From Solitalea canadensis DSM 3403 (GTDB lineage: Bacteria > Bacteroidota > Bacteroidia > Sphingobacteriales > Sphingobacteriaceae), in NCBI RefSeq assembly GCF_000242635.2, contig NC_017770.1, forward strand, positions 3,918,669 through 3,982,668: 64,000 bases of DNA, written 5' to 3'. The position numbers and the translations under genes are program-made. The notes under the pieces were generated by a model that did no database searches, had not been told where the DNA came from, and saw only the letters and a program-made list of their open reading frames with translations. How positions within the stretch are numbered: the first letter of the stretch is position 1; the number at the start of each line of letters is the position of its first letter. Below, in pieces: positions 1 to 64,000 of the stretch.

Positions 1-116
1 ATTTTTACAGTTCTTACAGGCCTTCTAAAAGTAACCGAATCTTGTGCATTGGTATTTGCGCCAAAGAGTATTAATACCGTAAATACACCTAAAAATGTAA
101 AGATCTGTCTCAACAT
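1..116 (-). CDS. Secreted protein of unknown function, N-terminal fragment (cut by window edge)
   Basis: Reading leftward from an ATG at 116-114, the frame stays open to the window edge. It begins MLRQIFTFLGVFTVLILFGA and continues NTNAQDSVTFRRPVRTVK. That is a Sec signal peptide: a basic start, a hydrophobic core and a likely cleavage after the Ala-Gln typical of Bacteroidota exported proteins. Only about 38 residues are visible, so no family can be assigned. It is divergent from the SDR gene and shares the 117-374 spacer with it. Confidence 0.6.
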   Translation of the reverse strand, partial: MLRQIFTFLGVFTVLILFGANTNAQDSVTFRRPVRTVK

Positions 117-182
117 GTATAATTGTTTGGCAGCAAAATTACCTGATTTTCATTTATTTTTAAATAGGATACTGTATTAAGT

Positions 183-203
183 ACTTATTTTTTATAAATA
201 AGT
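183..203. other. Short AT-rich inverted repeat in a divergent spacer
   Basis: An 8-bp perfect inverted repeat (ACTTATTT, spacer of 5, AAATAAGT) lies in the 258-bp spacer between the two divergent genes. It could be an operator or chance in AT-rich DNA. The rest of the spacer shows no RNA gene and no clear promoter. Confidence 0.25.
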
Positions 204-374
204 GAACCTTTAACATTAAGTGTTTATCATCTGTGCAATTAATTAAGTCTATAAAGAGTAGCAATTAGACCTATAATATGAATAAATACAGGCCGTAGGG
301 ATTTACAAACCTTAGGACATTATTATTATAGACCTATATAAAACAAAATATCAGATTTATTTGTCATCTCTAAC

Positions 375-1091
375 ATGGAATCATTACAAGGAAAAAATGC
401 GCTTATTACTGGTGCAGGAAAAGGTATAGGAAAAGCAGTGGCTTTACAATTGGCTCAGGAAGGTGTGAACGTTGCATTACTGGCAAGAACTGTCTCTGAT
501 CTGGAAGCTGTAGCCACTGAAATAAAGGCCTTAGGTGTAAAAGCTTTAGTTATATCAGCTGATGTTGCTGATATCGACAGTGTAAACAAAGCCGTTTCAC
601 AAGTAGAGAATGAATTCGGGTACATAGACATTCTGATTAATAATGCAGGGATCGCTTCTTTCGGCAAGTTCCTGGAATTAACCCCGACAGATTGGGAAAA
701 GATTGTACAGGTTAATCTTTTTGGAACTTACTACGTAACACGCGCTGCTCTGCCTAAAATGATTGAACGCCAAACCGGAGATATCATTAACATATCTTCA
801 ACTGCTGGACAACGTGGGGCTGCATTAACGAGTGCGTACAGTGCTTCAAAATTTGGCGTATTAGGTTTAACTGAATCCTTAATGCAAGAAGTTCGCAAAC
901 ATAATATCAGGGTAACAGCATTAACTCCAAGTACGATTGCAACTGATATGGCAAAAGACCTTAATCTAACAGACGGTAATCCTGAAAAAGTAATGCAGCC
1001 AGAAGACTTCGCAGAGCTGATTGTTGCGCAGTTAAAATTAAACCGTCGTGTTTTTGTAAAAGAAGCTGGTTTATGGTCAACAAATCCGTAA
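375..1091 (+). CDS. SDR-family NAD(P)-dependent oxidoreductase (FabG-like 3-ketoacyl reductase)
   Basis: A classical short-chain dehydrogenase of 238 residues, normal for the family. The cofactor motif TGAGKGIG is at residues 12-19, NNAG at 89-92, and the catalytic Ser142, Tyr155 and Lys159 (YSASK) are all present. Close relatives are annotated as 3-ketoacyl-(ACP) reductases. The gene stands alone rather than in a fatty-acid cluster, so the substrate is unknown. The C-terminal part is divergent from true FabG, which suggests a general carbonyl/alcohol reductase. A hairpin follows at 1155-1185 between this gene and the convergent lipoprotein gene. Confidence 0.9.
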
Positions 1092-1154
1092 GAAGTTTGT
1101 TAAGTATTATAGCGAGTCAATGAACGATTCTACAAATTAATCGTTCGTTCATGA

Positions 1155-1185
1155 AAATTCCCGATAATCTGATTACCGGGAATTT
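1155..1185. terminator. Hairpin between convergent genes, probable bidirectional terminator
   Basis: A perfect 9-bp stem, AAATTCCCG/CGGGAATTT, lies between the SDR gene and the convergent lipoprotein gene; the loop (13 nt) can pair further with one mismatch. A run of T follows on the minus strand. A second, weaker hairpin (GAACGATT/AATCGTTC) sits just upstream at 1122-1146. Confidence 0.6.
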
Positions 1186-1203
1186 CTGTTATAGGTGGTT
1201 AGT

Positions 1204-1596
1204 TTAATTTGAGTTTGAGCACTCAGCGGTGTTTTGCTGTGTTTCTCCCCCTTCAGTCCCTGTAAAGTTATACTCTACAACAATTCGTGAGCTGGTCCTA
1301 CCTTTTGCCGAAACATTAATAGAAGTTCCTGCCTTAGTGTTCACAGCTATTTCAAATGGCAATTCCGGTTCATTAACTGTTACCTGACCGTTGGCTCCCT
1401 GGTAGGTAATTGTAGTTACTTCCGAATTACCAATTTTAGGAACCGTATATTTTACTGTTCCATCGCTTTTTGTTGTATAAGCCGTTGTAGAAACATCACA
1501 GTCCCTGATATTACTTTTTTCATCATTATCTGTACAGGATATTACAGCTCCACTTAACAATATGGCAAGTAAAAAAGTAGAAAAGCGTTTGTTCAT
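1204..1596 (-). CDS. Putative lipoprotein with beta-sandwich (MmpS-like) C-terminal region
   Basis: I place the start at the ATG at 1596, giving 130 residues. A longer frame reaches 1629, but its extra 11 residues precede an obvious lipoprotein signal peptide: MNKRFS, hydrophobic core, lipobox VISC with Cys21. The mature part is Thr/Ser-rich with alternating hydrophobic residues (VKYTVPKIG, VTTITYQGANGQVTV), resembling the small beta-sandwich of MmpS-type accessory proteins. That resemblance is my inference from pattern only. Two further cysteines, one just after the lipid Cys and one near the C-terminus, could form a disulfide. It is a single gene with no functional context. Confidence 0.65.
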   Translation of the reverse strand: MNKRFSTFLLAILLSGAVISCTDNDEKSNIRDCDVSTTAYTTKSDGTVKYTVPKIGNSEVTTITYQGANGQVTVNEPELPFEIAVNTKAGTSINVSAKGRTSSRIVVEYNFTGTEGGETQQNTAECSNSN

Positions 1597-1785
1597 AATT
1601 ATTGATTTTAAAAAATAGGTATTCGACAAAATTGAGATCTGTAGCCCTTTAACAGCAAACCAGTGGCCATTAAATCATCTATTTCGAGAACTTATTTACA
1701 GTAGATAATTTTTTAAAAAAAATTCTGTAACGAATTGTAATGCTTGAATACATACTGTGTATAAAAGTTAAAAAATTAAAGCATT

Positions 1786-2652
1786 ATGAAAAGAACATTA
1801 TTAACCCTGGCTACAATTGCGACATTTTTAATCTCTCTACATTCAAACGCTCAAAGTAAACAACCGCTAGAAAATTCATTATTATGGGAAATTAGTGGTA
1901 ATGGTCTGCAAAAATCTTCATACCTATATGGAACAATTCACATGATCTGTGAAAAAGATTTCTCAATCTCTGAGAAACTAAAAAATACCATTTCGAAAAC
2001 AACACGCTTAACTTTAGAAGTAGACTTAAGCGATCCGAATGAATTACAGGAAATGCAAAAATCTGCAATGGGCGAAATTCCATTGAGTAAAGAATTAACT
2101 TCGCAACAATATAAATCGCTGGATTCAATCCTAACGTTAAAAACACCTATGACGCTTAAGCAATTAGACAATTTTAATTTAATGGGCATAAATAGCATAT
2201 TGATAGCGTCTACATTACCTTGCAAGTCATTAAAAGTGTATGAGTTTGAACTTATCGCGTTGGCTAAACAACAAAAAATGACAATAGGCAAGCTGGAAAC
2301 GATTAAGGATCAAGCATATTTCTTCAGCAAAGCATTCAATAAAGACTTCTTGTTCACACAACTGATAAAAACTGACAGTTATGGAGAGATGTTTATTAAA
2401 ATGATTGACGATTATAAAAACGAACGTTTGACCGACATCGGTGCAAAACTAAACGATGAGAGATTCTCCAATGCTGATACTAAAAAATGGTTATTAACCG
2501 AAAGAAACCTTAATTGGGTAAGTGAAATGCCGTCAATGATGAAAGCTGAAAGTGTATTTTTTGCCGTGGGAGCAGCTCATTTACCTGGCGAGAATGGTGT
2601 AATTGAATTATTAAAAGCAAAGGGTTACACTGTTAAACCTGTTTTAAATTAA
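1786..2652 (+). CDS. TraB/GumN family protein, secreted
   Basis: A 288-residue protein with a signal peptide (MKRTLLTLATIATFLISLHS, then NAQ). It has the two signatures of the TraB/GumN fold: YLYGTIHM with GTIH at residues 49-52, and VGAAHLPGENG with His265 near the C-terminus. Members are thought to be metal-dependent hydrolases or peptidases related to the TIKI/EreA/ChaN superfamily; the bacterial role is not settled. The stop is 2 bp before the ECF sigma factor start, so the two are almost certainly co-transcribed and the protein probably works in an envelope process controlled by that sigma factor. Confidence 0.85.
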   Translation: MKRTLLTLATIATFLISLHSNAQSKQPLENSLLWEISGNGLQKSSYLYGTIHMICEKDFSISEKLKNTISKTTRLTLEVDLSDPNELQEMQKSAMGEIPLSKELTSQQYKSLDSILTLKTPMTLKQLDNFNLMGINSILIASTLPCKSLKVYEFELIALAKQQKMTIGKLETIKDQAYFFSKAFNKDFLFTQLIKTDSYGEMFIKMIDDYKNERLTDIGAKLNDERFSNADTKKWLLTERNLNWVSEMPSMMKAESVFFAVGAAHLPGENGVIELLKAKGYTVKPVLN

Positions 2653-2654
2653 TA

Positions 2655-3164
2655 ATGTCTATTCAAAAGGAAAAAGAATTTCTCGTTCTGGTTGAAAAGC
2701 ATAAAGGGATTATCCATAAGATTTCTAAAATGTACATGGATAATAGTGATGATCAAAAGGATCTATTTCAAGAGATTGTTCTCCAACTTTGGAAATCATA
2801 TGATTCCTTTAACAAACAGAGCCAGTTTTCAACTTGGATGTATCGGGTAGCATTAAACACTGCAATCCTTTATTTTAAAAAGGATAAACGTAAGCCTGAT
2901 ACCGCTTTTGAGAATATTCCAGATACTATTGCAAACATAGATGATGATGCTGAAACGAAAGAGATTCAATTAGCTCATTTCTATAAAGCGTTGCAAAAAC
3001 TGGATAAAATTGAAAAGGCGTTAGTTTTCTATCATTTAGAAAACTACTCTCACAAAGAAATTGGCGACAACCTTGGTATTTCCGAGGGAAATGCAAGAGT
3101 GAAATTAAACAGAGCAAAAAACAGATTAAAAGAATTGATTAAAGAACAAGGTTATGAATTTTGA
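2655..3164 (+). CDS. ECF-type RNA polymerase sigma-70 factor
   Basis: A 169-residue sigma factor with only regions 2 and 4, as in the extracytoplasmic-function class. Region 2 spans roughly residues 10-80 (DQKDLFQEIVLQLWKSYDSF, then FSTWMYRVALNTA). Region 4 spans roughly 108-162 with a helix-turn-helix (YSHKEIGDNLGISEGNARVK). It overlaps the next gene by 11 bp, which implies translational coupling. In this class an inner-membrane anti-sigma factor is usually encoded immediately downstream, and the next gene fits that position and topology. Confidence 0.92.
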   Translation: MSIQKEKEFLVLVEKHKGIIHKISKMYMDNSDDQKDLFQEIVLQLWKSYDSFNKQSQFSTWMYRVALNTAILYFKKDKRKPDTAFENIPDTIANIDDDAETKEIQLAHFYKALQKLDKIEKALVFYHLENYSHKEIGDNLGISEGNARVKLNRAKNRLKELIKEQGYEF

Positions 3165-3789
3165 CGATTTAAAATCAGCATGGAATAACGATTCCGACAA
3201 TAATATAGAAGTCCCTAAAAATTTAGATAGTTTAAAAGGTGCACAATCTCCAATTGATAAGGTTAAGAAAAACCTTCGATCAGAGTTTTGGTTAAATGTG
3301 GTATTTATTATACTTTTCTTTGCCCTACCATTCATCATTGATCGACTGGTTCCGATGTCTACCGTATTATATTATACGATCCTAATACTGACAGCTCTTC
3401 CAATGACCTACTATCTTATCAACTTCTACAAATTTTACGGAAGGATCAATAAGTTGGAAGTTAGTACAAAAGATAGTCTGAATGAGGTTTACTTTGAATT
3501 AAAGCACTTTATAGAGATCTACAAAGTAATGCAACACTTTATCTCGCCTAACTTCCTACTGATGGGGTTCATTATTGGAATTGGACCGAAGGTTGGCAAA
3601 CTGTTGGATAAACTAGTTACCATTAAAGACCTGCACAGTGATGGCGTTTGGCTGGGAGTAGTAATCTTAGGGGCCTTTATTGTAGTAATGGTTGGCTTTT
3701 ACTTTTACATTAATGCCCATATCAAATATTTTTATGGAAAGTATTTAACAGAACTAGGGAAAATAAGGGATGAATTAAAAGAAGATTAA
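3154..3789 (+). CDS. Four-helix inner-membrane protein, candidate anti-sigma factor
   Basis: A 211-residue protein with a charged cytoplasmic start (MNFDDLKSAWNNDSDNN) and four likely transmembrane helices, near residues 47-65, 70-92, 130-150 and 168-190. It has no recognisable anti-sigma domain and no periplasmic sensor domain. Its start overlaps the end of the ECF sigma gene by 11 bp and it is the last gene before a strong terminator. The DLKSAWN start is common in Bacteroidota membrane proteins paired with sigma factors. Anti-sigma function is therefore inferred from position, not from a motif. Confidence 0.7.
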   Translation: MNFDDLKSAWNNDSDNNIEVPKNLDSLKGAQSPIDKVKKNLRSEFWLNVVFIILFFALPFIIDRLVPMSTVLYYTILILTALPMTYYLINFYKFYGRINKLEVSTKDSLNEVYFELKHFIEIYKVMQHFISPNFLLMGFIIGIGPKVGKLLDKLVTIKDLHSDGVWLGVVILGAFIVVMVGFYFYINAHIKYFYGKYLTELGKIRDELKED

Positions 3790-3808
3790 TTATGATTTAT
3801 AAAAAGGG

Positions 3809-3842
3809 ACGAGGTTATTGTTATCATTAACCTCGTTTTTTT
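3809..3842 (+). terminator. Rho-independent terminator of the GumN-sigma operon
   Basis: A perfect 9-bp stem (ACGAGGTTA/TAACCTCGT), loop of 10, followed by seven T residues, 20 bp after the stop codon of the membrane protein gene. Confidence 0.9.
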
Positions 3843-3870
3843 ATGCCTTTAAGCAGTTAATAAATATAGC

Positions 3871-3895
3871 AATCGCCGCAAATTATGCGGTGATT
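3871..3895. other. Hairpin in the sigma-operon/hemW spacer
   Basis: AATCGCCGCA and TGCGGTGATT pair over 10 bp with one G-U-type mismatch and a 5-nt loop. It follows the main terminator and could be a second terminator or a processing structure. Confidence 0.3.
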
Positions 3896-4024
3896 ATTAC
3901 TTTGTTTAAAACAGAAATTCTCTTTTTAATTACACAATAACCATCCCTTTCATAGAAATACTAACTACAACTTAAATGAAGGAATATTCCAGGGGTCATA
4001 AAGGTTATTAAAATCCATTTTTCC

Positions 4025-4032
4025 TACTTTTG
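4025..4032 (+). promoter_or_regulatory. Bacteroidota -7 element immediately before hemW
   Basis: TACTTTTG matches TAnnTTTG exactly and ends 4 bp before the hemW ATG. No TTTG-type -33 element sits at the expected distance. If used, transcription would start at or next to the start codon, giving a nearly leaderless mRNA. Confidence 0.45.
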
Positions 4033-4036
4033 CAAA

Positions 4037-5164
4037 ATGGCCGGAATTTATATCCATATCCCTTTCTGCAAAAAAGCTTGTTATTATTGCGATTTTCATT
4101 TTTCAACCAACTGGAAAGTTAAAACTGAATTATTAGCTGCTATTGAGCAGGAACTTGAACTGCAACGAAATTACCTGAATGGAGAATCTGTTGAAACGGT
4201 CTATTTTGGAGGTGGAACTCCTTCTATTCTGACCGGGGAAGAAATAAATGCTATTTTGGACAAAATAAACACCCTCCATCATGTTGCTGCTAGTGCTGAA
4301 ATCACTTTGGAAGCGAATCCTGATGATTTGGATGCAGCAAAAATTAAAGAGTTGCGCCAAACCGCTGTTAATCGTTTCAGTATTGGCATTCAGTCATTTT
4401 TTGATGAGGATTTGCAATGGATGAACCGTGCGCACAATGCTTCAGAAGCTAAATCGAGTATAATGCGAGCGCAGGATGCTGGCTTTGAGAATATTACTTG
4501 CGATTTGATTTATGGTTATCCGTTGCTGACCAACAAAAAATGGAAGGAAAATATTCAGACATTAATCGACTTACAAATTCCTCATATTTCTTCCTATTCA
4601 ATGACTGTTGAGCCGCAAACGGCTTTGGCTTCGTTTATCAGAAAAAATAAACAACAGCCAATGAATGAAGAGCAAAGTGCTGAACAATTTCAGTATTTAA
4701 TCGAAGAACTATCCAAGGCTAACTTTTTGCATTACGAAATCTCCAACTTTGGAAAAGAGGGCTGGCTTTCTAAGCACAATTCCAATTATTGGTTCGGCAA
4801 AAAATACCTGGGAATAGGACCATCTGCTCATTCTTTTAATGGAGAAACACGCCAATGGAACATTGCCAATAATTATAAATACATCGACTCATTAAGTCAA
4901 AAGAAAATTCCGTTCGAAGAGGAACTATTAAGCCCTGTTCAGCGTCTTAATGAATATGTAATGACTGCGTTGCGAACCATGTGGGGTATTGATCTGAAAA
5001 AAATTGAAAACAATTATGGAAAAGAATTCCTGGAAGAAATTATGCACACCGCTGAAAAATATATTGATAAGCAATGGGTAACCAATAATGAAGATAAATT
5101 AATATTAAGCAAAGAAGGTAAACTCTATGCAGATTTAATCGCTTCAGAACTATTTATTACCTAA
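4037..5164 (+). CDS. hemW: HemW, radical SAM family heme chaperone
   Basis: A 375-residue protein, normal for HemW. The radical SAM cysteines are C11, C15 and C18 (CKKACYYC). GGGTPS is at 58-63 and the HNSNYW motif of the HemW group is followed by the GIGPSAHSF signature. HemW was long annotated as oxygen-independent coproporphyrinogen III oxidase, but HemW lacks that activity and instead binds heme and delivers it to respiratory proteins. That role fits the heme-rich Act/cox operon elsewhere in the window, although the genes are unlinked. The family starts with M-x-GIYIHIPFC, which supports this start codon. Confidence 0.93.
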   Translation: MAGIYIHIPFCKKACYYCDFHFSTNWKVKTELLAAIEQELELQRNYLNGESVETVYFGGGTPSILTGEEINAILDKINTLHHVAASAEITLEANPDDLDAAKIKELRQTAVNRFSIGIQSFFDEDLQWMNRAHNASEAKSSIMRAQDAGFENITCDLIYGYPLLTNKKWKENIQTLIDLQIPHISSYSMTVEPQTALASFIRKNKQQPMNEEQSAEQFQYLIEELSKANFLHYEISNFGKEGWLSKHNSNYWFGKKYLGIGPSAHSFNGETRQWNIANNYKYIDSLSQKKIPFEEELLSPVQRLNEYVMTALRTMWGIDLKKIENNYGKEFLEEIMHTAEKYIDKQWVTNNEDKLILSKEGKLYADLIASELFIT

Positions 5165-5235
5165 AAAGTTCATTCCGTTAAAAACAACTTCGTCAAAATT
5201 ACATTATATATACCACGCTTAACATTCATTGAAGT

Positions 5236-5243
5236 TATATTTG
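5236..5243 (+). promoter_or_regulatory. Candidate -7 promoter element for the cupin gene
   Basis: TATATTTG matches TAnnTTTG exactly, 23 bp before the ATG of the cupin gene. No good -33 element was found at the usual spacing. Confidence 0.4.
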
Positions 5244-5266
5244 CATTTTCTTAATCGATTCTTAAC

Positions 5267-6148
5267 ATGGGATTTATACTTGAACCTATTGAGCGGATAT
5301 CAAACATTAGCAAAGAAGAATTCGAAGAAAAATACCTTAAGCCCCGTAAGCCTGTTGTGATAACTGCCATGGCCCAAAATTGGCCAGCCTATGAAAAGTG
5401 GACTTTTGATTATTTAAAACAGGTAGTTGGCGACAAGGTAGTTCCTTTGTATGACAATGCTAAAGCGGATCCGTCTAAACCTATTAATGCGGCAGCCTCC
5501 GAAATGGCATTTACAGATTACATCGATCTGATTCAATCACAACCTACCGAACTTCGCATCTTTTTATTCGATATTTTCAAGCATGCTCCAAAGCTGCTGG
5601 ATGATTATAAATGTCCGAAGGAACTTATGGGCGGTTTTTTAGATCGTTACCCTAATATGTTCTTTGGAGGAAAAGGCTCTGTTACGTTTTTACATTACGA
5701 CATAGACCTTGCTCATATCTTTCATACGCATTTTCACGGACGTAAACATATTATTCTATTTGACTATAAGTGGAAAGACCGTTTGTATTGCATTCCGTTT
5801 GCCACTTATGCACTCGAAGATTATGATATTCTTAATCCAGATTTTCAAAAATTCCCAGCCTTAGATGGCATTCAAGGTATCGAATGTTATCTTGAGCATG
5901 GAGAAACACTATTTATGCCCACCGGATGGTGGCATTGGATGAAATATTGGAATGGCGGCTTCTCTATTAGCCTAAGAGCATGGGACCGCTCTCCAATTAT
6001 CAAAGCAAAAAGTTTATACAATCTTACGGTTCAGCGCAAGTTCGATGATTTCATGAAAACCCAATTCAAAGTTAAATACATGAACTGGAAAGAGGAACTT
6101 GCCATTAAACGTGCCGAAAAAGCCCTGGCAGAAGGGTTGCCGAGATAG
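5267..6148 (+). CDS. Cupin-like (JmjC/Cupin_8) domain protein
   Basis: A 293-residue protein resembling the Cupin_8 group of Fe(II)/2-oxoglutarate-dependent oxygenases. The metal-binding triad is visible as His143-x-Asp145 in LHYDID and His223 in PTGWWHWM. The stretch RKPVVITAMAQNWPA near the N-terminus is the usual start of this fold. Characterised relatives are protein hydroxylases (FIH or JMJD class), but the bacterial targets are generally unknown. It is a single gene facing SusD 1, with the heptamer-repeat hairpin in between. Confidence 0.85.
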   Translation: MGFILEPIERISNISKEEFEEKYLKPRKPVVITAMAQNWPAYEKWTFDYLKQVVGDKVVPLYDNAKADPSKPINAAASEMAFTDYIDLIQSQPTELRIFLFDIFKHAPKLLDDYKCPKELMGGFLDRYPNMFFGGKGSVTFLHYDIDLAHIFHTHFHGRKHIILFDYKWKDRLYCIPFATYALEDYDILNPDFQKFPALDGIQGIECYLEHGETLFMPTGWWHWMKYWNGGFSISLRAWDRSPIIKAKSLYNLTVQRKFDDFMKTQFKVKYMNWKEELAIKRAEKALAEGLPR

Positions 6149-6152
6149 AAAA

Positions 6153-6254
6153 AGTCCATGGACCATAGTCCATAGTCCATAGTGAAGTAGATCGTAATAT
6201 GATCCTTACTATGGACTATGGACTATGGACCATGGACTATGGACTATGGACTAT
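6153..6254. repeat. Heptamer tandem repeat arranged as a long inverted repeat
   Basis: The unit GGACTAT (CCATAGT on the other strand) is repeated on both sides of a short centre. The left arm at 6153-6187 is an almost perfect reverse complement of the right arm at 6205-6238, with one base missing and one mismatch, around a 17-bp centre. Two more units run on to 6254. It fills the space between two convergent genes and reaches into the SusD 1 stop codon. Such short palindromic, REP-like repeats are scattered through many Sphingobacteriales genomes. It can probably form a large cruciform or hairpin and may act as a bidirectional terminator. Confidence 0.85.
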
Positions 6255-7564
6255 TGTCCTACATTCTCCGCAAACGGAATTGGGAATGCTGGCCAAACAT
6301 CATCACCTGGTCTATCCAAAGGCAGTTCTGCCAATCTGTTATACCTGCGCATATCTACCCAGCGATGTCCTTCACAGAATAAGGAATATCGACGTTGTTC
6401 AAGCATCTCATTCGTTAAAGCTGCAGCGGTAACCCCTCCGCCATAAACTACAAGATTATTACCTGTTCTAATTCGATTGATAGCAACAACTGCGTCTGGT
6501 AGCACATTTGTCTGAATCTTAGCTTCAGCATAAAGTAGAATCAATTCCTCATTTCTGATAATTGGAATTGGAGCCACATTGCTTTTATATACGGCTACAT
6601 CATAATTACTAGAAAGCCCACTTTGTGTTGCCGGAGCATTTCGCAATGATGCTTTTTGCAAGCGAGTATCACCTGCTACACCATCCGTTATGAAATCCGG
6701 ATGTGCAACCCTTACCTCACCGGTTGCATTAGGAGCTAAAAAGAACCTGTTTAGCTGATCTCCGGATGCGGTAGAAAAAACATGAAACACGCCAGTTTGA
6801 AAGCTCCCATTAAGATTAAAAAAAGATGCATTCAAATAGGTCAAGACATCAGTATATAATCCCCTGTAAGCCGCCACCCTCGCAGCTAAAGCCCGGTTAA
6901 ACTTTTGAAAATCAGCAACACTGGGCGCCAGTGTTGTGGTAAATGCAAATTCTGCATTCGTTAACTGCGTGTTTCCTTGTTCTAAAAGGCCTGCAATTGC
7001 AGTTAAGGCATCATTGTAAGGAACTATAGGCCCAAGATTATTTGGATCTGCTACTTCTATTCTAACTCCATTGCTGCCTGTAAGGTTCAATGCTATTAAA
7101 AGTTCATATGCTTTGATTGTGTTAGCATATCCCCTATAGCCTTGTTTTTGAGCATCAGTAGGAGCTCCTGTATTATCAACTGAGGCCAATAATATATTAC
7201 AATTCTTTACCGCACGATAAGTAGCATGCCATTGACGAGTCGTATAAAATGCATTATTATCCAACGTAGCGTTTTCCTGTCCAAGCAAATCTTGAGTGTA
7301 ACGAGGTTCTGATCCGGCAAAACGATACATCTCACGACCAACTACTCCAACATCATCAAGGTAATACTCAATTGCATCACGCATTCCTGACTCACTACCA
7401 ATGACAATATTATTAAGCTCTGAGATTGATGCATTAGAAAGCACTCCATTCAAACTCGGGTTATTAGGGTCAACTTCGTCATCGAGACTACACCCCGACG
7501 GTACGAATAACAGTAAGCCTAATAAAAAACTTAGTGTCAACATTTTATTTATATGACGTTTCAT
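6251..7564 (-). CDS. SusD/RagB family outer-membrane nutrient-binding lipoprotein (pair 1)
   Basis: A 437-residue SusD homologue. The signal peptide ends in a lipobox with Cys25 (VPSGC). It has the helical TPR-type core in the middle and the C-terminal block IPIIRNEELILLYAEAKIQ followed by AINRIRTGN and RRYSLFCEGHRWVDMRRYNR, which is characteristic of SusD. It lies 18 bp after the SusC gene and is the second gene of the pair. SusD proteins cap a SusC channel and bind the oligomer to be imported. The stop codon lies within the heptamer repeat, so the last residues may have been altered. The substrate is unknown because no glycoside hydrolase lies nearby. Confidence 0.92.
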   Translation of the reverse strand: MKRHINKMLTLSFLLGLLLFVPSGCSLDDEVDPNNPSLNGVLSNASISELNNIVIGSESGMRDAIEYYLDDVGVVGREMYRFAGSEPRYTQDLLGQENATLDNNAFYTTRQWHATYRAVKNCNILLASVDNTGAPTDAQKQGYRGYANTIKAYELLIALNLTGSNGVRIEVADPNNLGPIVPYNDALTAIAGLLEQGNTQLTNAEFAFTTTLAPSVADFQKFNRALAARVAAYRGLYTDVLTYLNASFFNLNGSFQTGVFHVFSTASGDQLNRFFLAPNATGEVRVAHPDFITDGVAGDTRLQKASLRNAPATQSGLSSNYDVAVYKSNVAPIPIIRNEELILLYAEAKIQTNVLPDAVVAINRIRTGNNLVVYGGGVTAAALTNEMLEQRRYSLFCEGHRWVDMRRYNRLAELPLDRPGDDVWPAFPIPFAENVGQ

Positions 7565-7582
7565 AATTGATTCTGTTAAGGA

Positions 7583-10500
7583 TTAAAAGTCTATGCTAAC
7601 GTGAAAAAACATACGTCTTGAAGAAGGGTAAGGAGTTACCTCCACATTGGTTGAAAAACCGGCCGAACCGAAGTTAGATACTTCAGGGTCATAACTGTCA
7701 TAATTAGTTATTGTGAAAAGGTTCGTCGCTGATACTCCTACTTTAATACCTGATACAACTCCATTGAATGCATTCTTAAGCACATTAGGAGTAAAGGTGT
7801 AGTATAGTCCAATGTCTCTCAATCTGAAGAATGAAGCATCCTGAACAAATATTCTTGATGAAACACCTACTGTACTTATTCTGTCTAATGCATCAGGAAC
7901 TCCATTGCCATTGGCATCACTATCATAATCATGACTAGTTCCTCCTAAATCATTTAAGAATTGAGAAAGGTTAATATTATCTCCTTTGTTTTTCCAGTGA
8001 AGCGTGAAGTTTAAAGATATATTTTTATAGATGGTAAAATCATTTATAAAATTCATCTGGAACTTAGGTTCAGCATTACCAAGTACGAAAACTCCATCCG
8101 AAGCCCCATCACCATCTATATCATCCAACCCTACAATCTGAGTTGGTGATTTACCCTCTTCAATACGGAAGCTACCTAATGTATTACTAAAACCACCCAC
8201 GTTAAATGCAGGAATATCCAATTCCAGCATTTTTGCTCTGTTCATCCAGTACGCCGTCCTAAAATTCCACCTGAAGTTTGGACTAGTGAAAGGAACAATA
8301 GTCAACCCTAATTCAACACCTTGATTTTGAAGCGTTCCACCATTGATAACTTTTTGAACAAAACCCGTTGAAGGTTGAACATTCTGGGTAAATATTAAGT
8401 CGAATGCACGTTTATTATAATAAGTGGCATCAAAAGAGACCCTACTTTCCCAGAAACTTAGATCAAAGCCTGTTTCAAATTCTTTCTGACGCTCCTGCTT
8501 AATTTCGTCATTACCTTGTTGAACTGAACCTTGACTATTGATTACACCGATAAGTGTACCCCCCTGGCCTCCGATATTTGAGGCTGAAAACGAAGTGAAT
8601 TTAGAACCGAATGGAGGGAAATTACCCGACTCGCCATATGCTGCACGCAATTTAAGCTGGGTGATTGAGTTAGATTTCCAGAAATCAAAGTTCTGTAAAT
8701 TAACGGCTATTGATCCCTTAGGGAATGCCTGAAACTTATTTACATCTCCGTTATCGGAAGATTTGTCAAAACGAACACCTCCGGTCACAATCACTCTGTC
8801 AGAAAAGTTTACTTCTTCTTGAATAAACAAACCCCTGTTTTTACGTGGAGCCCTGTACTGAACTGCTGTTAAAGCAGAAGCCTGATTGACGTTGGTTTGA
8901 GTACCTATCAATTTCGTTGCGACATCCAAAATCTGATTCTGGTCAAAGTTTTCGGCTGTTGCTCCTGCTGATGTTGTAAAATTCCACTTTGTATCGCTCG
9001 TAGAATAAGTGTTAACAAGCATTGCAGAGTAGTTAGTATTTAAATTGTTTGTATTTCCTTGTATGGACGCACCGTCTGTACCATTACCATTCGATTGGAA
9101 TTGCAATGAATTTGGAAATATTCCTTTTGTATAAAGGTTATAATAATCCAGCCCTCCTCTTAAAATGAGCTTAGTTGTCGAACGGTTATTCTGTTGAATA
9201 AAGGTTGTCAATGATAAGCCTCCAACAAAACGATTAACCCGCTCATTATTGGTCATTAACTCACGTGTTTGAAGTGGGTTAGATGCAGAATAAGGGTTAT
9301 TAGGAAAAATACCTGATGCATTAGGATACAGGTTGGCATATGTTGGCGTCGATGAAAGAGCTACCCCATATGAAACACTATTATTATCATTATTGGTTAA
9401 CCCACGGTCTGTAGAAGAATTAATATAATTAGTGGTTAACTGCACATTAAACCGATTGGATATCCGATGATCAACGTTTGCTCGTATTGAGTATTTTTGA
9501 TAACCGCTGTTTTGGATAATCCCCTCTTCGTTTTGGTACAATCCTGAGAGATAAAAACTAGTCTTTTCACCTCCTCCTGAGACACTCAAAGCACTTGTAG
9601 TTAAAAATCCAGTTTCTCCATACATCTCTTGCTCATAGTCATAGATTTGACCAGCTGAAGAAGCTGTTCTAAAGGCTGATTTCTGAGCATCAACAGCAGG
9701 CTGATTGGTTACATTTCCATCATCATCTACTGTTTGGAAAAAGCTTTGGATTTTATTTTCATCCCATTGTCTAACCCCCAAAAGCTTTTGAGCTTTGGCC
9801 ATTCCTAAATCTTGAGAGAAGGAAACTTTAGTTTTACCTTGCGTTCCTCGTTTAGTGGTTATAATAATAACACCTGATGAAGCTAACGCCCCATAAATAG
9901 CGGCTGCAGATGCCCCTTTAAGCACCTCCACATTTTCAATATCTCCAGGATTCAAATCGGCTATACGATTGGATGGGTTATCCTGGTTAGATGTTGCGCT
10001 ACCATTTCGAGAAGCTGCCGTCACCACATTTAACCCTCCGGAAATAGATGAGTTATCCATCATTACACCATCAACAATATACAAAGGCTGCATTCCACTA
10101 TTAATAGATGTTAAACCACGCAAACGAACAGACATCCCGCCCCCAGGGGCACCAGAAGAGGAAATAATATTAGCTCCCACTAATTTTCCGTTCAATGCCC
10201 CATCGAGCGTTTGCATAGGAGCATTCCCTGTAAGTTCCTTGGATGAAATTGTGGCTACAGCATTGGCTAGATTACTCCGTTTAACACTTGTTGCCAAACC
10301 AGTAACAACTACCTCCTCTAAACGGGCAACGTCTTCAATTAGTTTAATGTTTACTGTTTCACTTGCTGTTACAGTTTGCGGTTTGTAGCCAATTGAGACA
10401 AACTGAAGTTGCGAACCACTTGGAACATCTTTAAGTGAATATTCACCAGTGGCATCTGTGCTGGTTCCTTTTGTTGAGCCTTTTACTGTAACGGTTACGC

Positions 10501-10636
10501 CGGGAAGTGGCTCGTTTGTTCCCGCATCCGTTACCTTCCCTTTCACATTTAGTTGTGCAAATGCTAATTGGGGCGCTATTAACACCAATAAGAAAAATGA
10601 AATTAATAGCTGAGAACGTAAATGTCTTATTATCAT
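7583..10636 (-). CDS. SusC/RagA family TonB-linked outer-membrane protein (pair 1)
   Basis: A 1017-residue TonB-dependent transporter. Signal peptide (ends AFAQ), then an N-terminal carboxypeptidase-D-like domain at about 29-115 (VKGKVTDAGTNEPLPGVTV), the LEEVVVTGLA segment that leads into the plug domain, PLYIVDGVMMDN within the plug, and a long beta-barrel ending in an aromatic residue (FHVSIDF). The barrel carries Asp/Gly-rich loops (DDIDGDGASDG, SDANGNGVPDA) that could bind calcium. It works with the SusD just downstream to import an oligomer at the cost of the proton-motive force. It is more distant from the other two SusC proteins here than they are from each other. Confidence 0.95.
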   Translation of the reverse strand: MIIRHLRSQLLISFFLLVLIAPQLAFAQLNVKGKVTDAGTNEPLPGVTVTVKGSTKGTSTDATGEYSLKDVPSGSQLQFVSIGYKPQTVTASETVNIKLIEDVARLEEVVVTGLATSVKRSNLANAVATISSKELTGNAPMQTLDGALNGKLVGANIISSSGAPGGGMSVRLRGLTSINSGMQPLYIVDGVMMDNSSISGGLNVVTAASRNGSATSNQDNPSNRIADLNPGDIENVEVLKGASAAAIYGALASSGVIIITTKRGTQGKTKVSFSQDLGMAKAQKLLGVRQWDENKIQSFFQTVDDDGNVTNQPAVDAQKSAFRTASSAGQIYDYEQEMYGETGFLTTSALSVSGGGEKTSFYLSGLYQNEEGIIQNSGYQKYSIRANVDHRISNRFNVQLTTNYINSSTDRGLTNNDNNSVSYGVALSSTPTYANLYPNASGIFPNNPYSASNPLQTRELMTNNERVNRFVGGLSLTTFIQQNNRSTTKLILRGGLDYYNLYTKGIFPNSLQFQSNGNGTDGASIQGNTNNLNTNYSAMLVNTYSTSDTKWNFTTSAGATAENFDQNQILDVATKLIGTQTNVNQASALTAVQYRAPRKNRGLFIQEEVNFSDRVIVTGGVRFDKSSDNGDVNKFQAFPKGSIAVNLQNFDFWKSNSITQLKLRAAYGESGNFPPFGSKFTSFSASNIGGQGGTLIGVINSQGSVQQGNDEIKQERQKEFETGFDLSFWESRVSFDATYYNKRAFDLIFTQNVQPSTGFVQKVINGGTLQNQGVELGLTIVPFTSPNFRWNFRTAYWMNRAKMLELDIPAFNVGGFSNTLGSFRIEEGKSPTQIVGLDDIDGDGASDGVFVLGNAEPKFQMNFINDFTIYKNISLNFTLHWKNKGDNINLSQFLNDLGGTSHDYDSDANGNGVPDALDRISTVGVSSRIFVQDASFFRLRDIGLYYTFTPNVLKNAFNGVVSGIKVGVSATNLFTITNYDSYDPEVSNFGSAGFSTNVEVTPYPSSRRMFFHVSIDF

Positions 10637-10654
10637 AAGAATAATTGGTTATTT

Positions 10655-10683
10655 ATATTAAGTTACTTAAAATAACTTAATAT
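10655..10683. promoter_or_regulatory. 11-bp perfect inverted repeat upstream of SusC 1
   Basis: ATATTAAGTTA, a 7-nt spacer and TAACTTAATAT lie 19-47 bp upstream of the SusC 1 ATG. The size and symmetry fit a dimeric regulator site or a 5' UTR hairpin. There is no regulator gene adjacent to identify a partner. Confidence 0.4.
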
Positions 10684-11044
10684 TAAATAATCACAACTTA
10701 CTCATTATCAAAGATTTTACATCAGCACCTAAATCAATGCTAAAAAATGTAAATAAAGTCTGTTTTTTGACCTAATTACATTGATTTACTTGAACTTAGC
10801 ATTATCATCTTGCCTTTGTTAACAATATTGTGCAATAGTCAGTCGATTTGTCTTTTTCTTGTTGCAATTTATGATTGTCTTAAGGGTCTAAAATCTATTT
10901 AATAGTCATTAATCCAGAGGTGTTTTGTAATTACCCTTAACGTTTAAGCGCCATGGCAGAAAATTATTTAACCAGACTTCAACATCATCTACCGTTTTAA
11001 AACATTAAATTTAGATATGCGTTATTCATCATTACTAGAATGTC

Positions 11045-11062
11045 GTGATTACAAATAATCAC
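11045..11062. promoter_or_regulatory. 7-bp perfect inverted repeat before the VWA gene
   Basis: GTGATTA, spacer CAAA, TAATCAC, ending 28 bp before the ATG. Possible operator or 5' UTR hairpin; short enough to be chance. Confidence 0.3.
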
Positions 11063-11090
11063 AACCAATAGCTATTAAATTCAGACCGTT

Positions 11091-12188
11091 ATGAGAGGCT
11101 ACGCTTTTACCAAATATATTCCGGAAAATTTACCCAAGGGTGGATTTGATAACTTGCTAAAGCTATTCATTCAATTGCTAAACTATACTGCAGGAGATGC
11201 TAATGAAGCCCTTTCGTGGATGAATGAACTTGACAAGCAATATAATCTTACCAATGACGAATACGGAATTGGTGATTTTATTGAAGACCTAAAGAAACGA
11301 GGTTATTTAACGGACGACAACGAAAAAGGCGGCTTTGTAATTACAGCAAAGTCTGAACAAGTAATTAGAAGGTCGGCTCTGGAAGAGATCTTTGGAAAGC
11401 TGAAGAAATCCGGTAATGGTACCCACCAAACTAATTATTCTGGACAAGGTGATGAACCCAACGCTGAACGTCGCGAATATCAGTTCGGCGACAACCTGGA
11501 ACAGATTGACATGACTCAATCTATTCATAATGCCCAAATTAATCATGGTTTAGGTGATTTTCATTTAACAGAGCGAGATCTGGAAGTAGAAGAAATGGAT
11601 TACAAAACATTAACCTCAACTGTTTTAATGATTGATATTTCTCATTCTATGATTCTGTATGGTGAAGATCGTATTACCCCTGCCAAAAAAGTGGCAATGG
11701 CATTGGCTGAATTAATTTCAACTAAATACCCTAAAGATACCTTAGACATTGTTGTTTTTGGTAATGATGCCTGGCCAATATCGATTAAGGATTTGCCTTA
11801 CCTGCAGGTTGGCCCATATCATACAAATACTTACGCTGGCCTGGAATTAGCAGTAGATATTTTAAGAAGAAGAAAAACGCAGAATAAACAAATTTTTATG
11901 ATTACTGATGGTAAACCGACTTGCTTAAAGGAAGGCCTGAGATATTATAAAAACAGTTTTGGTCTCGACAGAAAAGTAATCAACAAAACGCTGACGATGG
12001 CAGCCCAATGTAAAAAACTAAAAATCCCTATCACCACATTTATGATAGCAAAAGACCCTTATCTTCAGGCATTTGTTAGACAGTTTACGGAGGTAAATGG
12101 CGGTAAAGCTTTTTACAGTACATTATCGGGTTTAGGAGAATACATTTTTGAGGATTATATAAAAAATAGAAGAAAAACCGTACGCTAA
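11091..12188 (+). CDS. VWA-domain protein paired with a MoxR-like ATPase
   Basis: A 365-residue cytoplasmic protein without a signal peptide. The C-terminal half is a von Willebrand A domain with an intact metal-binding site: DISHS at 182-186, a Thr in HTNTYAG and the Asp of ITDGKPT. The N-terminal 170 residues are helical, charged and not recognised. The next gene encodes a Mg-chelatase/MoxR-type AAA+ protein, and the pair resembles the BchI/BchD-like or MoxR/VWA two-part machines in which the ATPase remodels a target and the VWA protein acts as adaptor. There is no cobalt or magnesium chelatase context, so the target is unknown. Confidence 0.82.
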   Translation: MRGYAFTKYIPENLPKGGFDNLLKLFIQLLNYTAGDANEALSWMNELDKQYNLTNDEYGIGDFIEDLKKRGYLTDDNEKGGFVITAKSEQVIRRSALEEIFGKLKKSGNGTHQTNYSGQGDEPNAERREYQFGDNLEQIDMTQSIHNAQINHGLGDFHLTERDLEVEEMDYKTLTSTVLMIDISHSMILYGEDRITPAKKVAMALAELISTKYPKDTLDIVVFGNDAWPISIKDLPYLQVGPYHTNTYAGLELAVDILRRRKTQNKQIFMITDGKPTCLKEGLRYYKNSFGLDRKVINKTLTMAAQCKKLKIPITTFMIAKDPYLQAFVRQFTEVNGGKAFYSTLSGLGEYIFEDYIKNRRKTVR

Positions 12189-12260
12189 TTTGAGAATTGG
12201 GACTGAAGAATCCGAACATTTGAAGCAACATGTAACCCGAAACTCGCAATCAATAATAAC

Positions 12261-13754
12261 ATGATCAAAACATTAGGTGATTTAAAAGCATCAGGATATA
12301 AACCCAAAGGAATTAAGGACGAACTACGCGATAATTTAATTAAGCGACTTAAAAGTGGTCAGAAATCTTTTGAAGGAATTATTGGATATGATGAAACTGT
12401 AATTCCTGATTTATTTACATCTATTCTTTCCCGTCATAATATTTTACTGTTAGGCTTACGCGGACAAGCAAAAACCCGTATTGCCCGTCAGATGATTGAA
12501 TTACTGGATGAGTGGATTCCATATGTAGATGGTTCAGAATTGTATGATGATCCATTAAATCCGATCAGCTGGTTTGCCCACAATGAAATAAAAGAAAAAG
12601 GAGATGATACTCCGATTGCATGGTTACACAGAAACGAACGATACACCGAAAAGTTAGCAACACCTGATGTTACCGTAGCCGACCTTATCGGTGATGTTGA
12701 TCCAATTAAGGCAGCAGCATTAAAACTTGCTTATTCTGATGAAAGGGTTATTCATTACGGATTGATTCCACGCACTCATCGCCAAATATTTGTAATAAAT
12801 GAGTTGCCCGATTTACAGGCTCGCATACAGGTAGCACTTTTCAACATTCTTCAGGAAAAAGATATTCAGATCAGAGGATTCAAACTTCGTTTACCATTAG
12901 ACATTCAGTTTGTCTTTACGGCCAATCCTGAGGATTATACCAATCGCGGTTCGATTGTTACTCCATTAAAAGACCGTATAGAGAGCCAAATATTGACTCA
13001 TTATCCAAAAACTACGGAGATATCAAAACTAATCACTCATCAGGAGGCGCGGGTAACAAAAGACCAATCAGCCAAAATTGAGGTACCTGAACTTGCCAAG
13101 GATCTTATTGAGCAAATTGCTTTTGAAGCACGTAGCAGTGAATATGTCGACAAGAAAAGTGGTGTATCAGCTCGCTTAACTATTTCAGCTTTCGAAAACT
13201 TAATGAGTACTGCTGAACGTAGAATGTTAATTAACAATGAAGATAAAACACATATTCGTTTGGCCGACTTTATTGGGGTGATCCCGGCAATTACCGGCAA
13301 AATTGAATTGGTTTATGAAGGAGAGCAGGAAGGTCCGGCTAAAGTAACACATATTTTAATAGGTAAAGCCATTAAAGCACTTACGTCCACCTACTTACCT
13401 GACCCTGAAAAAGCTAAGAAAAGCAAAACCAATAATCAGTACGCAGCCGTAATTGACTGGTTTGGAAAAGGTAATTCACTTACAATATCGGACGGTTTGA
13501 GCAATAAGGAATATGCAGCTGTTTTACGTTCCGTTCCAGGACTGGAAGCTCTTATTAAAATCCTTTATCCAGACCTCGACGAAAGCAACCGTTTATTATT
13601 GATGGAGCTTGCATTGCATGCTTTGTCTGAACATTCATTGTTAAGCAAACATTACATGAGCAATGGTTTTGAATTCAAAGATATGTTCAGTAGCCTGTTC
13701 AATGCATCTATTGATGATGAAGATGAACATGGTTATCAGGATGACAGATATTAA
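12261..13754 (+). CDS. MoxR/Mg-chelatase-like AAA+ ATPase
   Basis: A 497-residue ATPase. Walker A is GLRGQAKT at residues 65-72 and Walker B is FVINELPDL, where Asn-Glu replaces the usual Asp-Glu pair, as in Mg-chelatase subunit I relatives. The sensor-1 Asn is in FTANPEDYTNRG. A C-terminal region of about 200 residues follows the AAA+ core and has no recognised domain. It lies 72 bp after the VWA gene on the same strand and ends at a clear terminator. The pair probably acts as an ATP-driven protein-remodelling system, as known for MoxR/VWA modules; the substrate is not evident. Confidence 0.87.
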   Translation: MIKTLGDLKASGYKPKGIKDELRDNLIKRLKSGQKSFEGIIGYDETVIPDLFTSILSRHNILLLGLRGQAKTRIARQMIELLDEWIPYVDGSELYDDPLNPISWFAHNEIKEKGDDTPIAWLHRNERYTEKLATPDVTVADLIGDVDPIKAAALKLAYSDERVIHYGLIPRTHRQIFVINELPDLQARIQVALFNILQEKDIQIRGFKLRLPLDIQFVFTANPEDYTNRGSIVTPLKDRIESQILTHYPKTTEISKLITHQEARVTKDQSAKIEVPELAKDLIEQIAFEARSSEYVDKKSGVSARLTISAFENLMSTAERRMLINNEDKTHIRLADFIGVIPAITGKIELVYEGEQEGPAKVTHILIGKAIKALTSTYLPDPEKAKKSKTNNQYAAVIDWFGKGNSLTISDGLSNKEYAAVLRSVPGLEALIKILYPDLDESNRLLLMELALHALSEHSLLSKHYMSNGFEFKDMFSSLFNASIDDEDEHGYQDDRY

Positions 13755-13795
13755 CAAAAAACCTCTCCAAGTGTACAAGGAGAGGTTTTTCTTTT
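13755..13795. terminator. Bidirectional terminator between AAA+ and GNAT genes
   Basis: A perfect 9-bp stem (AACCTCTCC/GGAGAGGTT) with a 10-nt loop, flanked by a run of A on the left and T on the right, between two convergent genes. Confidence 0.88.
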
Positions 13796-13796
13796 A

Positions 13797-14639
13797 TTAT
13801 ACTTCCAAGGTCATTTCGTATTGTCCAATTATCGATTGCAATCCTTTTTTCTTGAAAAAGCCATGGATTTCAATATCAGAAACATCAACATTAAAAATGG
13901 AAATTTCACCTTCAAACTGCTGTTGAATATGGCTTAACAATACTGAACCATACCCATTCTTTCTATAGACCGGAGCAATTGCAAATAATGCAATACGCCC
14001 ATTTTCCGGATTAAAACTTGCAAAACCTACCAGTACTTCATCAACGTAAGCTCCAATAGTTTTACGCTTACCCTCTGCCCTCTTCACTGATTCAATACTA
14101 TTTTGCCATGAAGGTTGTAGTGTAAAGAAAGCTTGTAAATGTACCCAGTCAACATTTTCTAATTCTTTGAATGACAGACCCTCAATGTTTGGAACTGATT
14201 CTACACTCCCTTTAAGGCAATCCAACTCACGCACAATTTTAAAACCTACATTTTCATAAACCTGTCTAGCATAATTATTTCCAATAATGAATTCGAGTAA
14301 ATGAGTGGTGATACCGTCATTATCGGCAAGTCTTTTTATGATGTAATGATAGATTTGCTGTGTTATACCTTTTCCCCGATGAGAGGGGATCACTCCAGTA
14401 CCTCCATTATAGACCACCTTCTTCCCGTCGATTTCATCATAAGCATTCAAAATAAACCCTACCAATTTATCGTCATCAAACATACCGACTGAATGATTAA
14501 GTGATGTTCCTTCACTTTGCATTTTATCAATCAGTTGCTGCTCGGTCAGATGAAATTTTACAATATAATCAGAGAATGATTCATTAAAAGTATCCAGAAT
14601 AGTCGTAACAGGTACATTTTCAAGGGTTCTTATTTCCAT
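13797..14639 (-). CDS. Tandem GNAT acetyltransferase-fold protein
   Basis: A 280-residue protein with two GNAT domains. The first has the acetyl-CoA loop GVIPSHRGKGITQQI near residues 82-96; the second has FAIAPVYRKNGYGSVLL near 220-236. Both loops keep the R/Q-x-x-G-x-G/A pattern, so both could bind acetyl-CoA, although in double-GNAT enzymes often only one domain is catalytic. The substrate is unknown. It is a single gene ending at a shared terminator and is divergent from the metallophosphoesterase. Confidence 0.85.
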   Translation of the reverse strand: MEIRTLENVPVTTILDTFNESFSDYIVKFHLTEQQLIDKMQSEGTSLNHSVGMFDDDKLVGFILNAYDEIDGKKVVYNGGTGVIPSHRGKGITQQIYHYIIKRLADNDGITTHLLEFIIGNNYARQVYENVGFKIVRELDCLKGSVESVPNIEGLSFKELENVDWVHLQAFFTLQPSWQNSIESVKRAEGKRKTIGAYVDEVLVGFASFNPENGRIALFAIAPVYRKNGYGSVLLSHIQQQFEGEISIFNVDVSDIEIHGFFKKKGLQSIIGQYEMTLEV

Positions 14640-14843
14640 AAGTGTTAATTGATTGAACCAGCAAGATAATATGGTTCATAGACTAATATGGCTTATTTTA
14701 TGTAAAATTCTTGTAAGAAGTATATATACTTTAAATGTCAAAATTATGCTGGAGTAGAACTTTTTAACTTTCACAATTGTACATTTATAGCTTGTGTTTT
14801 TTTAACGATTAATGTTCCATTTGGAACTGACTTAAATAATAGT

Positions 14844-16127
14844 ATGAATTCAGGACGAATTATTTTTTTAATTGTATTTAACTTAATAATAATTGGTGCC
14901 GATCTGTATGTTTTTCAGGCATTCAAGGCCATGTTAAAAGGCAGATCGACTCAAAAGCAAAAGTTTTTACATTATTTATATTGGATTATCAGTATAACCT
15001 TTTTCATTGCTGCCGGCATTAGTATTTTCTTTAATGTACCACGTACATTCCGAACAGTTGCAATGGTTGGCTTTATATTAATCAACTTCTCTAAGCTATT
15101 TGCTCTTCCTTTTATTCTTTCTGATGATCTACGACGCGTTTTTATTTGGATTAAGCGTAAATTTCAAAGAGAAAGACTCCCAGCAGAGCAAGAAGCCACT
15201 CTTGTGGAGACTTCGCAGGAATCGAGTCCAACTAAAATTTCACGTTCTGAATTTTTAAGTAAAGCGGGGATTATTGCTGCTTCTATTCCTTTTGCGACGA
15301 TGACCTTTGGAATTATTGAGGGCGTATATGACTACAGAATTAAACGCGTAAAACTTAAACTCCCTAATCTTCCAAAGTCATTTGAAGGATTAAAAATCGC
15401 ACAGATATCAGATATTCACTCCGGTAGCTTTTACAACAAAAGAGCTGTTCAAGGTGGTATAGATATGCTCCTGGCCGAAAAGCCTGACATGGTATTTTTT
15501 ACAGGTGATTTAGTTAACGACGAAACACCGGAAGTAAAAGACTATGTTGATATTTTCAATAAAGTTAAAGCTCCATTGGGTGTTTATTCAACCCTAGGAA
15601 ATCATGATTATGGCGACTATAAACAATGGCCTTCCGCTCAGGCGAAAAAACAAAATCTTGAGGACCTTAAGAATGTCCACCGCAAAAACTTTGGATGGGA
15701 TTTATTAATGAATGAAAACCGCATAATTGAGCAAGGTGGAGATAAAATAGCGATTGTTGGAATTGAAAACTGGGGCAAGGGGCGTTTCCCTAAATATGGA
15801 CGCATGGATTTAGCAACCCAGGGAACCGAAGATGCCGCTGTTAAACTTTTGCTCTCGCACGATCCAAGCCACTGGCGCATGCAGGTTTTACCAGAATACA
15901 AAGACATTGATGCAATGTTCTCAGGCCATACACATGGAATGCAATTTGGCGTACGTTTAGGTAATTTCCAATGGAGTCCAGTGCAATACATGTATCCGGA
16001 ATGGGCCGGCTTATACCAGGATGGCCAACAGCAGCTATATGTAAATGTTGGTTATGGTTTCTTAGGATATCCTGGTCGCGTGGGTATTTATCCTGAGATT
16101 TCTATTTTTGAGTTAACCAGAGGTTAA
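14844..16127 (+). CDS. Membrane-anchored calcineurin-like metallophosphoesterase
   Basis: A 427-residue protein with three predicted N-terminal transmembrane helices (about 5-28, 43-63, 72-92), a charged linker, another hydrophobic segment (138-158) and a C-terminal phosphoesterase domain. The metal ligands are all visible: Asp190 and His192 (SDIHSG), Asp222 (GDLVND), Asn253 and His254 (GNHDYG), then SHD and GHTHG. This layout matches the YkuE/YaeI-type phosphodiesterases, some of which cleave lipid A precursors or lipid head groups; the substrate here is not known. The domain faces the periplasm if the hydrophobic segment before it spans the membrane. Confidence 0.88.
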   Translation: MNSGRIIFLIVFNLIIIGADLYVFQAFKAMLKGRSTQKQKFLHYLYWIISITFFIAAGISIFFNVPRTFRTVAMVGFILINFSKLFALPFILSDDLRRVFIWIKRKFQRERLPAEQEATLVETSQESSPTKISRSEFLSKAGIIAASIPFATMTFGIIEGVYDYRIKRVKLKLPNLPKSFEGLKIAQISDIHSGSFYNKRAVQGGIDMLLAEKPDMVFFTGDLVNDETPEVKDYVDIFNKVKAPLGVYSTLGNHDYGDYKQWPSAQAKKQNLEDLKNVHRKNFGWDLLMNENRIIEQGGDKIAIVGIENWGKGRFPKYGRMDLATQGTEDAAVKLLLSHDPSHWRMQVLPEYKDIDAMFSGHTHGMQFGVRLGNFQWSPVQYMYPEWAGLYQDGQQQLYVNVGYGFLGYPGRVGIYPEISIFELTRG

Positions 16128-16138
16128 GATACAAGGAA

Positions 16139-16190
16139 GAACAAAGAGAAAAGACTACTACGTTTCATCTTTAATCTTTTCTCCTTGTTC
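16139..16190. repeat. Imperfect inverted repeat after the metallophosphoesterase gene
   Basis: GAACAAAGAGAAAAG at 16139-16153 pairs with CTTTTCTCCTTGTTC at 16176-16190, 14 of 15 bp, with a 22-nt centre. The purine-rich AAAGAACAAGGAG theme recurs in intergenic repeats of this lineage. It may terminate the upstream gene or belong to a REP-like family. Confidence 0.5.
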
Positions 16191-16207
16191 TTTGCTCTCA
16201 ATCTCAT

Positions 16208-17068
16208 ATGAAAAAAGCATTCGATTTTTTTGTTTTTGCTAATTTTTGGGTTGGACTTTGTGCGGTAGCACAAGGGCTCATCACCTACATTTTTATCAAT
16301 ACTACTCCATCACCTATTGCTATTTCAGTTCTGTTTCTGGCTACTTTCTTTATTTATAATATCCGTATCGTATTAAATTATCCGTTGATTATAAAGAACA
16401 AAGACAATTATACCTCCGACCGGATGAAATGTGTAGCTGCACATGTTGATCTTATCCGATTACTTACCATTGTTTCTGTCATTATTCTTATTCCACTATC
16501 TCTTTTACTACCCATACAAGCAATCATATCATTATCAGTTGCGGGGATTTTGGCACTGGCTTACTCACTTCCGATATTCAAGAGTAAAAAAGGCGGCTTA
16601 CGACAAATCCCAGGGCTCAAAACACTAATTATCGGGTTGATATGGGCGTCCAGCACCGTTTTGGTTCCCATGATGGCATCAGGAGAAGTTATTACCCAGC
16701 AGCTTACCATATTGTTATTCATTAAACGCTTTCTACTGGTATTCTCGTTAGCGCTGTTATTTGACCTGCGCGATATGGAAACAGATCAAAAACATAATTT
16801 AAAGACCATACCGGTAGCATTAGGGGCCGTAAAAACAAAATGGCTATGCTTTTTCCTAATCTGTATTCATTCAATAATCATTTTCTTTGCAGACATTCCC
16901 GTTGTAGCTCCAGATCTGATCGTTATTATGCTCATATATATTGCCATTAACATATACCTGATCATACAGAGCTTTCCGCGTAAGAGTGATTATTTTTATT
17001 TGTTTTGGGTAGATGGAATGTTTGTACTCCAATACTTCTTATTTTACTTTATCAAATACATGCCATAA
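16208..17068 (+). CDS. UbiA-like membrane protein with degenerate first Asp motif
   Basis: A 286-residue polytopic membrane protein with about eight helices. The second prenyltransferase motif is clear: DLRDMETD at 186-193 in FDLRDMETDQKHNLKTIPVALG. The first motif, normally N-D-x-x-D-x-x-x-D, is replaced by YNIRIVLNYP at 50-59, so the usual diphosphate-Mg2+ site looks incomplete. Whether this is an active prenyltransferase is therefore open. It belongs to a group of UbiA-like proteins common in Bacteroidota with a YN(F/I)-x-R-type first motif. It is a single gene with its own terminator. Confidence 0.72.
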   Translation: MKKAFDFFVFANFWVGLCAVAQGLITYIFINTTPSPIAISVLFLATFFIYNIRIVLNYPLIIKNKDNYTSDRMKCVAAHVDLIRLLTIVSVIILIPLSLLLPIQAIISLSVAGILALAYSLPIFKSKKGGLRQIPGLKTLIIGLIWASSTVLVPMMASGEVITQQLTILLFIKRFLLVFSLALLFDLRDMETDQKHNLKTIPVALGAVKTKWLCFFLICIHSIIIFFADIPVVAPDLIVIMLIYIAINIYLIIQSFPRKSDYFYLFWVDGMFVLQYFLFYFIKYMP

Positions 17069-17094
17069 AAAAAGCTCCCGAAGGAGCTTCTTTA
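17068..17094. terminator. Terminator between UbiA-like and DUF3857 genes
   Basis: A perfect 7-bp stem (AAGCTCC/GGAGCTT) with a 4-nt loop, with A-rich and T-rich flanks, between two convergent genes. Confidence 0.8.
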
Positions 17095-19014
17095 TTAGTT
17101 TGCTGTTCCAACCAAAACCACTTTTGATTTATCAGCTTTTGAGATTGCTGTAAGAAACTCAAACAGCTCATTATATTTTTCGGCCGAAAAACGCCCTGCA
17201 TTTCTGACAAACTTCCGGGTATAAATTAACTCATTGTTTTCGAGTTTTACCGAACTTGAAAACTCTCCGAATGCAGTTTTTAGCACTACATCATTGGGTT
17301 TGCTTTCTAAGGTATAGCCGGCAGGTATTTCGTAAACAATTTTATCTTCATCAGTACTGCCAAAATGAAATAGCATATCAGACCGGCGCTTTTCTATTTT
17401 TTCTGGCCCCGAAGTCATACGATTTAACAGATTTGGCTGAATAAAAATCCGTTTACCCGAAATATTTATATAATTAGAAAACTCCAGTTCCAAATGCTCA
17501 TTAATTACAGGTTTACTACCTTTTTCCGCTTTATAATTAAAACTCTTAATTCGTAAACTCGGAATATTGATCGTTTCATATAAATGCTTCTCCACCCTTC
17601 CCTGGCTCACCATATTTGTCCAGTCACTTAAATCATCCTGACGAGTACATTTATACTTCGCATCAACAGTTGCTGCAACAGTTCCAGACAGATCAAATTT
17701 AACCTTTGCACTACGTATCAATGAATTATCAGCGGCGTTATATTCCGGTGTTTTAACCAATTTCCCACCTTCAGGAGTAAACAATAAGGCTTGTCTGTTA
17801 CCCGTAAATTCACCCATATAATTAAATGAATTATACTGACTTGTACATTCTAACCAAACTGTCTCTTTTTCAGTTGGTATTGCTAGCACAACGTGATTAA
17901 AAGGATTATTGACAAAATCCTGATAAATGGTTGAAGGTTCATATCCACCATAGATCAGAGCCGCATGAGCTGTCACTCCGGCTTCTTGTAATAATGACTT
18001 CATGTAATTTGATAGAGCCTTACAATCTCCGTAGCCACGAGTGGCCACATAGTTAGCATCAAACGTTTGAAGCCCTCCGATTCCTAACTGAACACTTATA
18101 TAACGAGTGTTCTTTTGCAGATAATCATACAATATCTGTGCTTTCTCAATTGGATCTTTAGCCGCATCCGTCAACTCATGGACTTTAGCCTTTACATTAT
18201 CCGGTAATTTATCACGGTCTTTATTGATTTTGTAGATCCAATCGCCAAAAGACTGCCATGAATCCATTTTACCATCATAACCTTCATAAGAAAAGTCAAT
18301 TGGTACACATAAAATGCCAGGTCCCTGTTCAAATATCGGAACACTATAAGGCTCTCTTTTGATTGATTTCAGATTGGAAGCACTCCATGTATAGTTATTT
18401 TTACCGTTAATAATTTCCTTTTTTACAGGAACGGCAAGATTGAATTCCTTATATCGTATATTCATGTCTTGCGGAAATACAACCGTGTAGCTACTGTTTT
18501 CTACACTGGTTTTATAGCCACTTAAACCGCTCCATCCGGGATAACTTACTAGACCTACATACTCATATTCGTACTCAAATTCAACTGTATACGGAAAAGT
18601 ATGATGAGTAAGCGTAGCAACCTTTACTCTGTTATCATCATATAAACTAATGTCTTGGGTAGCTTTATAATCTTTAATCTCACTACTCTTCAGTTTTCTA
18701 ACCACATTACCTGTAGAATCATACACTGTTCCTTTAAATGCTTTAATTGGACGCAGCTTATCATAGGATAATACTTGTTCTGACCAATGTTCACCATTAG
18801 AATTCAGAATAGTAACCATGAAATGGTTTGTAAACTTTCCTGAGCCTTTATTTACGATTGTAAAAACGGCATCATCAAAACGTACCACTGCATCAGCATC
18901 TTTTCTTAACTCTGCGGATATATCCTTTGTCGGATATTTTTTGCCATCATCTGCCCATGACTGAAATATAGTTAATGAGCAGAAGATAGCGATAAGGAAT
19001 AACTTCTTCATCAA
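17095..19014 (-). CDS. DUF3857/transglutaminase-like secreted protein with intact triad
   Basis: A 639-residue exported protein (signal peptide to about residue 21, ending SWA). An N-terminal DUF3857 beta-domain (about 45-240) is followed by a transglutaminase-like core with Cys331 (GYGDCKALSNYM), His374 (PFNHVVLA) and Glu389 in place of Asp (WLECTSQ), then a beta-rich C-terminus. The Cys-His-acid triad is thus present and the protein could be a periplasmic peptidase or transamidase. It is the second gene of a pair, starting 3 bp after its paralogue. The substrate is unknown; no secretion-tag sorting domain is seen. Confidence 0.85.
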   Translation of the reverse strand: MMKKLFLIAIFCSLTIFQSWADDGKKYPTKDISAELRKDADAVVRFDDAVFTIVNKGSGKFTNHFMVTILNSNGEHWSEQVLSYDKLRPIKAFKGTVYDSTGNVVRKLKSSEIKDYKATQDISLYDDNRVKVATLTHHTFPYTVEFEYEYEYVGLVSYPGWSGLSGYKTSVENSSYTVVFPQDMNIRYKEFNLAVPVKKEIINGKNNYTWSASNLKSIKREPYSVPIFEQGPGILCVPIDFSYEGYDGKMDSWQSFGDWIYKINKDRDKLPDNVKAKVHELTDAAKDPIEKAQILYDYLQKNTRYISVQLGIGGLQTFDANYVATRGYGDCKALSNYMKSLLQEAGVTAHAALIYGGYEPSTIYQDFVNNPFNHVVLAIPTEKETVWLECTSQYNSFNYMGEFTGNRQALLFTPEGGKLVKTPEYNAADNSLIRSAKVKFDLSGTVAATVDAKYKCTRQDDLSDWTNMVSQGRVEKHLYETINIPSLRIKSFNYKAEKGSKPVINEHLELEFSNYINISGKRIFIQPNLLNRMTSGPEKIEKRRSDMLFHFGSTDEDKIVYEIPAGYTLESKPNDVVLKTAFGEFSSSVKLENNELIYTRKFVRNAGRFSAEKYNELFEFLTAISKADKSKVVLVGTAN

Positions 19015-19017
19015 TTT

Positions 19018-21072
19018 TTATTGATTAGCTTTTTTGAGAACAATCTGTTCTGATTGTTTGGAAATAATACCAGCGTAAAATGCCTTCAACCCTTCATACT
19101 CTTCTGGTAAGAACATCGTTTTATTAAAACTAACTATAGTTCTCACCTGGATTTTAGTTCCCACCTGACCGATTGTATAAGAAAATTTAGCACCACCTTC
19201 TGATAGATCAAAACGTGCTGATTTAGGCAATTCATCAACAATATAACCTTCCGGAATATCAATGGTAACCATGTATGAGTCTTCCTTTGCAGTTGGAAAA
19301 CTTACCGGATATTTTCTGTCTTTTGCTTTAAAAACATTCTCAGTAAATGAACCGAATAGTATAGGGTTTATATAAATAATCGAATTGTTATTTAATTCTT
19401 CTTCTGATTCAAATGAAAGCTTAGTAACTAAAGTCGTATCAATATTTTTTAAATTATCAAAACTGTGCTTAGAGATTACAATACCATTTGTTTTAAATGC
19501 CTTTTTAAAATAATCATCTTCATTAGTAATCTCCGCAACTGAGCTTCTCATATTGGCAGCCTCGTAATCTTTTGCATAAACAATAATATCTCCTGCTAAT
19601 TTTCCATCTTTAAGTCCTAAAGACGCCACAGTCAATCTTTTAGCTTTTAAATTATCATTCTCCAACTCAACCCAACGACCTTCACTTTTTTGATTAATTA
19701 AGCGCCCTTTGCCATTTAAACAACGCTCCGGGAGTAGGTATGATGGTCTGTGTGCATCGGTTGCGTCAAGTAATAAATCAGTGCTATCTAAACGAACAGC
19801 TGCAATTACATAGTTAAAATTATCAACCATAGGGTAGTATTGATTCACCCTTCCGTTTCTCCGGGTACTTAATAAAATCGGATTAGCCTCTAAACCGGCT
19901 TCTCGTAACATACCCACTAATAAAAGGTTAATATCAGCAGCACTTCCTGTTTTCTTTTCAAATACTGTTTTAGGAGTTTGTGACGCTAGGTATCCATTAT
20001 TGCCATTCCATTTAACATTGCTTTTAAGAAATGAAGCAATAGCTACCGAACGTGTTGCCATGTCCGGATACTTATCCGCAATTACTTTAATTTGATCTTT
20101 TAAAAACCCTGTACGATTCATTGAACTTGCAAAACCGTCGGTATTGTAAATTGCTTCCGTAACTTTCTCCCATGTATTCAATACCCCATGATAAGCCGAT
20201 TGTGGATATTGATAGCCCTGAAGCTGAAACTTGATTTTCGAAATATAATCATCTTTGGTGGTGATGAATTTATCATCGGAAAAAGCAGGTACATCTTTCA
20301 TAACCCAACGATAATCTGTAGTACGTGCAGAAACACTTGCAGAACCTGCGCGATTTCCTTCGTTGCCTTGGGTAGCGATGTTTGAACTCCACCTGATCAT
20401 GAATTGTTCATTACCATCTTTCTTCTCGTTAATAGCAAATGGGTTATACCCTTGCATTTCCAGTTTATAGAAATAATACTCAGGAATACGGGCTGTGTAT
20501 TCACTCCATATTACCGGATATTTCCCCTGAAACTCCCATTCTTTAAAAAAGGTAGTACGATCTGTTTTGATAGTATAGATAAACTCAATAACTGCACCCT
20601 CTTTAACATTAGGTAACGTGAATTTCCTATTGTTTAAGTTGTCAGTTATCTTTTCATCAAAGATTCCTTTACTGTCTAGCTTATACTCATTGATTTTACC
20701 ATTTTCGAGCAGATAGGTAACCCCTTTTAGCTGAGTGATCTTTTCTTTGGAATAAGCTCCACTATAATATGGGATCTCAAATGTAGCATCATCAAAAGCT
20801 GCTTTATTAAAAATTTTGATGCGACAGTGACGTTCATGTACTAATTCAAAATCGTCTTGTCCCCATACAAAATAAGAGTTCCCGACGTCGGCTAATACTA
20901 CAGCATTGGCACTTGAATCTAATGAATAAATGGGCATGGTTAGTTCTTCCATGCTTACTTTCCCGTATTTAACGGGTGTCTTTTGAGCAATTGTAGATAA
21001 CGGCAGTATAATGCATAGGCAAAATGCGCCAATCAATCTAATAAAAGAATTAGTTAGGTAAAAATTGGACAT
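19018..21072 (-). CDS. DUF3857/transglutaminase-like secreted protein lacking Cys and His
   Basis: A 684-residue paralogue of the downstream gene, also exported (signal ending LSTIAQ). The order is DUF3857, transglutaminase-like core, C-terminal beta region. The core block KTGSAADINLLLVGMLREAG aligns with the GDC block of the neighbour, but Ala378 sits in the Cys position, and Tyr421 (NFNYVIAA) sits in the His position; the acid (Asp436, LLDATD) is kept. This protein is therefore probably not catalytic. The GSxADIN form is seen in other Bacteroidota, so it is likely a settled non-catalytic subfamily. It may bind the same ligand as its neighbour or assist it. Confidence 0.85.
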   Translation of the reverse strand: MSNFYLTNSFIRLIGAFCLCIILPLSTIAQKTPVKYGKVSMEELTMPIYSLDSSANAVVLADVGNSYFVWGQDDFELVHERHCRIKIFNKAAFDDATFEIPYYSGAYSKEKITQLKGVTYLLENGKINEYKLDSKGIFDEKITDNLNNRKFTLPNVKEGAVIEFIYTIKTDRTTFFKEWEFQGKYPVIWSEYTARIPEYYFYKLEMQGYNPFAINEKKDGNEQFMIRWSSNIATQGNEGNRAGSASVSARTTDYRWVMKDVPAFSDDKFITTKDDYISKIKFQLQGYQYPQSAYHGVLNTWEKVTEAIYNTDGFASSMNRTGFLKDQIKVIADKYPDMATRSVAIASFLKSNVKWNGNNGYLASQTPKTVFEKKTGSAADINLLLVGMLREAGLEANPILLSTRRNGRVNQYYPMVDNFNYVIAAVRLDSTDLLLDATDAHRPSYLLPERCLNGKGRLINQKSEGRWVELENDNLKAKRLTVASLGLKDGKLAGDIIVYAKDYEAANMRSSVAEITNEDDYFKKAFKTNGIVISKHSFDNLKNIDTTLVTKLSFESEEELNNNSIIYINPILFGSFTENVFKAKDRKYPVSFPTAKEDSYMVTIDIPEGYIVDELPKSARFDLSEGGAKFSYTIGQVGTKIQVRTIVSFNKTMFLPEEYEGLKAFYAGIISKQSEQIVLKKANQ

Positions 21073-21372
21073 AAAAGTGTTAGTTTTCAGATTAGTTGTA
21101 TTTATATTCTTAGGTAGCGAGGTAAACTTGAATGATCGAAAAGTAGTAAATAATTTGCTAAAAACTACTGATAAATAATTCCTTTATTAATATCGCATAA
21201 CCAAATTGGTTTTAAGTAGAATTGACAGGTTAATGTTCTATTCGGGGCCGAAAGTAAAAATTAAAATGATAGACGCAAAAAAATATATAACTAAAAACTG
21301 CTAGTAAAATTTAATTAAATAAAACTTACAAACCTCAATAAACAAGAAAACCGGCATGCACCGGTTTTCTTA
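21073..21372. other. Intergenic region, 300 bp
   Basis: The spacer between the DUF3857 pair and the response regulator holds the regulator's terminator (21344-21371) at its right end. The remaining 270 bp should carry the promoter of the leftward DUF3857 pair, but I could not identify a TAnnTTTG element there, nor any RNA gene. Confidence 0.5.
21344..21371 (-). terminator. Terminator of the two-component operon
   Basis: A perfect 11-bp stem (AAGAAAACCGG/CCGGTTTTCTT) with a 6-nt loop, immediately after the response regulator stop. The minus strand continues with a T-rich tail. Confidence 0.88.
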
Positions 21373-22068
21373 TTAGTCAATATTAAATTTATATCCTATA
21401 CCTCGTACAGTTTGAAGCAACTGCGGATTTTCCGGATTGTCTTCAATTTTCTTTCTCAAACGCACAATATGCATATCGAGGGTTCTGGTATTAACATCAG
21501 AGTTATACCCCCAAACCACCTGCATTAATTCGTCGCGATTAATCACTTTATTTGGGTTTTTAAGGAAATACAGCAAAATTCTATTTTCAAGAATAGTAAG
21601 CTCTATCTTCTTATCATCACTTGTAATAAGCGAATGAATGCTTGGGTGATGTTCCATATTGTGGAACTTATGTACTTCGCTCTTATCCTGTGTAAGCAGG
21701 AACTTCACTTTATTATCCAACAAAGCCAACATTACATCCATGTTGAATGGTTTTGTAATATAGTCAGATACGCCAAAGTTATAAGCGTCAATCTTATCAA
21801 CATCCTGAGCTTTGGCAGTCATCATGATAATCAGGTTTTCAAAATTCTGCTGACGCAATGATGCACATACTGCCGAACCTTGTTTACCAGGCAACATCCA
21901 GTCCAATAAAACCACTTCGGGTTCTTCACGTAAGATTAAAGCCTCTCCGTCAGGGCCATTGGCTGCTTCAAATACTGTATATCCTTCTTTTTCTAATCTA
22001 CTTGCTACTAAAAAGCGGAGATTTTCATCATCCTCTACAACAGCTACTTTTATTCTTTTCTTTTCCAT
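21373..22068 (-). CDS. OmpR/PhoB-family response regulator
   Basis: A 231-residue regulator. The receiver domain has acidic residues 13-14, the phospho-acceptor Asp56 (VLLDWMLPG), Thr84 (MMTAK) and Lys106 (ITKPF). The C-terminal winged-helix domain ends in TRTLDMHIVRLRKKIEDNP and VRGIGYKF, typical of the OmpR type. It is the last gene of a leftward operon with the sensor kinase (24 bp upstream) and the S9-like lipoprotein. The target genes are unknown. Confidence 0.95.
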   Translation of the reverse strand: MEKKRIKVAVVEDDENLRFLVASRLEKEGYTVFEAANGPDGEALILREEPEVVLLDWMLPGKQGSAVCASLRQQNFENLIIMMTAKAQDVDKIDAYNFGVSDYITKPFNMDVMLALLDNKVKFLLTQDKSEVHKFHNMEHHPSIHSLITSDDKKIELTILENRILLYFLKNPNKVINRDELMQVVWGYNSDVNTRTLDMHIVRLRKKIEDNPENPQLLQTVRGIGYKFNID

Positions 22069-22092
22069 AGAGCTATCTGTATTATATGGTAT

Positions 22093-23784
22093 TTAATTCT
22101 TTCTTAAAGGTAATACAATTTTAAATTCTGAGCCTTTACCAGGCTTACTTTTTACGTTTATCTCTCCATTCATGAAATTAACTATTTCTTTGCAAAACGC
22201 CAGACCAATTCCGACGCTTCCGTGCCTGTTAAATTCATTTTCAACTTTATAGAACTTCTTGAAGACATTTTCAAGTTCCTGCTTTTCAATCCCAATTCCC
22301 TGATCAATAAACCTGAACACTACTGATTTCCGCTGCCTTTTAACATTAATATTTAAAAACTTATTGCCCGGAGGAGAATACTTGTAGGCATTGTCCATCA
22401 TGTTTGTAAAAACACTGTTCAGCAAAACCGCGTCTGTCTCAAAGTGTTCAATATCTTCAATGTGATATTCAACGTTAAAATCAGGGTATTTAATATGATA
22501 AGCATCTACTAAATTCTGACAAAATACTTCAAGGTTTATGGTTGAATATTTGAGTTTTATTGATTTATTTTCTAATTGCGTAAAAGACAGCAACTTGGTC
22601 ATTAAATCATTCAGTTTATCAGCTTCCTCATTTAATATCCTTCCATAATTCAATCTTTCCCTATCGGTTAAAGAATCACTACTCCTTATATTATCGCCCG
22701 CTATTTTAATAACACTTACAGGTGTTTTAAATTCATGCGTAAGGTTATTAATAAAATCATATTGAAGTTTAAATAACTTTTGATTAATATTTAAGTTTCT
22801 GAAAATCAGAAAAGCAATAAATAAAACTAATAAATAAACTACAATAAAACCGATAGCCAACGGAGTAAATATGCGGTATATTTCCCTATTGAGAAAATCT
22901 CTGCTGGAGATAAAATACAATTGATAATCCGAAAATGCCCCAGGCAAAGAAATGCCTGTAGTGTAATAATGTCTTCTATCAGTACTTAATGAATCAAACA
23001 TAAAGGAATGAATACTTATATGTTGATACAACTGAGGGTTAGTATTCTCAATCCTTAATGCTGCAGGGTTTAAATTAAACACCATCAAATCCTGCTCATA
23101 AACCGCCGATGGTGCTTGCTTTTCACTGCCAAAAAATTCTTTATACGTCCTTATCTCTTGTCGTCGTGGAACATTCAAGAAGCTGATCTTATTATCGTTA
23201 ATAGAGTAATAAGTATTAAATATTTGACTAGTTTCGGTTACTCTATTTGTATCTACTTCTTCTACGTAAGAAATAAACTTTAACAACGCACTGCTAAAGT
23301 CGCTTTCAATGACTGGTGCGTAATTAAACACCCGATCTTTTCTACTGTATAATAGTTCAGTTGAATGGTGTTTATTGAACTTATAAATAGACTTAAATTC
23401 AGCGGAAAAATGATCTTTAGTTAAGCCCGTAATAATTTTATGGTTACTTATTTCCAGGTCATAAAACACAAGTGAATTAACGAAAGAATAACGTCTGAAA
23501 AGATCTTTGGAAACCTTAGCAATCGATACAGAATCAAGGAAGCCTTGATAAAGTGAAAACTTAGGTATTTCAGAATTCACGAACTCATTGTATGGCTCTA
23601 TTGTTTTATCCAATACTTTAGCTTTTTCACTATCAAACTGGCCTTCAACAAATCGTTGAGTAAACTTGTAAGCTAAAAAAAGGGCAAGCAAAAAAGATAA
23701 CGAAACAAGGATAAAAAAGCTGGTAATTAGCACCAGGTTTTGTCGATATGTATTTTTTTGTTGCGGTTGTTGTCTTGTTTCCAA
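22093..23784 (-). CDS. Membrane sensor histidine kinase
   Basis: A 563-residue kinase. Transmembrane helices lie at about 16-41 and 305-328, enclosing a large periplasmic sensor domain of about 260 residues with no recognised fold. There is no HAMP domain: the second helix leads directly through a short linker to the H-box FINNLTHEFKTPVSVIK, with His350. The ATPase part has the N-box (NMMDNAYKYSP), G1 (DQGIGI), F-box and G2 (GSVGIGLAFCKEIV). It phosphorylates the neighbouring response regulator. It starts 13 bp after the S9-like lipoprotein gene, which suggests that the lipoprotein and the sensor domain work on the same side of the membrane. Confidence 0.93.
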   Translation of the reverse strand: METRQQPQQKNTYRQNLVLITSFFILVSLSFLLALFLAYKFTQRFVEGQFDSEKAKVLDKTIEPYNEFVNSEIPKFSLYQGFLDSVSIAKVSKDLFRRYSFVNSLVFYDLEISNHKIITGLTKDHFSAEFKSIYKFNKHHSTELLYSRKDRVFNYAPVIESDFSSALLKFISYVEEVDTNRVTETSQIFNTYYSINDNKISFLNVPRRQEIRTYKEFFGSEKQAPSAVYEQDLMVFNLNPAALRIENTNPQLYQHISIHSFMFDSLSTDRRHYYTTGISLPGAFSDYQLYFISSRDFLNREIYRIFTPLAIGFIVVYLLVLFIAFLIFRNLNINQKLFKLQYDFINNLTHEFKTPVSVIKIAGDNIRSSDSLTDRERLNYGRILNEEADKLNDLMTKLLSFTQLENKSIKLKYSTINLEVFCQNLVDAYHIKYPDFNVEYHIEDIEHFETDAVLLNSVFTNMMDNAYKYSPPGNKFLNINVKRQRKSVVFRFIDQGIGIEKQELENVFKKFYKVENEFNRHGSVGIGLAFCKEIVNFMNGEINVKSKPGKGSEFKIVLPLRKN

Positions 23785-23797
23785 ATCGGCAAAAAAC

Positions 23798-25684
23798 TTA
23801 TTTCTTTAAATTTTCATTAAAAAACTCTTCCATTGCATTATAAAATGCCAGCCTGTTCTCCTGTTTTGTAAAATAAGCCCCTTCATTTTGCTTAAGAATG
23901 TATTTTACATCCACACCACGCTTTTGAAGTGTTTTCACCAATTGGTTGGTTTCCTCCACATTTACACGAGGATCTTTAGCTCCTTGCGCTATCAGCATAG
24001 GCGTGTTTATTTTTTCTGCGTGAAATATCGGGGATACATCTCGCAATGCATCTGCATCCGATTCCGGATTTCCAACCAATGCATAATACATACCTTGCAT
24101 GGATTTATAATAAGGAGGAATATCTTTTAAATAAGTGAAAAGATTTAACAGTCCACAATATGAAACTCCACATCGGTACAATTCTGGAGTTTTTATACAT
24201 CCTATAAATGCACTGTAGCCGCCATAACCATTTCCATAGATGGCAATACGATTAGAGTCTGCTACATTTTTCTTAATTAACCATTTTACTCCGTCAGTAA
24301 TATCGTCCTGCATTTTACCACCCCATTCTTTAAAAGAAGCTTGAAAAAATGCTTTTCCATATCCGGTAGACCCCCTGTAATTAACTTGTAAAACAGCATA
24401 TCCTCTATTGGCCAAAAATTGTACTTCAGAATTATAGCCCCATTTAGTACGCGACCATGGACTAGGTCCTCCGTGAGGAATTACTACTAAAGGCAATTTT
24501 TCTGATTCCTTGCCTTTAGGAAGAGTAAGGTATCCGTTAATGGTTAGTCCGTCCCTTGATTGATAAGCAATTGGCTTCATATCAGCCATTTCAGACTCAT
24601 GAATCCAAGGAGAAACATCACTAAGTTTGGTTAACTTATCGGAATTGTTTTCATATAAATAAAAAGTTCCGGGATTTTTATCGCTATAAGTACGAACAAG
24701 AAATTTTTCTTCCTTTTTGTCGACACCTGCTATCCATAGATCTTTACCCGGAAGCTTTTTGGAGATATTTTCATAAAAACATTGAGAAGGCTCATCCAAA
24801 AAGTGTACTTCATACTTCCAGGTAGTAAATCCTACCCATAATAATCTTTTTAATACTTTAGAGTATCCAATTTCTGCTACGTCAACATCTTTATTCTCAT
24901 AGATTGTTTTTATTTCCTTTCCGGTTTGCAGGTCAATCTCTACCAAAGCCATTTTATCACGACCAATGTTCGAAAGAGCATAAATGTGTTTATTATTTTG
25001 GAATGAGAAGCATTGTGGATCAAGTGTTTCATTAAAGCCGATGCTGGTTACAACTTTAAAAGGCTTATCTTCTGATGGCCTGTATAATAATCGCTCATTA
25101 ACACCGTCAGTTTCAATTGCTAATAATAATTTCCCTTCGTGGTCGGCCTGCCAGAAATTAATATTTCCTGGGTTTTCAGCAATTATTTTGGACTCACCTG
25201 TTTCAAGATTCATTCTATAAGCGTCGAACTTTTTAGGATCACGCTTATTCATTAGCATTAAGATATTACCATCGTCTAAAATATCAATCAAGCGAACAGT
25301 AACTTCCGGGTAAGGAGTAATGTCATGACTATTTGAGCCATCCTTATTTACAGCATATAAGTGATATTTCTCATCGCCATTATTGTCTTTCAAGTAAACC
25401 AGTTGATTATTTCCACCCCACCAATATTTCAATACAGCATCTTCACTTTCAGCTGTTACCTGAGTAACTTCATTGGAGCTCAGCTTCTGAACAAAAATAT
25501 TAAGCCGATTATTATATGGTTGCAAAAACGCCACGTATTCACCGTCGGGTGATAAGCGAAAATACGTTCGTTCAGGATTTCTGAAGAAATCAGCAATAGG
25601 TATTTCCCGTACTGCAGTTTTTTTATCACACGCACTTATCACAACAGCAAATAAGAACAACACGTATTTACAAAATACCTTCAT
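23798..25684 (-). CDS. S9 (prolyl oligopeptidase-like) lipoprotein lacking catalytic Ser and His
   Basis: A 628-residue protein with a lipoprotein signal (lipobox ISAC, Cys19), an N-terminal beta-propeller (about 30-360) and a C-terminal alpha/beta-hydrolase domain, the S9C layout. The usual G-x-S-Y-G-G elbow reads GNGYGG, with Gly486 instead of the nucleophilic Ser. The usual NEGHGF of the catalytic His reads NEGAYF, with Ala603 instead of His. The Asp571 region (GAKDPRV) is kept, as are the oxyanion-side HGGP motif and the NYRGSTGYG motif. I checked the codons: GGT and GCT, no frameshift. The protein is therefore likely not a peptidase. It is the first gene of the kinase/regulator operon, and a ligand- or peptide-sensing role is an inference. 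Confidence 0.85.
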   Translation of the reverse strand: MKVFCKYVLFLFAVVISACDKKTAVREIPIADFFRNPERTYFRLSPDGEYVAFLQPYNNRLNIFVQKLSSNEVTQVTAESEDAVLKYWWGGNNQLVYLKDNNGDEKYHLYAVNKDGSNSHDITPYPEVTVRLIDILDDGNILMLMNKRDPKKFDAYRMNLETGESKIIAENPGNINFWQADHEGKLLLAIETDGVNERLLYRPSEDKPFKVVTSIGFNETLDPQCFSFQNNKHIYALSNIGRDKMALVEIDLQTGKEIKTIYENKDVDVAEIGYSKVLKRLLWVGFTTWKYEVHFLDEPSQCFYENISKKLPGKDLWIAGVDKKEEKFLVRTYSDKNPGTFYLYENNSDKLTKLSDVSPWIHESEMADMKPIAYQSRDGLTINGYLTLPKGKESEKLPLVVIPHGGPSPWSRTKWGYNSEVQFLANRGYAVLQVNYRGSTGYGKAFFQASFKEWGGKMQDDITDGVKWLIKKNVADSNRIAIYGNGYGGYSAFIGCIKTPELYRCGVSYCGLLNLFTYLKDIPPYYKSMQGMYYALVGNPESDADALRDVSPIFHAEKINTPMLIAQGAKDPRVNVEETNQLVKTLQKRGVDVKYILKQNEGAYFTKQENRLAFYNAMEEFFNENLKK

Positions 25685-25835
25685 AAAGTTTACTTCTTCT
25701 CTCTTTTATTTAAGTTAACGTGTTAAAAATAGTTAAAATTGAAGGCCCTGAAATGGGCTGTAACAACAATTTTACCCCCTAAAAACAATAATATTACGCT
25801 GTTTTAACGGTTGTAACAAAGAAACGATATAAACT

Positions 25836-25855
25836 CGCATATTATTTAATATGCG
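25836..25855. promoter_or_regulatory. Perfect palindrome enclosing the start codon of the MoeA-like gene
   Basis: CGCATATTA, spacer TT, TAATATGCG: a 9-bp perfect inverted repeat. The right arm contains the ATG at 25851-25853. It could fold in the mRNA and hide the start codon, or be a dimeric repressor site overlapping the transcription or translation start. Confidence 0.5.
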
Positions 25856-26762
25856 TTCCACATTGACTACCGTAGAAGAGGTTTTATTCTCAATTAATCA
25901 GCAGTTTGCCCCATCAAAACGTATTGTTCGTATTGATTTAGCAGACTCATTAAATATGTTTTTAGCAGAAGACCTGCTATTGCCGGAAAAGCAAAACATA
26001 TATGAGCACAGTAATTTTGCAACATACGAAACTACTTTGAAAAAAGGTACATTGTTGCGCCCTTATGAATTAGGTATTTTACACAAGGTGGATATTGAAC
26101 AACTTAATGTTTACAAACCTATTGAAGTTTGTATTCAACCGGTTTATACCAATCTTTATCCATCAAAGCCTATTATTTCGCCTATCATTAAGAGTCTGAT
26201 CAAGCATTTCGAAGGAGTGAACACTACCTTAGAACCCATGCTTATAAAAGAAAATCCGGATGTGGATTTTCAGATCAAGACACTAATTGATAAGTCTGAT
26301 ATTATATTAATTACTGGATATGATCATCACATGCTTGCCCCTAAATTTGAACAGTTTGGTATAAAATTCACCACAAACAATATCGATCAGACGCCAGGCA
26401 ACAAAACGCTGGTGGGCTTTGATGATCATAAAATTGTTATGTTTTTACCAGAAGAACAAACCGGTGCTTTGCTAAATGCAGAACTTTATGGCCGTGCAGC
26501 TATTTTAAAAGCCTTAGGAAGACCTTTTGAGTTTATTAAAGCAATTTCTGCAAGCATTTATGAAAATGATACTCATAATACTCATTTTTCAATAGGTCGT
26601 TATTCAGTATTTGATAAAGATGTAATTGTTAGCTTTCAACAGAAAGTAGATGAAATTATTCTCACCGATTACGCCTCTGCAAACTGTTATGTACGAATAT
26701 TACCTAACACCACTATTGCAAAAGGCGCCACAGTTGAAATACTTCCATTCATTGGAAATTAG
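25851..26762 (+). CDS. Degenerate MoeA-like (molybdopterin molybdenumtransferase-like) protein
   Basis: A 303-residue protein, about 100 shorter than MoeA. The N-terminal part resembles MoeA domain III/I (TTVEEVLFSI, LADSLNMFLAEDLLLP, then GTLLRPYELGILHKVDIEQL). The middle resembles the molybdopterin-binding fold (SDIILITGYDHHMLAP). The C-terminal part resembles MoeA domain IV (YASANCYVRILPNTTIAKGA). The conserved MoeA motifs are lost: the S-x-M-D-G-Y-A block reads SNFATYET, TGG becomes TGY, and GLPGNPVS becomes FLPEEQTG. No other molybdopterin gene lies nearby. It is unlikely to insert molybdenum. The function is unknown, and the family call rests on patterns I could not test by search. Confidence 0.62.
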   Translation: MRSTLTTVEEVLFSINQQFAPSKRIVRIDLADSLNMFLAEDLLLPEKQNIYEHSNFATYETTLKKGTLLRPYELGILHKVDIEQLNVYKPIEVCIQPVYTNLYPSKPIISPIIKSLIKHFEGVNTTLEPMLIKENPDVDFQIKTLIDKSDIILITGYDHHMLAPKFEQFGIKFTTNNIDQTPGNKTLVGFDDHKIVMFLPEEQTGALLNAELYGRAAILKALGRPFEFIKAISASIYENDTHNTHFSIGRYSVFDKDVIVSFQQKVDEIILTDYASANCYVRILPNTTIAKGATVEILPFIGN

Positions 26763-26796
26763 CCTATTAGTTACGAGCAAATTATTATTAAATACG

Positions 26797-26837
26797 GCAA
26801 ACAGTTTGTAGTGAGTGTAAAACTGCAAACTGTTTGC
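26797..26837. terminator. 12-bp perfect inverted repeat between MoeA-like and TPR genes
   Basis: GCAAACAGTTTG at 26797-26808 and CAAACTGTTTGC at 26826-26837, spacer 17, followed by TATTTTT. It could terminate the MoeA-like gene, or act as an operator or leader hairpin because it ends only 12 bp before the TPR start codon. Confidence 0.5.
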
Positions 26838-26849
26838 TATTTTTACGAT

Positions 26850-28655
26850 ATGCGTCGAATCATTTTATACCTTTTGTTCACTGTTGTTCCTGCCCTCTCG
26901 TTTGCTCAGAAAAACGTTGATGAAACATTGGCGCAAGATTTTTTGCGTAACGGAGAGTATCAAAAAGCAGCAGATCTTTATGAAGAGGTATTTAATAGTT
27001 CTGGCTCAGAAAACAGCTTTAATAATCTAATGAGCTGCTTGCTGAAACTTAAACAGTTTGACAGAGCTGAAAAGATAGTTGCAAAGCAGATCAAGAGAAA
27101 TCAGAACATCCTTCGCTATCAGATAGATTTAGGAAACATTTATAAGCAAAGCGGGAATTCTAATAAAGCAAAAGATGCTTTCGGCAGGGTTATTAATGAA
27201 ATAACGCCCGATATGTTATCCATTACTGATGTTGGTCAGAAGTTTTACTCTATTGCTGAATTTGACTATGCGATCGCTACTTTTAAAAAAGGGCGGCAAT
27301 TAATGGGTAACAATACACTTTTCACCTATGATCTCACCCGTTTATACAACATTAAGCAAGATAAAACATCCATTATTGAAGAAACACTTACTCAATTAGC
27401 AGAAAATCCCAGTTTTTTAAGCCAAGCAAAGGCGATTCTATCCAGTTCACTTCAAGAAAAAAAAGATTGGGAAAATTTCAGAAGTATCCTTCAAAAGAAA
27501 ATTAATAAGGATAATAAAAATCCGGAACTGGCAGAGCTAATGATCTGGCAATATTTACAAGAAAATAATTTCAATAAGGCACTTGACGCAGCAATTACTT
27601 ACGATCGTAATTTATTTGAAGACGGTGAGAAATTATTCACGGTTGGAGATGCTGCATTAGAAGGCGAGGATTATGACTTAGCCATTAAAGCGTTTAACAA
27701 TGTGGTTAACCGTAAACCATTAAGTCCGTTGTATGGTGAAGCTAAAATGGCCATGATCAGTGCTAAAAATAAAAAAATAATGAGTGGCAAATACACTCAG
27801 GAAGATTTAATATCACTTGAAAGCGATTACCAGCAGGCTATACAAGAATTTGGAAAAAGCAATGAAAGTTTATTCCTAGTAAGAGAACTTGCCAGCCTAA
27901 AAGCATATTACCTTCAGAAAGTACCGGAGGCCATTCAACTATTAGAAGATGCCATTAAAACACCCCGTATTTCGTATACGTTGCAAGCTCAATGTAAACT
28001 TGATTTAGGCGATGTTTATGTTTTATCCGGAGAAGTATGGGAAGCTACTTTATTGTATGGTCAAGTTGATAAAGCATTACGAGATAACCCAATGGGCCAA
28101 GAAGCACGATACAGAAGTGCTCGTTTATCATTTTGGAATGGAGATTTTGAATGGGCAAAAGCTCAGTTGGATGTATTGAAGGCATCAACCTCACAACTAT
28201 TTGCTAATGATGCACTTAATTTATCACTGGTTATTAGCGATAATATGGGACCCGACAGTACCAACATTCCTTTAAAAATGTATGCTCGGGCTGATTTACT
28301 TTTATTTAAAAATCAGTTTAAAAATGCCACAGCAACACTCGATAGTCTAAAGACTCAATATCCCACACATGCATTAATGGATGACATCCTAATGTCGGAA
28401 TCTAAAATTGCAATGAAGCAAAATGATATTGACAATGCGGTTAAAAAACTTACTGAGGTTATCGAAAAATACAGTTTTGATATTTGGGGCGACGATGCGC
28501 TATTTACGTTGGCTGAAATAAATGAAGAAAAACTAAACAATAAACCAAAAGCTCAAGAGTTGTATGAGCGTTTATTAACCCAATATCCTGGAAGCTTATA
28601 TGTTCTCGAAGCCCGAAAACGATTCAGGGCTTTAAGAGGTGATATTGTTAATTAA
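26850..28655 (+). CDS. Secreted tetratricopeptide-repeat protein
   Basis: I start the gene at the ATG at 26850 (601 residues) because it begins a clear signal peptide (MRRIILYLLFTVVPALSFAQ); a GTG 39 bp upstream would put 13 extra residues before it and lies inside a hairpin spacer. The mature protein is a long helical array of TPR units, for example NGEYQKAADLYEEVF, SGNSNKAKDAFGRVI, EGEDYDLAIKAFNNV, NDIDNAVKKLTEVI and KAQELYERLLTQYPGS near the C-terminus. TPR proteins of this kind act as scaffolds in the periplasm or on the outer membrane. It ends with a stop that overlaps the convergent deacetylase stop within TTAATTAA. Confidence 0.85.
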   Translation: MRRIILYLLFTVVPALSFAQKNVDETLAQDFLRNGEYQKAADLYEEVFNSSGSENSFNNLMSCLLKLKQFDRAEKIVAKQIKRNQNILRYQIDLGNIYKQSGNSNKAKDAFGRVINEITPDMLSITDVGQKFYSIAEFDYAIATFKKGRQLMGNNTLFTYDLTRLYNIKQDKTSIIEETLTQLAENPSFLSQAKAILSSSLQEKKDWENFRSILQKKINKDNKNPELAELMIWQYLQENNFNKALDAAITYDRNLFEDGEKLFTVGDAALEGEDYDLAIKAFNNVVNRKPLSPLYGEAKMAMISAKNKKIMSGKYTQEDLISLESDYQQAIQEFGKSNESLFLVRELASLKAYYLQKVPEAIQLLEDAIKTPRISYTLQAQCKLDLGDVYVLSGEVWEATLLYGQVDKALRDNPMGQEARYRSARLSFWNGDFEWAKAQLDVLKASTSQLFANDALNLSLVISDNMGPDSTNIPLKMYARADLLLFKNQFKNATATLDSLKTQYPTHALMDDILMSESKIAMKQNDIDNAVKKLTEVIEKYSFDIWGDDALFTLAEINEEKLNNKPKAQELYERLLTQYPGSLYVLEARKRFRALRGDIVN

Positions 28656-29781
28656 GGAAAACCGTTGCAAGCAGATCCATATTTACGTTTTTAAAACGTT
28701 GTTTCCCTACTTTCGCTCTTCTTTCCATTACTTCTCTCCAAGTAGTAAGTATAAAGCCCTGATCTTCTAAAAATTTGCGGAATTTCGGATCCATCATGGC
28801 TAACATATCACCTTTTCTACGGTTTCCTGAACCGGAAAATTCTTTAAAGAGGTCAGTCGTTTTTGTACAATGCATAATCACCATAGTCAGACCTGGTTTA
28901 AGCCTGCTCAAACTTTCCTGATACTTACCGGAAAACCATTCTTGAAGAGTACTATCCGTTATCTCCATATCATCCGGAAATTTCCAATCCTGGCTCATTC
29001 CATGTAAATCATCTAAAACCGGCAATCCGGCATTCCAAACTTTTTTACCGAGTGTTTGAGCAAGTTTCATCATTTTCATCAATTTGGCTGACGCCTGATC
29101 ATTTGCATATATGAATTTGGCCTTATCTAACTCTGATAAATCACGTGTTTTAACTTGCTCTAAAAGCATCGAATTATGTCCGCCTGGAAACATTATTGGA
29201 ATTCTTTCTTTCTTACCAATATGAATATACTTAAGCAAATAGCCCGGCTTAGAAAAGACTGTTCCCATATGCGTATCAAGGTGAGTTGGATAGAATCCCA
29301 TCTGAGAAGCACGTTTAAGCTGAGCTCTTATTTCTCTACCAACTTCTTTGGATGAAGCATGTTTACGTACTTGTCCAACGTCTTCCCAGAAACAGCCATC
29401 TTTATCTGTTAAGCCTGGAACCCGTTTTTGTCCGGCTAGTGGTCCCCATCGGTAGGTTTCCCATTCTGAAGTTAATGTAATGTGAATACCTGCATCCACC
29501 GTTGGATTTTCTTTTATGTATTTAACCATCGGAGATACCCAGGGACAGGGCATCATCACACTAAAAGAATTGGCTACACCTTTTTCCAGGGCCTCAATAG
29601 TCCCTTGGTTGGAGTCAAATGACATACCGGCATCATCAACATGCAAGATCAATACTCTGGAGCCTTTAGGCCAGCCTAATCTTTCAGCATATGTTGACTG
29701 TGCAACTACTTCCTGTACTGAAAATGCAATAACTATTGCTATCAGGGATAACTTTTTAATATGAGAATTAAGCGCAAACAT
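28648..29781 (-). CDS. ChbG/YdjC-like carbohydrate deacetylase, secreted
   Basis: A 377-residue protein with a signal peptide (to about residue 28). The metal-binding residues of the YdjC/ChbG deacetylase family are visible: Asp49 and Asp50 (HVDDAGMS), His100 (GIHITLTSEW), His167 and His171 (THLDTHMG). ChbG removes one acetyl group from chitobiose-type sugars in the cytoplasm, but this one carries a signal peptide and so acts outside the cytoplasm on another acetylated glycan. The gene is alone and overlaps the TPR gene end by 8 bp in convergent orientation. Confidence 0.85.
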   Translation of the reverse strand: MFALNSHIKKLSLIAIVIAFSVQEVVAQSTYAERLGWPKGSRVLILHVDDAGMSFDSNQGTIEALEKGVANSFSVMMPCPWVSPMVKYIKENPTVDAGIHITLTSEWETYRWGPLAGQKRVPGLTDKDGCFWEDVGQVRKHASSKEVGREIRAQLKRASQMGFYPTHLDTHMGTVFSKPGYLLKYIHIGKKERIPIMFPGGHNSMLLEQVKTRDLSELDKAKFIYANDQASAKLMKMMKLAQTLGKKVWNAGLPVLDDLHGMSQDWKFPDDMEITDSTLQEWFSGKYQESLSRLKPGLTMVIMHCTKTTDLFKEFSGSGNRRKGDMLAMMDPKFRKFLEDQGFILTTWREVMERRAKVGKQRFKNVNMDLLATVFLN

Positions 29782-29923
29782 AAGGCAGTGGGGATAAGGA
29801 GGGATTAGTCTAAATATACTGATTTTTAAACTATTATGCTACAAAAAGCCCTACAATGATCATATATTTTTTTCTACAATTCACATCTTTTCTCTTTTTT
29901 TTCCAACCTTTGTTTCAAACTAC

Positions 29924-30256
29924 ATGGATATGATACAATATAATGTAACCATTAATATAGAGAACGACGTTTTAGAGGAATGGATGCAATGGATGCGTAC
30001 CGAGCATATTCCAAGTGTTATGAAAACAGGAATTTTTCTTTCATACCGAATTGCTGAACTACTCGCCCCAATAGATCCAGAGCAAGAAGGAAGCACCTTT
30101 TCATTTCAATATTTCTGTCATTCCATAGAAGACTACAACCGCTACGAAAATGAATTTGCTCCAGCCTTGCGTGCAGAAACAACAGCAAAATATGGCAATA
30201 AAATAGTCGCTTTCCGGTCAATTATGCAGATTTGGGAAGAAGGATCTGCTCAATAA
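29924..30256 (+). CDS. DUF4286 family protein
   Basis: A 110-residue cytoplasmic protein matching the DUF4286 family of Bacteroidota: MIQYNVTINIENDVLEEWMQ, WMRTEHIPSVMKTGIF, and FQYFCHSIEDYNRYENEFAP. The alpha/beta pattern looks like a small ferredoxin-like dimer fold. Function unknown. The start could also be the Met three codons later. It sits 57 bp before rfbC with a hairpin between, so the two are probably transcribed separately. Confidence 0.82.
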   Translation: MDMIQYNVTINIENDVLEEWMQWMRTEHIPSVMKTGIFLSYRIAELLAPIDPEQEGSTFSFQYFCHSIEDYNRYENEFAPALRAETTAKYGNKIVAFRSIMQIWEEGSAQ

Positions 30257-30284
30257 TTTAACATCTTTTTTAAAACCTAATTTG

Positions 30285-30307
30285 CCAGTTGTTCAACTGG
30301 TTTTATT
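30285..30307 (+). terminator. Hairpin after DUF4286 gene
   Basis: A 7-bp perfect stem (CCAGTTG/CAACTGG) with a 2-nt loop, then TTTTATTT, just before rfbC. The loop is very tight, so the real stem is probably 6 bp. Confidence 0.55.
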
Positions 30308-30312
30308 TCTAA

Positions 30313-30855
30313 ATGAAAATTACTACAACACCCATTAAAGACTTATTGATCATTGAGCCTCGTGTGTTCGCCGATAATAGAGGATATTTCTTTGAAAGTT
30401 TTAATAAAAACAGTTTTACTGAAGCAGGAATCACAGATGAATTTGTGCAAGACAATCAATCAAAATCTTCAAAAGGAACTTTAAGGGGATTGCATTTCCA
30501 GGCCCCTCCTTTTGCACAGGGGAAATTAGTTCGTGTAATACAAGGTGCTGTTTTAGACATTGCAGTTGACATCAGAAAATGCTCGCCAACATTCGGACAA
30601 TACTTCACAGTTGAATTGACTGCTGAAAATCAATTACAGTTCTGGATTCCACCAGGTTTTGCCCATGGATTTCTAACCTTGGAAGATGAAACCATTTTTA
30701 CTTACAAGTGTACCAACTTTTACAATAAAGCATCAGAAGGCGGAATCATCTGGAACGATCCGGATGTTAATATCAATTGGGGAACTACCGATGTATTGGT
30801 TTCAGAAAAAGATATGATATTACCTAAGCTAAGCGAGTTTACAAGCCCTTTTTAA
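30313..30855 (+). CDS. rfbC: dTDP-4-dehydrorhamnose 3,5-epimerase
   Basis: A 180-residue enzyme of normal length. RmlC makes dTDP-4-keto-L-rhamnose, the third step of dTDP-rhamnose synthesis. The catalytic His61 is in LRGLHFQ, and Tyr131 (TYKCTNFY) and the cupin core (GKLVRVIQGAVLDIAVDIR, WIPPGFAHGF) are present. The rfbA, rfbB and rfbD partners are not in the window, so the gene is a solitary copy. The sugar probably goes into O-antigen or capsule. Confidence 0.93.
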   Translation: MKITTTPIKDLLIIEPRVFADNRGYFFESFNKNSFTEAGITDEFVQDNQSKSSKGTLRGLHFQAPPFAQGKLVRVIQGAVLDIAVDIRKCSPTFGQYFTVELTAENQLQFWIPPGFAHGFLTLEDETIFTYKCTNFYNKASEGGIIWNDPDVNINWGTTDVLVSEKDMILPKLSEFTSPF

Positions 30856-30868
30856 TTTTTATATAAGT

Positions 30869-30898
30869 AATAAAGGCTCGAATATCCGAGCCTTTATT
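30869..30898. terminator. Bidirectional terminator after rfbC
   Basis: A perfect 12-bp stem (AATAAAGGCTCG/CGAGCCTTTATT), 6-nt loop, between rfbC and the convergent NTF2-like gene. Confidence 0.88.
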
Positions 30899-30906
30899 GT
30901 AAGTTA

Positions 30907-31404
30907 TTATTCTAAATATTTGTTAGGAATTGGGTTCTCCGAACTTTCTGCATTCCAGGTAATGTTCATTATCTTCCAATCAACACCATCATACATTAAC
31001 TGAAAACTATTAATACCTCTTTGAAAAGGTTCTCGATCATCAGCATTGTGAAACGATTGGTAAGTTGATAATACCTGGGCCATATTTCCAAAGATGTCAG
31101 TCTTTCTGAAAATCTCCTTTTCAAAAAAACCTTTATCCTTTGTTAACTTGACCAAACCTGATAAATATTGACTAACGCTTAAAACCCGATTAACAATTTT
31201 TCCGTCTTTAACGCCAATCGGACAAAGACGACCATCCGCAATAAACAATGTACGAATAAGTGTCGTATCTCGTACCTGTCCCGCACCACCTGAAATAGAT
31301 GCATAGAGCGATTTTATAGTCTTATCCAGTTTTTCTTCTTTCGACTGAGCAAAAATTGTATTGGAGCAAAATATTATTAACAGTATAAAAATTAAACGTT
31401 TCAT
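30907..31404 (-). CDS. Secreted NTF2/SnoaL-like protein (tentative)
   Basis: A 165-residue protein with a signal peptide (to about residue 20, ending IFAQ). The segments FQLMYDGVDWKIMNITWN at the C-terminus and AQVLSTYQSFH in the middle look like the beta-sheet end of an NTF2/SnoaL-like cone fold. The call is from pattern only, and no catalytic residues can be named. It is 6 bp downstream of the OmpA-like gene on the same strand and probably co-transcribed with it. Confidence 0.6.
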   Translation of the reverse strand: MKRLIFILLIIFCSNTIFAQSKEEKLDKTIKSLYASISGGAGQVRDTTLIRTLFIADGRLCPIGVKDGKIVNRVLSVSQYLSGLVKLTKDKGFFEKEIFRKTDIFGNMAQVLSTYQSFHNADDREPFQRGINSFQLMYDGVDWKIMNITWNAESSENPIPNKYLE

Positions 31405-31410
31405 ACTTAA

Positions 31411-32259
31411 TTAGTTTTTCTGAAGTAAATTATATAATTCATCCAACTTAGGAGAAATAATAATTTCAATTCTTCGATTTTTGCTCTTCGCTTCGGCAGT
31501 CGATTCCTGTGTAATCGGCATGAATTCACCGCGTCCGGCAGCCTCAAGTTTAATTGGCTCTAGTTTTTGAACTTCCGTTAAATACCTGACTACTGAAGTT
31601 GCTCTAAGCACACTTAAGTCCCAGTTATCTTTAATCTGACCCAGGTTTCGTACACGTGCATTATCAGTATGGCCTTCAACCAGAATATTAATATCCATTT
31701 GTGTTTTCAATACTTTAGCTAATTCATCCAAAGCCTCTTTTCCTTTACTATCGATAACGATACTTCCTGTATCAAACAAAAGTTTATCTGTTAATGAAAC
31801 ATACACCTTACCATCCTTTACAGAAACCGTTAAGCCGCTCTCCTGGAAACCCAACAGTGCTTTTGATAGTTTTTCACGCAATGCATTAGTTGCTTCTTCT
31901 CTGCTCTTTAAAATGACCTCTACTTCTCTTAAATTCTTTTCCCTTGCAGCTAAATCACTGCTTAACTTTTTAATCTCACCACTGCTATTATTGCGTAAAG
32001 CAGAATAATCTTTAAAAAGCTGATCGTTCTGCTCCTGAGATAGTCGAAGCTGATCTCCAAGATTTGATGTATCACCCTTTAATTTATTGGCAACAGCCAT
32101 TAAACTGTCGCCATGGGTAAAACAATTTACAAGTGCATTTTGTAATGAGTCGCGTTCACCAATTAGTTTTTTATAATCCTTTTTACTGAGGGCCACACAT
32201 GACGATAAACCAATAACCGAAGCAACAAATAACGATGGAACGAAAGTATTCTTGATCAT
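31411..32259 (-). CDS. OmpA-family peptidoglycan-binding lipoprotein
   Basis: A 282-residue lipoprotein (lipobox LSSC, Cys21). A long coiled coil at about 30-140 (ERDSLQNALVNC through LREKLSKALLG) is followed by an OmpA C-terminal domain: DKLLFDTGSIVID, VEGHTDNARVR, NWDLSVLRATSVVRYL and KNRRIEIII. The domain binds peptidoglycan and the lipid tail sits in a membrane, so the protein probably tethers the outer membrane to the cell wall. It is the first gene of a pair with the NTF2-like protein. Confidence 0.9.
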   Translation of the reverse strand: MIKNTFVPSLFVASVIGLSSCVALSKKDYKKLIGERDSLQNALVNCFTHGDSLMAVANKLKGDTSNLGDQLRLSQEQNDQLFKDYSALRNNSSGEIKKLSSDLAAREKNLREVEVILKSREEATNALREKLSKALLGFQESGLTVSVKDGKVYVSLTDKLLFDTGSIVIDSKGKEALDELAKVLKTQMDINILVEGHTDNARVRNLGQIKDNWDLSVLRATSVVRYLTEVQKLEPIKLEAAGRGEFMPITQESTAEAKSKNRRIEIIISPKLDELYNLLQKN

Positions 32260-32336
32260 TTCTTATGATGTTTAATGCTGCCAAAATAACGAATGCCCAA
32301 TTGTTAATCGTATAAACACGAAAATATTACCCATAA

Positions 32337-32367
32337 AAAAGCGACAGATAATTCATCTGTCGCTTTT
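32337..32367 (-). terminator. Terminator after DUF2461 gene
   Basis: A perfect 13-bp stem (AAAAGCGACAGAT/ATCTGTCGCTTTT) with a 5-nt loop, 19 bp beyond the stop of the DUF2461 gene. Confidence 0.88.
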
Positions 32368-32385
32368 AGAGCTTTTTAATATTCT

Positions 32386-33048
32386 TTAAGACGAAATAGC
32401 GTTTTGTAGAAATTGATTTAGCAAAAACAACTCACTAAAAATATTTACAATCTTATCAACCACTTTATTGTCCAACAGTTCTTTAGCATTTAGCTGGGTT
32501 GAAGCCGTATAACTTTTCAGTTTTAGCAACTCAATATCAGGATGATCTGAGGGGTATCCTTTAGGAGCTGTTTTTAACTTCTCTTCTACATCCAGCTCTT
32601 TGAAATACTGCTTAAAACCCTTCCCTCCAATTATTGATTTAAATTCTTCGGTATTATAATCAATCTCCTGACGGATAGCTTTCACATGATCTGCAGGTGG
32701 CATCCAATATCCTCCGGCTACGAAACATTGTCCGGGCTCAACATGAAGGTAATAACAAGGGCCATTAACCCCCTTTTCTGTTGTCCCCAGTACTATACCA
32801 AAGTTCTTTTTGTAAGGAGACTTATCTTTACTGAAGCGTACATCACGATAAATACGCATAACGCTTTTCTTGCCGGTAAGACCAGCAACCGCGGGATCAA
32901 TTGTTGCAAGTTTCTTAATTATTGCGTCAACCAATTCTTCTACGTTTTTTCGTGCAGTTTCATAACGTGGCTTATTAGCCATAAACCATTCACGGTTATT
33001 ATTAATGGCTAATTCAGCTAAAAAATCAAAGGTAGTTTGATGTAACAT
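32386..33048 (-). CDS. DUF2461 family protein
   Basis: I use the ATG at 33048 (220 residues); an upstream in-frame ATG at 33090 would overlap the DUF983 gene. With the later start the DUF983 stop TGA (33052-33050) is followed after one base by this ATG, an arrangement suited to coupled translation. The sequence starts MLHQTTFDFLAELAINNNREWF and contains RIYRDVRFSKDKSPYKKNFG, both typical of DUF2461. Function unknown; cytoplasmic. It ends the operon at a strong terminator. Confidence 0.85.
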   Translation of the reverse strand: MLHQTTFDFLAELAINNNREWFMANKPRYETARKNVEELVDAIIKKLATIDPAVAGLTGKKSVMRIYRDVRFSKDKSPYKKNFGIVLGTTEKGVNGPCYYLHVEPGQCFVAGGYWMPPADHVKAIRQEIDYNTEEFKSIIGGKGFKQYFKELDVEEKLKTAPKGYPSDHPDIELLKLKSYTASTQLNAKELLDNKVVDKIVNIFSELFLLNQFLQNAISS

Positions 33049-33049
33049 A

Positions 33050-33433
33050 TCAGCGTTTTGAATAGGATGGATCATAATGCACCGGAGCAAAAAGGTGCAA
33101 CATCAAAACCCGACCGAATCTAAAGTTAAGAGGCATAAATAAAAAAATTGCTCCAATAATTATAGTTAAATAAACCCATGCAGCAGGATTATTAAGAAAA
33201 TAGTAGGTAGCAAAACCCAATACAACGCTTTGCGCTACATTCAAAGCATAACTAAAATACATACCACCCCAAAAAAAACCTGGCTCAATTTCATAACGTA
33301 AACCACAAACCGGACAGTTTGTATACATCTTTTGATAATTGGCCAAATTATAAGTAGGATATTTAAACATCTCACCCTCCCTACAGCGTGGACATTTTTG
33401 CTGAAGGATAGCTTGTGTTTTTGAAATAGCCAT
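33050..33433 (-). CDS. DUF983 membrane protein with zinc ribbon
   Basis: A 127-residue protein. A four-Cys zinc-ribbon is at the N-terminus (Cys14, Cys17, Cys40, Cys43; CPRC and CPVC), followed by two transmembrane helices (about 58-78 and 86-106). DUF983 proteins occur near oxidase genes in many bacteria, and this one follows the respiratory operon after an 80-bp gap. A role in oxidase assembly is plausible but unproven. Confidence 0.85.
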   Translation of the reverse strand: MAISKTQAILQQKCPRCREGEMFKYPTYNLANYQKMYTNCPVCGLRYEIEPGFFWGGMYFSYALNVAQSVVLGFATYYFLNNPAAWVYLTIIIGAIFLFMPLNFRFGRVLMLHLFAPVHYDPSYSKR

Positions 33434-33513
33434 AATTACTATGTTTTTATCAAAACTCTATAAATGATAGTTTTGAGTTTTTTTATTAATGTAGATGAAG
33501 CTTATATCTTCTA

Positions 33514-33786
33514 TTAATTCAGATTAAGTTTCTGATCCGGAATATCAATATTTACGTTTTTACGACGATAATTTCTATACCATAGAAATCCGACGCCAGC
33601 AACTGCAAAATAAGGAGCAATCAATAAGTAGATAATCCCATTATTTAAACCTCTACCCTTTTTACCACCCTCTGAAATTGATGATTCTACAGATGATTTA
33701 CACATTGGACACTGTGCATTTGCATCTTTTGGCATTGCTAGTAAAAACAGGCCGAACAAACTCAAACAAGCAACTAACTTCTTCAT
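33514..33786 (-). CDS. Small membrane protein with CPMC motif, end of the cox operon
   Basis: A 90-residue protein with an N-terminal signal-type segment (to about residue 24), a CPMC motif just after it (AQCPMCKSS), a second helix at about 50-70 and a basic tail. The Cys pair would face the periplasm. It is the last small gene after the DUF420 gene in the oxidase operon. Similar proteins are found at this position in other Bacteroidota, and copper or thiol chemistry in oxidase assembly is a guess from that. Confidence 0.7.
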   Translation of the reverse strand: MKKLVACLSLFGLFLLAMPKDANAQCPMCKSSVESSISEGGKKGRGLNNGIIYLLIAPYFAVAGVGFLWYRNYRRKNVNIDIPDQKLNLN

Positions 33787-33842
33787 ATTTACCTTATTTA
33801 CAGGTTACAAAATTAACGTTTTTAGCGTTTACTTTGTTTTTA

Positions 33843-34418
33843 TTAACTGATATAATACTGAGAGATCATCAGGTACACAACCACTCCGGTTATTGTTACA
33901 TATAACCAAATTGGGTAAGCCCAACGAGTAATCTTCCGGTGTTTTGTTACTTCCATTTTTAATCCCCAGTAAAAGGATAATAATACCATTGGAAGCACCA
34001 ATGCGGCCAAAATAATATGGCTAATTAAGATTATCAGGTAAATTACACGTGATACACCTGCTGCTGTAATTTCAGAAGGATCGACTATACCATCATGATT
34101 TAAATCCCCAAATCGAGCTTCTTGCGGAGCTAACCAATGATAAGCTATATACGACACTAAAAATAAGCTCGACAAAAAGAAAGCGGTCAAGTTTAACTTT
34201 TTATGTGTAGCTATGTTCTTTTGCCTAATGAAATACAGTGACAAAAGAAGTAAAACCGTACAGGTACCGTTAATAATAGCGTTTATCTTAGGTAGTATTA
34301 AAATAGCAACCGGATCAACAGCCGGTGCCGGAAGTATTTTACGGTTCAATATAACAACTACCGCAAATACAAAAATGGATACCCCTGCAACTATTCTAAA
34401 AATTGATTTTTCCGACAT
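33843..34418 (-). CDS. DUF420 membrane protein with inserted EF-hand loop
   Basis: A 191-residue polytopic protein with about five helices (near 10-24, 46-63, 78-95, 124-145, 165-185). DUF420 proteins (Bacillus CtaM/YozB) are needed for assembly of heme A oxidases. The loop between the third and fourth helices contains GDLNHDGIVDPSEI, in which Asp105, Asn107, Asp109, Gly110, Ile111, Asp113 and Glu116 match the 12-residue calcium-binding EF-hand consensus position by position. It starts 1 bp after the SCO-like gene stop. Assembly of the heme A oxidase encoded here is the likely role. Confidence 0.85.
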   Translation of the reverse strand: MSEKSIFRIVAGVSIFVFAVVVILNRKILPAPAVDPVAILILPKINAIINGTCTVLLLLSLYFIRQKNIATHKKLNLTAFFLSSLFLVSYIAYHWLAPQEARFGDLNHDGIVDPSEITAAGVSRVIYLIILISHIILAALVLPMVLLSFYWGLKMEVTKHRKITRWAYPIWLYVTITGVVVYLMISQYYIS

Positions 34419-34419
34419 T

Positions 34420-35067
34420 TTACTTTAATTTTTTATCATCCTCTTCCCGAATCAACTCAACTGTTAATACCTTAACTTCATCCATCAACGTATCAATATT
34501 AAAACGATTTTCCATCTTATACATTCCTCGTATCCGGTGATGGCTATCAAGCATCACATATCTGCGGGCTGCAGTATACTTTTTGGTAATACTATCTAAC
34601 TGAATCTCGCTAAGTAAATACTGTTGCTTTGCAATCGCTGCCAGCGAATCTGCCGGAGCGTAAACAACTTTCCAATTATCGTTTTTGCTACTATCAGCCA
34701 ACCATTTAGTATCACCGGTATAAGTAATGAATGAAAGCTTCGGATTCTTTTTAAAATACTGAACCAAACGCCATGTTTGCTCATTCATTGCCTTATTCCC
34801 GAATGAATCATCGGTTAATAGGAAATTAGCCATTATGATTTTCCCTGTATCAGCTGCGGGATAAAAACTAATGGTGTGATAAATGGTATCCTGTATTTTT
34901 CTGCCTTTCTTAGTATGAAAAGTAGAAGCCACTTCCTTAGGTCCTAGAACCCGAAGTGGCTTGTACATATTTTGGCCTGTTTTTAACCAGAAGAAGGTTA
35001 TAGCAGGTAAAGCAAATACGAAAAACAGGATAGCCAATTTTTTCAAGAGACTACGCCTTTCTGACAT
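34420..35067 (-). CDS. SCO-like thioredoxin-fold protein without the copper-binding Cys pair
   Basis: A 215-residue protein with one N-terminal membrane anchor (about 10-28). It has the features of Bacteroidota SCO proteins at its start (YKPLRVLGPKEV, DTIYHTISFYP) and end (RRYVMLDSHHRIRGMYKME), but the CxxxC copper motif expected after the first beta strand reads NFLLTDDSFGNK, without any Cys; there is no Cys in the whole protein. It therefore cannot bind or deliver copper the usual way. It lies between oxidase subunit IV and DUF420, so an assembly role without redox chemistry is likely. Confidence 0.75.
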   Translation of the reverse strand: MSERRSLLKKLAILFFVFALPAITFFWLKTGQNMYKPLRVLGPKEVASTFHTKKGRKIQDTIYHTISFYPAADTGKIIMANFLLTDDSFGNKAMNEQTWRLVQYFKKNPKLSFITYTGDTKWLADSSKNDNWKVVYAPADSLAAIAKQQYLLSEIQLDSITKKYTAARRYVMLDSHHRIRGMYKMENRFNIDTLMDEVKVLTVELIREEDDKKLK

Positions 35068-35070
35068 ACT

Positions 35071-35418
35071 TTATTTTACTCCAAGTAATAAATGATTGCC
35101 CTCAATAATCATCAAGGAAACAAAATAGATTAAGAAAATCATCGGTAGTACAATAGCCAAGATAAGTCCGATCTTTTCAAACTTTAAGTGCATAAAGTAC
35201 GCTACGATATAAGCTGCTTTAACAATTGTTAAGGCAATATACAGGAAGTTGGCAACTTCCTGAGAAAACCATGCATGTGGAAGACAATATAACGCAATAA
35301 AGAATTCCAGTACAGTAACTCCTAACAAAATGAAGAATACTCTCCAGATCTTGCCTTTGCTCATTGTTTCGTGTTCGCCGTGATGCTCGTGAGCGATAGC
35401 GTGTTCGTGTGCTGACAT
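35071..35418 (-). CDS. Cytochrome c oxidase subunit IV
   Basis: A 115-residue protein with a His-rich N-terminus (HEHAIAHEHHGEHE) and three transmembrane helices, the size and layout of the prokaryotic subunit IV. The motif YIVAYFMHLKFE in the second helix is diagnostic of the family. It is a small accessory subunit of the heme-copper oxidase, encoded after the two subunit III genes. Confidence 0.88.
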   Translation of the reverse strand: MSAHEHAIAHEHHGEHETMSKGKIWRVFFILLGVTVLEFFIALYCLPHAWFSQEVANFLYIALTIVKAAYIVAYFMHLKFEKIGLILAIVLPMIFLIYFVSLMIIEGNHLLLGVK

Positions 35419-35445
35419 TTTATATTAAAATTCAGAGTTAACAGA

Positions 35446-36126
35446 TTAAACTAAATAGAATAAGGTAAATACGAATACCCAAACAAGGTCTACAAAGTGC
35501 CAGTATAAACCAACTTTCTCCACCATCAGGTAATGACCGCGGCGTTCATAAGTACCAGCAATTGCATTGATCAGAATAACAAGATTGATCACAACTCCTG
35601 TAAATACGTGGAAACCGTGAAAACCAGTGATAACAAAGAATAATTGCCCAAATTGAACAGCTCCGGTAGATCCATCAGCGTTCATAAATGGATTGTGGTG
35701 TAGAGTCATACCTTCATGAATAAGGTGCGACCACTCCCAAGCCTGACAGCCTAAAAAGGTAAATCCACCAATTACGGTAAGAATTAACCATTTAACTACT
35801 TCGCTTTTAGAGTTACGGTGACCAGCTTCAACAGCTAATACCATCGTAACAGAACTAAAGATGAGGATAAAAGTCATAATACCCACAAACACCAAAGGTG
35901 CTCCATGAGGTATACCTGGCGCCGACTGGAAAACTACGTCAGGATCAGGCCAGCTAAGGCTTTTAAAGCGCATTGCGCCATAAAAAATCAATAAAGCTGA
36001 AAAAGTGAAAACGTCTGATAAGAGGAAAAACCACATCATCAGCTTTCCGTACTCAACAGAAAACGGAGATTTTCCACCACTCCAAGGACCCGATTTAACT
36101 TCTTCTAATTGTGCAACAGTACTCAT
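35446..36126 (-). CDS. Cytochrome c oxidase subunit III (copy b)
   Basis: A 226-residue protein with about six to seven helices. It starts with a polar segment and KLMMWFFLLSDVFTFSALLI, and has the subunit III motifs LGCQAWEWSHLI and GFHGFHVFTGVV, then YWHFVDLVWVFVFTLFYL at the C-terminus. Subunit III surrounds the catalytic subunits and stabilises turnover. A second, shorter subunit III gene lies just upstream, as is usual in Bacteroidota. Confidence 0.92.
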   Translation of the reverse strand: MSTVAQLEEVKSGPWSGGKSPFSVEYGKLMMWFFLLSDVFTFSALLIFYGAMRFKSLSWPDPDVVFQSAPGIPHGAPLVFVGIMTFILIFSSVTMVLAVEAGHRNSKSEVVKWLILTVIGGFTFLGCQAWEWSHLIHEGMTLHHNPFMNADGSTGAVQFGQLFFVITGFHGFHVFTGVVINLVILINAIAGTYERRGHYLMVEKVGLYWHFVDLVWVFVFTLFYLV

Positions 36127-36137
36127 CGATTAAATTA

Positions 36138-36713
36138 TTAGTGGTTCAAAAGTAAAAAAACGTATAAATAAATCCATAAAATATCAAGAAAATGCCAAAA
36201 TATAGAGGCTAACTCTAATCGTAACACGTTCTTAACCTGAGCGATATTGCGATATACTCCAATCAATGCTGCGAGTAAAAATGCAATACCTGCAAAAATG
36301 TGAACTCCATGTAAGCCTGATATTACATACAAAAATGATCCTGAAGGATTACCAACAAAAAACACTTTCTCTGCAACCAATTGCTGCCATGAAATATATT
36401 GACAAACCAAAAATGCAAGCCCTAATAGCATGGTTAGCCATAAGCCTAATTTTTGACTGCCGAAATTTAATTTCTTACCCGAAAGGTATGCCCAATGCAT
36501 AGTTAAACTACTTGCTATGATTATAACTGTAGAAACCATAAACATGCTCGGCATCTCAAATTCAACCCAGTTTCCTTCAGCTCTACGAACAATGTAACTT
36601 GATGTAAATGCAGCAAACAACATAATGCTTGCTACAATGAACAACCAAAGTACAAACTTTATAGGTCTGATATTGAGTTTAGTATTTTCGGTATTCATCG
36701 CTATATTTTGCAT
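36138..36713 (-). CDS. Cytochrome c oxidase subunit III (copy a)
   Basis: A 191-residue protein with five helices. The motifs QYISWQQL, SGLHGVHIFAGIAFLL and IFWHFLDILWIYLYVFLLL mark subunit III, but it is shorter than the second copy because an N-terminal helix pair is missing. The start at 36713 immediately follows the ctaB stop (TAAGTATG), suggesting coupled translation; an alternative ATG lies at 36698. The two III copies probably occupy different positions or form a split subunit. Confidence 0.88.
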   Translation of the reverse strand: MQNIAMNTENTKLNIRPIKFVLWLFIVASIMLFAAFTSSYIVRRAEGNWVEFEMPSMFMVSTVIIIASSLTMHWAYLSGKKLNFGSQKLGLWLTMLLGLAFLVCQYISWQQLVAEKVFFVGNPSGSFLYVISGLHGVHIFAGIAFLLAALIGVYRNIAQVKNVLRLELASIFWHFLDILWIYLYVFLLLNH

Positions 36714-36715
36714 AC

Positions 36716-37621
36716 TTAAATCTTATCTACTAACATCATCACTTGAATTACCATAATATACAGAAAACCTGTAAGCATCACCTTCTTTGCAGAGACAACA
36801 TCGCAATTCTTAATTAACTTGTAAGCAGGAAATAATCCCCAAATACCCATAATGATTGCTGAAACAAGATAAATCTCTCCAACATAATTATACGTATACA
36901 GAAGGATACTTACCGGAATCTGGATAATAGAAGAAGCCATAATCCAATAAGCACTTGCTTTAGTTGTGCCCGACAGAGATGGTAGCAAATAAAAACCCGC
37001 CTTATTATAATCCTCATTCAATAACCAGGCAATTGCCCAAAAATGAGTGAATTGCCATACAAACTGAACGGCAAATAATAAGCCTGGCTCCATTCCAAAG
37101 TGATTAGCACTTGCTACATACCCTAATAATGGCGGCATTGCTCCTGGTATAGCTCCAACAAATACAGCCAAGCGAGAAACTTGCTTTAATGGCGTATAAA
37201 TAAAAGCATACGATAACAATGAGAATATTCCAAAGAACGCGGTTAAGTAATTAACTTGATATCCTAACAACAACACTCCCGAAACACCCATTACAATGCT
37301 GGCAATCAATGCTTCGGTAACCGTCATGCGACCTGATGGAAGCGGACGGTCTTGCGTGCGACGCATAAATTTATCGAGATTTCTCTCCAGTATTTGATTA
37401 AATCCATTGGCTGAACCTGTTACCAGAAATCCTCCGATGATTAATGAAATAAACTTTGACCAATCCATTACCTCAACACCTTTATCGGCGTAGAGATAAG
37501 AAATAGCAGCCGTAAACACGACCAGAGAGCTCAAACGCATTTTTACCAACGAAGCATAATCAGCGTACTTGGCAGAAATAACGGTTGATATATCGGTTTT
37601 AACTGTTTTTTCTAAAAACAC
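36716..37621 (-). CDS. ctaB: Protoheme IX farnesyltransferase
   Basis: A 301-residue UbiA-family enzyme with about nine helices. It attaches a farnesyl chain to heme B to give heme O, the first step to heme A. The motif NGFNQILERNLDKFMRRTQ followed by DRPLPSG carries the conserved Asp residues and the R-P-L-P-S-G end. It is followed by subunit III and preceded by ctaA, so heme O and heme A synthesis are made in the same operon as the oxidase. Confidence 0.94.
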   Translation of the reverse strand: MFLEKTVKTDISTVISAKYADYASLVKMRLSSLVVFTAAISYLYADKGVEVMDWSKFISLIIGGFLVTGSANGFNQILERNLDKFMRRTQDRPLPSGRMTVTEALIASIVMGVSGVLLLGYQVNYLTAFFGIFSLLSYAFIYTPLKQVSRLAVFVGAIPGAMPPLLGYVASANHFGMEPGLLFAVQFVWQFTHFWAIAWLLNEDYNKAGFYLLPSLSGTTKASAYWIMASSIIQIPVSILLYTYNYVGEIYLVSAIIMGIWGLFPAYKLIKNCDVVSAKKVMLTGFLYIMVIQVMMLVDKI

Positions 37622-37632
37622 TTTCTTCTTTC

Positions 37633-38706
37633 TTAAGCGGCAACTGTTACGGTCGCCTTAATTCTAAACAAAAACAAAATGGCCCAAACCTGAACTCCGA
37701 ACATTAAGCACCCAAAAACAAGGTGCAATGTTTGAAACACTGGAGGAAGTGCCAATTGTGCTAATACAATTCCTGTGACTATTTGTAATCCAACAAGAAT
37801 CGTATTGTAGTTTACCAACTTCACAAGTGTTGTTGATGAAACTTTTCTTAGCAAATAATATAAAAATGCAGTTAAAACAGCCACTCCTATTGCCAGTTCT
37901 CTGTGAGTAAAAAATAGTGAACCTACTCTGCTTACCCACTGATCTCGTGCGTTGTCATTTAAAACAGCAGCAATTTCGTCAATCACCTCTCTAACCTGAG
38001 TTCCTATAAGAATTTGCACAATGGTTAAGATCAGCAATAAAGAGGTTGTCCACTTTACTTGTTTAAACTTAACGCCTTCAAACTCCGAAGATGAAAACTT
38101 TCTAACCTTGGCCAACTCATATATATAAATGAAAAGAGCCAAAATTACCAAGGCAATCAGCATGTGAATCGTAACCATATAAGCTTTCAGATTACTCTCC
38201 ACTACTTTAGCCCCCATCCATCCCTGAAAACCAATAAGAAAAAGATTTAACAGACTTAATGCAAACACATTACCTTTTCCCAGTTTAATATAACTGAATG
38301 AAAAAATCACGGTTGCAATTGCGCCAAAACCTAAAAGAACACCTGCTAAACGATTTACATATTCAGTCCAGGTATGATATACATTGAATTTAGCATAATC
38401 ATGCTTGGTATATTTTTCCCAGTCGCTCGGAATAAATTCTTTGCCTGTTGTAAAATCGCTTTTAGCTTTATAAAGGGCTTCATTCCAAATTACTACGTAA
38501 CCTTTTTTGAAGAACTTCCCTTCAGAAAAAGTAAGCTCATCAATTGTAGTAGGTGGAATATAATGACCGAAACATTTAGGCCAATCGGGACAACCCATCC
38601 CAGAACCTGTACTTCTTACCACACCACCTGCAAAAATTACAAGGTAAGTGAGCACAATTGTTATAAAACAAACGGATAAGAATTTTTTTTCGGATTTACT
38701 CTGCAT
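37633..38706 (-). CDS. ctaA: Heme A synthase
   Basis: A 357-residue protein of the COX15/CtaA family that oxidises heme O to heme A. It has about eight helices, the MGCPDWPKCFG motif after the first helix, and heme-ligand His residues in VNRLAGVLLG (preceded by YHTWTEY), MVTIHMLIAL, FFTHRELAIGV and LQTLHLVFG. The extra hydrophilic loop after helix 1 is normal for Bacteroidota members. It is separated from ctaD by a hairpin (38720-38754). Confidence 0.93.
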   Translation of the reverse strand: MQSKSEKKFLSVCFITIVLTYLVIFAGGVVRSTGSGMGCPDWPKCFGHYIPPTTIDELTFSEGKFFKKGYVVIWNEALYKAKSDFTTGKEFIPSDWEKYTKHDYAKFNVYHTWTEYVNRLAGVLLGFGAIATVIFSFSYIKLGKGNVFALSLLNLFLIGFQGWMGAKVVESNLKAYMVTIHMLIALVILALFIYIYELAKVRKFSSSEFEGVKFKQVKWTTSLLLILTIVQILIGTQVREVIDEIAAVLNDNARDQWVSRVGSLFFTHRELAIGVAVLTAFLYYLLRKVSSTTLVKLVNYNTILVGLQIVTGIVLAQLALPPVFQTLHLVFGCLMFGVQVWAILFLFRIKATVTVAA

Positions 38707-38719
38707 TTCTGTATAAAAG

Positions 38720-38754
38720 TTGAGTACCTGATCAATAAATGATCAGATACTCAA
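38720..38754 (-). terminator. Strong hairpin between ctaD and ctaA, possible internal terminator
   Basis: A 15-bp stem with one mismatch (TTGAGTACCTGATCA/TGATCAGATACTCAA) and a 5-nt loop lies in the 56-bp gap, followed on the minus strand by CTTTTATA. It could partly terminate the long Act-cox transcript or protect the ctaD mRNA 3' end. Confidence 0.65.
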
Positions 38755-38762
38755 TTTTAATA

Positions 38763-40682
38763 TTAATTAGATTCCTGAGCTTTTTGCTCTTCTGAAACCG
38801 ATAAAGTTTTTGATGAATAGTGCTCATGTGTAAACTGAGCCTCATCTCCATGATATCCAAAATCATGAGGAGTATTTGAACTTACGGTTTCAGCCAATGT
38901 TACAGTTTGAGGGATGAAATCTTTTTCAGCTCCAGGTTTACTGTAATCATATGGCCAACGATAAACAGCAGGAATTTCACCTGGCCAGTTACCGTGGAAG
39001 TGCTCAACCGGAGTAGTCCACTCTAAAGTATTAGAGTTCCAAGGGTTTTGAGGAGCACGTTTACCTTTGAAAATGTTTACAAAGAAGTTATACAAGAATA
39101 AAACCTGCGCAATAGCACCTAAAATAGCTGCTAAAGTGATGAACTTATTCAATGATAACCATTTAGTGAACATTTCAAATTCAGTAAAGGTATAATAACG
39201 ACGAGGAACACCGTCTAAGCCCATAAAGTGCATTGGGAAGAATACCAGGTAAGCAGAAATAAAGGTTAACCAGAAGTGTAAATAACCTAATTTGCTATCC
39301 ATCATCTTACCAAACATTTTAGGATACCAGTGGTAAACACCCGCCAACATACCAAAGATTGCAGAACAACCCATTACGATGTGGAAGTGAGCAACTACGA
39401 AATATGTGTCGTGTAAGTTGATATCTAATGAAGGGTTTCCTAAGAACAGACCTGTTAAACCACCAGAGATGAAGAATGACACCAATCCGATAGCGAACAA
39501 CATTGCAGGAGTAAAGTGAATATTACCTTTCCATAATGTTGCAAGGTAGTTAAAGGTTTTTACAGCAGAAGGAACCGCAATGATCAACGTAGTAAACATG
39601 AACACCGAACCTAAGAATGGGTTCATACCGGTTACAAACATGTGGTGTCCCCAAACGATGAACGAAAGGAACGAAATACCCAACAATGAACCGATCATTG
39701 CACGGTAACCAAAGATTGGTTTACGTGCATTAGTAGCGATGATCTCTGAAGTAAGACCTAAAGCAGGCATAATGATGATATATACCTCTGGGTGACCTAA
39801 GAACCAGAATAAGTGCTGGAATAAGATCGGGCTACCACCTGTATTAGGTAAAGCCTCTCCACCTAAGTAAATATCAGACAAGTAGAAACTTGTTCCGAAG
39901 CTGCGGTCAAAAATCAAAAGAATTACTGCTGCAAATAATACAGGGAATGACAATAGACCCAAAACAGCAGTTAAGAAGAACGCCCAGATAGTCAATGGCA
40001 TACGAGTCATTGACATTCCTTTGGTACGCATATTTAATACAGTACTGATGTAGTTGATACCACCCATCAAAGATGAAGCGATGAACATTGCCATTGAGAT
40101 CAACCACATTGTCATACCCACACCTGAACCAGGCATTGCTTTAGGCAAAGCAGATAACGGTGGATAAATTGTCCATCCCGGACCGGCAGGACCGGTTTCC
40201 ACGAAGAATGAAGCAACCATCACAACGCTTGCCATAAAGAAGAACCAATATGAAAGCATGTTCATGAAAGGCGAAGCCATATCACGAGCACCAATTTGAT
40301 AAGGGATCAGTAAATTTGAAAAGGTTCCACTTAAACCAGCTGTCAATACAAAAAATACCATGATGGTACCGTGTATTGTAACCAATGAAAGGTAAAACGC
40401 AGGATCTAAACGCCCACCAGCTCCCCATTTGCCCAAAAGTACTTCGAACAAAGGAAACTCTTTATCAGGCCATGCCAACTGGATACGGAAGATGATAGAT
40501 AATATCATCCCGATTACACCCATAATAATACCGGTGATCAAAAACTGCTTGGCAATCATCTTGTGGTCCATACTAAAAACGTATTTCGACAAGAATGATT
40601 CATGGTGATGCCCGTGAGCATCGTGGCCATGAACATCGTGATGATGAACTGCCTCAGGAGAACTTATTGCTTGAGTAGCCAT
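38763..40682 (-). CDS. ctaD: Cytochrome c oxidase subunit I
   Basis: A 639-residue heme-copper oxidase catalytic subunit. It has the CuB and heme ligands in TIHGTIMVFF (heme a His), WFLGHPEVYI (CuB His with the cross-linked Tyr), WGHHMFVTGM (two CuB His) and HDTYFVVAHFHIVMG (heme a3 and heme a His). The N-terminus carries a His-rich tail (HHDVHGHDAHGHHHE) and the C-terminus extends by about 60 residues beyond the last helix. Together with subunit II it reduces oxygen to water and pumps protons. The GHPEVYI signature and a long subunit II indicate an A-family enzyme. Confidence 0.97.
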   Translation of the reverse strand: MATQAISSPEAVHHHDVHGHDAHGHHHESFLSKYVFSMDHKMIAKQFLITGIIMGVIGMILSIIFRIQLAWPDKEFPLFEVLLGKWGAGGRLDPAFYLSLVTIHGTIMVFFVLTAGLSGTFSNLLIPYQIGARDMASPFMNMLSYWFFFMASVVMVASFFVETGPAGPGWTIYPPLSALPKAMPGSGVGMTMWLISMAMFIASSLMGGINYISTVLNMRTKGMSMTRMPLTIWAFFLTAVLGLLSFPVLFAAVILLIFDRSFGTSFYLSDIYLGGEALPNTGGSPILFQHLFWFLGHPEVYIIIMPALGLTSEIIATNARKPIFGYRAMIGSLLGISFLSFIVWGHHMFVTGMNPFLGSVFMFTTLIIAVPSAVKTFNYLATLWKGNIHFTPAMLFAIGLVSFFISGGLTGLFLGNPSLDINLHDTYFVVAHFHIVMGCSAIFGMLAGVYHWYPKMFGKMMDSKLGYLHFWLTFISAYLVFFPMHFMGLDGVPRRYYTFTEFEMFTKWLSLNKFITLAAILGAIAQVLFLYNFFVNIFKGKRAPQNPWNSNTLEWTTPVEHFHGNWPGEIPAVYRWPYDYSKPGAEKDFIPQTVTLAETVSSNTPHDFGYHGDEAQFTHEHYSSKTLSVSEEQKAQESN

Positions 40683-40705
40683 GGTAATACTATTTTTCTC
40701 TCTAA

Positions 40706-41923
40706 TTATTTAATATTAATTGCCAATGATTTATTTGCCGCTACAGTATCTGCTTTTGTTGAATCAGCAGGAGCCGTTGCCGGAGTTGGAGCAGCAGGAG
40801 TTGGTTTTTCGTGCTTTTGAACCCAGAAAGGTTTTTGCTCTTTTAACCAAGCTCTGTATTCTTTTTCACTTACTACTTTGATTACAAACTTCATATTGAA
40901 GTGAGATGCACCACAAATCTTGTTACAGTACAATAAGTAATCAAATTTAGCATCGTTTACTTTTGAACGCATTTCATTAGTCGTAATGGTTGGAGTAAAC
41001 GTAAAGTAAGTGTTCATACCAGGTACACAGTTCATCTGCACGCGGAAATGCGGCATATAAGCTGAGTGAATTACATCTTTTGCTCCAAATTGGAACTGTA
41101 CCTGTTTATTTACTGGCAATACAATTTCTTGAGGGAAAAAGTCGTCGTGAGAAGTGCTGTCTTGATCAAACTTAACACCTAACACGTTATCACCACCAAT
41201 TAAACGATAGTTACGAGCACCTAACACATTGTCTTTACCTGCATAGCGCACTGTCCATTTAAACTGTTCTGCAACAGCCTCAACTTTAATAGTGTTCGCT
41301 AAATCGCCTGGGTACATAATGGTTGTCCAGGTTTTCCAACCAAAGAACACCAAAATACTTAATACGATAGCAGGAACCAATGTCCAGATTTTCTCTAAAT
41401 TGTCGTTGTGAGGATAGTAATAGGCTTTATGTCCTTTGCGATTTCTATAAAGGAAAACATAAAGGAATAATAAAACGTGAGTGATTACGAATACAGCGAA
41501 AGTGATGTAAAACGTAACATGCAACAGGTTATCCGTATCAACACCATGCTTTGAAGCAGGCTCTGGTAAAATCATTTTACCATGGTGAGCAAACTCCCAA
41601 AAAGCACCATATAAACCTAAGAAACCAATTGTAAGGAATAATGTTGCGTTGATTGAATTCCAGTTAATGCCTTTTTTCTTTCCGGTAGCAGAGGCTGTAA
41701 GTTCATACACTTTTAATGCACGACCAACTACACCAAGAATAAAACCGGCAGCAACAAACATTAATATGTAGAAAGCAACAGAAAGCCACATATCTGAGCG
41801 TGCAGCTGCCTTTGTAGCTTCAGCGCCAGCGTCGGTAGCTTTATCCTGCGCCATTGCTACATTAGTGATTAATGTAGCAAGAGCGGCAGAAGTAAAGAAT
41901 GTTATTTTTTTAAGTATCGACAT
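40706..41923 (-). CDS. ctaC: Cytochrome c oxidase subunit II
   Basis: A 405-residue protein. After a signal peptide (ends AMAQ) it has an extra pair of N-terminal helices (about 45-68 and 90-112) before the usual two, and then a CuA domain with the first ligand His in IHSAYMPHF and CNKICGASHFNM (C-x3-C-x3-H-x2-M). It receives electrons from cytochrome c or the Act complex. There is no fused cytochrome c domain. A proline/alanine-rich tail closes the protein. The added helices are typical of Bacteroidota enzymes that dock onto alternative complex III. Confidence 0.95.
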   Translation of the reverse strand: MSILKKITFFTSAALATLITNVAMAQDKATDAGAEATKAAARSDMWLSVAFYILMFVAAGFILGVVGRALKVYELTASATGKKKGINWNSINATLFLTIGFLGLYGAFWEFAHHGKMILPEPASKHGVDTDNLLHVTFYITFAVFVITHVLLFLYVFLYRNRKGHKAYYYPHNDNLEKIWTLVPAIVLSILVFFGWKTWTTIMYPGDLANTIKVEAVAEQFKWTVRYAGKDNVLGARNYRLIGGDNVLGVKFDQDSTSHDDFFPQEIVLPVNKQVQFQFGAKDVIHSAYMPHFRVQMNCVPGMNTYFTFTPTITTNEMRSKVNDAKFDYLLYCNKICGASHFNMKFVIKVVSEKEYRAWLKEQKPFWVQKHEKPTPAAPTPATAPADSTKADTVAANKSLAINIK

Positions 41924-41939
41924 AGTTATAGGATAACGA

Positions 41940-43151
41940 TTAGATATTTGGAATATGGTGGTGAGTACTCTCCTCGAGGTACGGATGGTTTTTAGGTGCC
42001 AAAGGTGCTTTGCTCAAACCTCTCAACATAAAGAATGTGAACAAACCTGCAAAACCGATCAAAGTACCAAACTCATAAAAACTGAATCCGCGTTCTGCAC
42101 CAACAGATCCTGGCATAACCATTAAATAATAATCTAACCAGTGGCCCACAAGGATAATGATTGCAGCCCACTTCATAGTTTTGAAGTTACGCTTGCTATC
42201 GCTGGTCATTAACATAAGGAATGGAATCAAGAAGCAGATCACAATATCTAACCAGAATAGGAATTTATACTCAGGGGTCCAACGATTCACGAAATACGTT
42301 AACTCTTCCGGAATATTTGCATACCATATCAATAAGAACTGAGCAACCCAGGTATAAGTCCAGAAAATAGTAAAACCAAACATCAGTTTACCTAAGTCAT
42401 GCAACTGACTTGTGTTAAACCAAGGTAAGTAACCATTTTCTTTTAACAGAATTGCCACTAAAGCAATTGCCGAAAGACCTGTAACCCATAAAGCTGCCAA
42501 ATTCCACCAGCCAAACATTGTCGAGAACCAATGTGCTTCAACAGACATCATTGCATCGAACGCGAACAATGGGAAAGTGAAACCAAAGATCACTAAAAAG
42601 ATAGCTGATACTTTAATACTTTGACTATAGTTGTTCATTCCACCCTCTAAGTCTTCACGTAAAGTGAATTTTCTCAAAAAGTAAACGAACGCTCCCCAAA
42701 CGATCACATATAATGCAATACGGGTAAGGAAGAATGGCATATTTAACCATGCTGCTTTACCAGCGATCAGGTGATCATAGTGAGGACTATTAGGATCAGT
42801 AATTCCTTCTGCATGCCAGTGATGATATAATTGGTGAGTATATAATCCACCAAAGATAACCGCAAACAGAATTACACCCGCGAAAGGAATAACTGTAGTG
42901 AAAGCACTTGGAATACGCAATATGCTTGTTGCCCATCCTGCATTTGCTACATACTGAATTGCAATAAACATTGCACCAGCAAAACTTAAACAAGTCATAT
43001 AGTATGCACAAACCAACAAGTTAGCCCAAGTACGTTCAGTATTTGTTGCAAAGCCAATACCTACACACACCACTCCAATAATAATTGCAGCAATGCTTAA
43101 TGTTTTGGCTTTACCTGAAAACTCAAATTGTTTTGAAAGATCTAGTTGCAT
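41940..43151 (-). CDS. actF: Alternative complex III subunit ActF
   Basis: A 403-residue integral membrane subunit with about ten helices. It belongs to the quinol:cytochrome c oxidoreductase family of NrfD-like proteins. Features include FLTRIALYVIVWGAFVYFLR, a conserved TMFGWWNLAALWVTGLSA and the region NIPEELTYFVNRW, which is typical of ActF. It pairs with ActC in the membrane part of the complex. Order and spacing (25 bp to actE, 16 bp to ctaC) place it in the operon core. Confidence 0.93.
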   Translation of the reverse strand: MQLDLSKQFEFSGKAKTLSIAAIIIGVVCVGIGFATNTERTWANLLVCAYYMTCLSFAGAMFIAIQYVANAGWATSILRIPSAFTTVIPFAGVILFAVIFGGLYTHQLYHHWHAEGITDPNSPHYDHLIAGKAAWLNMPFFLTRIALYVIVWGAFVYFLRKFTLREDLEGGMNNYSQSIKVSAIFLVIFGFTFPLFAFDAMMSVEAHWFSTMFGWWNLAALWVTGLSAIALVAILLKENGYLPWFNTSQLHDLGKLMFGFTIFWTYTWVAQFLLIWYANIPEELTYFVNRWTPEYKFLFWLDIVICFLIPFLMLMTSDSKRNFKTMKWAAIIILVGHWLDYYLMVMPGSVGAERGFSFYEFGTLIGFAGLFTFFMLRGLSKAPLAPKNHPYLEESTHHHIPNI

Positions 43152-43176
43152 TGAATTTTAATTTAAAGTCCAAAAA

Positions 43177-43746
43177 TTATTGTTTTTGAAGGAATTGAAC
43201 ATACTGAATTACTTTCCAACGCTCTGTAGCACTTAACTGAGAAGCATGAGAACCCATCGCTCCTTTACCATAAGTGATTGAATAGAACATTTTACCTTCT
43301 GACAAATCTTTCAGCTGAGCTGAATTATATGCCGGAGGAGCCGGAAATCCACCGTTTTTAACTACTTGTCCGTCAGCCATACCAGTTTTACCGTGACAGT
43401 GAGAACACATATTTAAAAACAACTGTTTACCTTCTGCTAAGCTAGCCTCAGTATGAGCAATAGGGCTTTTCAATTCAGCACCGGAAGCTTCATAACCTTC
43501 TGGTGTATGAGGATAATGGAACGATTCAAAATTTTGCGGAATAGTTCCGGCAACAGGAGTTTGAGCAGTTTTACCATCAGCAAAAGCAGCATTCTTTTGA
43601 TCCGGATTGTAAGCAACAGGACGATACATCTGTGGAGCGTATTCAAATCCCGGATCACGTTTAACCTTTGAGCAGGAAGTCAAAGCAACTGCGGCGGTTA
43701 AACCCATTACTAAAACGCCTCTCATTTTATTTTTTAACATAATCAT
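43177..43746 (-). CDS. actE: Alternative complex III monoheme cytochrome c, ActE
   Basis: A lipoprotein-type cytochrome c with one CSHCH heme site in the C-terminal third and lipobox ALTSC after the signal. I use the ATG at 43746 (189 residues); the reading frame opens at a TTG two codons earlier, and an ATG at 43740 is also possible. ActE passes electrons from the Fe-S/heme chain of the complex to the oxidase or a soluble cytochrome. A Met ligand is probably the one in GKGAMGSHA, close to the C-terminus. Confidence 0.93.
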   Translation of the reverse strand: MIMLKNKMRGVLVMGLTAAVALTSCSKVKRDPGFEYAPQMYRPVAYNPDQKNAAFADGKTAQTPVAGTIPQNFESFHYPHTPEGYEASGAELKSPIAHTEASLAEGKQLFLNMCSHCHGKTGMADGQVVKNGGFPAPPAYNSAQLKDLSEGKMFYSITYGKGAMGSHASQLSATERWKVIQYVQFLQKQ

Positions 43747-43752
43747 TGGCAA

Positions 43753-44268
43753 TTAAAACGTTTTGTATTTAACCTCTACAGCACCTGACTGTGTAAATAA
43801 ATTAGCTAAAGCTTCTTCGTTGTTTGTATCTACTTCGATAGCTACAACAAAACGATCGTCTGTTGCACGCTCATCCATAACTCTTGGAGTAGCCCCAGGA
43901 ATTAAACGATTAGCCATGAAGAAGGTGAAACCCATACCGAATGAAGCAAACAATACGGTCCACTCAAACAAGATTGGAATGAAACTCACAATTGGGAAAT
44001 TTGGTTTACCACCAATATCCATCGGCCAATCATAAGTGATCATGTACCACATCATCAGGAATGCCAATGAGAAACCTAAACAACCGAAGCAAAATGCTGC
44101 GATAGGCAGGCGTGAACGTGGAACAAAAAATACGTTCTCTAAACCGTGAACAGGATAAGGAGTGTAAACGTCGTAAATCTTTTGTCCTTTGTTCTGAATT
44201 GATGTGATGCCTGATTTCAGTACATCCTCATCGTCGAATAATCCGATGGCGAATTTTTTATTCTTCAT
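43753..44268 (-). CDS. actD: Alternative complex III subunit ActD (DUF3341)
   Basis: A 171-residue protein with two transmembrane helices (about 56-76 and 97-118) and a small soluble domain. The start [19 protein letters not shown] and the segment [11 protein letters not shown] are the DUF3341 signature. It overlaps actC by 11 bp and ends directly before actE. It anchors the peripheral subunits to the membrane part. Confidence 0.93.
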
Positions 44269-45700
44269 TTGACTCTCCTTTCTTGATACTAGCAGTTGTA
44301 GCTATTACAACGTGCTCAGTAGCATGTGAGTGGTGTTTTGCTTTTAATTTTGCCTCTTCACTTGAGTGTTTCAATAATAACTTCACCTCTGCCATCGCAA
44401 CCGAAGGAAGGTAACGGATGAACAATAAGAATAAGGTGAAGAATAAACCTATCGAACCAACGTATAAACCAACGTCAACCACTGTAGGAGTAAACATTGC
44501 CCATGAAGATGGTAAGTAATCTCTGTGAAGTGAGGTTACGATAATTACGAAACGCTCGAACCACATACCAATGTTTACTACAATTGAAATAATGAAGGTA
44601 AACACTAAACTGGTACGTAATTTTTTGAACCACATTAACTGAGGTGAAATTACGTTACAAGTCATCATTGTCCAGTATGCCCACCAGTAAGGACCGGCAA
44701 CACGGTTTAAGAATGCATATTGTTCGTATTCAACACCTGAGTACCATGCGATGAATAACTCAGTAAGGTATGCAACACCTACGATAGAACCCGTTACCAA
44801 GATGATGATATTCATCAATTCAATGTGATAAAGGGTAATATAGTTTTCTAGTTTTAATACTACACGAGCAATCAATAACAGGGTTTGTACCATTGCAAAA
44901 CCAGAGAAAATCGCACCAGCAACGAAGTAAGGAGGGAAAATGGTCGTGTGCCATCCCGGAATTACCGAAGTTGCAAAGTCAAATGATACAATGGTGTGTA
45001 CAGAAAGTACTAGTGGAGTTGAGATACCAGAAAGAATCAAAGAGATTGACTCAAAACGGATCCAACTGCGAGCTGATGAAGTCCAGCCCATACTTAAAAC
45101 TGAATATACTTGTTTGCGAACACCTGTAGCACGGTCACGAACAGTAGCGATATCAGGCAACAAACCAACAAACCAGAATAAACACGATACCGAGAAATAG
45201 GTCGAGATCGCGAATACGTCCCAGATAAGTGGAGAGTTAAAGTTTACCCATAATGAACCGAACTGATTCGGTAAAGGGAAAGCCCAGTATGCCAACCATG
45301 GACGGCCCATGTGAGCAATAATATAAGTAGCAGCACAGATAACGGCGAAGATAGTCATCGCCTCTGCTGAACGGTTAATTGAGTTACGCCAACTCTGACG
45401 GAATAGTAATAGTACCGCAGAAATCAAGGTTCCCGCGTGACCGATACCAACCCACCAAACGAAGTTGGTAATATCCCATGCCCATCCTACGGTTTTATTC
45501 AAACCCCAGGCGCCAAGACCAACCCACGTAGTGTAACCAAAACTGATTAACCATAAAACCAACCCTGCGAAGGCCAGGGAAAAACCTATCCACCACGCCT
45601 TTGTTGGCTTGTTTTCGAGCGGGCGGCAAACATCTTCGGTAATGGTATGCATGGTTGGCGTACCGGTTACCAAAGGCTTTCTAATAATTGACTCGTGCAT
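44258..45700 (-). CDS. actC: Alternative complex III subunit ActC (NrfD-like)
   Basis: A 480-residue membrane protein with about ten helices of the NrfD family. It carries the conserved [25 protein letters not shown] block, which forms part of the menaquinol-oxidising site, and helices ending in a charged, His-rich cytoplasmic tail. It lies between actB and actD with a coupled overlap at its end. It oxidises menaquinol and hands electrons to the Fe-S clusters of ActB. Confidence 0.94.
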
Positions 45701-45727
45701 AATATCGTGAGTTTAGAAACTTTAAAA

Positions 45728-48700
45728 TTATGAATGACTCTCTGCTTTAGCCTCGTGACCGTGACCTCCATGACCATGTTCCGAAACTTTTTCTTTGTTA
45801 CGAACAGCGGTTAAGTAGCCGATACCAGGTTGAACACCGATTGATTCTAATACGTAGAACGTACGCTCATTGTGAAGTAATTTCGATACTTCACTGTTTG
45901 GATCATTGATATCACCAAAAATGATAGCGTTTGAAGGACAAGATTGCTGACAAGCAGTTTTGATATCTCCATCTTTTAACGGACGGTTTTCCATCTTAGC
46001 TTGTAGTTTACCAGCCTGAATACGTTGTACGCACATAGAACATTTTTCCATAACACCACGTGAACGAACGGTAACATCAGGATTTAACACTAATTTACCC
46101 ATTGGATTGTTCATATAGTAATCAAATTTGTCATTATCAGCGTAGTTGAACCAGTTGAAACGACGAACTTTGTATGGACAGTTGTTTGCGCAGTAACGAG
46201 TACCGAAACAACGGTTATAAGCCATTTGATTTAAACCTTCTGAAGAGTGCATGGTTGCCAATACCGGACAAACAGTCTCACAAGGAGCGTGATCACAGTG
46301 CTGACAAAGCATCGGCTGGTGAATTACTTCAATGGCCTCTTCTTTGCTGTCTTTGCCCATGTAACCTTCTGTACCTTCTGATACTTCTGAATAGTAGCGG
46401 TCAATACGTAACCAGTGCATTTCACGACGACGGCGAACCTCATCACGACCAACTACTGCAACGTTGTTTTCAATGTTACAGCTGATGATACATGAACCAC
46501 AACCTGTACAAGCGTTCAGGTCGATAGCCATACCCCAGTGGTGACCTCTTTTCTCTTTGTCTTCCCACAGGTTTAATAACTTAAGGTTACCATGTTTATC
46601 ACGTTTAGCATTACCTTTTTCATCAGTTTCAGCCAAAGTTGATAGATCATGATGACCGTGACTTCCAGCTGAAGGATCTTTAGCATATTCAGAAACTGTA
46701 GTTTCTCTTACGATATCACGACCTTCAATTGAATGGTGAGTTTGAGTTTGTGCTAACTCATAAGAATCACCAGTTTTTCTGATTGTAACTGCGTTAAAGT
46801 TTTGCAAGCTTCCATTAACAACACTTACAAATGGGAACGCATTCTTACCCACTTCGTTACCTGCCTTACCTGCATCAGTACGACCATAACCTAAAGCGAT
46901 AGAAGCTGTAGCATATGCCTGACCAGGTTGTAACAACACTGGTAAAGTTACGCTATATCCAGCACCTTTAACCTCTAATACATCACCTTCTTTAATACCT
47001 TGCTCTTTTGCATATTTAGGAGAAATAGCAACGTAGTTATCCCAAGTAACTTTTGAAATAGGATCAGGACATTCTTGCAATAACGGATTATTAGCATTGC
47101 GTCCATCACCAAGGTTCGTATGTTTATAAACAGTTAACTCTACTTTGCCTGCTTCAGCTTTGCTGTTACTGGTAATAGTTGAAATAACTGTACTTAAGTC
47201 TTTAGTGAATGTATAAGGTTGAGCCGGAGCACCTGCAGTTTTAACAAAACCTGCACGTAACAAATCGTCCCATTGAACCTGGAATACTCCTGCACCTACC
47301 TGAGGGAAAATAGTGGTATTCCAAACATTTTTCACATAATCAATATACTCTACTGTATTGTTAGCCCAAACTAATAAGCTTTTCTGAGCTGAACGAGTAT
47401 CATAAATTGGATTGATAGTTGGCTGACCAATCAAGAACACACCTTTGCGAGGCTCTGCATCAGTCCACGCTTCTAATGAGTGGTGATCAGGAGCAATTAC
47501 GTCAAAACCTTTAGCTGTTTCATCTTCACGCTCAGCAAAAGAAACTTTTAAAGCTACTTTCTTTAAACCTGCTGCGAAATCAGCTGCTTTAGGATACGAG
47601 TAAAGTGGGTTAACACCGTATATAAATAATGCACCTACTTCGCCTCTGTTCATTTCATTTACTAATTCAATTACTTCAGCATCACTACCTTTATATAATT
47701 GACTAGCATTATCTAAATCGATTGTTGTACCGTAGTTACCCAACAATGAGTTAATAGCATTTACAAGGATTTGAGTAGAAACATCATTTGAACCTGCAAC
47801 AACTAGTGATTTTCCTTTGTTATCCCAAAGTTCTTTAGCTGTTTTAGCAATGATGTTACCTGCAAATTCAGGAGTTTCAACACTGAAAGACTGAACTCCA
47901 GCCAATTTTGCAATGTTGTTGTATAAACCGATAAGTGCTAAACCTGATTGTGAAGGACGAACAGGAATACGAACGTCAGCATTAGAACCAGTCAATGACA
48001 ATTCAGTTTCAAACTGAATGTGACGTGACATAGCTTTATGCGCTTTTAAGTAAGCAGCGTTACGTTTTGAAGCATATTGACGAGCAAATTCTACCGGTGA
48101 AATCCAGCTACCTAAGAAATCGGCACCGAAACTCACGATAACATCTGCGTTCTCAAATTTATAAGTAGGAACTACTGCTTTCTCGAAACTGTTTTTGTTT
48201 GCGTTGATAATACCAGAGTACGAAACTGCATCATAAGTAACTTGTTTTGCAGTTGGGTACGTTTTGATAAAATCAGCAATAACAGCATTTGTAGTAGGGC
48301 TGTTGATTGAATCTGTTAAGATAACAACCTTTTTGCCACTTGCAGCAACCTTGGTTAATTGCTCTTTAACAAAGGTATCAACATCTTCCCATGAAGATTC
48401 GCGACCTTTTAATAAAGGTGATTGTAATTTAGTAGAATCATAAAGGTCAATTACTGAAGCATGACCTGCTGCATCAACACCACCCTGACCGATTGGACAG
48501 CTTGGATTACCTTCTACCTTGATCGGACGACCTTCGCGGGTTTTAACTAAGATACCATAACCATCTTTTGCGATACCAGTATAGTAGTTAGGAATACCCG
48601 GAGTAATTTCCTCCGGTTTAATTAAGTAAGGAACAGCCTTATTTACAGGAGTTTTGTTACATGCAGCTAATGCTACCGCACCTACACCAAAACCCAGTGA

Positions 48701-48868
48701 CTTTAAGAAATCGCGACGAGGCATAACCGAGTTATCACTCGCTTTACCTGAAAGGATCTCTTCAATTGGTAAGTCTTCAGCAAATTCTCTTTTCTGTAAA
48801 GCTTCAAACTCAGGCGTAGGATTCAACTCCTCTAAACCTTTCCAGTATGTTTTGTTATTGCTTTCCAT
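45728..48868 (-). CDS. actB: Alternative complex III subunit ActB (TAT-exported molybdopterin-type/Fe-S protein)
   Basis: A 1046-residue fusion. The N-terminus carries a TAT-variant signal at 49-70 (MPRRDFLKSLGFGVGAVALA with Arg51-Arg52), a long molybdopterin-oxidoreductase-like domain (about 75-720) that in this family carries no molybdenum, and a C-terminal ferredoxin domain with four Fe-S clusters (CTGCGSCIISC, CQHCDHAPCETVCP, CFGTRYCANNCPY, CSMC and CQQSCP). It relays electrons from ActC to the hemes of ActA. Length and cluster layout are normal for the family. Confidence 0.95.
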   Translation of the reverse strand: MESNNKTYWKGLEELNPTPEFEALQKREFAEDLPIEEILSGKASDNSVMPRRDFLKSLGFGVGAVALAACNKTPVNKAVPYLIKPEEITPGIPNYYTGIAKDGYGILVKTREGRPIKVEGNPSCPIGQGGVDAAGHASVIDLYDSTKLQSPLLKGRESSWEDVDTFVKEQLTKVAASGKKVVILTDSINSPTTNAVIADFIKTYPTAKQVTYDAVSYSGIINANKNSFEKAVVPTYKFENADVIVSFGADFLGSWISPVEFARQYASKRNAAYLKAHKAMSRHIQFETELSLTGSNADVRIPVRPSQSGLALIGLYNNIAKLAGVQSFSVETPEFAGNIIAKTAKELWDNKGKSLVVAGSNDVSTQILVNAINSLLGNYGTTIDLDNASQLYKGSDAEVIELVNEMNRGEVGALFIYGVNPLYSYPKAADFAAGLKKVALKVSFAEREDETAKGFDVIAPDHHSLEAWTDAEPRKGVFLIGQPTINPIYDTRSAQKSLLVWANNTVEYIDYVKNVWNTTIFPQVGAGVFQVQWDDLLRAGFVKTAGAPAQPYTFTKDLSTVISTITSNSKAEAGKVELTVYKHTNLGDGRNANNPLLQECPDPISKVTWDNYVAISPKYAKEQGIKEGDVLEVKGAGYSVTLPVLLQPGQAYATASIALGYGRTDAGKAGNEVGKNAFPFVSVVNGSLQNFNAVTIRKTGDSYELAQTQTHHSIEGRDIVRETTVSEYAKDPSAGSHGHHDLSTLAETDEKGNAKRDKHGNLKLLNLWEDKEKRGHHWGMAIDLNACTGCGSCIISCNIENNVAVVGRDEVRRRREMHWLRIDRYYSEVSEGTEGYMGKDSKEEAIEVIHQPMLCQHCDHAPCETVCPVLATMHSSEGLNQMAYNRCFGTRYCANNCPYKVRRFNWFNYADNDKFDYYMNNPMGKLVLNPDVTVRSRGVMEKCSMCVQRIQAGKLQAKMENRPLKDGDIKTACQQSCPSNAIIFGDINDPNSEVSKLLHNERTFYVLESIGVQPGIGYLTAVRNKEKVSEHGHGGHGHEAKAESHS

Positions 48869-48894
48869 TTATAATCGTAAGAGTCTTTTAATAA

Positions 48895-50259
48895 TTAATA
48901 ATGACATTTAGCACACTCAAGGCCACCCATTTCGGCAACGGTAACTTTCTCACCCTTCTTGATTCGCTCATGAAGTTCAACCATACCGTCATAATAGTGG
49001 TTCTTAGGAGCATGTTTCATTTCTGTACTACGGTGACAGTCAACACACCATTTCATGGTTAACTGAGATGCCTGGAATACTTCGTCCATTTTGGCAATTT
49101 CACCATGACAAGCATAACATACCGGATCTTCTGCTTTTAATCCTTTCGCAGCACGAATTGACTCTTCAGCAACTTTTACGTGTTGTGAGTGATTGAAGTA
49201 AGCAAAGTCAGGTAAATTGTGAATACGAACCCATTCAATAGGACGTTGATTAGTGCCATATTTCTGAGTACTTGGATCATAATCTAATGCTGCATAGATT
49301 TTTTGGATCTCAGCAGTTCCATCGATTTTCTCACCATCAGCATCAAACAAAGGCTCGCCTTTATATTCGCTGATCTGATTGTGACAATTCATACAAACAT
49401 TTGCAGATGGAATACTGGCATTTTTACTTTTCCAAGCTCCTGAGTGACAGTACTGACAGTTAATTTGGTTAACACCAGCGTGTACTTTGTGGGAGAATTT
49501 AATTGGTTGAGCAGGTTGATAGTTTTGAGTTATACCTACATTCCACATTACGTTCCATGACCATGCAGAACCTACGATCAAAACAAGAACTACAACTAAT
49601 GCAATTACCTTTTTATTTGAAGCAAGTTTCTTAAACGTTTCAGCAAATTTTGAAGGCTGTTCCTCTTCTTCTTCTTCTTCACCTTCCTCTGCAGTTAATT
49701 CTGCTTTTTTACTTAATACTAATTGCTCTAAAGTTTTAATAACACGGTTTAACACCACAATTACTAAAAACAATACAACAACAAGACCTAATAAGCCGAT
49801 AACAGTGTATTTATCATTCCCTTTTTCAGCAGCACCTTGGGCACCAGCAGCAGGACCAGCTGCAGCAGCTTTATCCAGTGCTTCACTTTCTTGGGCAACG
49901 TAAGCCAAGATTGACTTCACGTTATCTTCAGAAAGATTAGGAAATGCGGTCATTACCTGTTGATTGTACTCATTAAATATTTTCACTGCTTCAGGATCAC
50001 CGGCTTTCACCAATTCCTGTGAGTTGTGAATCCATTTAACTAACCACGCTTCATCTCTGGTTTTGTGGATATCCTTTAATGCAGGACCTACTACACGTTT
50101 GCCAATGGCGTGACAAGAAGTACAGTTAGCTTTAAAGAGCGTTTCCCCTTCCTTAGGGTCGGCAGCAAAGGCTTGCGCAACGCTTAAAAAGGCGATTGTG
50201 AGGATTAATGCACCTTTTTTCAGACAAGTTTTCAAAAAAACGTTCGAGTTCTTACTCAT
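48895..50259 (-). CDS. actA: Alternative complex III multiheme cytochrome c ActA, with N-terminal class I domain
   Basis: A 454-residue multiheme cytochrome with six CxxCH sites: CTSCH at 46-50 in an N-terminal class I domain, then CQYCH (268), CMNCH (289), CYACH, CVDCH and CAKCH. Two transmembrane helices (about 151-171 and 217-235) separate them, and a short acidic linker (residues 190-200, nearly all Glu) lies between the helices on the cytoplasmic side. The usual ActA core has five hemes and one or more helices; the sixth heme sits in the added N-terminal domain. It transfers electrons from ActB to ActE and onward. It is the first gene of the operon. Confidence 0.94.
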   Translation of the reverse strand: MSKNSNVFLKTCLKKGALILTIAFLSVAQAFAADPKEGETLFKANCTSCHAIGKRVVGPALKDIHKTRDEAWLVKWIHNSQELVKAGDPEAVKIFNEYNQQVMTAFPNLSEDNVKSILAYVAQESEALDKAAAAGPAAGAQGAAEKGNDKYTVIGLLGLVVVLFLVIVVLNRVIKTLEQLVLSKKAELTAEEGEEEEEEEQPSKFAETFKKLASNKKVIALVVVLVLIVGSAWSWNVMWNVGITQNYQPAQPIKFSHKVHAGVNQINCQYCHSGAWKSKNASIPSANVCMNCHNQISEYKGEPLFDADGEKIDGTAEIQKIYAALDYDPSTQKYGTNQRPIEWVRIHNLPDFAYFNHSQHVKVAEESIRAAKGLKAEDPVCYACHGEIAKMDEVFQASQLTMKWCVDCHRSTEMKHAPKNHYYDGMVELHERIKKGEKVTVAEMGGLECAKCHY

Positions 50260-50350
50260 GCTCTATGTAATTCTACTATATATTACGAACTTATAATCAA
50301 AATGTTAGCTCAACGAAAAATGATTTCACTCCTAATTAACATTTAGCGCA

Positions 50351-50382
50351 CAAAAATAGGTATAAAAGTGTGTCTATGGCAA
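50351..50382 (-). promoter_or_regulatory. Promoter of the act-cta operon
   Basis: On the minus strand: TTG at 50382-50380, spacer 21, TATTTTTG at 50358-50351, an exact TAnnTTTG -7 element. It lies about 92 bp upstream of the actA start codon, leaving an 80-nt leader. Confidence 0.6.
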
Positions 50383-50397
50383 TAGTGTGACACTTTT
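50364..50397. promoter_or_regulatory. Inverted repeat overlapping the act promoter
   Basis: AAAAGTGT at 50364-50371 and ACACTTTT at 50390-50397, 18 bp apart, straddle the -33 element and the spacer of the promoter. It may be an operator for an oxygen- or redox-responsive regulator. Confidence 0.4.
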
Positions 50398-50460
50398 TAT
50401 CAATTTATAACTATTCTAAATAAAGCTATTTCCATATAAATAAACTACTTACAATCAACA

Positions 50461-50490
50461 CAATAGCCGCCATGAAGCAGCTATTGATAT
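50461..50490 (-). terminator. Hairpin downstream of the deoxyhypusine-synthase-like gene
   Basis: CAATAGCCGC pairs with GCAGCTATTG over 10 bp with one mismatch around a short loop, 15 bp past the stop. The T-tail is weak, so it may be only a partial terminator. Confidence 0.4.
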
Positions 50491-50505
50491 ATATCAGTAA
50501 ATAAT

Positions 50506-51486
50506 TTACATGTCTAATAACCAGGCAAAAATGAGGGGAGCAACAATAGTGGCATCCGATTCAATGATGAATTTTGGTGTATGAATGTCCAATTTTCCCC
50601 ACGTAATTTTCTCATTTGGAACAGCGCCTGAATACGATCCATAACTTGTGGTTGAATCAGAGATCTGGCAGAAATAACTCCAGAATGGAATAGTTTCCAT
50701 TTCCATGTCCTGATATAGCATTGGAACTACACAAATTGGAAAATCTCCTGCAATACCACCACCTATCTGGAAGAAGCCTACACCTTTACCTCCTGAATTC
50801 TTGATGTACCAATCAGATAAGTAGGTCATATATTCAATACCTGACTTCATGGTCGAAGGATTTAGCTGTCCTTTTATACAGTATGAAGCGAAGATATTAC
50901 CCATTGTAGAGTCTTCCCATCCTGGACAAATAATAGGAAGGTTGCGTTCAGCAGCTGCTAACATCCAACTGTCCTTAGGATCAATTTCATAGTATTGTTC
51001 CAAGTCACCAGAAAGTAGCATCTTATACATGAACTCATGTGGAAGGTAGCGCTCACCTTTATCTTGGGCAGACTTCCATTGATGGAAAATGTGTTTTTGA
51101 AGGCGACGGAATGCTTCTTCTTCAGGAATACAGGTATCAGTAACACGATTAAACCCATTTTCTAATAAATCCCATTCTTCCTGAGGGCTCAGGTCACGAT
51201 AATTAGGAACACGTTTGTAGCTATTATGAGCTACCAGGTTCATAATATCTTCTTCTAGGTTGGCACCAGTACAAGAGATAATATCAACCTTGCCTTGACG
51301 GATCATTTCGGCTAAAATCTTACCCATTTCAGCTGTACTCATCGCTCCCGCCAGCGTGATCATCATTTTACCTCCTTCTTCAAGGTGTTTTTCGTAAGCC
51401 TTTGCCGCATCTACCATCGCCGCAGCGTTGAAATGCAGGTAGTACTTTTCCATAAACGATGAAATAGTATTACGTTTCTTTTCCAT
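50506..51486 (-). CDS. Deoxyhypusine synthase-like enzyme
   Basis: I start at the ATG at 51486 (326 residues); an ATG seven codons earlier lies inside the promoter element. The protein matches the deoxyhypusine synthase family, with TLAGAMSTAEMG, CTGANLEEDIMN, GGGIAGDFPI and DSTTSYGSYSGAVPNEKITWGK (the stretch shown in pieces here, Lys298 being the catalytic lysine equivalent). True deoxyhypusine synthase modifies eIF5A, which bacteria lack; bacterial relatives often make homospermidine or other polyamines from spermidine or putrescine. The NAD+-binding residues are conserved, so the enzyme is probably active with an uncertain substrate. Confidence 0.85.
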   Translation of the reverse strand: MEKKRNTISSFMEKYYLHFNAAAMVDAAKAYEKHLEEGGKMMITLAGAMSTAEMGKILAEMIRQGKVDIISCTGANLEEDIMNLVAHNSYKRVPNYRDLSPQEEWDLLENGFNRVTDTCIPEEEAFRRLQKHIFHQWKSAQDKGERYLPHEFMYKMLLSGDLEQYYEIDPKDSWMLAAAERNLPIICPGWEDSTMGNIFASYCIKGQLNPSTMKSGIEYMTYLSDWYIKNSGGKGVGFFQIGGGIAGDFPICVVPMLYQDMEMETIPFWSYFCQISDSTTSYGSYSGAVPNEKITWGKLDIHTPKFIIESDATIVAPLIFAWLLDM

Positions 51487-51504
51487 GCTGTATAAATTTT
51501 GCCG

Positions 51505-51512
51505 CAAAGGTA
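51505..51512 (-). promoter_or_regulatory. -7 element of the deoxyhypusine-synthase-like gene
   Basis: On the minus strand TACCTTTG, an exact TAnnTTTG match, 18 bp before the ATG at 51486. This fixes the start downstream of the ATG at 51507. A TTTG lies only 15 bp upstream, closer than usual. Confidence 0.55.
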
Positions 51513-51561
51513 GAATAAATAAGGTATCAAACGAAGAATTGTATGATGTAAGTCATTTATA

Positions 51562-51594
51562 ATAAAAAAGGTTGCCACATAATGTGACAACCTT
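51562..51594 (-). terminator. Terminator of SusC/SusD locus 2
   Basis: A 13-bp stem with one mismatch (AAGGTTGCCACAT/ATGTGACAACCTT) and a minimal loop, with a T run on the minus strand, after the SusD 2 stop. Confidence 0.85.
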
Positions 51595-51621
51595 CTTAGT
51601 TATAGTGTTAGAAATGGATTC

Positions 51622-53058
51622 TTATTGGTCAGCTTTATCCCAAAACAGTTTGGTTTCAACTTTATCACCACCAATTGCTGCAGAAGCCTCATTATATTTA
51701 TCAGTGTTCAGATTTTGTTCTTGAGCAGGATAAGTATAACGAACAGGTATTCCAGAAATAGCATCAACCGCTGGAGAAATTTTAGGATAGTCTAATCTTC
51801 TCCACTCAGTCCAAGCATCATAGCCTCTATTATATAATGCAATAAATTTCTGCATACCAATTTTTTGCTTGTAATTACCGGCAGCTGTTGAATATGCTAC
51901 ATCTGGATTACTTAGATAAGCACTAACATCATCAGTACTTCCTCCCCAATAGATAATTGAAGCTCTAATTGCATTATTATAATGTTCTTCTGCTGTTCCA
52001 GTAACCAAAGTCCAATTAAGCGCCTTAGCTTCTGCTAAATAGAATTCAAGCTCTGAATAATCTAATAGTAATGCAGGCATTGTTGGATCAAAGAAAATTT
52101 CACCAGCATGTGAAAATGAATCGTAGTTACTGCTTGCACCAGGAGTAGCACCTTTGTAAGCGCCTCCAACTGTTGAGAAGTAGAACTGACGACGAGGATC
52201 ATTTAAAGTATTCATTTGATCAACAATTGTTTTTGCCGCAACAAAATCATAACGACCGCTTCTTACTAAATCTTCCCAAATAGGGTTTGTATTAGGATAG
52301 GCTCCAAGATACTTTAAAACAGCGTTATCGGCATTTGACGTGAATCCTTTATTGTAAGCTGCTTCAACTGCTGCTTTAGCCACTGCAGGTTCTACATCTA
52401 CAATAGTCATTGCAATTTTCACTTTAAGTGTATTGCCAAATTTGATCCATTTTGATGCATTACCGCCGTAAATAATATCACTATCGTCAAAACCAGCACC
52501 TGCAGCATTCATTGTACCTAATGCTTTATCGATACGTGCTAATAAATCAAGATAAATAGTTTTTGCATCATCATACTTAGGATGAGGATTGTTTGTATCA
52601 AAAACTTGAGAATATGGAACGTTACCATACGTATTTACTAATACAGAATAGGCATATACTTCCATTAGCTCAATTTCCGCCAGCTTATTAGTTTTAGCAA
52701 GTTGATCAGTGTGAACATCATTATCAGCAGCTACTAACTTCTTACATTCTGAAAAGTTTTTTAGAACGTCACGATACATAATATTCCAAAATGTTTGAGG
52801 AATATTTCTTGTAGTCAGATCATAGTTACTTTCATCAGTATAAGTAGTTTCCTGCCATTGCTGAGTTATTAACCTAAAAACGTTTCTGTTAACGTTAGAG
52901 CTGGTCATAATATCCGTCAAACTTTTTTGAGCTGAGGCAAATATTGTTTCCGCCGGTACTGTTGATGGGTTCTTCGTATCATCGTTTAGATCGTCTTTAA
53001 TACAAGACGTTAGCATAATAACCGAAGCAACCACTATATAGATTTTTTTCATTTTCAT
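51622..53058 (-). CDS. SusD/RagB-like outer-membrane lipoprotein (pair 2)
   Basis: A 478-residue lipoprotein (lipobox LTSC, Cys19) of the SusD-like_2 type. It has the helical SusD core (LAEIELMEVYAYSVLVNTYGN, YDDAKTIYLDLLARID) and the C-terminal block YSELEFYLAEAKALNW and FIALYNRGYDAWTEWRRLDYP. It lies 11 bp after SusC 2. It binds the imported compound on the outer face. The ligand is unknown, and there are no enzymes for polysaccharide breakdown in the window. Confidence 0.92.
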   Translation of the reverse strand: MKMKKIYIVVASVIMLTSCIKDDLNDDTKNPSTVPAETIFASAQKSLTDIMTSSNVNRNVFRLITQQWQETTYTDESNYDLTTRNIPQTFWNIMYRDVLKNFSECKKLVAADNDVHTDQLAKTNKLAEIELMEVYAYSVLVNTYGNVPYSQVFDTNNPHPKYDDAKTIYLDLLARIDKALGTMNAAGAGFDDSDIIYGGNASKWIKFGNTLKVKIAMTIVDVEPAVAKAAVEAAYNKGFTSNADNAVLKYLGAYPNTNPIWEDLVRSGRYDFVAAKTIVDQMNTLNDPRRQFYFSTVGGAYKGATPGASSNYDSFSHAGEIFFDPTMPALLLDYSELEFYLAEAKALNWTLVTGTAEEHYNNAIRASIIYWGGSTDDVSAYLSNPDVAYSTAAGNYKQKIGMQKFIALYNRGYDAWTEWRRLDYPKISPAVDAISGIPVRYTYPAQEQNLNTDKYNEASAAIGGDKVETKLFWDKADQ

Positions 53059-53069
53059 AATTCGTACTA

Positions 53070-56000
53070 TTAGAATTTCAATTTCACATTAAATCCAAAG
53101 GTTCTTGCTGTTGGATAGCTACCAACCTGATAACCTTGAACGTTACCTGAACTCATACCATCTTCTGGATCTGCATTCGGAAGATTTTTGTGGATAATCC
53201 ATAAGTTTCTTCCAATTAATGAAAGGTCAATTCCTTTAAATGGAGCAATACGAGAAACTACACTTGCAGGTAAAGAATAAGTCAACGACATCTCTCTTAA
53301 CTTAACAAAACTAGCATCGTAAACAAAGGCAGCAGCAGGATTACGACGGTAACCAAATGTTCCAAAGTTAGTAGCACTAACTCTGATATCGTTTGGAGTT
53401 CCATCAGGCTTAACACCAGGAAGTATAACACCTCCACCCTCACTCTTAGGATTTCTAACAGGATTTCCTAAATCATTTAAGCCAGCAGTTTCTTCATACA
53501 TACCAGTAGCCAATCCGTAATACTGGTCTAATGAAAATACTTGACCACCTTGACGAACATCAATCAAAAAGCTAAATGCCAAGTTTTTATACCTGAAACT
53601 ATTAGTCATACCGCCAATCCAATCAGGATTAATATTTCCAATGATTTCATTTGAAGTTGCTGATGCTTGGTAGAAACCATTTAATGCATCATTATCAGGA
53701 TTGTTGTCTTTAGAGTTATCAATAACTACTTTATTGCCGTTATCATCAAATACGAAGTTACCACCTCTGATAGTACCGTAAGGCTCACCTAAAGCTGCAT
53801 TAATTGAAACACCACCTTGCATACTTGCTAACAACAAGTTATCAACACCAGGTAATTCAACAACCTTGTTTCTATTTCTTGACCAGTTTAAGTTAATCTG
53901 CCAAGAAAATGAAGGAGTTTTAATTGCAGTACCGAATGCAGACACCTCAATACCTTTGTTTTCAATATTACCAGCATTTACATACATACGATCATAACCT
54001 GTTGCTCTTGAAACTGGAAGAGGTACAATCTGATCAACAGTATTTTGCTTGTAATAGGTTACATCAAAACCTAAGCGTTGATCAACAAATGACATTTCCA
54101 AACCAATTTCAGAGCTCTTAGTACGCTCAGGTTTTAAATCTCCGTTATTTTTAGTAGTAGATACCACGTACAATGGAGTAGAACCAAAGCTGCTATATGG
54201 ATTACCATCATTATCCAAAGGCTTCTTATAAACATCAACCAAGCTGCTTGCAGGAGCACTCGCACCTACTTCAGCATAGTTTAATCTTACTTTACCTAAT
54301 GAAATCCAAGGAGCTGTGGCAGCTGTGAACTTAGAGAATACAAAGCCCAACGAAGCTGATGGATAATAATAAGTATTATTAGCCGAAGGCAAAGTTGATG
54401 ACTGATCACGACGACCGGTAAGATCTAAGAATAAGAGCTCTTTATAGCCAAAAGATGCACTAGCGAAAATACCATTTACCTGCTCTCTAGGAGCTGTTTC
54501 TAAAGGAGGTTGTACTGGACTTGCCGAGTTTGACAATGAATACAATCTAGGAACAACTAAACCACCGTTAGTAGTTGCATCAATTGTTGAAATATTGGTT
54601 TTTCTGATATTACCACCTACTAATCCTTTGAATGTTAAAGCAGGTGAAATATTTTTATTAAAGTTAACTAATAAGTCATAGTTATACTCGTCAAAATTTC
54701 TCTTAAAGTTCGAATAAGCTGAAGTAGTAACACTACCATAAGCCTGTCTTTCTTCTTGAGTTTCTGAATAAGAGTCGATAGCGGCTCTTCCCATCACATC
54801 CATCCAACTTGTAAGCTTGTAGCTTAGGCTAAAATTTCCGTTGAAGCGGGTGCGACTATCATTCTCATAGTTTTCATAACGAGAAAAATATGGGTTATCC
54901 CAGAAAATAGGTTTTAAGTTAGTTGCACTAGCCCAGTTCCAGGTAACATTATCTCTGTTTCTGAAATAAGCATCTTTTTGCTCTTTAATATCAACGTTAT
55001 TTTGCCACCACTGTCTGAAGTTGTTTGCAATGTTTTTATCATCATAACCAGTTCCATAACGACCAGTTGCAGCAGTTTTCGATGCATTAATAGTAGCGGT
55101 TGTGGTTAATTTATCAGTAATTTTATAAGACGCTCCAAAGTTGAAGATATTCTTATCTATTTTACTGTTAGGCAGCATACCATTTTCATGGTTATTTACA
55201 TAACCAAATTTATAGTAGCCTTTTTCACCACCACCATCAACCATGATACTATTGTTAATAGCTACAGGGTTTTCAAAAAATGTTGTGGGATCGTTAGCCG
55301 CAGCAACCCAAGGACGAGGTTTACCATAACTTGAAGAAGTTGGGTCAAAAGATGCCCAATCATAAACCATTAAATTTGAATCAAACTTAGCGCCCCAAGA
55401 AGCATCTTCATAAAAAGGAACAATAAGGTCAGTTACTCCATCTCCGTTCACATCACCTTCATTGAACCATTTAGGGTCATTATCAGGATCTGGACCATAA
55501 TATTTACCATAACCAGCACCATACTGTTTTTGGTATTTAGGGAAAGTACTCTTATCCAGGCTACCTACAGTAACACCTGAATTAATTGTAATACCCATAC
55601 CTTTGGATCCTTTTTTGGTGGTTACCATTACCACACCATTAGAAGCACGAGAACCATATAAAGCTGTAGCAGCCGCACCCTTCAAAACGTTAATTGATTC
55701 AATATCATCCGGGTTTATATCAGCAGCAGCATTACCATAGTCATAACCACCTCTACCAGTTTTTTGGTCAGTAGTATTCGTATTTGAGTTATCATAAGGA
55801 ACTCCATCCACAACGAATAATGCTTGGTTATTACCAGTTAATGATTTAGAACCGCGCAATACGATGTTGGTAGAACCTCCCATTGTATTGTTTTTACGAA
55901 TCTCTAAACCTGCTACTTTACCAGAAAGTGAATTAACAAAGTTTGCATCGCGTGCTTTACTAATGTCTTCACCCTTTACCTGTTGTGCAGCGTAAGGCAA

Positions 56001-56357
56001 CTCATTTTTCTTTCTTTGAACACCCATAGCAGTTACAACCACTTCTCCTAATTGGCGTTCATCAGATTCCATTGCAATGTTAATGGTAGAAGTAGCACCT
56101 ACTTTTACCTCACGCGATTGAAAACCGACATAAGTAAAAACGATTGAGCCTCCATTTGGTACACTGATAGAATACTTTCCATCAGCATCTGTTTGAGTAC
56201 CTAATGAAGTACCTTTTACTACCACACTAACCGCAGGCAGAGGCAATCCATCGGATTTTGCTGTTACAGTACCCGATACTTTTTTCTGCTGTGCATACGT
56301 GCTCAAGGTAGCCAGCGAAAAAAGGAGTACTAAAAATTTTGTAAACTTCTCTTTCAT
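53070..56357 (-). CDS. SusC/RagA-like TonB-linked outer-membrane protein (pair 2)
   Basis: I start at the ATG at 56357 (1095 residues), 29 bp after a good promoter; an upstream ATG at 56414 would overlap the promoter. The order is signal peptide (ends TYAQ), carboxypeptidase-D-like domain (QKKVSGTVTAKSDGLPLPAV), a LGEVVVTAMG segment, plug (ALFVVDGVPYDN) and barrel ending FGFNVKLKF. The N-terminal 190 residues are about as close to SusC 3 as duplicates are, while SusC 1 is farther. It carries Asp-rich loops such as EGDVNGDGVTD that may bind calcium. It imports a nutrient with SusD 2. Confidence 0.94.
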   Translation of the reverse strand: MKEKFTKFLVLLFSLATLSTYAQQKKVSGTVTAKSDGLPLPAVSVVVKGTSLGTQTDADGKYSISVPNGGSIVFTYVGFQSREVKVGATSTINIAMESDERQLGEVVVTAMGVQRKKNELPYAAQQVKGEDISKARDANFVNSLSGKVAGLEIRKNNTMGGSTNIVLRGSKSLTGNNQALFVVDGVPYDNSNTNTTDQKTGRGGYDYGNAAADINPDDIESINVLKGAAATALYGSRASNGVVMVTTKKGSKGMGITINSGVTVGSLDKSTFPKYQKQYGAGYGKYYGPDPDNDPKWFNEGDVNGDGVTDLIVPFYEDASWGAKFDSNLMVYDWASFDPTSSSYGKPRPWVAAANDPTTFFENPVAINNSIMVDGGGEKGYYKFGYVNNHENGMLPNSKIDKNIFNFGASYKITDKLTTTATINASKTAATGRYGTGYDDKNIANNFRQWWQNNVDIKEQKDAYFRNRDNVTWNWASATNLKPIFWDNPYFSRYENYENDSRTRFNGNFSLSYKLTSWMDVMGRAAIDSYSETQEERQAYGSVTTSAYSNFKRNFDEYNYDLLVNFNKNISPALTFKGLVGGNIRKTNISTIDATTNGGLVVPRLYSLSNSASPVQPPLETAPREQVNGIFASASFGYKELLFLDLTGRRDQSSTLPSANNTYYYPSASLGFVFSKFTAATAPWISLGKVRLNYAEVGASAPASSLVDVYKKPLDNDGNPYSSFGSTPLYVVSTTKNNGDLKPERTKSSEIGLEMSFVDQRLGFDVTYYKQNTVDQIVPLPVSRATGYDRMYVNAGNIENKGIEVSAFGTAIKTPSFSWQINLNWSRNRNKVVELPGVDNLLLASMQGGVSINAALGEPYGTIRGGNFVFDDNGNKVVIDNSKDNNPDNDALNGFYQASATSNEIIGNINPDWIGGMTNSFRYKNLAFSFLIDVRQGGQVFSLDQYYGLATGMYEETAGLNDLGNPVRNPKSEGGGVILPGVKPDGTPNDIRVSATNFGTFGYRRNPAAAFVYDASFVKLREMSLTYSLPASVVSRIAPFKGIDLSLIGRNLWIIHKNLPNADPEDGMSSGNVQGYQVGSYPTARTFGFNVKLKF

Positions 56358-56385
56358 ACTTTTAAAATTTATGATTTTAAGTCGC

Positions 56386-56415
56386 CAAAGTAACAACTTT
56401 AGTACACTAACCAAA
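56386..56415 (-). promoter_or_regulatory. Promoter of SusC/SusD locus 2
   Basis: On the minus strand TTTG at 56415-56412, spacer 19, then TACTTTG at 56392-56386, a near-match to TAnnTTTG. It sits 29 bp before the ATG of SusC 2. Confidence 0.65.
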
Positions 56416-56686
56416 TATGATGTAATTTTTTTGATCTAATTCATTTACACAGACTTAACATTGGGATAATTATAAAAAAGCGTGTCAATTACACCAAAAA
56501 TTGCAATCAAATAGGACTATCAAAGAAAATATCATAATTCAAATTATTAATACTAAACACAATTATATGCCGAAAAGCATCAAATACTGAAAATAATATT
56601 TCACGAAGTACCAAATAAATACAATTATTTATCACAAAAACGAGACATTATTTCCACTTTCAATTAGATCCAAAATTTACTTAATA

Positions 56687-56717
56687 AAAAAAGGGGCGTG
56701 ATTAGCGCCCCTTTTTT
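56687..56717 (-). terminator. Terminator of SusC/SusD locus 3
   Basis: A perfect 12-bp stem (AAAAAAGGGGCG/CGCCCCTTTTTT) with a 7-nt loop, 18 bp past the lipoprotein stop. The GC-rich core and T tail make it strong. Confidence 0.92.
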
Positions 56718-56734
56718 AGTTATAAGAAGATGGA

Positions 56735-57166
56735 TTATTTTACAACTATTTTAACTTTTTGATTAGCAGCCACATTGTCCTGTCCAATTGTCAAAGTTTC
56801 TCCACTTTCTGTAACAGCTTTAACTAACGTTAATGTAGATTCCGACCCAACAGCCAATTCAGCTGGAACCAAAATTGATATAGAAGCGGTTGTTTTATCC
56901 CGTTCGATAACAACTGTTTGGTCGTTAAGCTTAATAGCCCCATCAACTTTATAAGTTGCAGTTACTTTTTGCTGCAAGCTTGTTCTCATTTGTAAGTTTA
57001 CTGTAGCAGACTCTCCTGCCACAACCGTTACAGTCTTTAAACTTTGAATAGTAACATATGGTGGCAGTGTATTAGTAAATTCATAGTTATCTCCAGGAGA
57101 ATCTTTTTCACAAGATTGCAATAAAACAACTGAAATAACTGAAAACAAAAACAATATTTTTCTCAT
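56735..57166 (-). CDS. Small beta-sandwich lipoprotein of SusC/SusD locus 3
   Basis: I start at the ATG at 57166 (143 residues), which begins a lipoprotein signal (MRKILFLFSVISVVLLQSC, Cys19); a longer frame starting at 57202 would overlap the SusD gene. The mature part (PYVTIQSLKTVTVVAGESAT, VNLQMRTSLQQKVTATYKV, IVVK end) has the strand spacing of an Ig-like/Calx-beta fold. It is the third gene after SusC and SusD, 10 bp downstream, and probably a surface glycan- or ligand-binding accessory lipoprotein. Locus 2 lacks an equivalent. Confidence 0.75.
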   Translation of the reverse strand: MRKILFLFSVISVVLLQSCEKDSPGDNYEFTNTLPPYVTIQSLKTVTVVAGESATVNLQMRTSLQQKVTATYKVDGAIKLNDQTVVIERDKTTASISILVPAELAVGSESTLTLVKAVTESGETLTIGQDNVAANQKVKIVVK

Positions 57167-57176
57167 AATTAATCTC

Positions 57177-58631
57177 TTATAAATCAAACCACATTTTCTC
57201 ATGATACTTTATTAATTCTTTAGGAGCACTAGGGTTTGCCGATAGCTCAGTTGTTGGATATTCGTATCTTCTGAATAAACCACCAGCTGGCGCGTTAATT
57301 GGCAACCCTAACATTGGCACCTCGTGTCCTTCGGAACCAGATCTCCTCCATTGAGTAAATGCATCAACTCCACGATCCATTTTATCAACCCAATGGTGCA
57401 TATTGATTAATGCAACTGGTGTAGGAACCGTTGAAAGATTTGGCAATGCTGTAGCAAACGTTGCAGCAGATGTTGCATCAATTCCATAAGACTTACAAGA
57501 TTCTTCCACAGCCTTTTTATAAAGTGTGTTTGCTACTGCAAGATCAGTAGGAACACCAAGTCCTCTTGCGTGAATTTCAGCTTCATAAAACAATTCTTCC
57601 TGGTATGTAAAAATTACCTCTGGAGCATCAGCAGCTTGCAATGCATTTGAAATACGAACATCATGTTTATCATCACCATCTGCGCCTGGTTCAATACCAT
57701 AATAATTATCTGCTTCAGCTGGCTTAGAAAAGAACTTAGGAAGTCGAGGATCGTTAAGATTACGCATAAAATCTACAACGTATTTAGATCCAAAAAAGAA
57801 GTTTTGTCCTCCATTATATTGCTCATTAATAGCAAACTTTGGATTCTTTTTACCGGATGTAGTTTGATAAGCAATCTTTAAATTATCACCTGATGAATTT
57901 ATCAAACCACCTTCCGTTACCATCTGACCAATTTTAGTTGCAACAGACGGATCTTTATCAACCATGGTCATCAAAGTTCTAAGCTTTACCGACTTAGCCA
58001 GTCTTTTCCATTTAGAAAGATCTCCTTTATAAAAAAGATCATAATCAGAAATCTTTAAAGAACTTGCATCATCAAACTGAGCCAAAGCATCGTCAATTAA
58101 AGCAATTGAACCATTTAAAACAGATTGTTGTGAATCAAACTTAGGATAGGTAATATCCACATTCCATGCTTCCGAAAAAGGAATATCACCATAAACTGTG
58201 GTAATTTCATAAGCAACCAATGCGAGTAAAATCTTACACTGAGCTGCAGCATTATTATTTTTTGGAGAAGCACTTTCTGCTAAAGATATAGCTTGCTTTA
58301 AGTTTGCACCAATAGTTGTGTAATAAGCTCTCCAAGGATTACTTAAACTAAATGTTGAAATCTGGTATTGTTCTTCACTTGGAGTACCCCAACCAGTTGG
58401 ATTATTACCTCCAGTGGTGATGGACTGACCAGCTAAGGCCATCGGGATATACAAGTCACCACCTGACCTTAGGTTTATATAGGATGTACTAGCAAACGAA
58501 AACAAAAGTTTGGGATCAACCCTTTCTGCTGTATTTGGATTCTGATTGATATCTAAATATTTATCGCAAGAAGGAAGTGTCGTAGCACATGTTAAAACAC
58601 CCAAAAAAACATATAAAAGTTTTCTTTTCAT
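57177..58631 (-). CDS. SusD/RagB-like outer-membrane lipoprotein (pair 3)
   Basis: A 484-residue lipoprotein (lipobox LPSC, Cys22). SusD signatures: KYLDINQNPNTAERVDPKLL at the N-terminus, ILLALVAYEITTVYGDIPFSE, and the C-terminal EVIFTYQEELFYEAEIHARGL followed by MDRGVDAFTQWRRSG. It lies 13 bp after SusC 3 and 10 bp before the accessory lipoprotein. The ligand is unknown. Confidence 0.92.
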   Translation of the reverse strand: MKRKLLYVFLGVLTCATTLPSCDKYLDINQNPNTAERVDPKLLFSFASTSYINLRSGGDLYIPMALAGQSITTGGNNPTGWGTPSEEQYQISTFSLSNPWRAYYTTIGANLKQAISLAESASPKNNNAAAQCKILLALVAYEITTVYGDIPFSEAWNVDITYPKFDSQQSVLNGSIALIDDALAQFDDASSLKISDYDLFYKGDLSKWKRLAKSVKLRTLMTMVDKDPSVATKIGQMVTEGGLINSSGDNLKIAYQTTSGKKNPKFAINEQYNGGQNFFFGSKYVVDFMRNLNDPRLPKFFSKPAEADNYYGIEPGADGDDKHDVRISNALQAADAPEVIFTYQEELFYEAEIHARGLGVPTDLAVANTLYKKAVEESCKSYGIDATSAATFATALPNLSTVPTPVALINMHHWVDKMDRGVDAFTQWRRSGSEGHEVPMLGLPINAPAGGLFRRYEYPTTELSANPSAPKELIKYHEKMWFDL

Positions 58632-58644
58632 ACCTTAAATTCTA

Positions 58645-61600
58645 TTAAATTTTAACACGTAAATTAAATCCGAATGATCTTGTTGATGGAGCTGAGTTAA
58701 ATTCGACACCATCAGCCAAACTACCAGGTCCGAAGAAATTTACTTCAGGATCTACGTGAGGCACATGATCATTGATAATCCACAAGTTTCTACCTTCAAC
58801 ACCAATATCTAAGCCTTTAATAAATTTGGCTGTTTTATCAAGAAATCTAGCTGGAACCTTATAGGATAATTTTATCTCCCTTAATTTCACGTATGAAGCA
58901 TCAAATATATTCGCCTCTGTGTTTGAAGTTGAAAATTGGCCCCAAAAATCTTGCATACTTTGAACTGGAACTGTATTTGGCACATATTCATTGCCTTGTT
59001 TAACAACTCCTTTATCAATAAAGATACTTCCTCTGTTGGCTAAGGTTTCTTTTGCTAATCCTAAAGTTCTAAGCGTTGAAACAGTATTAGAATACACTAC
59101 ACCACCTTGTCTAATATCAACCAAAAAGCTCAAGTTAAATCCTTTATAATCGATAGAGTTGTTAATACCCAACATCCAATCAGGATTAATACTTCCTAAA
59201 CGCTGATCTAATTTGGTTTTTCTTAAACCAGTAGCTGCATCAATTACAATATTACCATCAGGATCTCTTTCCCAAGCCGATCCGAAAATACCGAACGACT
59301 CACCTGTGCGTGTTTTAACCACTAAACCACTCCAACCACTTTGTAAAGTATAGGCAGTTACCTCACCAGGAAGCTCTGTAGTTTGCTGATTTTGAGAAAA
59401 ATTAAAATCAACATTCCAATTCAATGATCTTGATTTTAAAGGAACAACACCTAATGAAACTTCAAAACCTTTATTTATTAACGACCCCGCATTAGTTCTT
59501 TTGGCGGCAAAACCAGTTGACTGAGGAAGTGTTAAAGCAATAATTTGATCTTCTGTTTTAGAATTATAATAAGTTACATCAAGCCTAACACGACTGTTTA
59601 AGAATCTTAACTCAGTACCCAGCTCAGTTGTAACCTGATTTTGAGGTTTCAAATTAAAGTTTGGAATTGTACCAGGAATGCTAAATGCTAAAACTCCATT
59701 GAAAGGAAATTGAGATCCATAACCATACTGCGCAAACGCTGAGGTAACAGGAGAATAAGTAAATGCTAATTGGTATGGCTCAGTTCCGCTACCAACATTT
59801 GCCCAACTCGCTCTTAATTTACCATAGTTTAACCACTTATTTTGAGGCAATATTTCCGTAAATACAAAACCACTACTTACTGATGGATAGAAATAAGAAC
59901 GGCTTTCAACAGGCAAAGTAGAACTCCAGTCATTCCTACCTGTTACGTTTAAGAATAAGAATCCCTTGTAAGACAAACCAACATCCCCATACAAACCAAG
60001 GATTCTGGCTTTATTTGAGGTATTGGTAGTAACCACTGACGCAGCGTTGGCAAAATTATATAATTGATCTACGGTTAAAGTTTGGGCATCAGACTGCTCT
60101 CTTTGATAATAAGTTTCGTACACGTTAGTACCTGCAATAACTTTAATATCTAGATCTTTTGTAATCTGATGATCCGCTGTAGCAATAAAATCATTATTAA
60201 TAAGTCTATTATATATGTTTGCTGTAAAGAAGTTACCAGTTAATGCCCCAATCGTTCCATTTCTGGTATTTCCTTGACGGAACTCATTATAATAGTCAAC
60301 ACCAAGGTTATCTGAAAGCGTTAACCAGTTCAATACTTTATAACTTAAGATTACATTACCGTAAACACGATTAACATCATTAGAGAAGTTATTATTATTG
60401 ACTACCCAGAATGGATTGTTACCATTTCTTGAAGGTGTAAGTGTAATTTGCTGACCCGTTTCAGGATTAATGGAATTATTTCGCAACAAGTCCATATCTA
60501 CTGTTCTTGGCACACCATAGATCAAAGGCATAATTACATTGGGATTATTAGAACTTTGAACCGGACGACCATCACCACCCGATTTGGCGTAATTAATAGT
60601 TGTTCTAATATTAAAGTCCTTACCAATTAACTTACCTGCATTTAATGAAATGTTATTTCTATTAAATTTTTGATTAGGAATTATACCTTCTTGACTAGTA
60701 TTAGCATAACTAAAACGATAATCACCGCTTTCATTACCACCCTCAAACGAAACTGAGTTTATGTATGATTTACCAGTTTGGAAAAAGTCTTTAATATTAC
60801 CATCAAAAGCCTGTAACTTAACCTGTTGATTTAGGAAATTAGGAAAGGTTTTATCCTGTACTTCACTAATTTTAGGTCCCCATCCATTGGTATTAGCAAT
60901 ATTATAGGTCCCTTGAACACCTTGTGCATATTCATTTTGAAACTCCGGCATTTTCAGAATATCATCAAAGCGAAAAGAAGAATTTAAGGTTACAGAAGAC
61001 TGGCCTTTAACTCCTTTCTTTGTTGTAATCACAATTGCACCACTCTTAGCACGTGCACCATAAAGTGCAGTAGCTGCGGCTCCTTTTAGAACTGTCATTG
61101 TTTCAATGTCTTCAGCGTTGATATCTGCCGCTCTGTTACCAAAGTCTGCACCCGCTGTACCCTGAGGAACACCACTCGATACAGTGGAAATCTGAGGAGC
61201 ACCATTATCTACTGGCATACCATCAATAATGAACAAAGGTTGGCTACTACCATTTAATGAAGACTCACCTCGAATGATAATTTTCGAAGATCCTCCTAAA
61301 GTACCTGATTGAGAACTAACTTTTACCCCGGCAACTTTCCCTGCCAATGAATTAATAACGTTAACTTCTCTCGCTTTTGTCAACTCCTCACCTTTAACAA
61401 TTGGAGCCGAGTACCCTAATGATTTACTCTCGCGAGTAATACCCATTGCTGTTACTACAACCTCACCCAATTGTTTTTCATCGGACTCTAAACTGATATT
61501 AACAACAGTAGAAGTTCCAGCTTTTATTTCCCTAGTTACAAAACCGACATAGGAAAAAATAAGTACTGAGTTTTCTGGAACCAGAATAGAATACTTTCCA

Positions 61601-61776
61601 TCTTTATCTGTCTGGGTTCCTAAAGTTGATCCTTTGACAAGAATGCTTACTGCAGGTAATGGGATACCGTCAGATTTTGCAGTTACTGTACCAGTTATTT
61701 TTTTCTGTTGAGCATTTGCACCCAATGTTAAAATGCAGAAAATAAAAAGTAACAGTTTAGTAAACTTTTTCTTCAT
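58645..61776 (-). CDS. SusC/RagA-like TonB-linked outer-membrane protein (pair 3)
   Basis: A 1043-residue transporter. The N-terminus is a close paralogue of SusC 2: KKITGTVTAKSDGIPLPAVS, TQTDKDGKYSI, LGEVVVTAMGITR and PLFIIDGMPVDN align with it. The signal peptide ends ANAQ and the barrel ends FGFNLRVKI. It is the first gene of locus 3 with a promoter at 61803-61832. The shared N-terminal region and divergent barrel indicate duplication followed by change of substrate. Confidence 0.94.
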   Translation of the reverse strand: MKKKFTKLLLFIFCILTLGANAQQKKITGTVTAKSDGIPLPAVSILVKGSTLGTQTDKDGKYSILVPENSVLIFSYVGFVTREIKAGTSTVVNISLESDEKQLGEVVVTAMGITRESKSLGYSAPIVKGEELTKAREVNVINSLAGKVAGVKVSSQSGTLGGSSKIIIRGESSLNGSSQPLFIIDGMPVDNGAPQISTVSSGVPQGTAGADFGNRAADINAEDIETMTVLKGAAATALYGARAKSGAIVITTKKGVKGQSSVTLNSSFRFDDILKMPEFQNEYAQGVQGTYNIANTNGWGPKISEVQDKTFPNFLNQQVKLQAFDGNIKDFFQTGKSYINSVSFEGGNESGDYRFSYANTSQEGIIPNQKFNRNNISLNAGKLIGKDFNIRTTINYAKSGGDGRPVQSSNNPNVIMPLIYGVPRTVDMDLLRNNSINPETGQQITLTPSRNGNNPFWVVNNNNFSNDVNRVYGNVILSYKVLNWLTLSDNLGVDYYNEFRQGNTRNGTIGALTGNFFTANIYNRLINNDFIATADHQITKDLDIKVIAGTNVYETYYQREQSDAQTLTVDQLYNFANAASVVTTNTSNKARILGLYGDVGLSYKGFLFLNVTGRNDWSSTLPVESRSYFYPSVSSGFVFTEILPQNKWLNYGKLRASWANVGSGTEPYQLAFTYSPVTSAFAQYGYGSQFPFNGVLAFSIPGTIPNFNLKPQNQVTTELGTELRFLNSRVRLDVTYYNSKTEDQIIALTLPQSTGFAAKRTNAGSLINKGFEVSLGVVPLKSRSLNWNVDFNFSQNQQTTELPGEVTAYTLQSGWSGLVVKTRTGESFGIFGSAWERDPDGNIVIDAATGLRKTKLDQRLGSINPDWMLGINNSIDYKGFNLSFLVDIRQGGVVYSNTVSTLRTLGLAKETLANRGSIFIDKGVVKQGNEYVPNTVPVQSMQDFWGQFSTSNTEANIFDASYVKLREIKLSYKVPARFLDKTAKFIKGLDIGVEGRNLWIINDHVPHVDPEVNFFGPGSLADGVEFNSAPSTRSFGFNLRVKI

Positions 61777-62152
61777 AGTTAATTATTTAATTTTCTTAAC
61801 CGCAAGGTAATATTTTTGCTATTAGATTACAATTGATCGTAACTTTTTTTTAACATACTTGCTTAAAAGGCCGAAAAAAATTCTTTTTTATTAAATAAAA
61901 TAATGAATAATTAGCAGCGGATTTAAGGATTATTTTACATTATTCTGCATCCTCATACTCTACAACAAATTTTAACTGGATTTAATTTATAGACAAAATT
62001 TTATTTCACACGACCGTGTTTTATGCCAAATTCCCAAAACAAACTTTCCCACAATCTCCAAATCAATGTCATTTTTTAGATGTAGATAAAAATGTAAGCC
62101 TCAGTAAAAGATTATTAATGCTATTTTTAGTGCTTAATTTTCACACTTATAG
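61777..62152. other. Divergent intergenic region, 376 bp
   Basis: Between SusC 3 and the BamA-like gene. It contains the locus 3 promoter at 61803-61832 near its left end. The remaining 320 bp are AT-rich with no ORF or RNA gene; the promoter of the rightward gene was not identified with confidence. Confidence 0.55.
61803..61832 (-). promoter_or_regulatory. Promoter of SusC/SusD locus 3
   Basis: On the minus strand TTG at 61832-61830, spacer 20, TACCTTG at 61809-61803, close to the TTTG/TAnnTTTG consensus. It sits 27 bp before the SusC 3 ATG, a position matching the locus 2 promoter. Confidence 0.55.
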
Positions 62153-63307
62153 ATGCGCGCATTATTTCTTTCACTAACTATATTTACTTCACTTTTCTGT
62201 TACCATTCATTTGCTCAAAACAGCACTCCTCAAACTGATTCGATTTCATCTAAACTTAAGAATAGCTTACTTCCTATTCCGGTTATAGGGTCTTCACAAG
62301 AGCGGGGATTTGAATTTGGAGTCGCTTCGGTTTATTCATTTTATTTGGATAAGTCTTCTATCGACCAACGTAACTCTACTTTGGGCTTAATTGCATCTTA
62401 CACTACTAAAAACCAATCAAAAGTTAGCTTAAATGCAAACTTGTGGTCTAAGGCACACAAATGGCATATTACTGGAGATATAAAGTATTATGATTTTCCT
62501 AATTACTATTATGGAATCGGTGATAATACCAAAGAAAGTGACAAAGACTTGATTAATGATCGAAAACTGAGGGTAAATATTGATGCAGAAAGGGCTATTA
62601 GCAAAAATTTCTACTTAGGAATTGGGGCTTGGTTTTTACATGAATTTATTAGTGAAAAAGATGAACTCGGTATTTATTCAACAAGTGACCTGGAGGGTAA
62701 AAGTGGTGGAAATGTAACATTTCTCTCTCTCTCTGCAACTTATGATAACCGTGATATTGTTAACTATCCAAGTAAAGGAGCTTTCCTCCGTTTTTATATT
62801 CAGAACTCCTTTAAAGCATTAGCTAGTAATTACAACTTTGTCCTACTTACGTTGGATGCTCGTAAATACTGGAAAATTCACCCTACCACAATTGTGGCTA
62901 TACAAGGATATGGACAATCATTACAAGGGGCCGACCAGCCTTTTTTTATGATACCGCAAATGGGTAATGATCTTCTAATGCGGGGTTACTACACGGGAAG
63001 ATATAGGGACCAAAATTACGTGGCAGCTCAAGCAGAGGTAAGATACAGACCTTTTGCTAATCGCCAGGATAAAGGATGGTTTTCATTATCAAGAGGTGTA
63101 ATTGCCGTTTTTGCGGGAGGCGGAAGTGTATTTAGTAATAGTGGGTTTGACGCTAATTCATTAAAACCGAACTACGGTATTGGCGGACGTTACATATTTG
63201 ACCCGCGGAATAAATTAACCTTGAGAGTGGATTATGGTTTTGGCAGTAAAAATCCTGGAGAGAAACGCAGTCAAGGTTTTTATTTATCACTTAATGAAGC
63301 ATTTTAA
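62153..63307 (+). CDS. BamA/TamA-type outer-membrane beta-barrel protein
   Basis: A 384-residue protein with a signal peptide (ends SFAQ). It lacks POTRA domains and looks like the C-terminal barrel of the Omp85/D15 family: alternating strands, then GNDLLMRGYYTGRYRDQNYV, which resembles the VRGF/YRD lid-lock motif of the family, and a final strand ending SLNEAF. Such short Omp85 relatives are common in Bacteroidota. Their role (protein insertion, secretion or lipid transport) is unknown. Single gene. Confidence 0.85.
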   Translation: MRALFLSLTIFTSLFCYHSFAQNSTPQTDSISSKLKNSLLPIPVIGSSQERGFEFGVASVYSFYLDKSSIDQRNSTLGLIASYTTKNQSKVSLNANLWSKAHKWHITGDIKYYDFPNYYYGIGDNTKESDKDLINDRKLRVNIDAERAISKNFYLGIGAWFLHEFISEKDELGIYSTSDLEGKSGGNVTFLSLSATYDNRDIVNYPSKGAFLRFYIQNSFKALASNYNFVLLTLDARKYWKIHPTTIVAIQGYGQSLQGADQPFFMIPQMGNDLLMRGYYTGRYRDQNYVAAQAEVRYRPFANRQDKGWFSLSRGVIAVFAGGGSVFSNSGFDANSLKPNYGIGGRYIFDPRNKLTLRVDYGFGSKNPGEKRSQGFYLSLNEAF

Positions 63308-63353
63308 ATCATAAGATTACACTTACTATGTATTGTAATAAGCACTTAAGCGA

Positions 63354-63401
63354 TTATTTCCGATCATTATTTAAAATGAAGTAAATAGCGATCGGAAATA
63401 A
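63354..63401. terminator. Hairpin between convergent BamA-like and methyltransferase genes
   Basis: A perfect 12-bp stem (TTATTTCCGATC/GATCGGAAATAA) with a long 24-nt loop. It probably ends both genes, although no clear T tract follows. Confidence 0.5.
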
Positions 63402-63418
63402 ATACGTTATCGGGAAAA

Positions 63419-64000
63419 CTAATATTTAATTTTAAAGTGCTCTTTTCTTTGCCCTTCTTTAAAGAAGACTAATCCTATTGCAAAAAGGTCTATCGTAACG
63501 GTCACTTTCGGATGATTTTGAATAATCTTCCAAGCTTCTTCCATTCCCTCAGACCAATGAATGTCATCAAAAATGAAAACACTATGCTCGTCGGCCTTTT
63601 TTAAACACAGTTCAAAATAGTTTAAAGTAGCTTCTTTCCGATGATTACCATCAAAGTAAACAAAGTCAAGTTTCTCTTTTCCTTCTACTAACTCGGGCAA
63701 TACAACATCAAAGTTACCTACTAACACTTTCACATTGGAGTTATTAGTTGCATTTATACTTTCCCGTGCAACAGCAGCGGTTTCCGGGCAGCCTTCAATA
63801 GAAGTAACCGAAGCGTTGGGAACTGCTTTAGCGAGATAAGATGTTGTTACTCCTAAACAAGTACCTAATTCGATAATTGAAGTTGGTTTCCTCCATTCAG
63901 CTAGTCGATGAATTAACTGGGCCCATTTTGGAGCCTTAAGTGCATTGGCGGCAATTGTTTTTACCAATTTTTGTTTATTATTGTTATAATGAGAACCTGC
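63419..64000 (-). CDS. SAM-dependent methyltransferase (5' end outside the window)
   Basis: The frame is open from the stop at 63419 to the window edge (about 193 residues seen), so the true start lies beyond. The TTG at 63967 is not a likely start because the frame continues with AGSHYNNNKQKLVKT, as in related proteins. Motif I for SAM binding is IIELGTCLGVTTSYLA, motif II has SIEGCPE, and FVYFDGNHRKEAT carries the Asp typical of O-methyltransferase-like enzymes. The family is widespread in Bacteroidota, but the substrate is unknown. Confidence 0.85.
   Translation of the reverse strand, partial: AGSHYNNNKQKLVKTIAANALKAPKWAQLIHRLAEWRKPTSIIELGTCLGVTTSYLAKAVPNASVTSIEGCPETAAVARESINATNNSNVKVLVGNFDVVLPELVEGKEKLDFVYFDGNHRKEATLNYFELCLKKADEHSVFIFDDIHWSEGMEEAWKIIQNHPKVTVTIDLFAIGLVFFKEGQRKEHFKIKY

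Follow-up and report, generated by a model that had tools for sequence, protein, structure and literature searches.

In Solitalea canadensis a gene for a lipoprotein with the fold of an S9 serine peptidase stands first in an operon with a sensor histidine kinase and a response regulator, and two of the three catalytic residues of the lipoprotein are replaced. The locus raises the question of what a peptidase fold without its nucleophile does beside a two-component system, and how widely the inactive state is shared among related bacteria. Here the locus is described from the window, the whole stretch of 64,000 nucleotides that was analysed, and is compared with its relatives in the Sphingobacteriaceae.

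Sampling and phylogenetic analysis

The family sample consisted of 301 Sphingobacteriaceae genomes, that of the window included, and 290 of them had a match at E 1e-60. The comparison covered 206 of these 290, 30 by loci and 176 by longer stretches (180 stretches, four of them for paralogues). Added to this were 29 named loci from another collection, the genomes of which partly overlap with the first, and the paralogue loci. The 244 protein rows obtained in this way gave 232 distinct rows after identical ones were merged, 207 beside a kinase and 25 stand-alone. The operon copy L269 and the stand-alone fragment L086 could not be scored, which leaves 206 operon and 24 stand-alone copies; L230, in which open frames overlap, was counted as an operon copy as the kinase is present. 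The phylogenetic tree was built without the active-site columns, was rooted with Chlorobiota homologues and omitted four of the 232 rows (a broken paralogue represented by two fragments, and two truncated copies). Medians of dN/dS (Nei-Gojobori) were taken only over pairs with dS 0.15-1.

Structure of the operon

The genome holding the operon is 5.2 Mb in a single contig. The features of the locus are collected in Table 1. The lipoprotein and kinase genes are separated by 13 bases, a gap that presumes the TTG start for the kinase, and the kinase and regulator genes by 24 bases; between the TTG and the conserved YR(Q/K)N segment of the kinase there is no in-frame ATG or GTG. The kinase has the phospho-acceptor His and the ATPase domain of a two-component sensor, and the regulator the receiver Asp and the DNA-binding domain. 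HAMP is absent from the Pfam matches of the kinase, with HisKA and HATPase present.

Table 1. Features of the operon; positions are those of the window.
Feature	Position	Strand	Remarks
S9-fold (acylaminoacyl-peptidase-like) lipoprotein	23798..25684	-	628 aa, ATG; first operon gene; inactive as judged from the sequence
Sensor histidine kinase, HAMP-less	22093..23784	-	563 aa, TTG start; Pfam HisKA + HATPase_c
OmpR/PhoB-type response regulator	21373..22068	-	231 aa, ATG; Pfam Response_reg + Trans_reg_C
Cys19, predicted lipidation site	25628..25630	-	Position computed from ORF start
Codon 486 GGT, Gly at the nucleophile Ser position	24227..24229	-	
Codon 571 GAT, triad Asp, retained	23972..23974	-	
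Codon 603 GCT, Ala at the catalytic His position	23876..23878	-	
Kinase sensor domain, residues 40-300	22885..23667	-	Profile matched only within the family in the searches made
Kinase segment 79-85 (YQGFLDS), candidate lipoprotein contact	23530..23550	-	Suggested by residue changes in the genus without the lipoprotein
Kinase phospho-acceptor His350	22735..22737	-	
Regulator phospho-acceptor Asp56	21901..21903	-	

The frame of the lipoprotein is intact. The motif at the Ser site reads GNGYGG in place of the GxSxGG of active enzymes (Ser486 to Gly) and the motif at the His site EGAYF in place of EGHxF (His603 to Ala); Asp571 is the only one of the three triad residues that is kept. A first-pass annotation of the window had described an S9-fold lipoprotein of this kind at the head of an operon with a HAMP-less kinase and a regulator. 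The codons GGT, GCT and GAT were confirmed, and the ORFs, gaps and Pfam matches agree with the operon as described.

Pfam Peptidase_S9 (PF00326) matches residues 415-627 of the lipoprotein with 150 bits. The predicted structure (pLDDT 92.5, pTM 0.90) is confident over nearly the whole length and has the propeller and alpha/beta-hydrolase fold of an S9 serine peptidase. Among solved structures the nearest folds are those of acylaminoacyl peptidases and puromycin hydrolases, with 7c72 (VIA Z 35.2) and 5l8s (VIA Z 35.0) tied as the closest. The acylaminoacyl peptidase 5l8s compares with the model at an rmsd of 3.4 over 584 residues and is also the best sequence relative in the PDB, with a profile E of 1.1e-74 against 3.3e-15 for DPP10 (4wjl). 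The likeness to acylaminoacyl peptidases (5l8s, also 7c72, 3azo and 1ve6) extends over the whole length of the fold; unlike them, the window protein lacks the nucleophile Ser and the His, is a lipoprotein and is tied to a kinase operon. Two named S9 equivalogs gave scores below the curated cut-off, Dpp5 (NF053518) with 116.8 bits against 900 and the lasso isopeptidase (NF033523) with 74.4 bits against 400. Nine long S9-fold frames were read in the same genome (L001-L009, the window copy being L007), and the other eight all have GxSxGG.

Variation at the catalytic residues

Catalytic residues are lost in most of the operon copies sampled. Among the 206 scorable operon copies, 168 lack the Ser and/or the His, 149 lack both and 38 keep both; the triad Asp is kept in 202. 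The triad is intact in all 24 scorable stand-alone homologues, one of them a fragment. In the tree the operon copies fall together in a single clade (205 rows, support 100), nested among the intact stand-alone enzymes, and linkage to the operon and loss of the triad are for this reason not independent traits. The 168 proteins at the operon locus without the full pair of residues, relatives of an S9-family protein, are probably not peptidases, which is a warning for annotation.

The first-pass annotation had proposed scoring the Ser486 and His603 positions in orthologues, and the outcome is divided. Solitalea agri and S. longa are the closest relatives with a name that were found, their lipoprotein being 80% identical. 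The three sampled orthologues of the genus (78-80% identity) have GNGFGG at the Ser site and Thr at the His site, so that four out of four in the genus lack both residues, more than chance would give and in favour of the annotation. At about 50-55% identity, however, orthologues in the same operon retain both Ser and His. Because of these orthologues the dead form is a derived one, reached repeatedly, and the ancestral operon would most simply have carried an intact triad. At least 13 transitions between the intact and the lost state are needed by unordered parsimony. A model with irreversible loss gives 17 losses, and still 17 when branches under 90 are collapsed. The order of loss, where visible, is Ser before His: seven of the 17 events have at least one member without Ser but with His, and in none of the 17 is His lost with Ser kept as the sole state. 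Six copies with Ser but without His sit nested among copies missing both.

The Ser site of the 168 copies is occupied by Gly in 150, Arg in 8, Ser in 6 and Asn and Glu in 2 each, and the residues at the His site vary widely. The Ser of every one of the 37 intact copies read is encoded by an AGY codon, from which Gly and Asn are each one transition away, and the preponderance of Gly over Asn in spite of this equal distance may mean that a small residue is favoured by selection in the tight turn of the nucleophile elbow, for the sake of the fold.

It is extremely improbable that the inactive copies are still enzymes in which some other residue substitutes for Ser and His, or which catalyse a different reaction. 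Asp571 is nearly always kept and the inactivity is read from the sequence only, both of which leave some room for such an activity. However, 149 of the 206 copies have lost both residues, the residue preceding the Ser site is variable (S, T, N, G, A, Y and others) and there is therefore no fixed substitute nucleophile, and the oxyanion Gly405 is missing in 135 of the 168. The 38 operon copies that still have both Ser and His count, in turn, against reading the protein as a catalysis-independent accessory.

Relaxed and conserved positions

The ten most relaxed columns in the inactive copies are 603, 31, 602, 573, 82, 325, 546, 509, 230 and 104. Column 603 (z 5.2) is the most relaxed of the whole protein. 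Columns 603, 602 and 573 are placed at the active site by sequence and 546 and 509 are probably near it, the other five being found elsewhere in the protein. Column 573 is two residues past the triad Asp, at a place that binds substrate in related enzymes; Arg is found here in 35 of 38 intact copies and in 106 of 168 copies with lost residues. Gly405 of the oxyanion loop is present in 24 of 24 stand-alone copies, in 21 of the 38 intact-triad operon copies and in 33 of the 168 others, 117 of which have Asp or Asn at this position. Since only 21 of the intact-triad operon copies have Gly405, part of the catalytic apparatus may have been loosened before the triad was lost. Tighter positions in the inactive copies are found in the propeller and comprise Asp322, Tyr304, Tyr274 and Asn358.

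These columns bear on the proposal in the first-pass annotation that the lipoprotein is a co-receptor for a peptide or proline-rich ligand. A signalling rather than a catalytic role is still the likeliest reading; the peptide-binding part of the proposal, in which the dead active site binds an uncut peptide and presents the complex to the kinase, has become improbable. The fold is predicted to be intact, the Asp is almost always kept, and the window protein has the same Arg573 and Tyr509 as its intact relatives. In genus g16 all 32 rows examined have Arg or Lys at 603 together with an HDG oxyanion loop, a constancy by which the cleft could have been re-shaped and reused clade by clade. Against this, five of the ten most relaxed columns lie at the active site or, by a partly inferred placement, near it, and both Arg573 and Gly405 are rarer in the copies with lost residues. 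Such relaxation speaks against a single peptide or proline ligand conserved in the former active site.

Linkage to the kinase and regulator

The kinase adjoins the lipoprotein in all 30 loci of the first set, and the longer stretches give a strict order of lipoprotein, kinase and regulator for 179 of 210 proteins. The remaining 31 comprise 20 homologues from the collection of named loci without the kinase, five rows of known paralogues (two of them halves of one broken gene), three stretches cut at contig ends, two split lipoprotein genes (G283 and G141) and L230. Every one of the 205 operon-clade rows is beside a kinase, and none was found without one. The linkage described in the first-pass annotation is thus stable, the lipoprotein never being separated from the kinase in the copies examined, and this too is in its favour. 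The flanks vary from genus to genus: both flanking markers were found around 76 of the 179 operons and neither around 54, although absent markers may partly be undetected relatives; the three genes stay together regardless.

The kinase has a single match in each of 150 of the 151 genomes of the order at E 1e-60, and the exception (G066) is without both the kinase match and the lipoprotein. The whole kinase matched 6 of 198 genomes of the class at E 1e-50 and the profile of the sensor domain (A3) matched 8 of 296 genomes of the phylum, all of them in the family; among the non-matching genomes listed, 20 per search, all belong to other families. Fold searches with the full kinase model mainly reached the kinase core and are silent on the novelty of the sensor fold.

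The direct repeat TTAAC-N5-TTAAC is found upstream of the lipoprotein in the genus of the window, exact in three of four cases and with one mismatch in the fourth. It was rejected as a family-wide regulator-binding site, with 13 hits in 209 upstream stretches (at most one mismatch) against 6.6 in shuffles.

Selection on the inactive copies

The inactive copies appear to be maintained, with strong purifying selection where this is measurable. The median dN/dS of the 12 inactive pairs is 0.036 and that of the 10 intact pairs 0.048; the inactive pairs range from 0.013 to 0.26, the top value coming from two draft-genome copies, one of which is a fragment. In the genus of the window dS is saturated and dN is 0.06-0.15, so dN/dS is not measurable there. 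With a looser pattern, which omitted six of the 169 inactive copies, an N-terminus resembling a lipobox was found in 161 of the remaining 163 and in 36 of the 37 operon copies with an intact triad; a stricter pattern, judged too strict, gave 89 of 169 and 29 of 37. Cys19 is found in at least 90% of the 51 rows of alignment A1. The partners are conserved as well: all 169 kinases that accompany a lipoprotein not scored intact have the equivalent of His350, and all 159 regulators from such operons the equivalent of Asp56.

Ordinary decay of the gene, the enzyme having become dispensable, is for the most part already refuted and is given very little weight. It would agree with the drift at the triad sites, with the two broken lipoprotein genes beside a kinase match (G283 and G141), with the absence of the gene from one genus and with the nested copies that have Ser without His. 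It does not agree with the low dN/dS in the measurable inactive pairs or with the retained lipobox and operon, and the inactive state is common to whole genera. It seems instead that there is a shared, selected function that needs the fold, the lipid anchor and the kinase and does not need hydrolysis.

A genus without the lipoprotein

Six genomes of genus g10, of 1.3-2.0 Mb, have no match to the lipoprotein. Five of the six retain the kinase and the regulator in an unchanged position, directly next to the TPR gene that normally lies upstream. The kinases of g23 (support 98) and g24 (support 100) group with that of g10; both of these genera carry intact-triad lipoproteins, and because of this grouping the absence would most simply be due to loss of the lipoprotein gene in g10. 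As the kinase and regulator are kept without it, the lipoprotein would be modulatory rather than indispensable. Peptidase activity could be the point in these lineages, because g10 lies among relatives that have both Ser and His.

The sensor domain was compared in 178 of the 211 kinases. Near-fixed sensor positions are changed at 8 of 28 in the five g10 kinases against 26 of 454 in 17 other genera, and kinase-core positions at 7 of 97 against 36 of 1643, both without g23 and g24. When g23, g24 and the genus of the window are added, the sensor changes at 69, 75, 202 and 288 are seen to be inherited. Four of the 28 are then specific to g10 (Tyr79, Asp84, Ser85 and Arg207, kept in the window genus, g7, g23 and g24), against two of 97 in the core (381 and 421). 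Genus g3, in which the lipoprotein is present, is also altered at 84 and 85, and g10 itself combines small genomes with the most divergent of the kinases compared. As a sign of contact with the lipoprotein the g10 changes are suggestive only.

This genus is also relevant to the possibility that the lipoprotein is co-regulated with the kinase and not co-sensing. It would then be a non-enzymatic envelope scaffold or chaperone with its expression under the two-component pair, the operon serving dosage and the kinase not being contacted. A shared operon alone gives the same picture, g10 manages with kinase and regulator, and the tighter propeller positions fit a binding surface for any partner. 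However, not a single operon-clade row is without a kinase, and four sensor positions are altered where the lipoprotein is gone, although this is a thin signal. The explanation is considered unlikely, yet it deserves to be kept in mind.

Discussion

It is reasonably probable that the S9-fold pseudopeptidase is a third, accessory component of the adjacent kinase-regulator pair. The best reading is that it acts as an accessory of the adjoining kinase independently of catalysis, and that the intact-triad copies may be enzymes as well. The lipid-anchored, folded lipoprotein would touch the periplasmic domain of the kinase, perhaps around residues 79-85, and would set kinase activity in response to the state of the envelope or to a ligand. 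The function shared by all copies would require the fold and not hydrolysis, and in the intact-triad lineages the protein may combine an enzymatic with an accessory role, as DPP10 of the fly is reported to do (PMC4873792).

Pseudopeptidases with an S9 fold are described from animals, where DPP10 (Ser to Gly, GKGYGG) and DPP6 (Ser to Asp) are accessory subunits of Kv4 channels; the replacement in human DPP10 is the same as in the window protein (PMC4350108). They differ in belonging to the S9B subfamily, in being type II membrane proteins and in having an ion channel as partner, and DPP10 keeps both His and Asp. Judged from the tree, which is without any DPP4 relative, the inactivation in the operon clade is independent of that of DPP10, because the clade has intact members of its own. 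According to a survey of prokaryotic prolyl oligopeptidases, the triad is highly conserved in all subtypes (PMC4522959). A bacterial serine pseudoprotease with a sensing role is described in Clostridioides difficile, CspC (PMC4619724), which differs in being subtilisin-like and acting in spore germination, and no two-component partner is named in the accessible part of that source.

Lipoproteins that act on a kinase are described as well. QseG binds QseE, the kinase with which it is encoded, and increases the autokinase activity of the latter (PMC12691602). The S9-fold lipoprotein is likewise encoded and kept with its kinase. The QseG-QseE/QseF system is enterobacterial, and the likeness would be in the mode of action. 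Another such lipoprotein, LpqB, holds a beta-propeller and is not known to have an S9 hydrolase domain. Pfam contains an LpqB model, and it is absent among the six Pfam families that match the window lipoprotein at E 0.001. In Actinobacteria LpqB is the accessory lipoprotein of the three-gene operon MtrAB-LpqB and modulates the kinase MtrB (PMC5487470). From the accounts cited, accessory kinase lipoproteins (QseG, LpqB) and accessory S9-fold pseudopeptidases of animals (DPP10) are thus already known. A paper on the operon of lipoprotein, kinase and regulator was not found in a literature search with a coverage that excluded most subscription papers and bioRxiv.

Accounts of how an enzyme turns into a signalling protein usually draw on one or two ancient events. 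That one kinase-linked S9 peptidase was repeatedly made into a catalysis-free co-sensor (at least 13 changes, 17 if loss is irreversible), mostly by way of Ser to Gly, is put forward tentatively, at just short of an even chance. The operon offers many independent, staged events, all involving one conserved partner and with intact relatives available as controls, and would allow testing of whether the accessory role preceded the loss of catalysis and of which residue goes first. The hosts are environmental bacteria, several of them named strains. If the co-sensor reading is true, intact-triad, Ser-only, dead and deleted states of the lipoprotein coexist on an orthologous kinase. The comparison suggests that the lipoprotein may now be part of a sensor, much as DPP10 is for the potassium channels of animals.

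Loss and breakage of the lipoprotein gene

The lipoprotein gene has been lost in genus g10 of the Sphingobacteriaceae, where the small genomes (loci L287-L291) retain the kinase and the regulator and have no lipoprotein gene between the TPR gene, the usual upstream neighbour of the operon, and the kinase. In the sister genera the lipoprotein is present with its Ser, Asp and His triad intact. In two further genomes (L221 and L269) the lipoprotein gene that precedes the kinase frame is broken, the result of either recent decay or an assembly error.

An interruption is also found in the second, stand-alone S9 paralogue of the window genus, which in genome G029 (L270:4464-7793) is split into two pieces by a 444-aa frame that we take to be transposase-like. 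This paralogue is unbroken, with an intact triad, in two other species, and a search of the window genome gave no close match to it.

Surroundings of the operon

Features of the window outside the three-gene operon
Feature	Position in window	Remarks
303-aa protein	25851-26762	divergent to adjoining lipoprotein gene; MoeA/Glp-like matches, all weak
TTTTAAC repeat, 10-base period	about 25722-25738	upstream of lipoprotein
Two tandem DUF3857/transglutaminase-core proteins	17095-21072	same strand as regulator, 300 bases after
UbiA, COX1, NrfD and 4Fe-4S proteins, consecutive	36716-48868	resembles a gene cluster for cytochrome oxidase and alternative complex III, ordinary for the phylum

The 303-aa protein, for which no Pfam match was found, has the same divergent position in L296 of the same genus and was not found at the corresponding place in L292 and L293 of other genera. 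The repeat occurs in four Solitalea genomes, in one of them with one mismatch, and is a possible site for the OmpR/PhoB-type regulator, which may be autoregulated. The tandem pair, also carried after the regulator in G029, comprises possible targets of the regulator.
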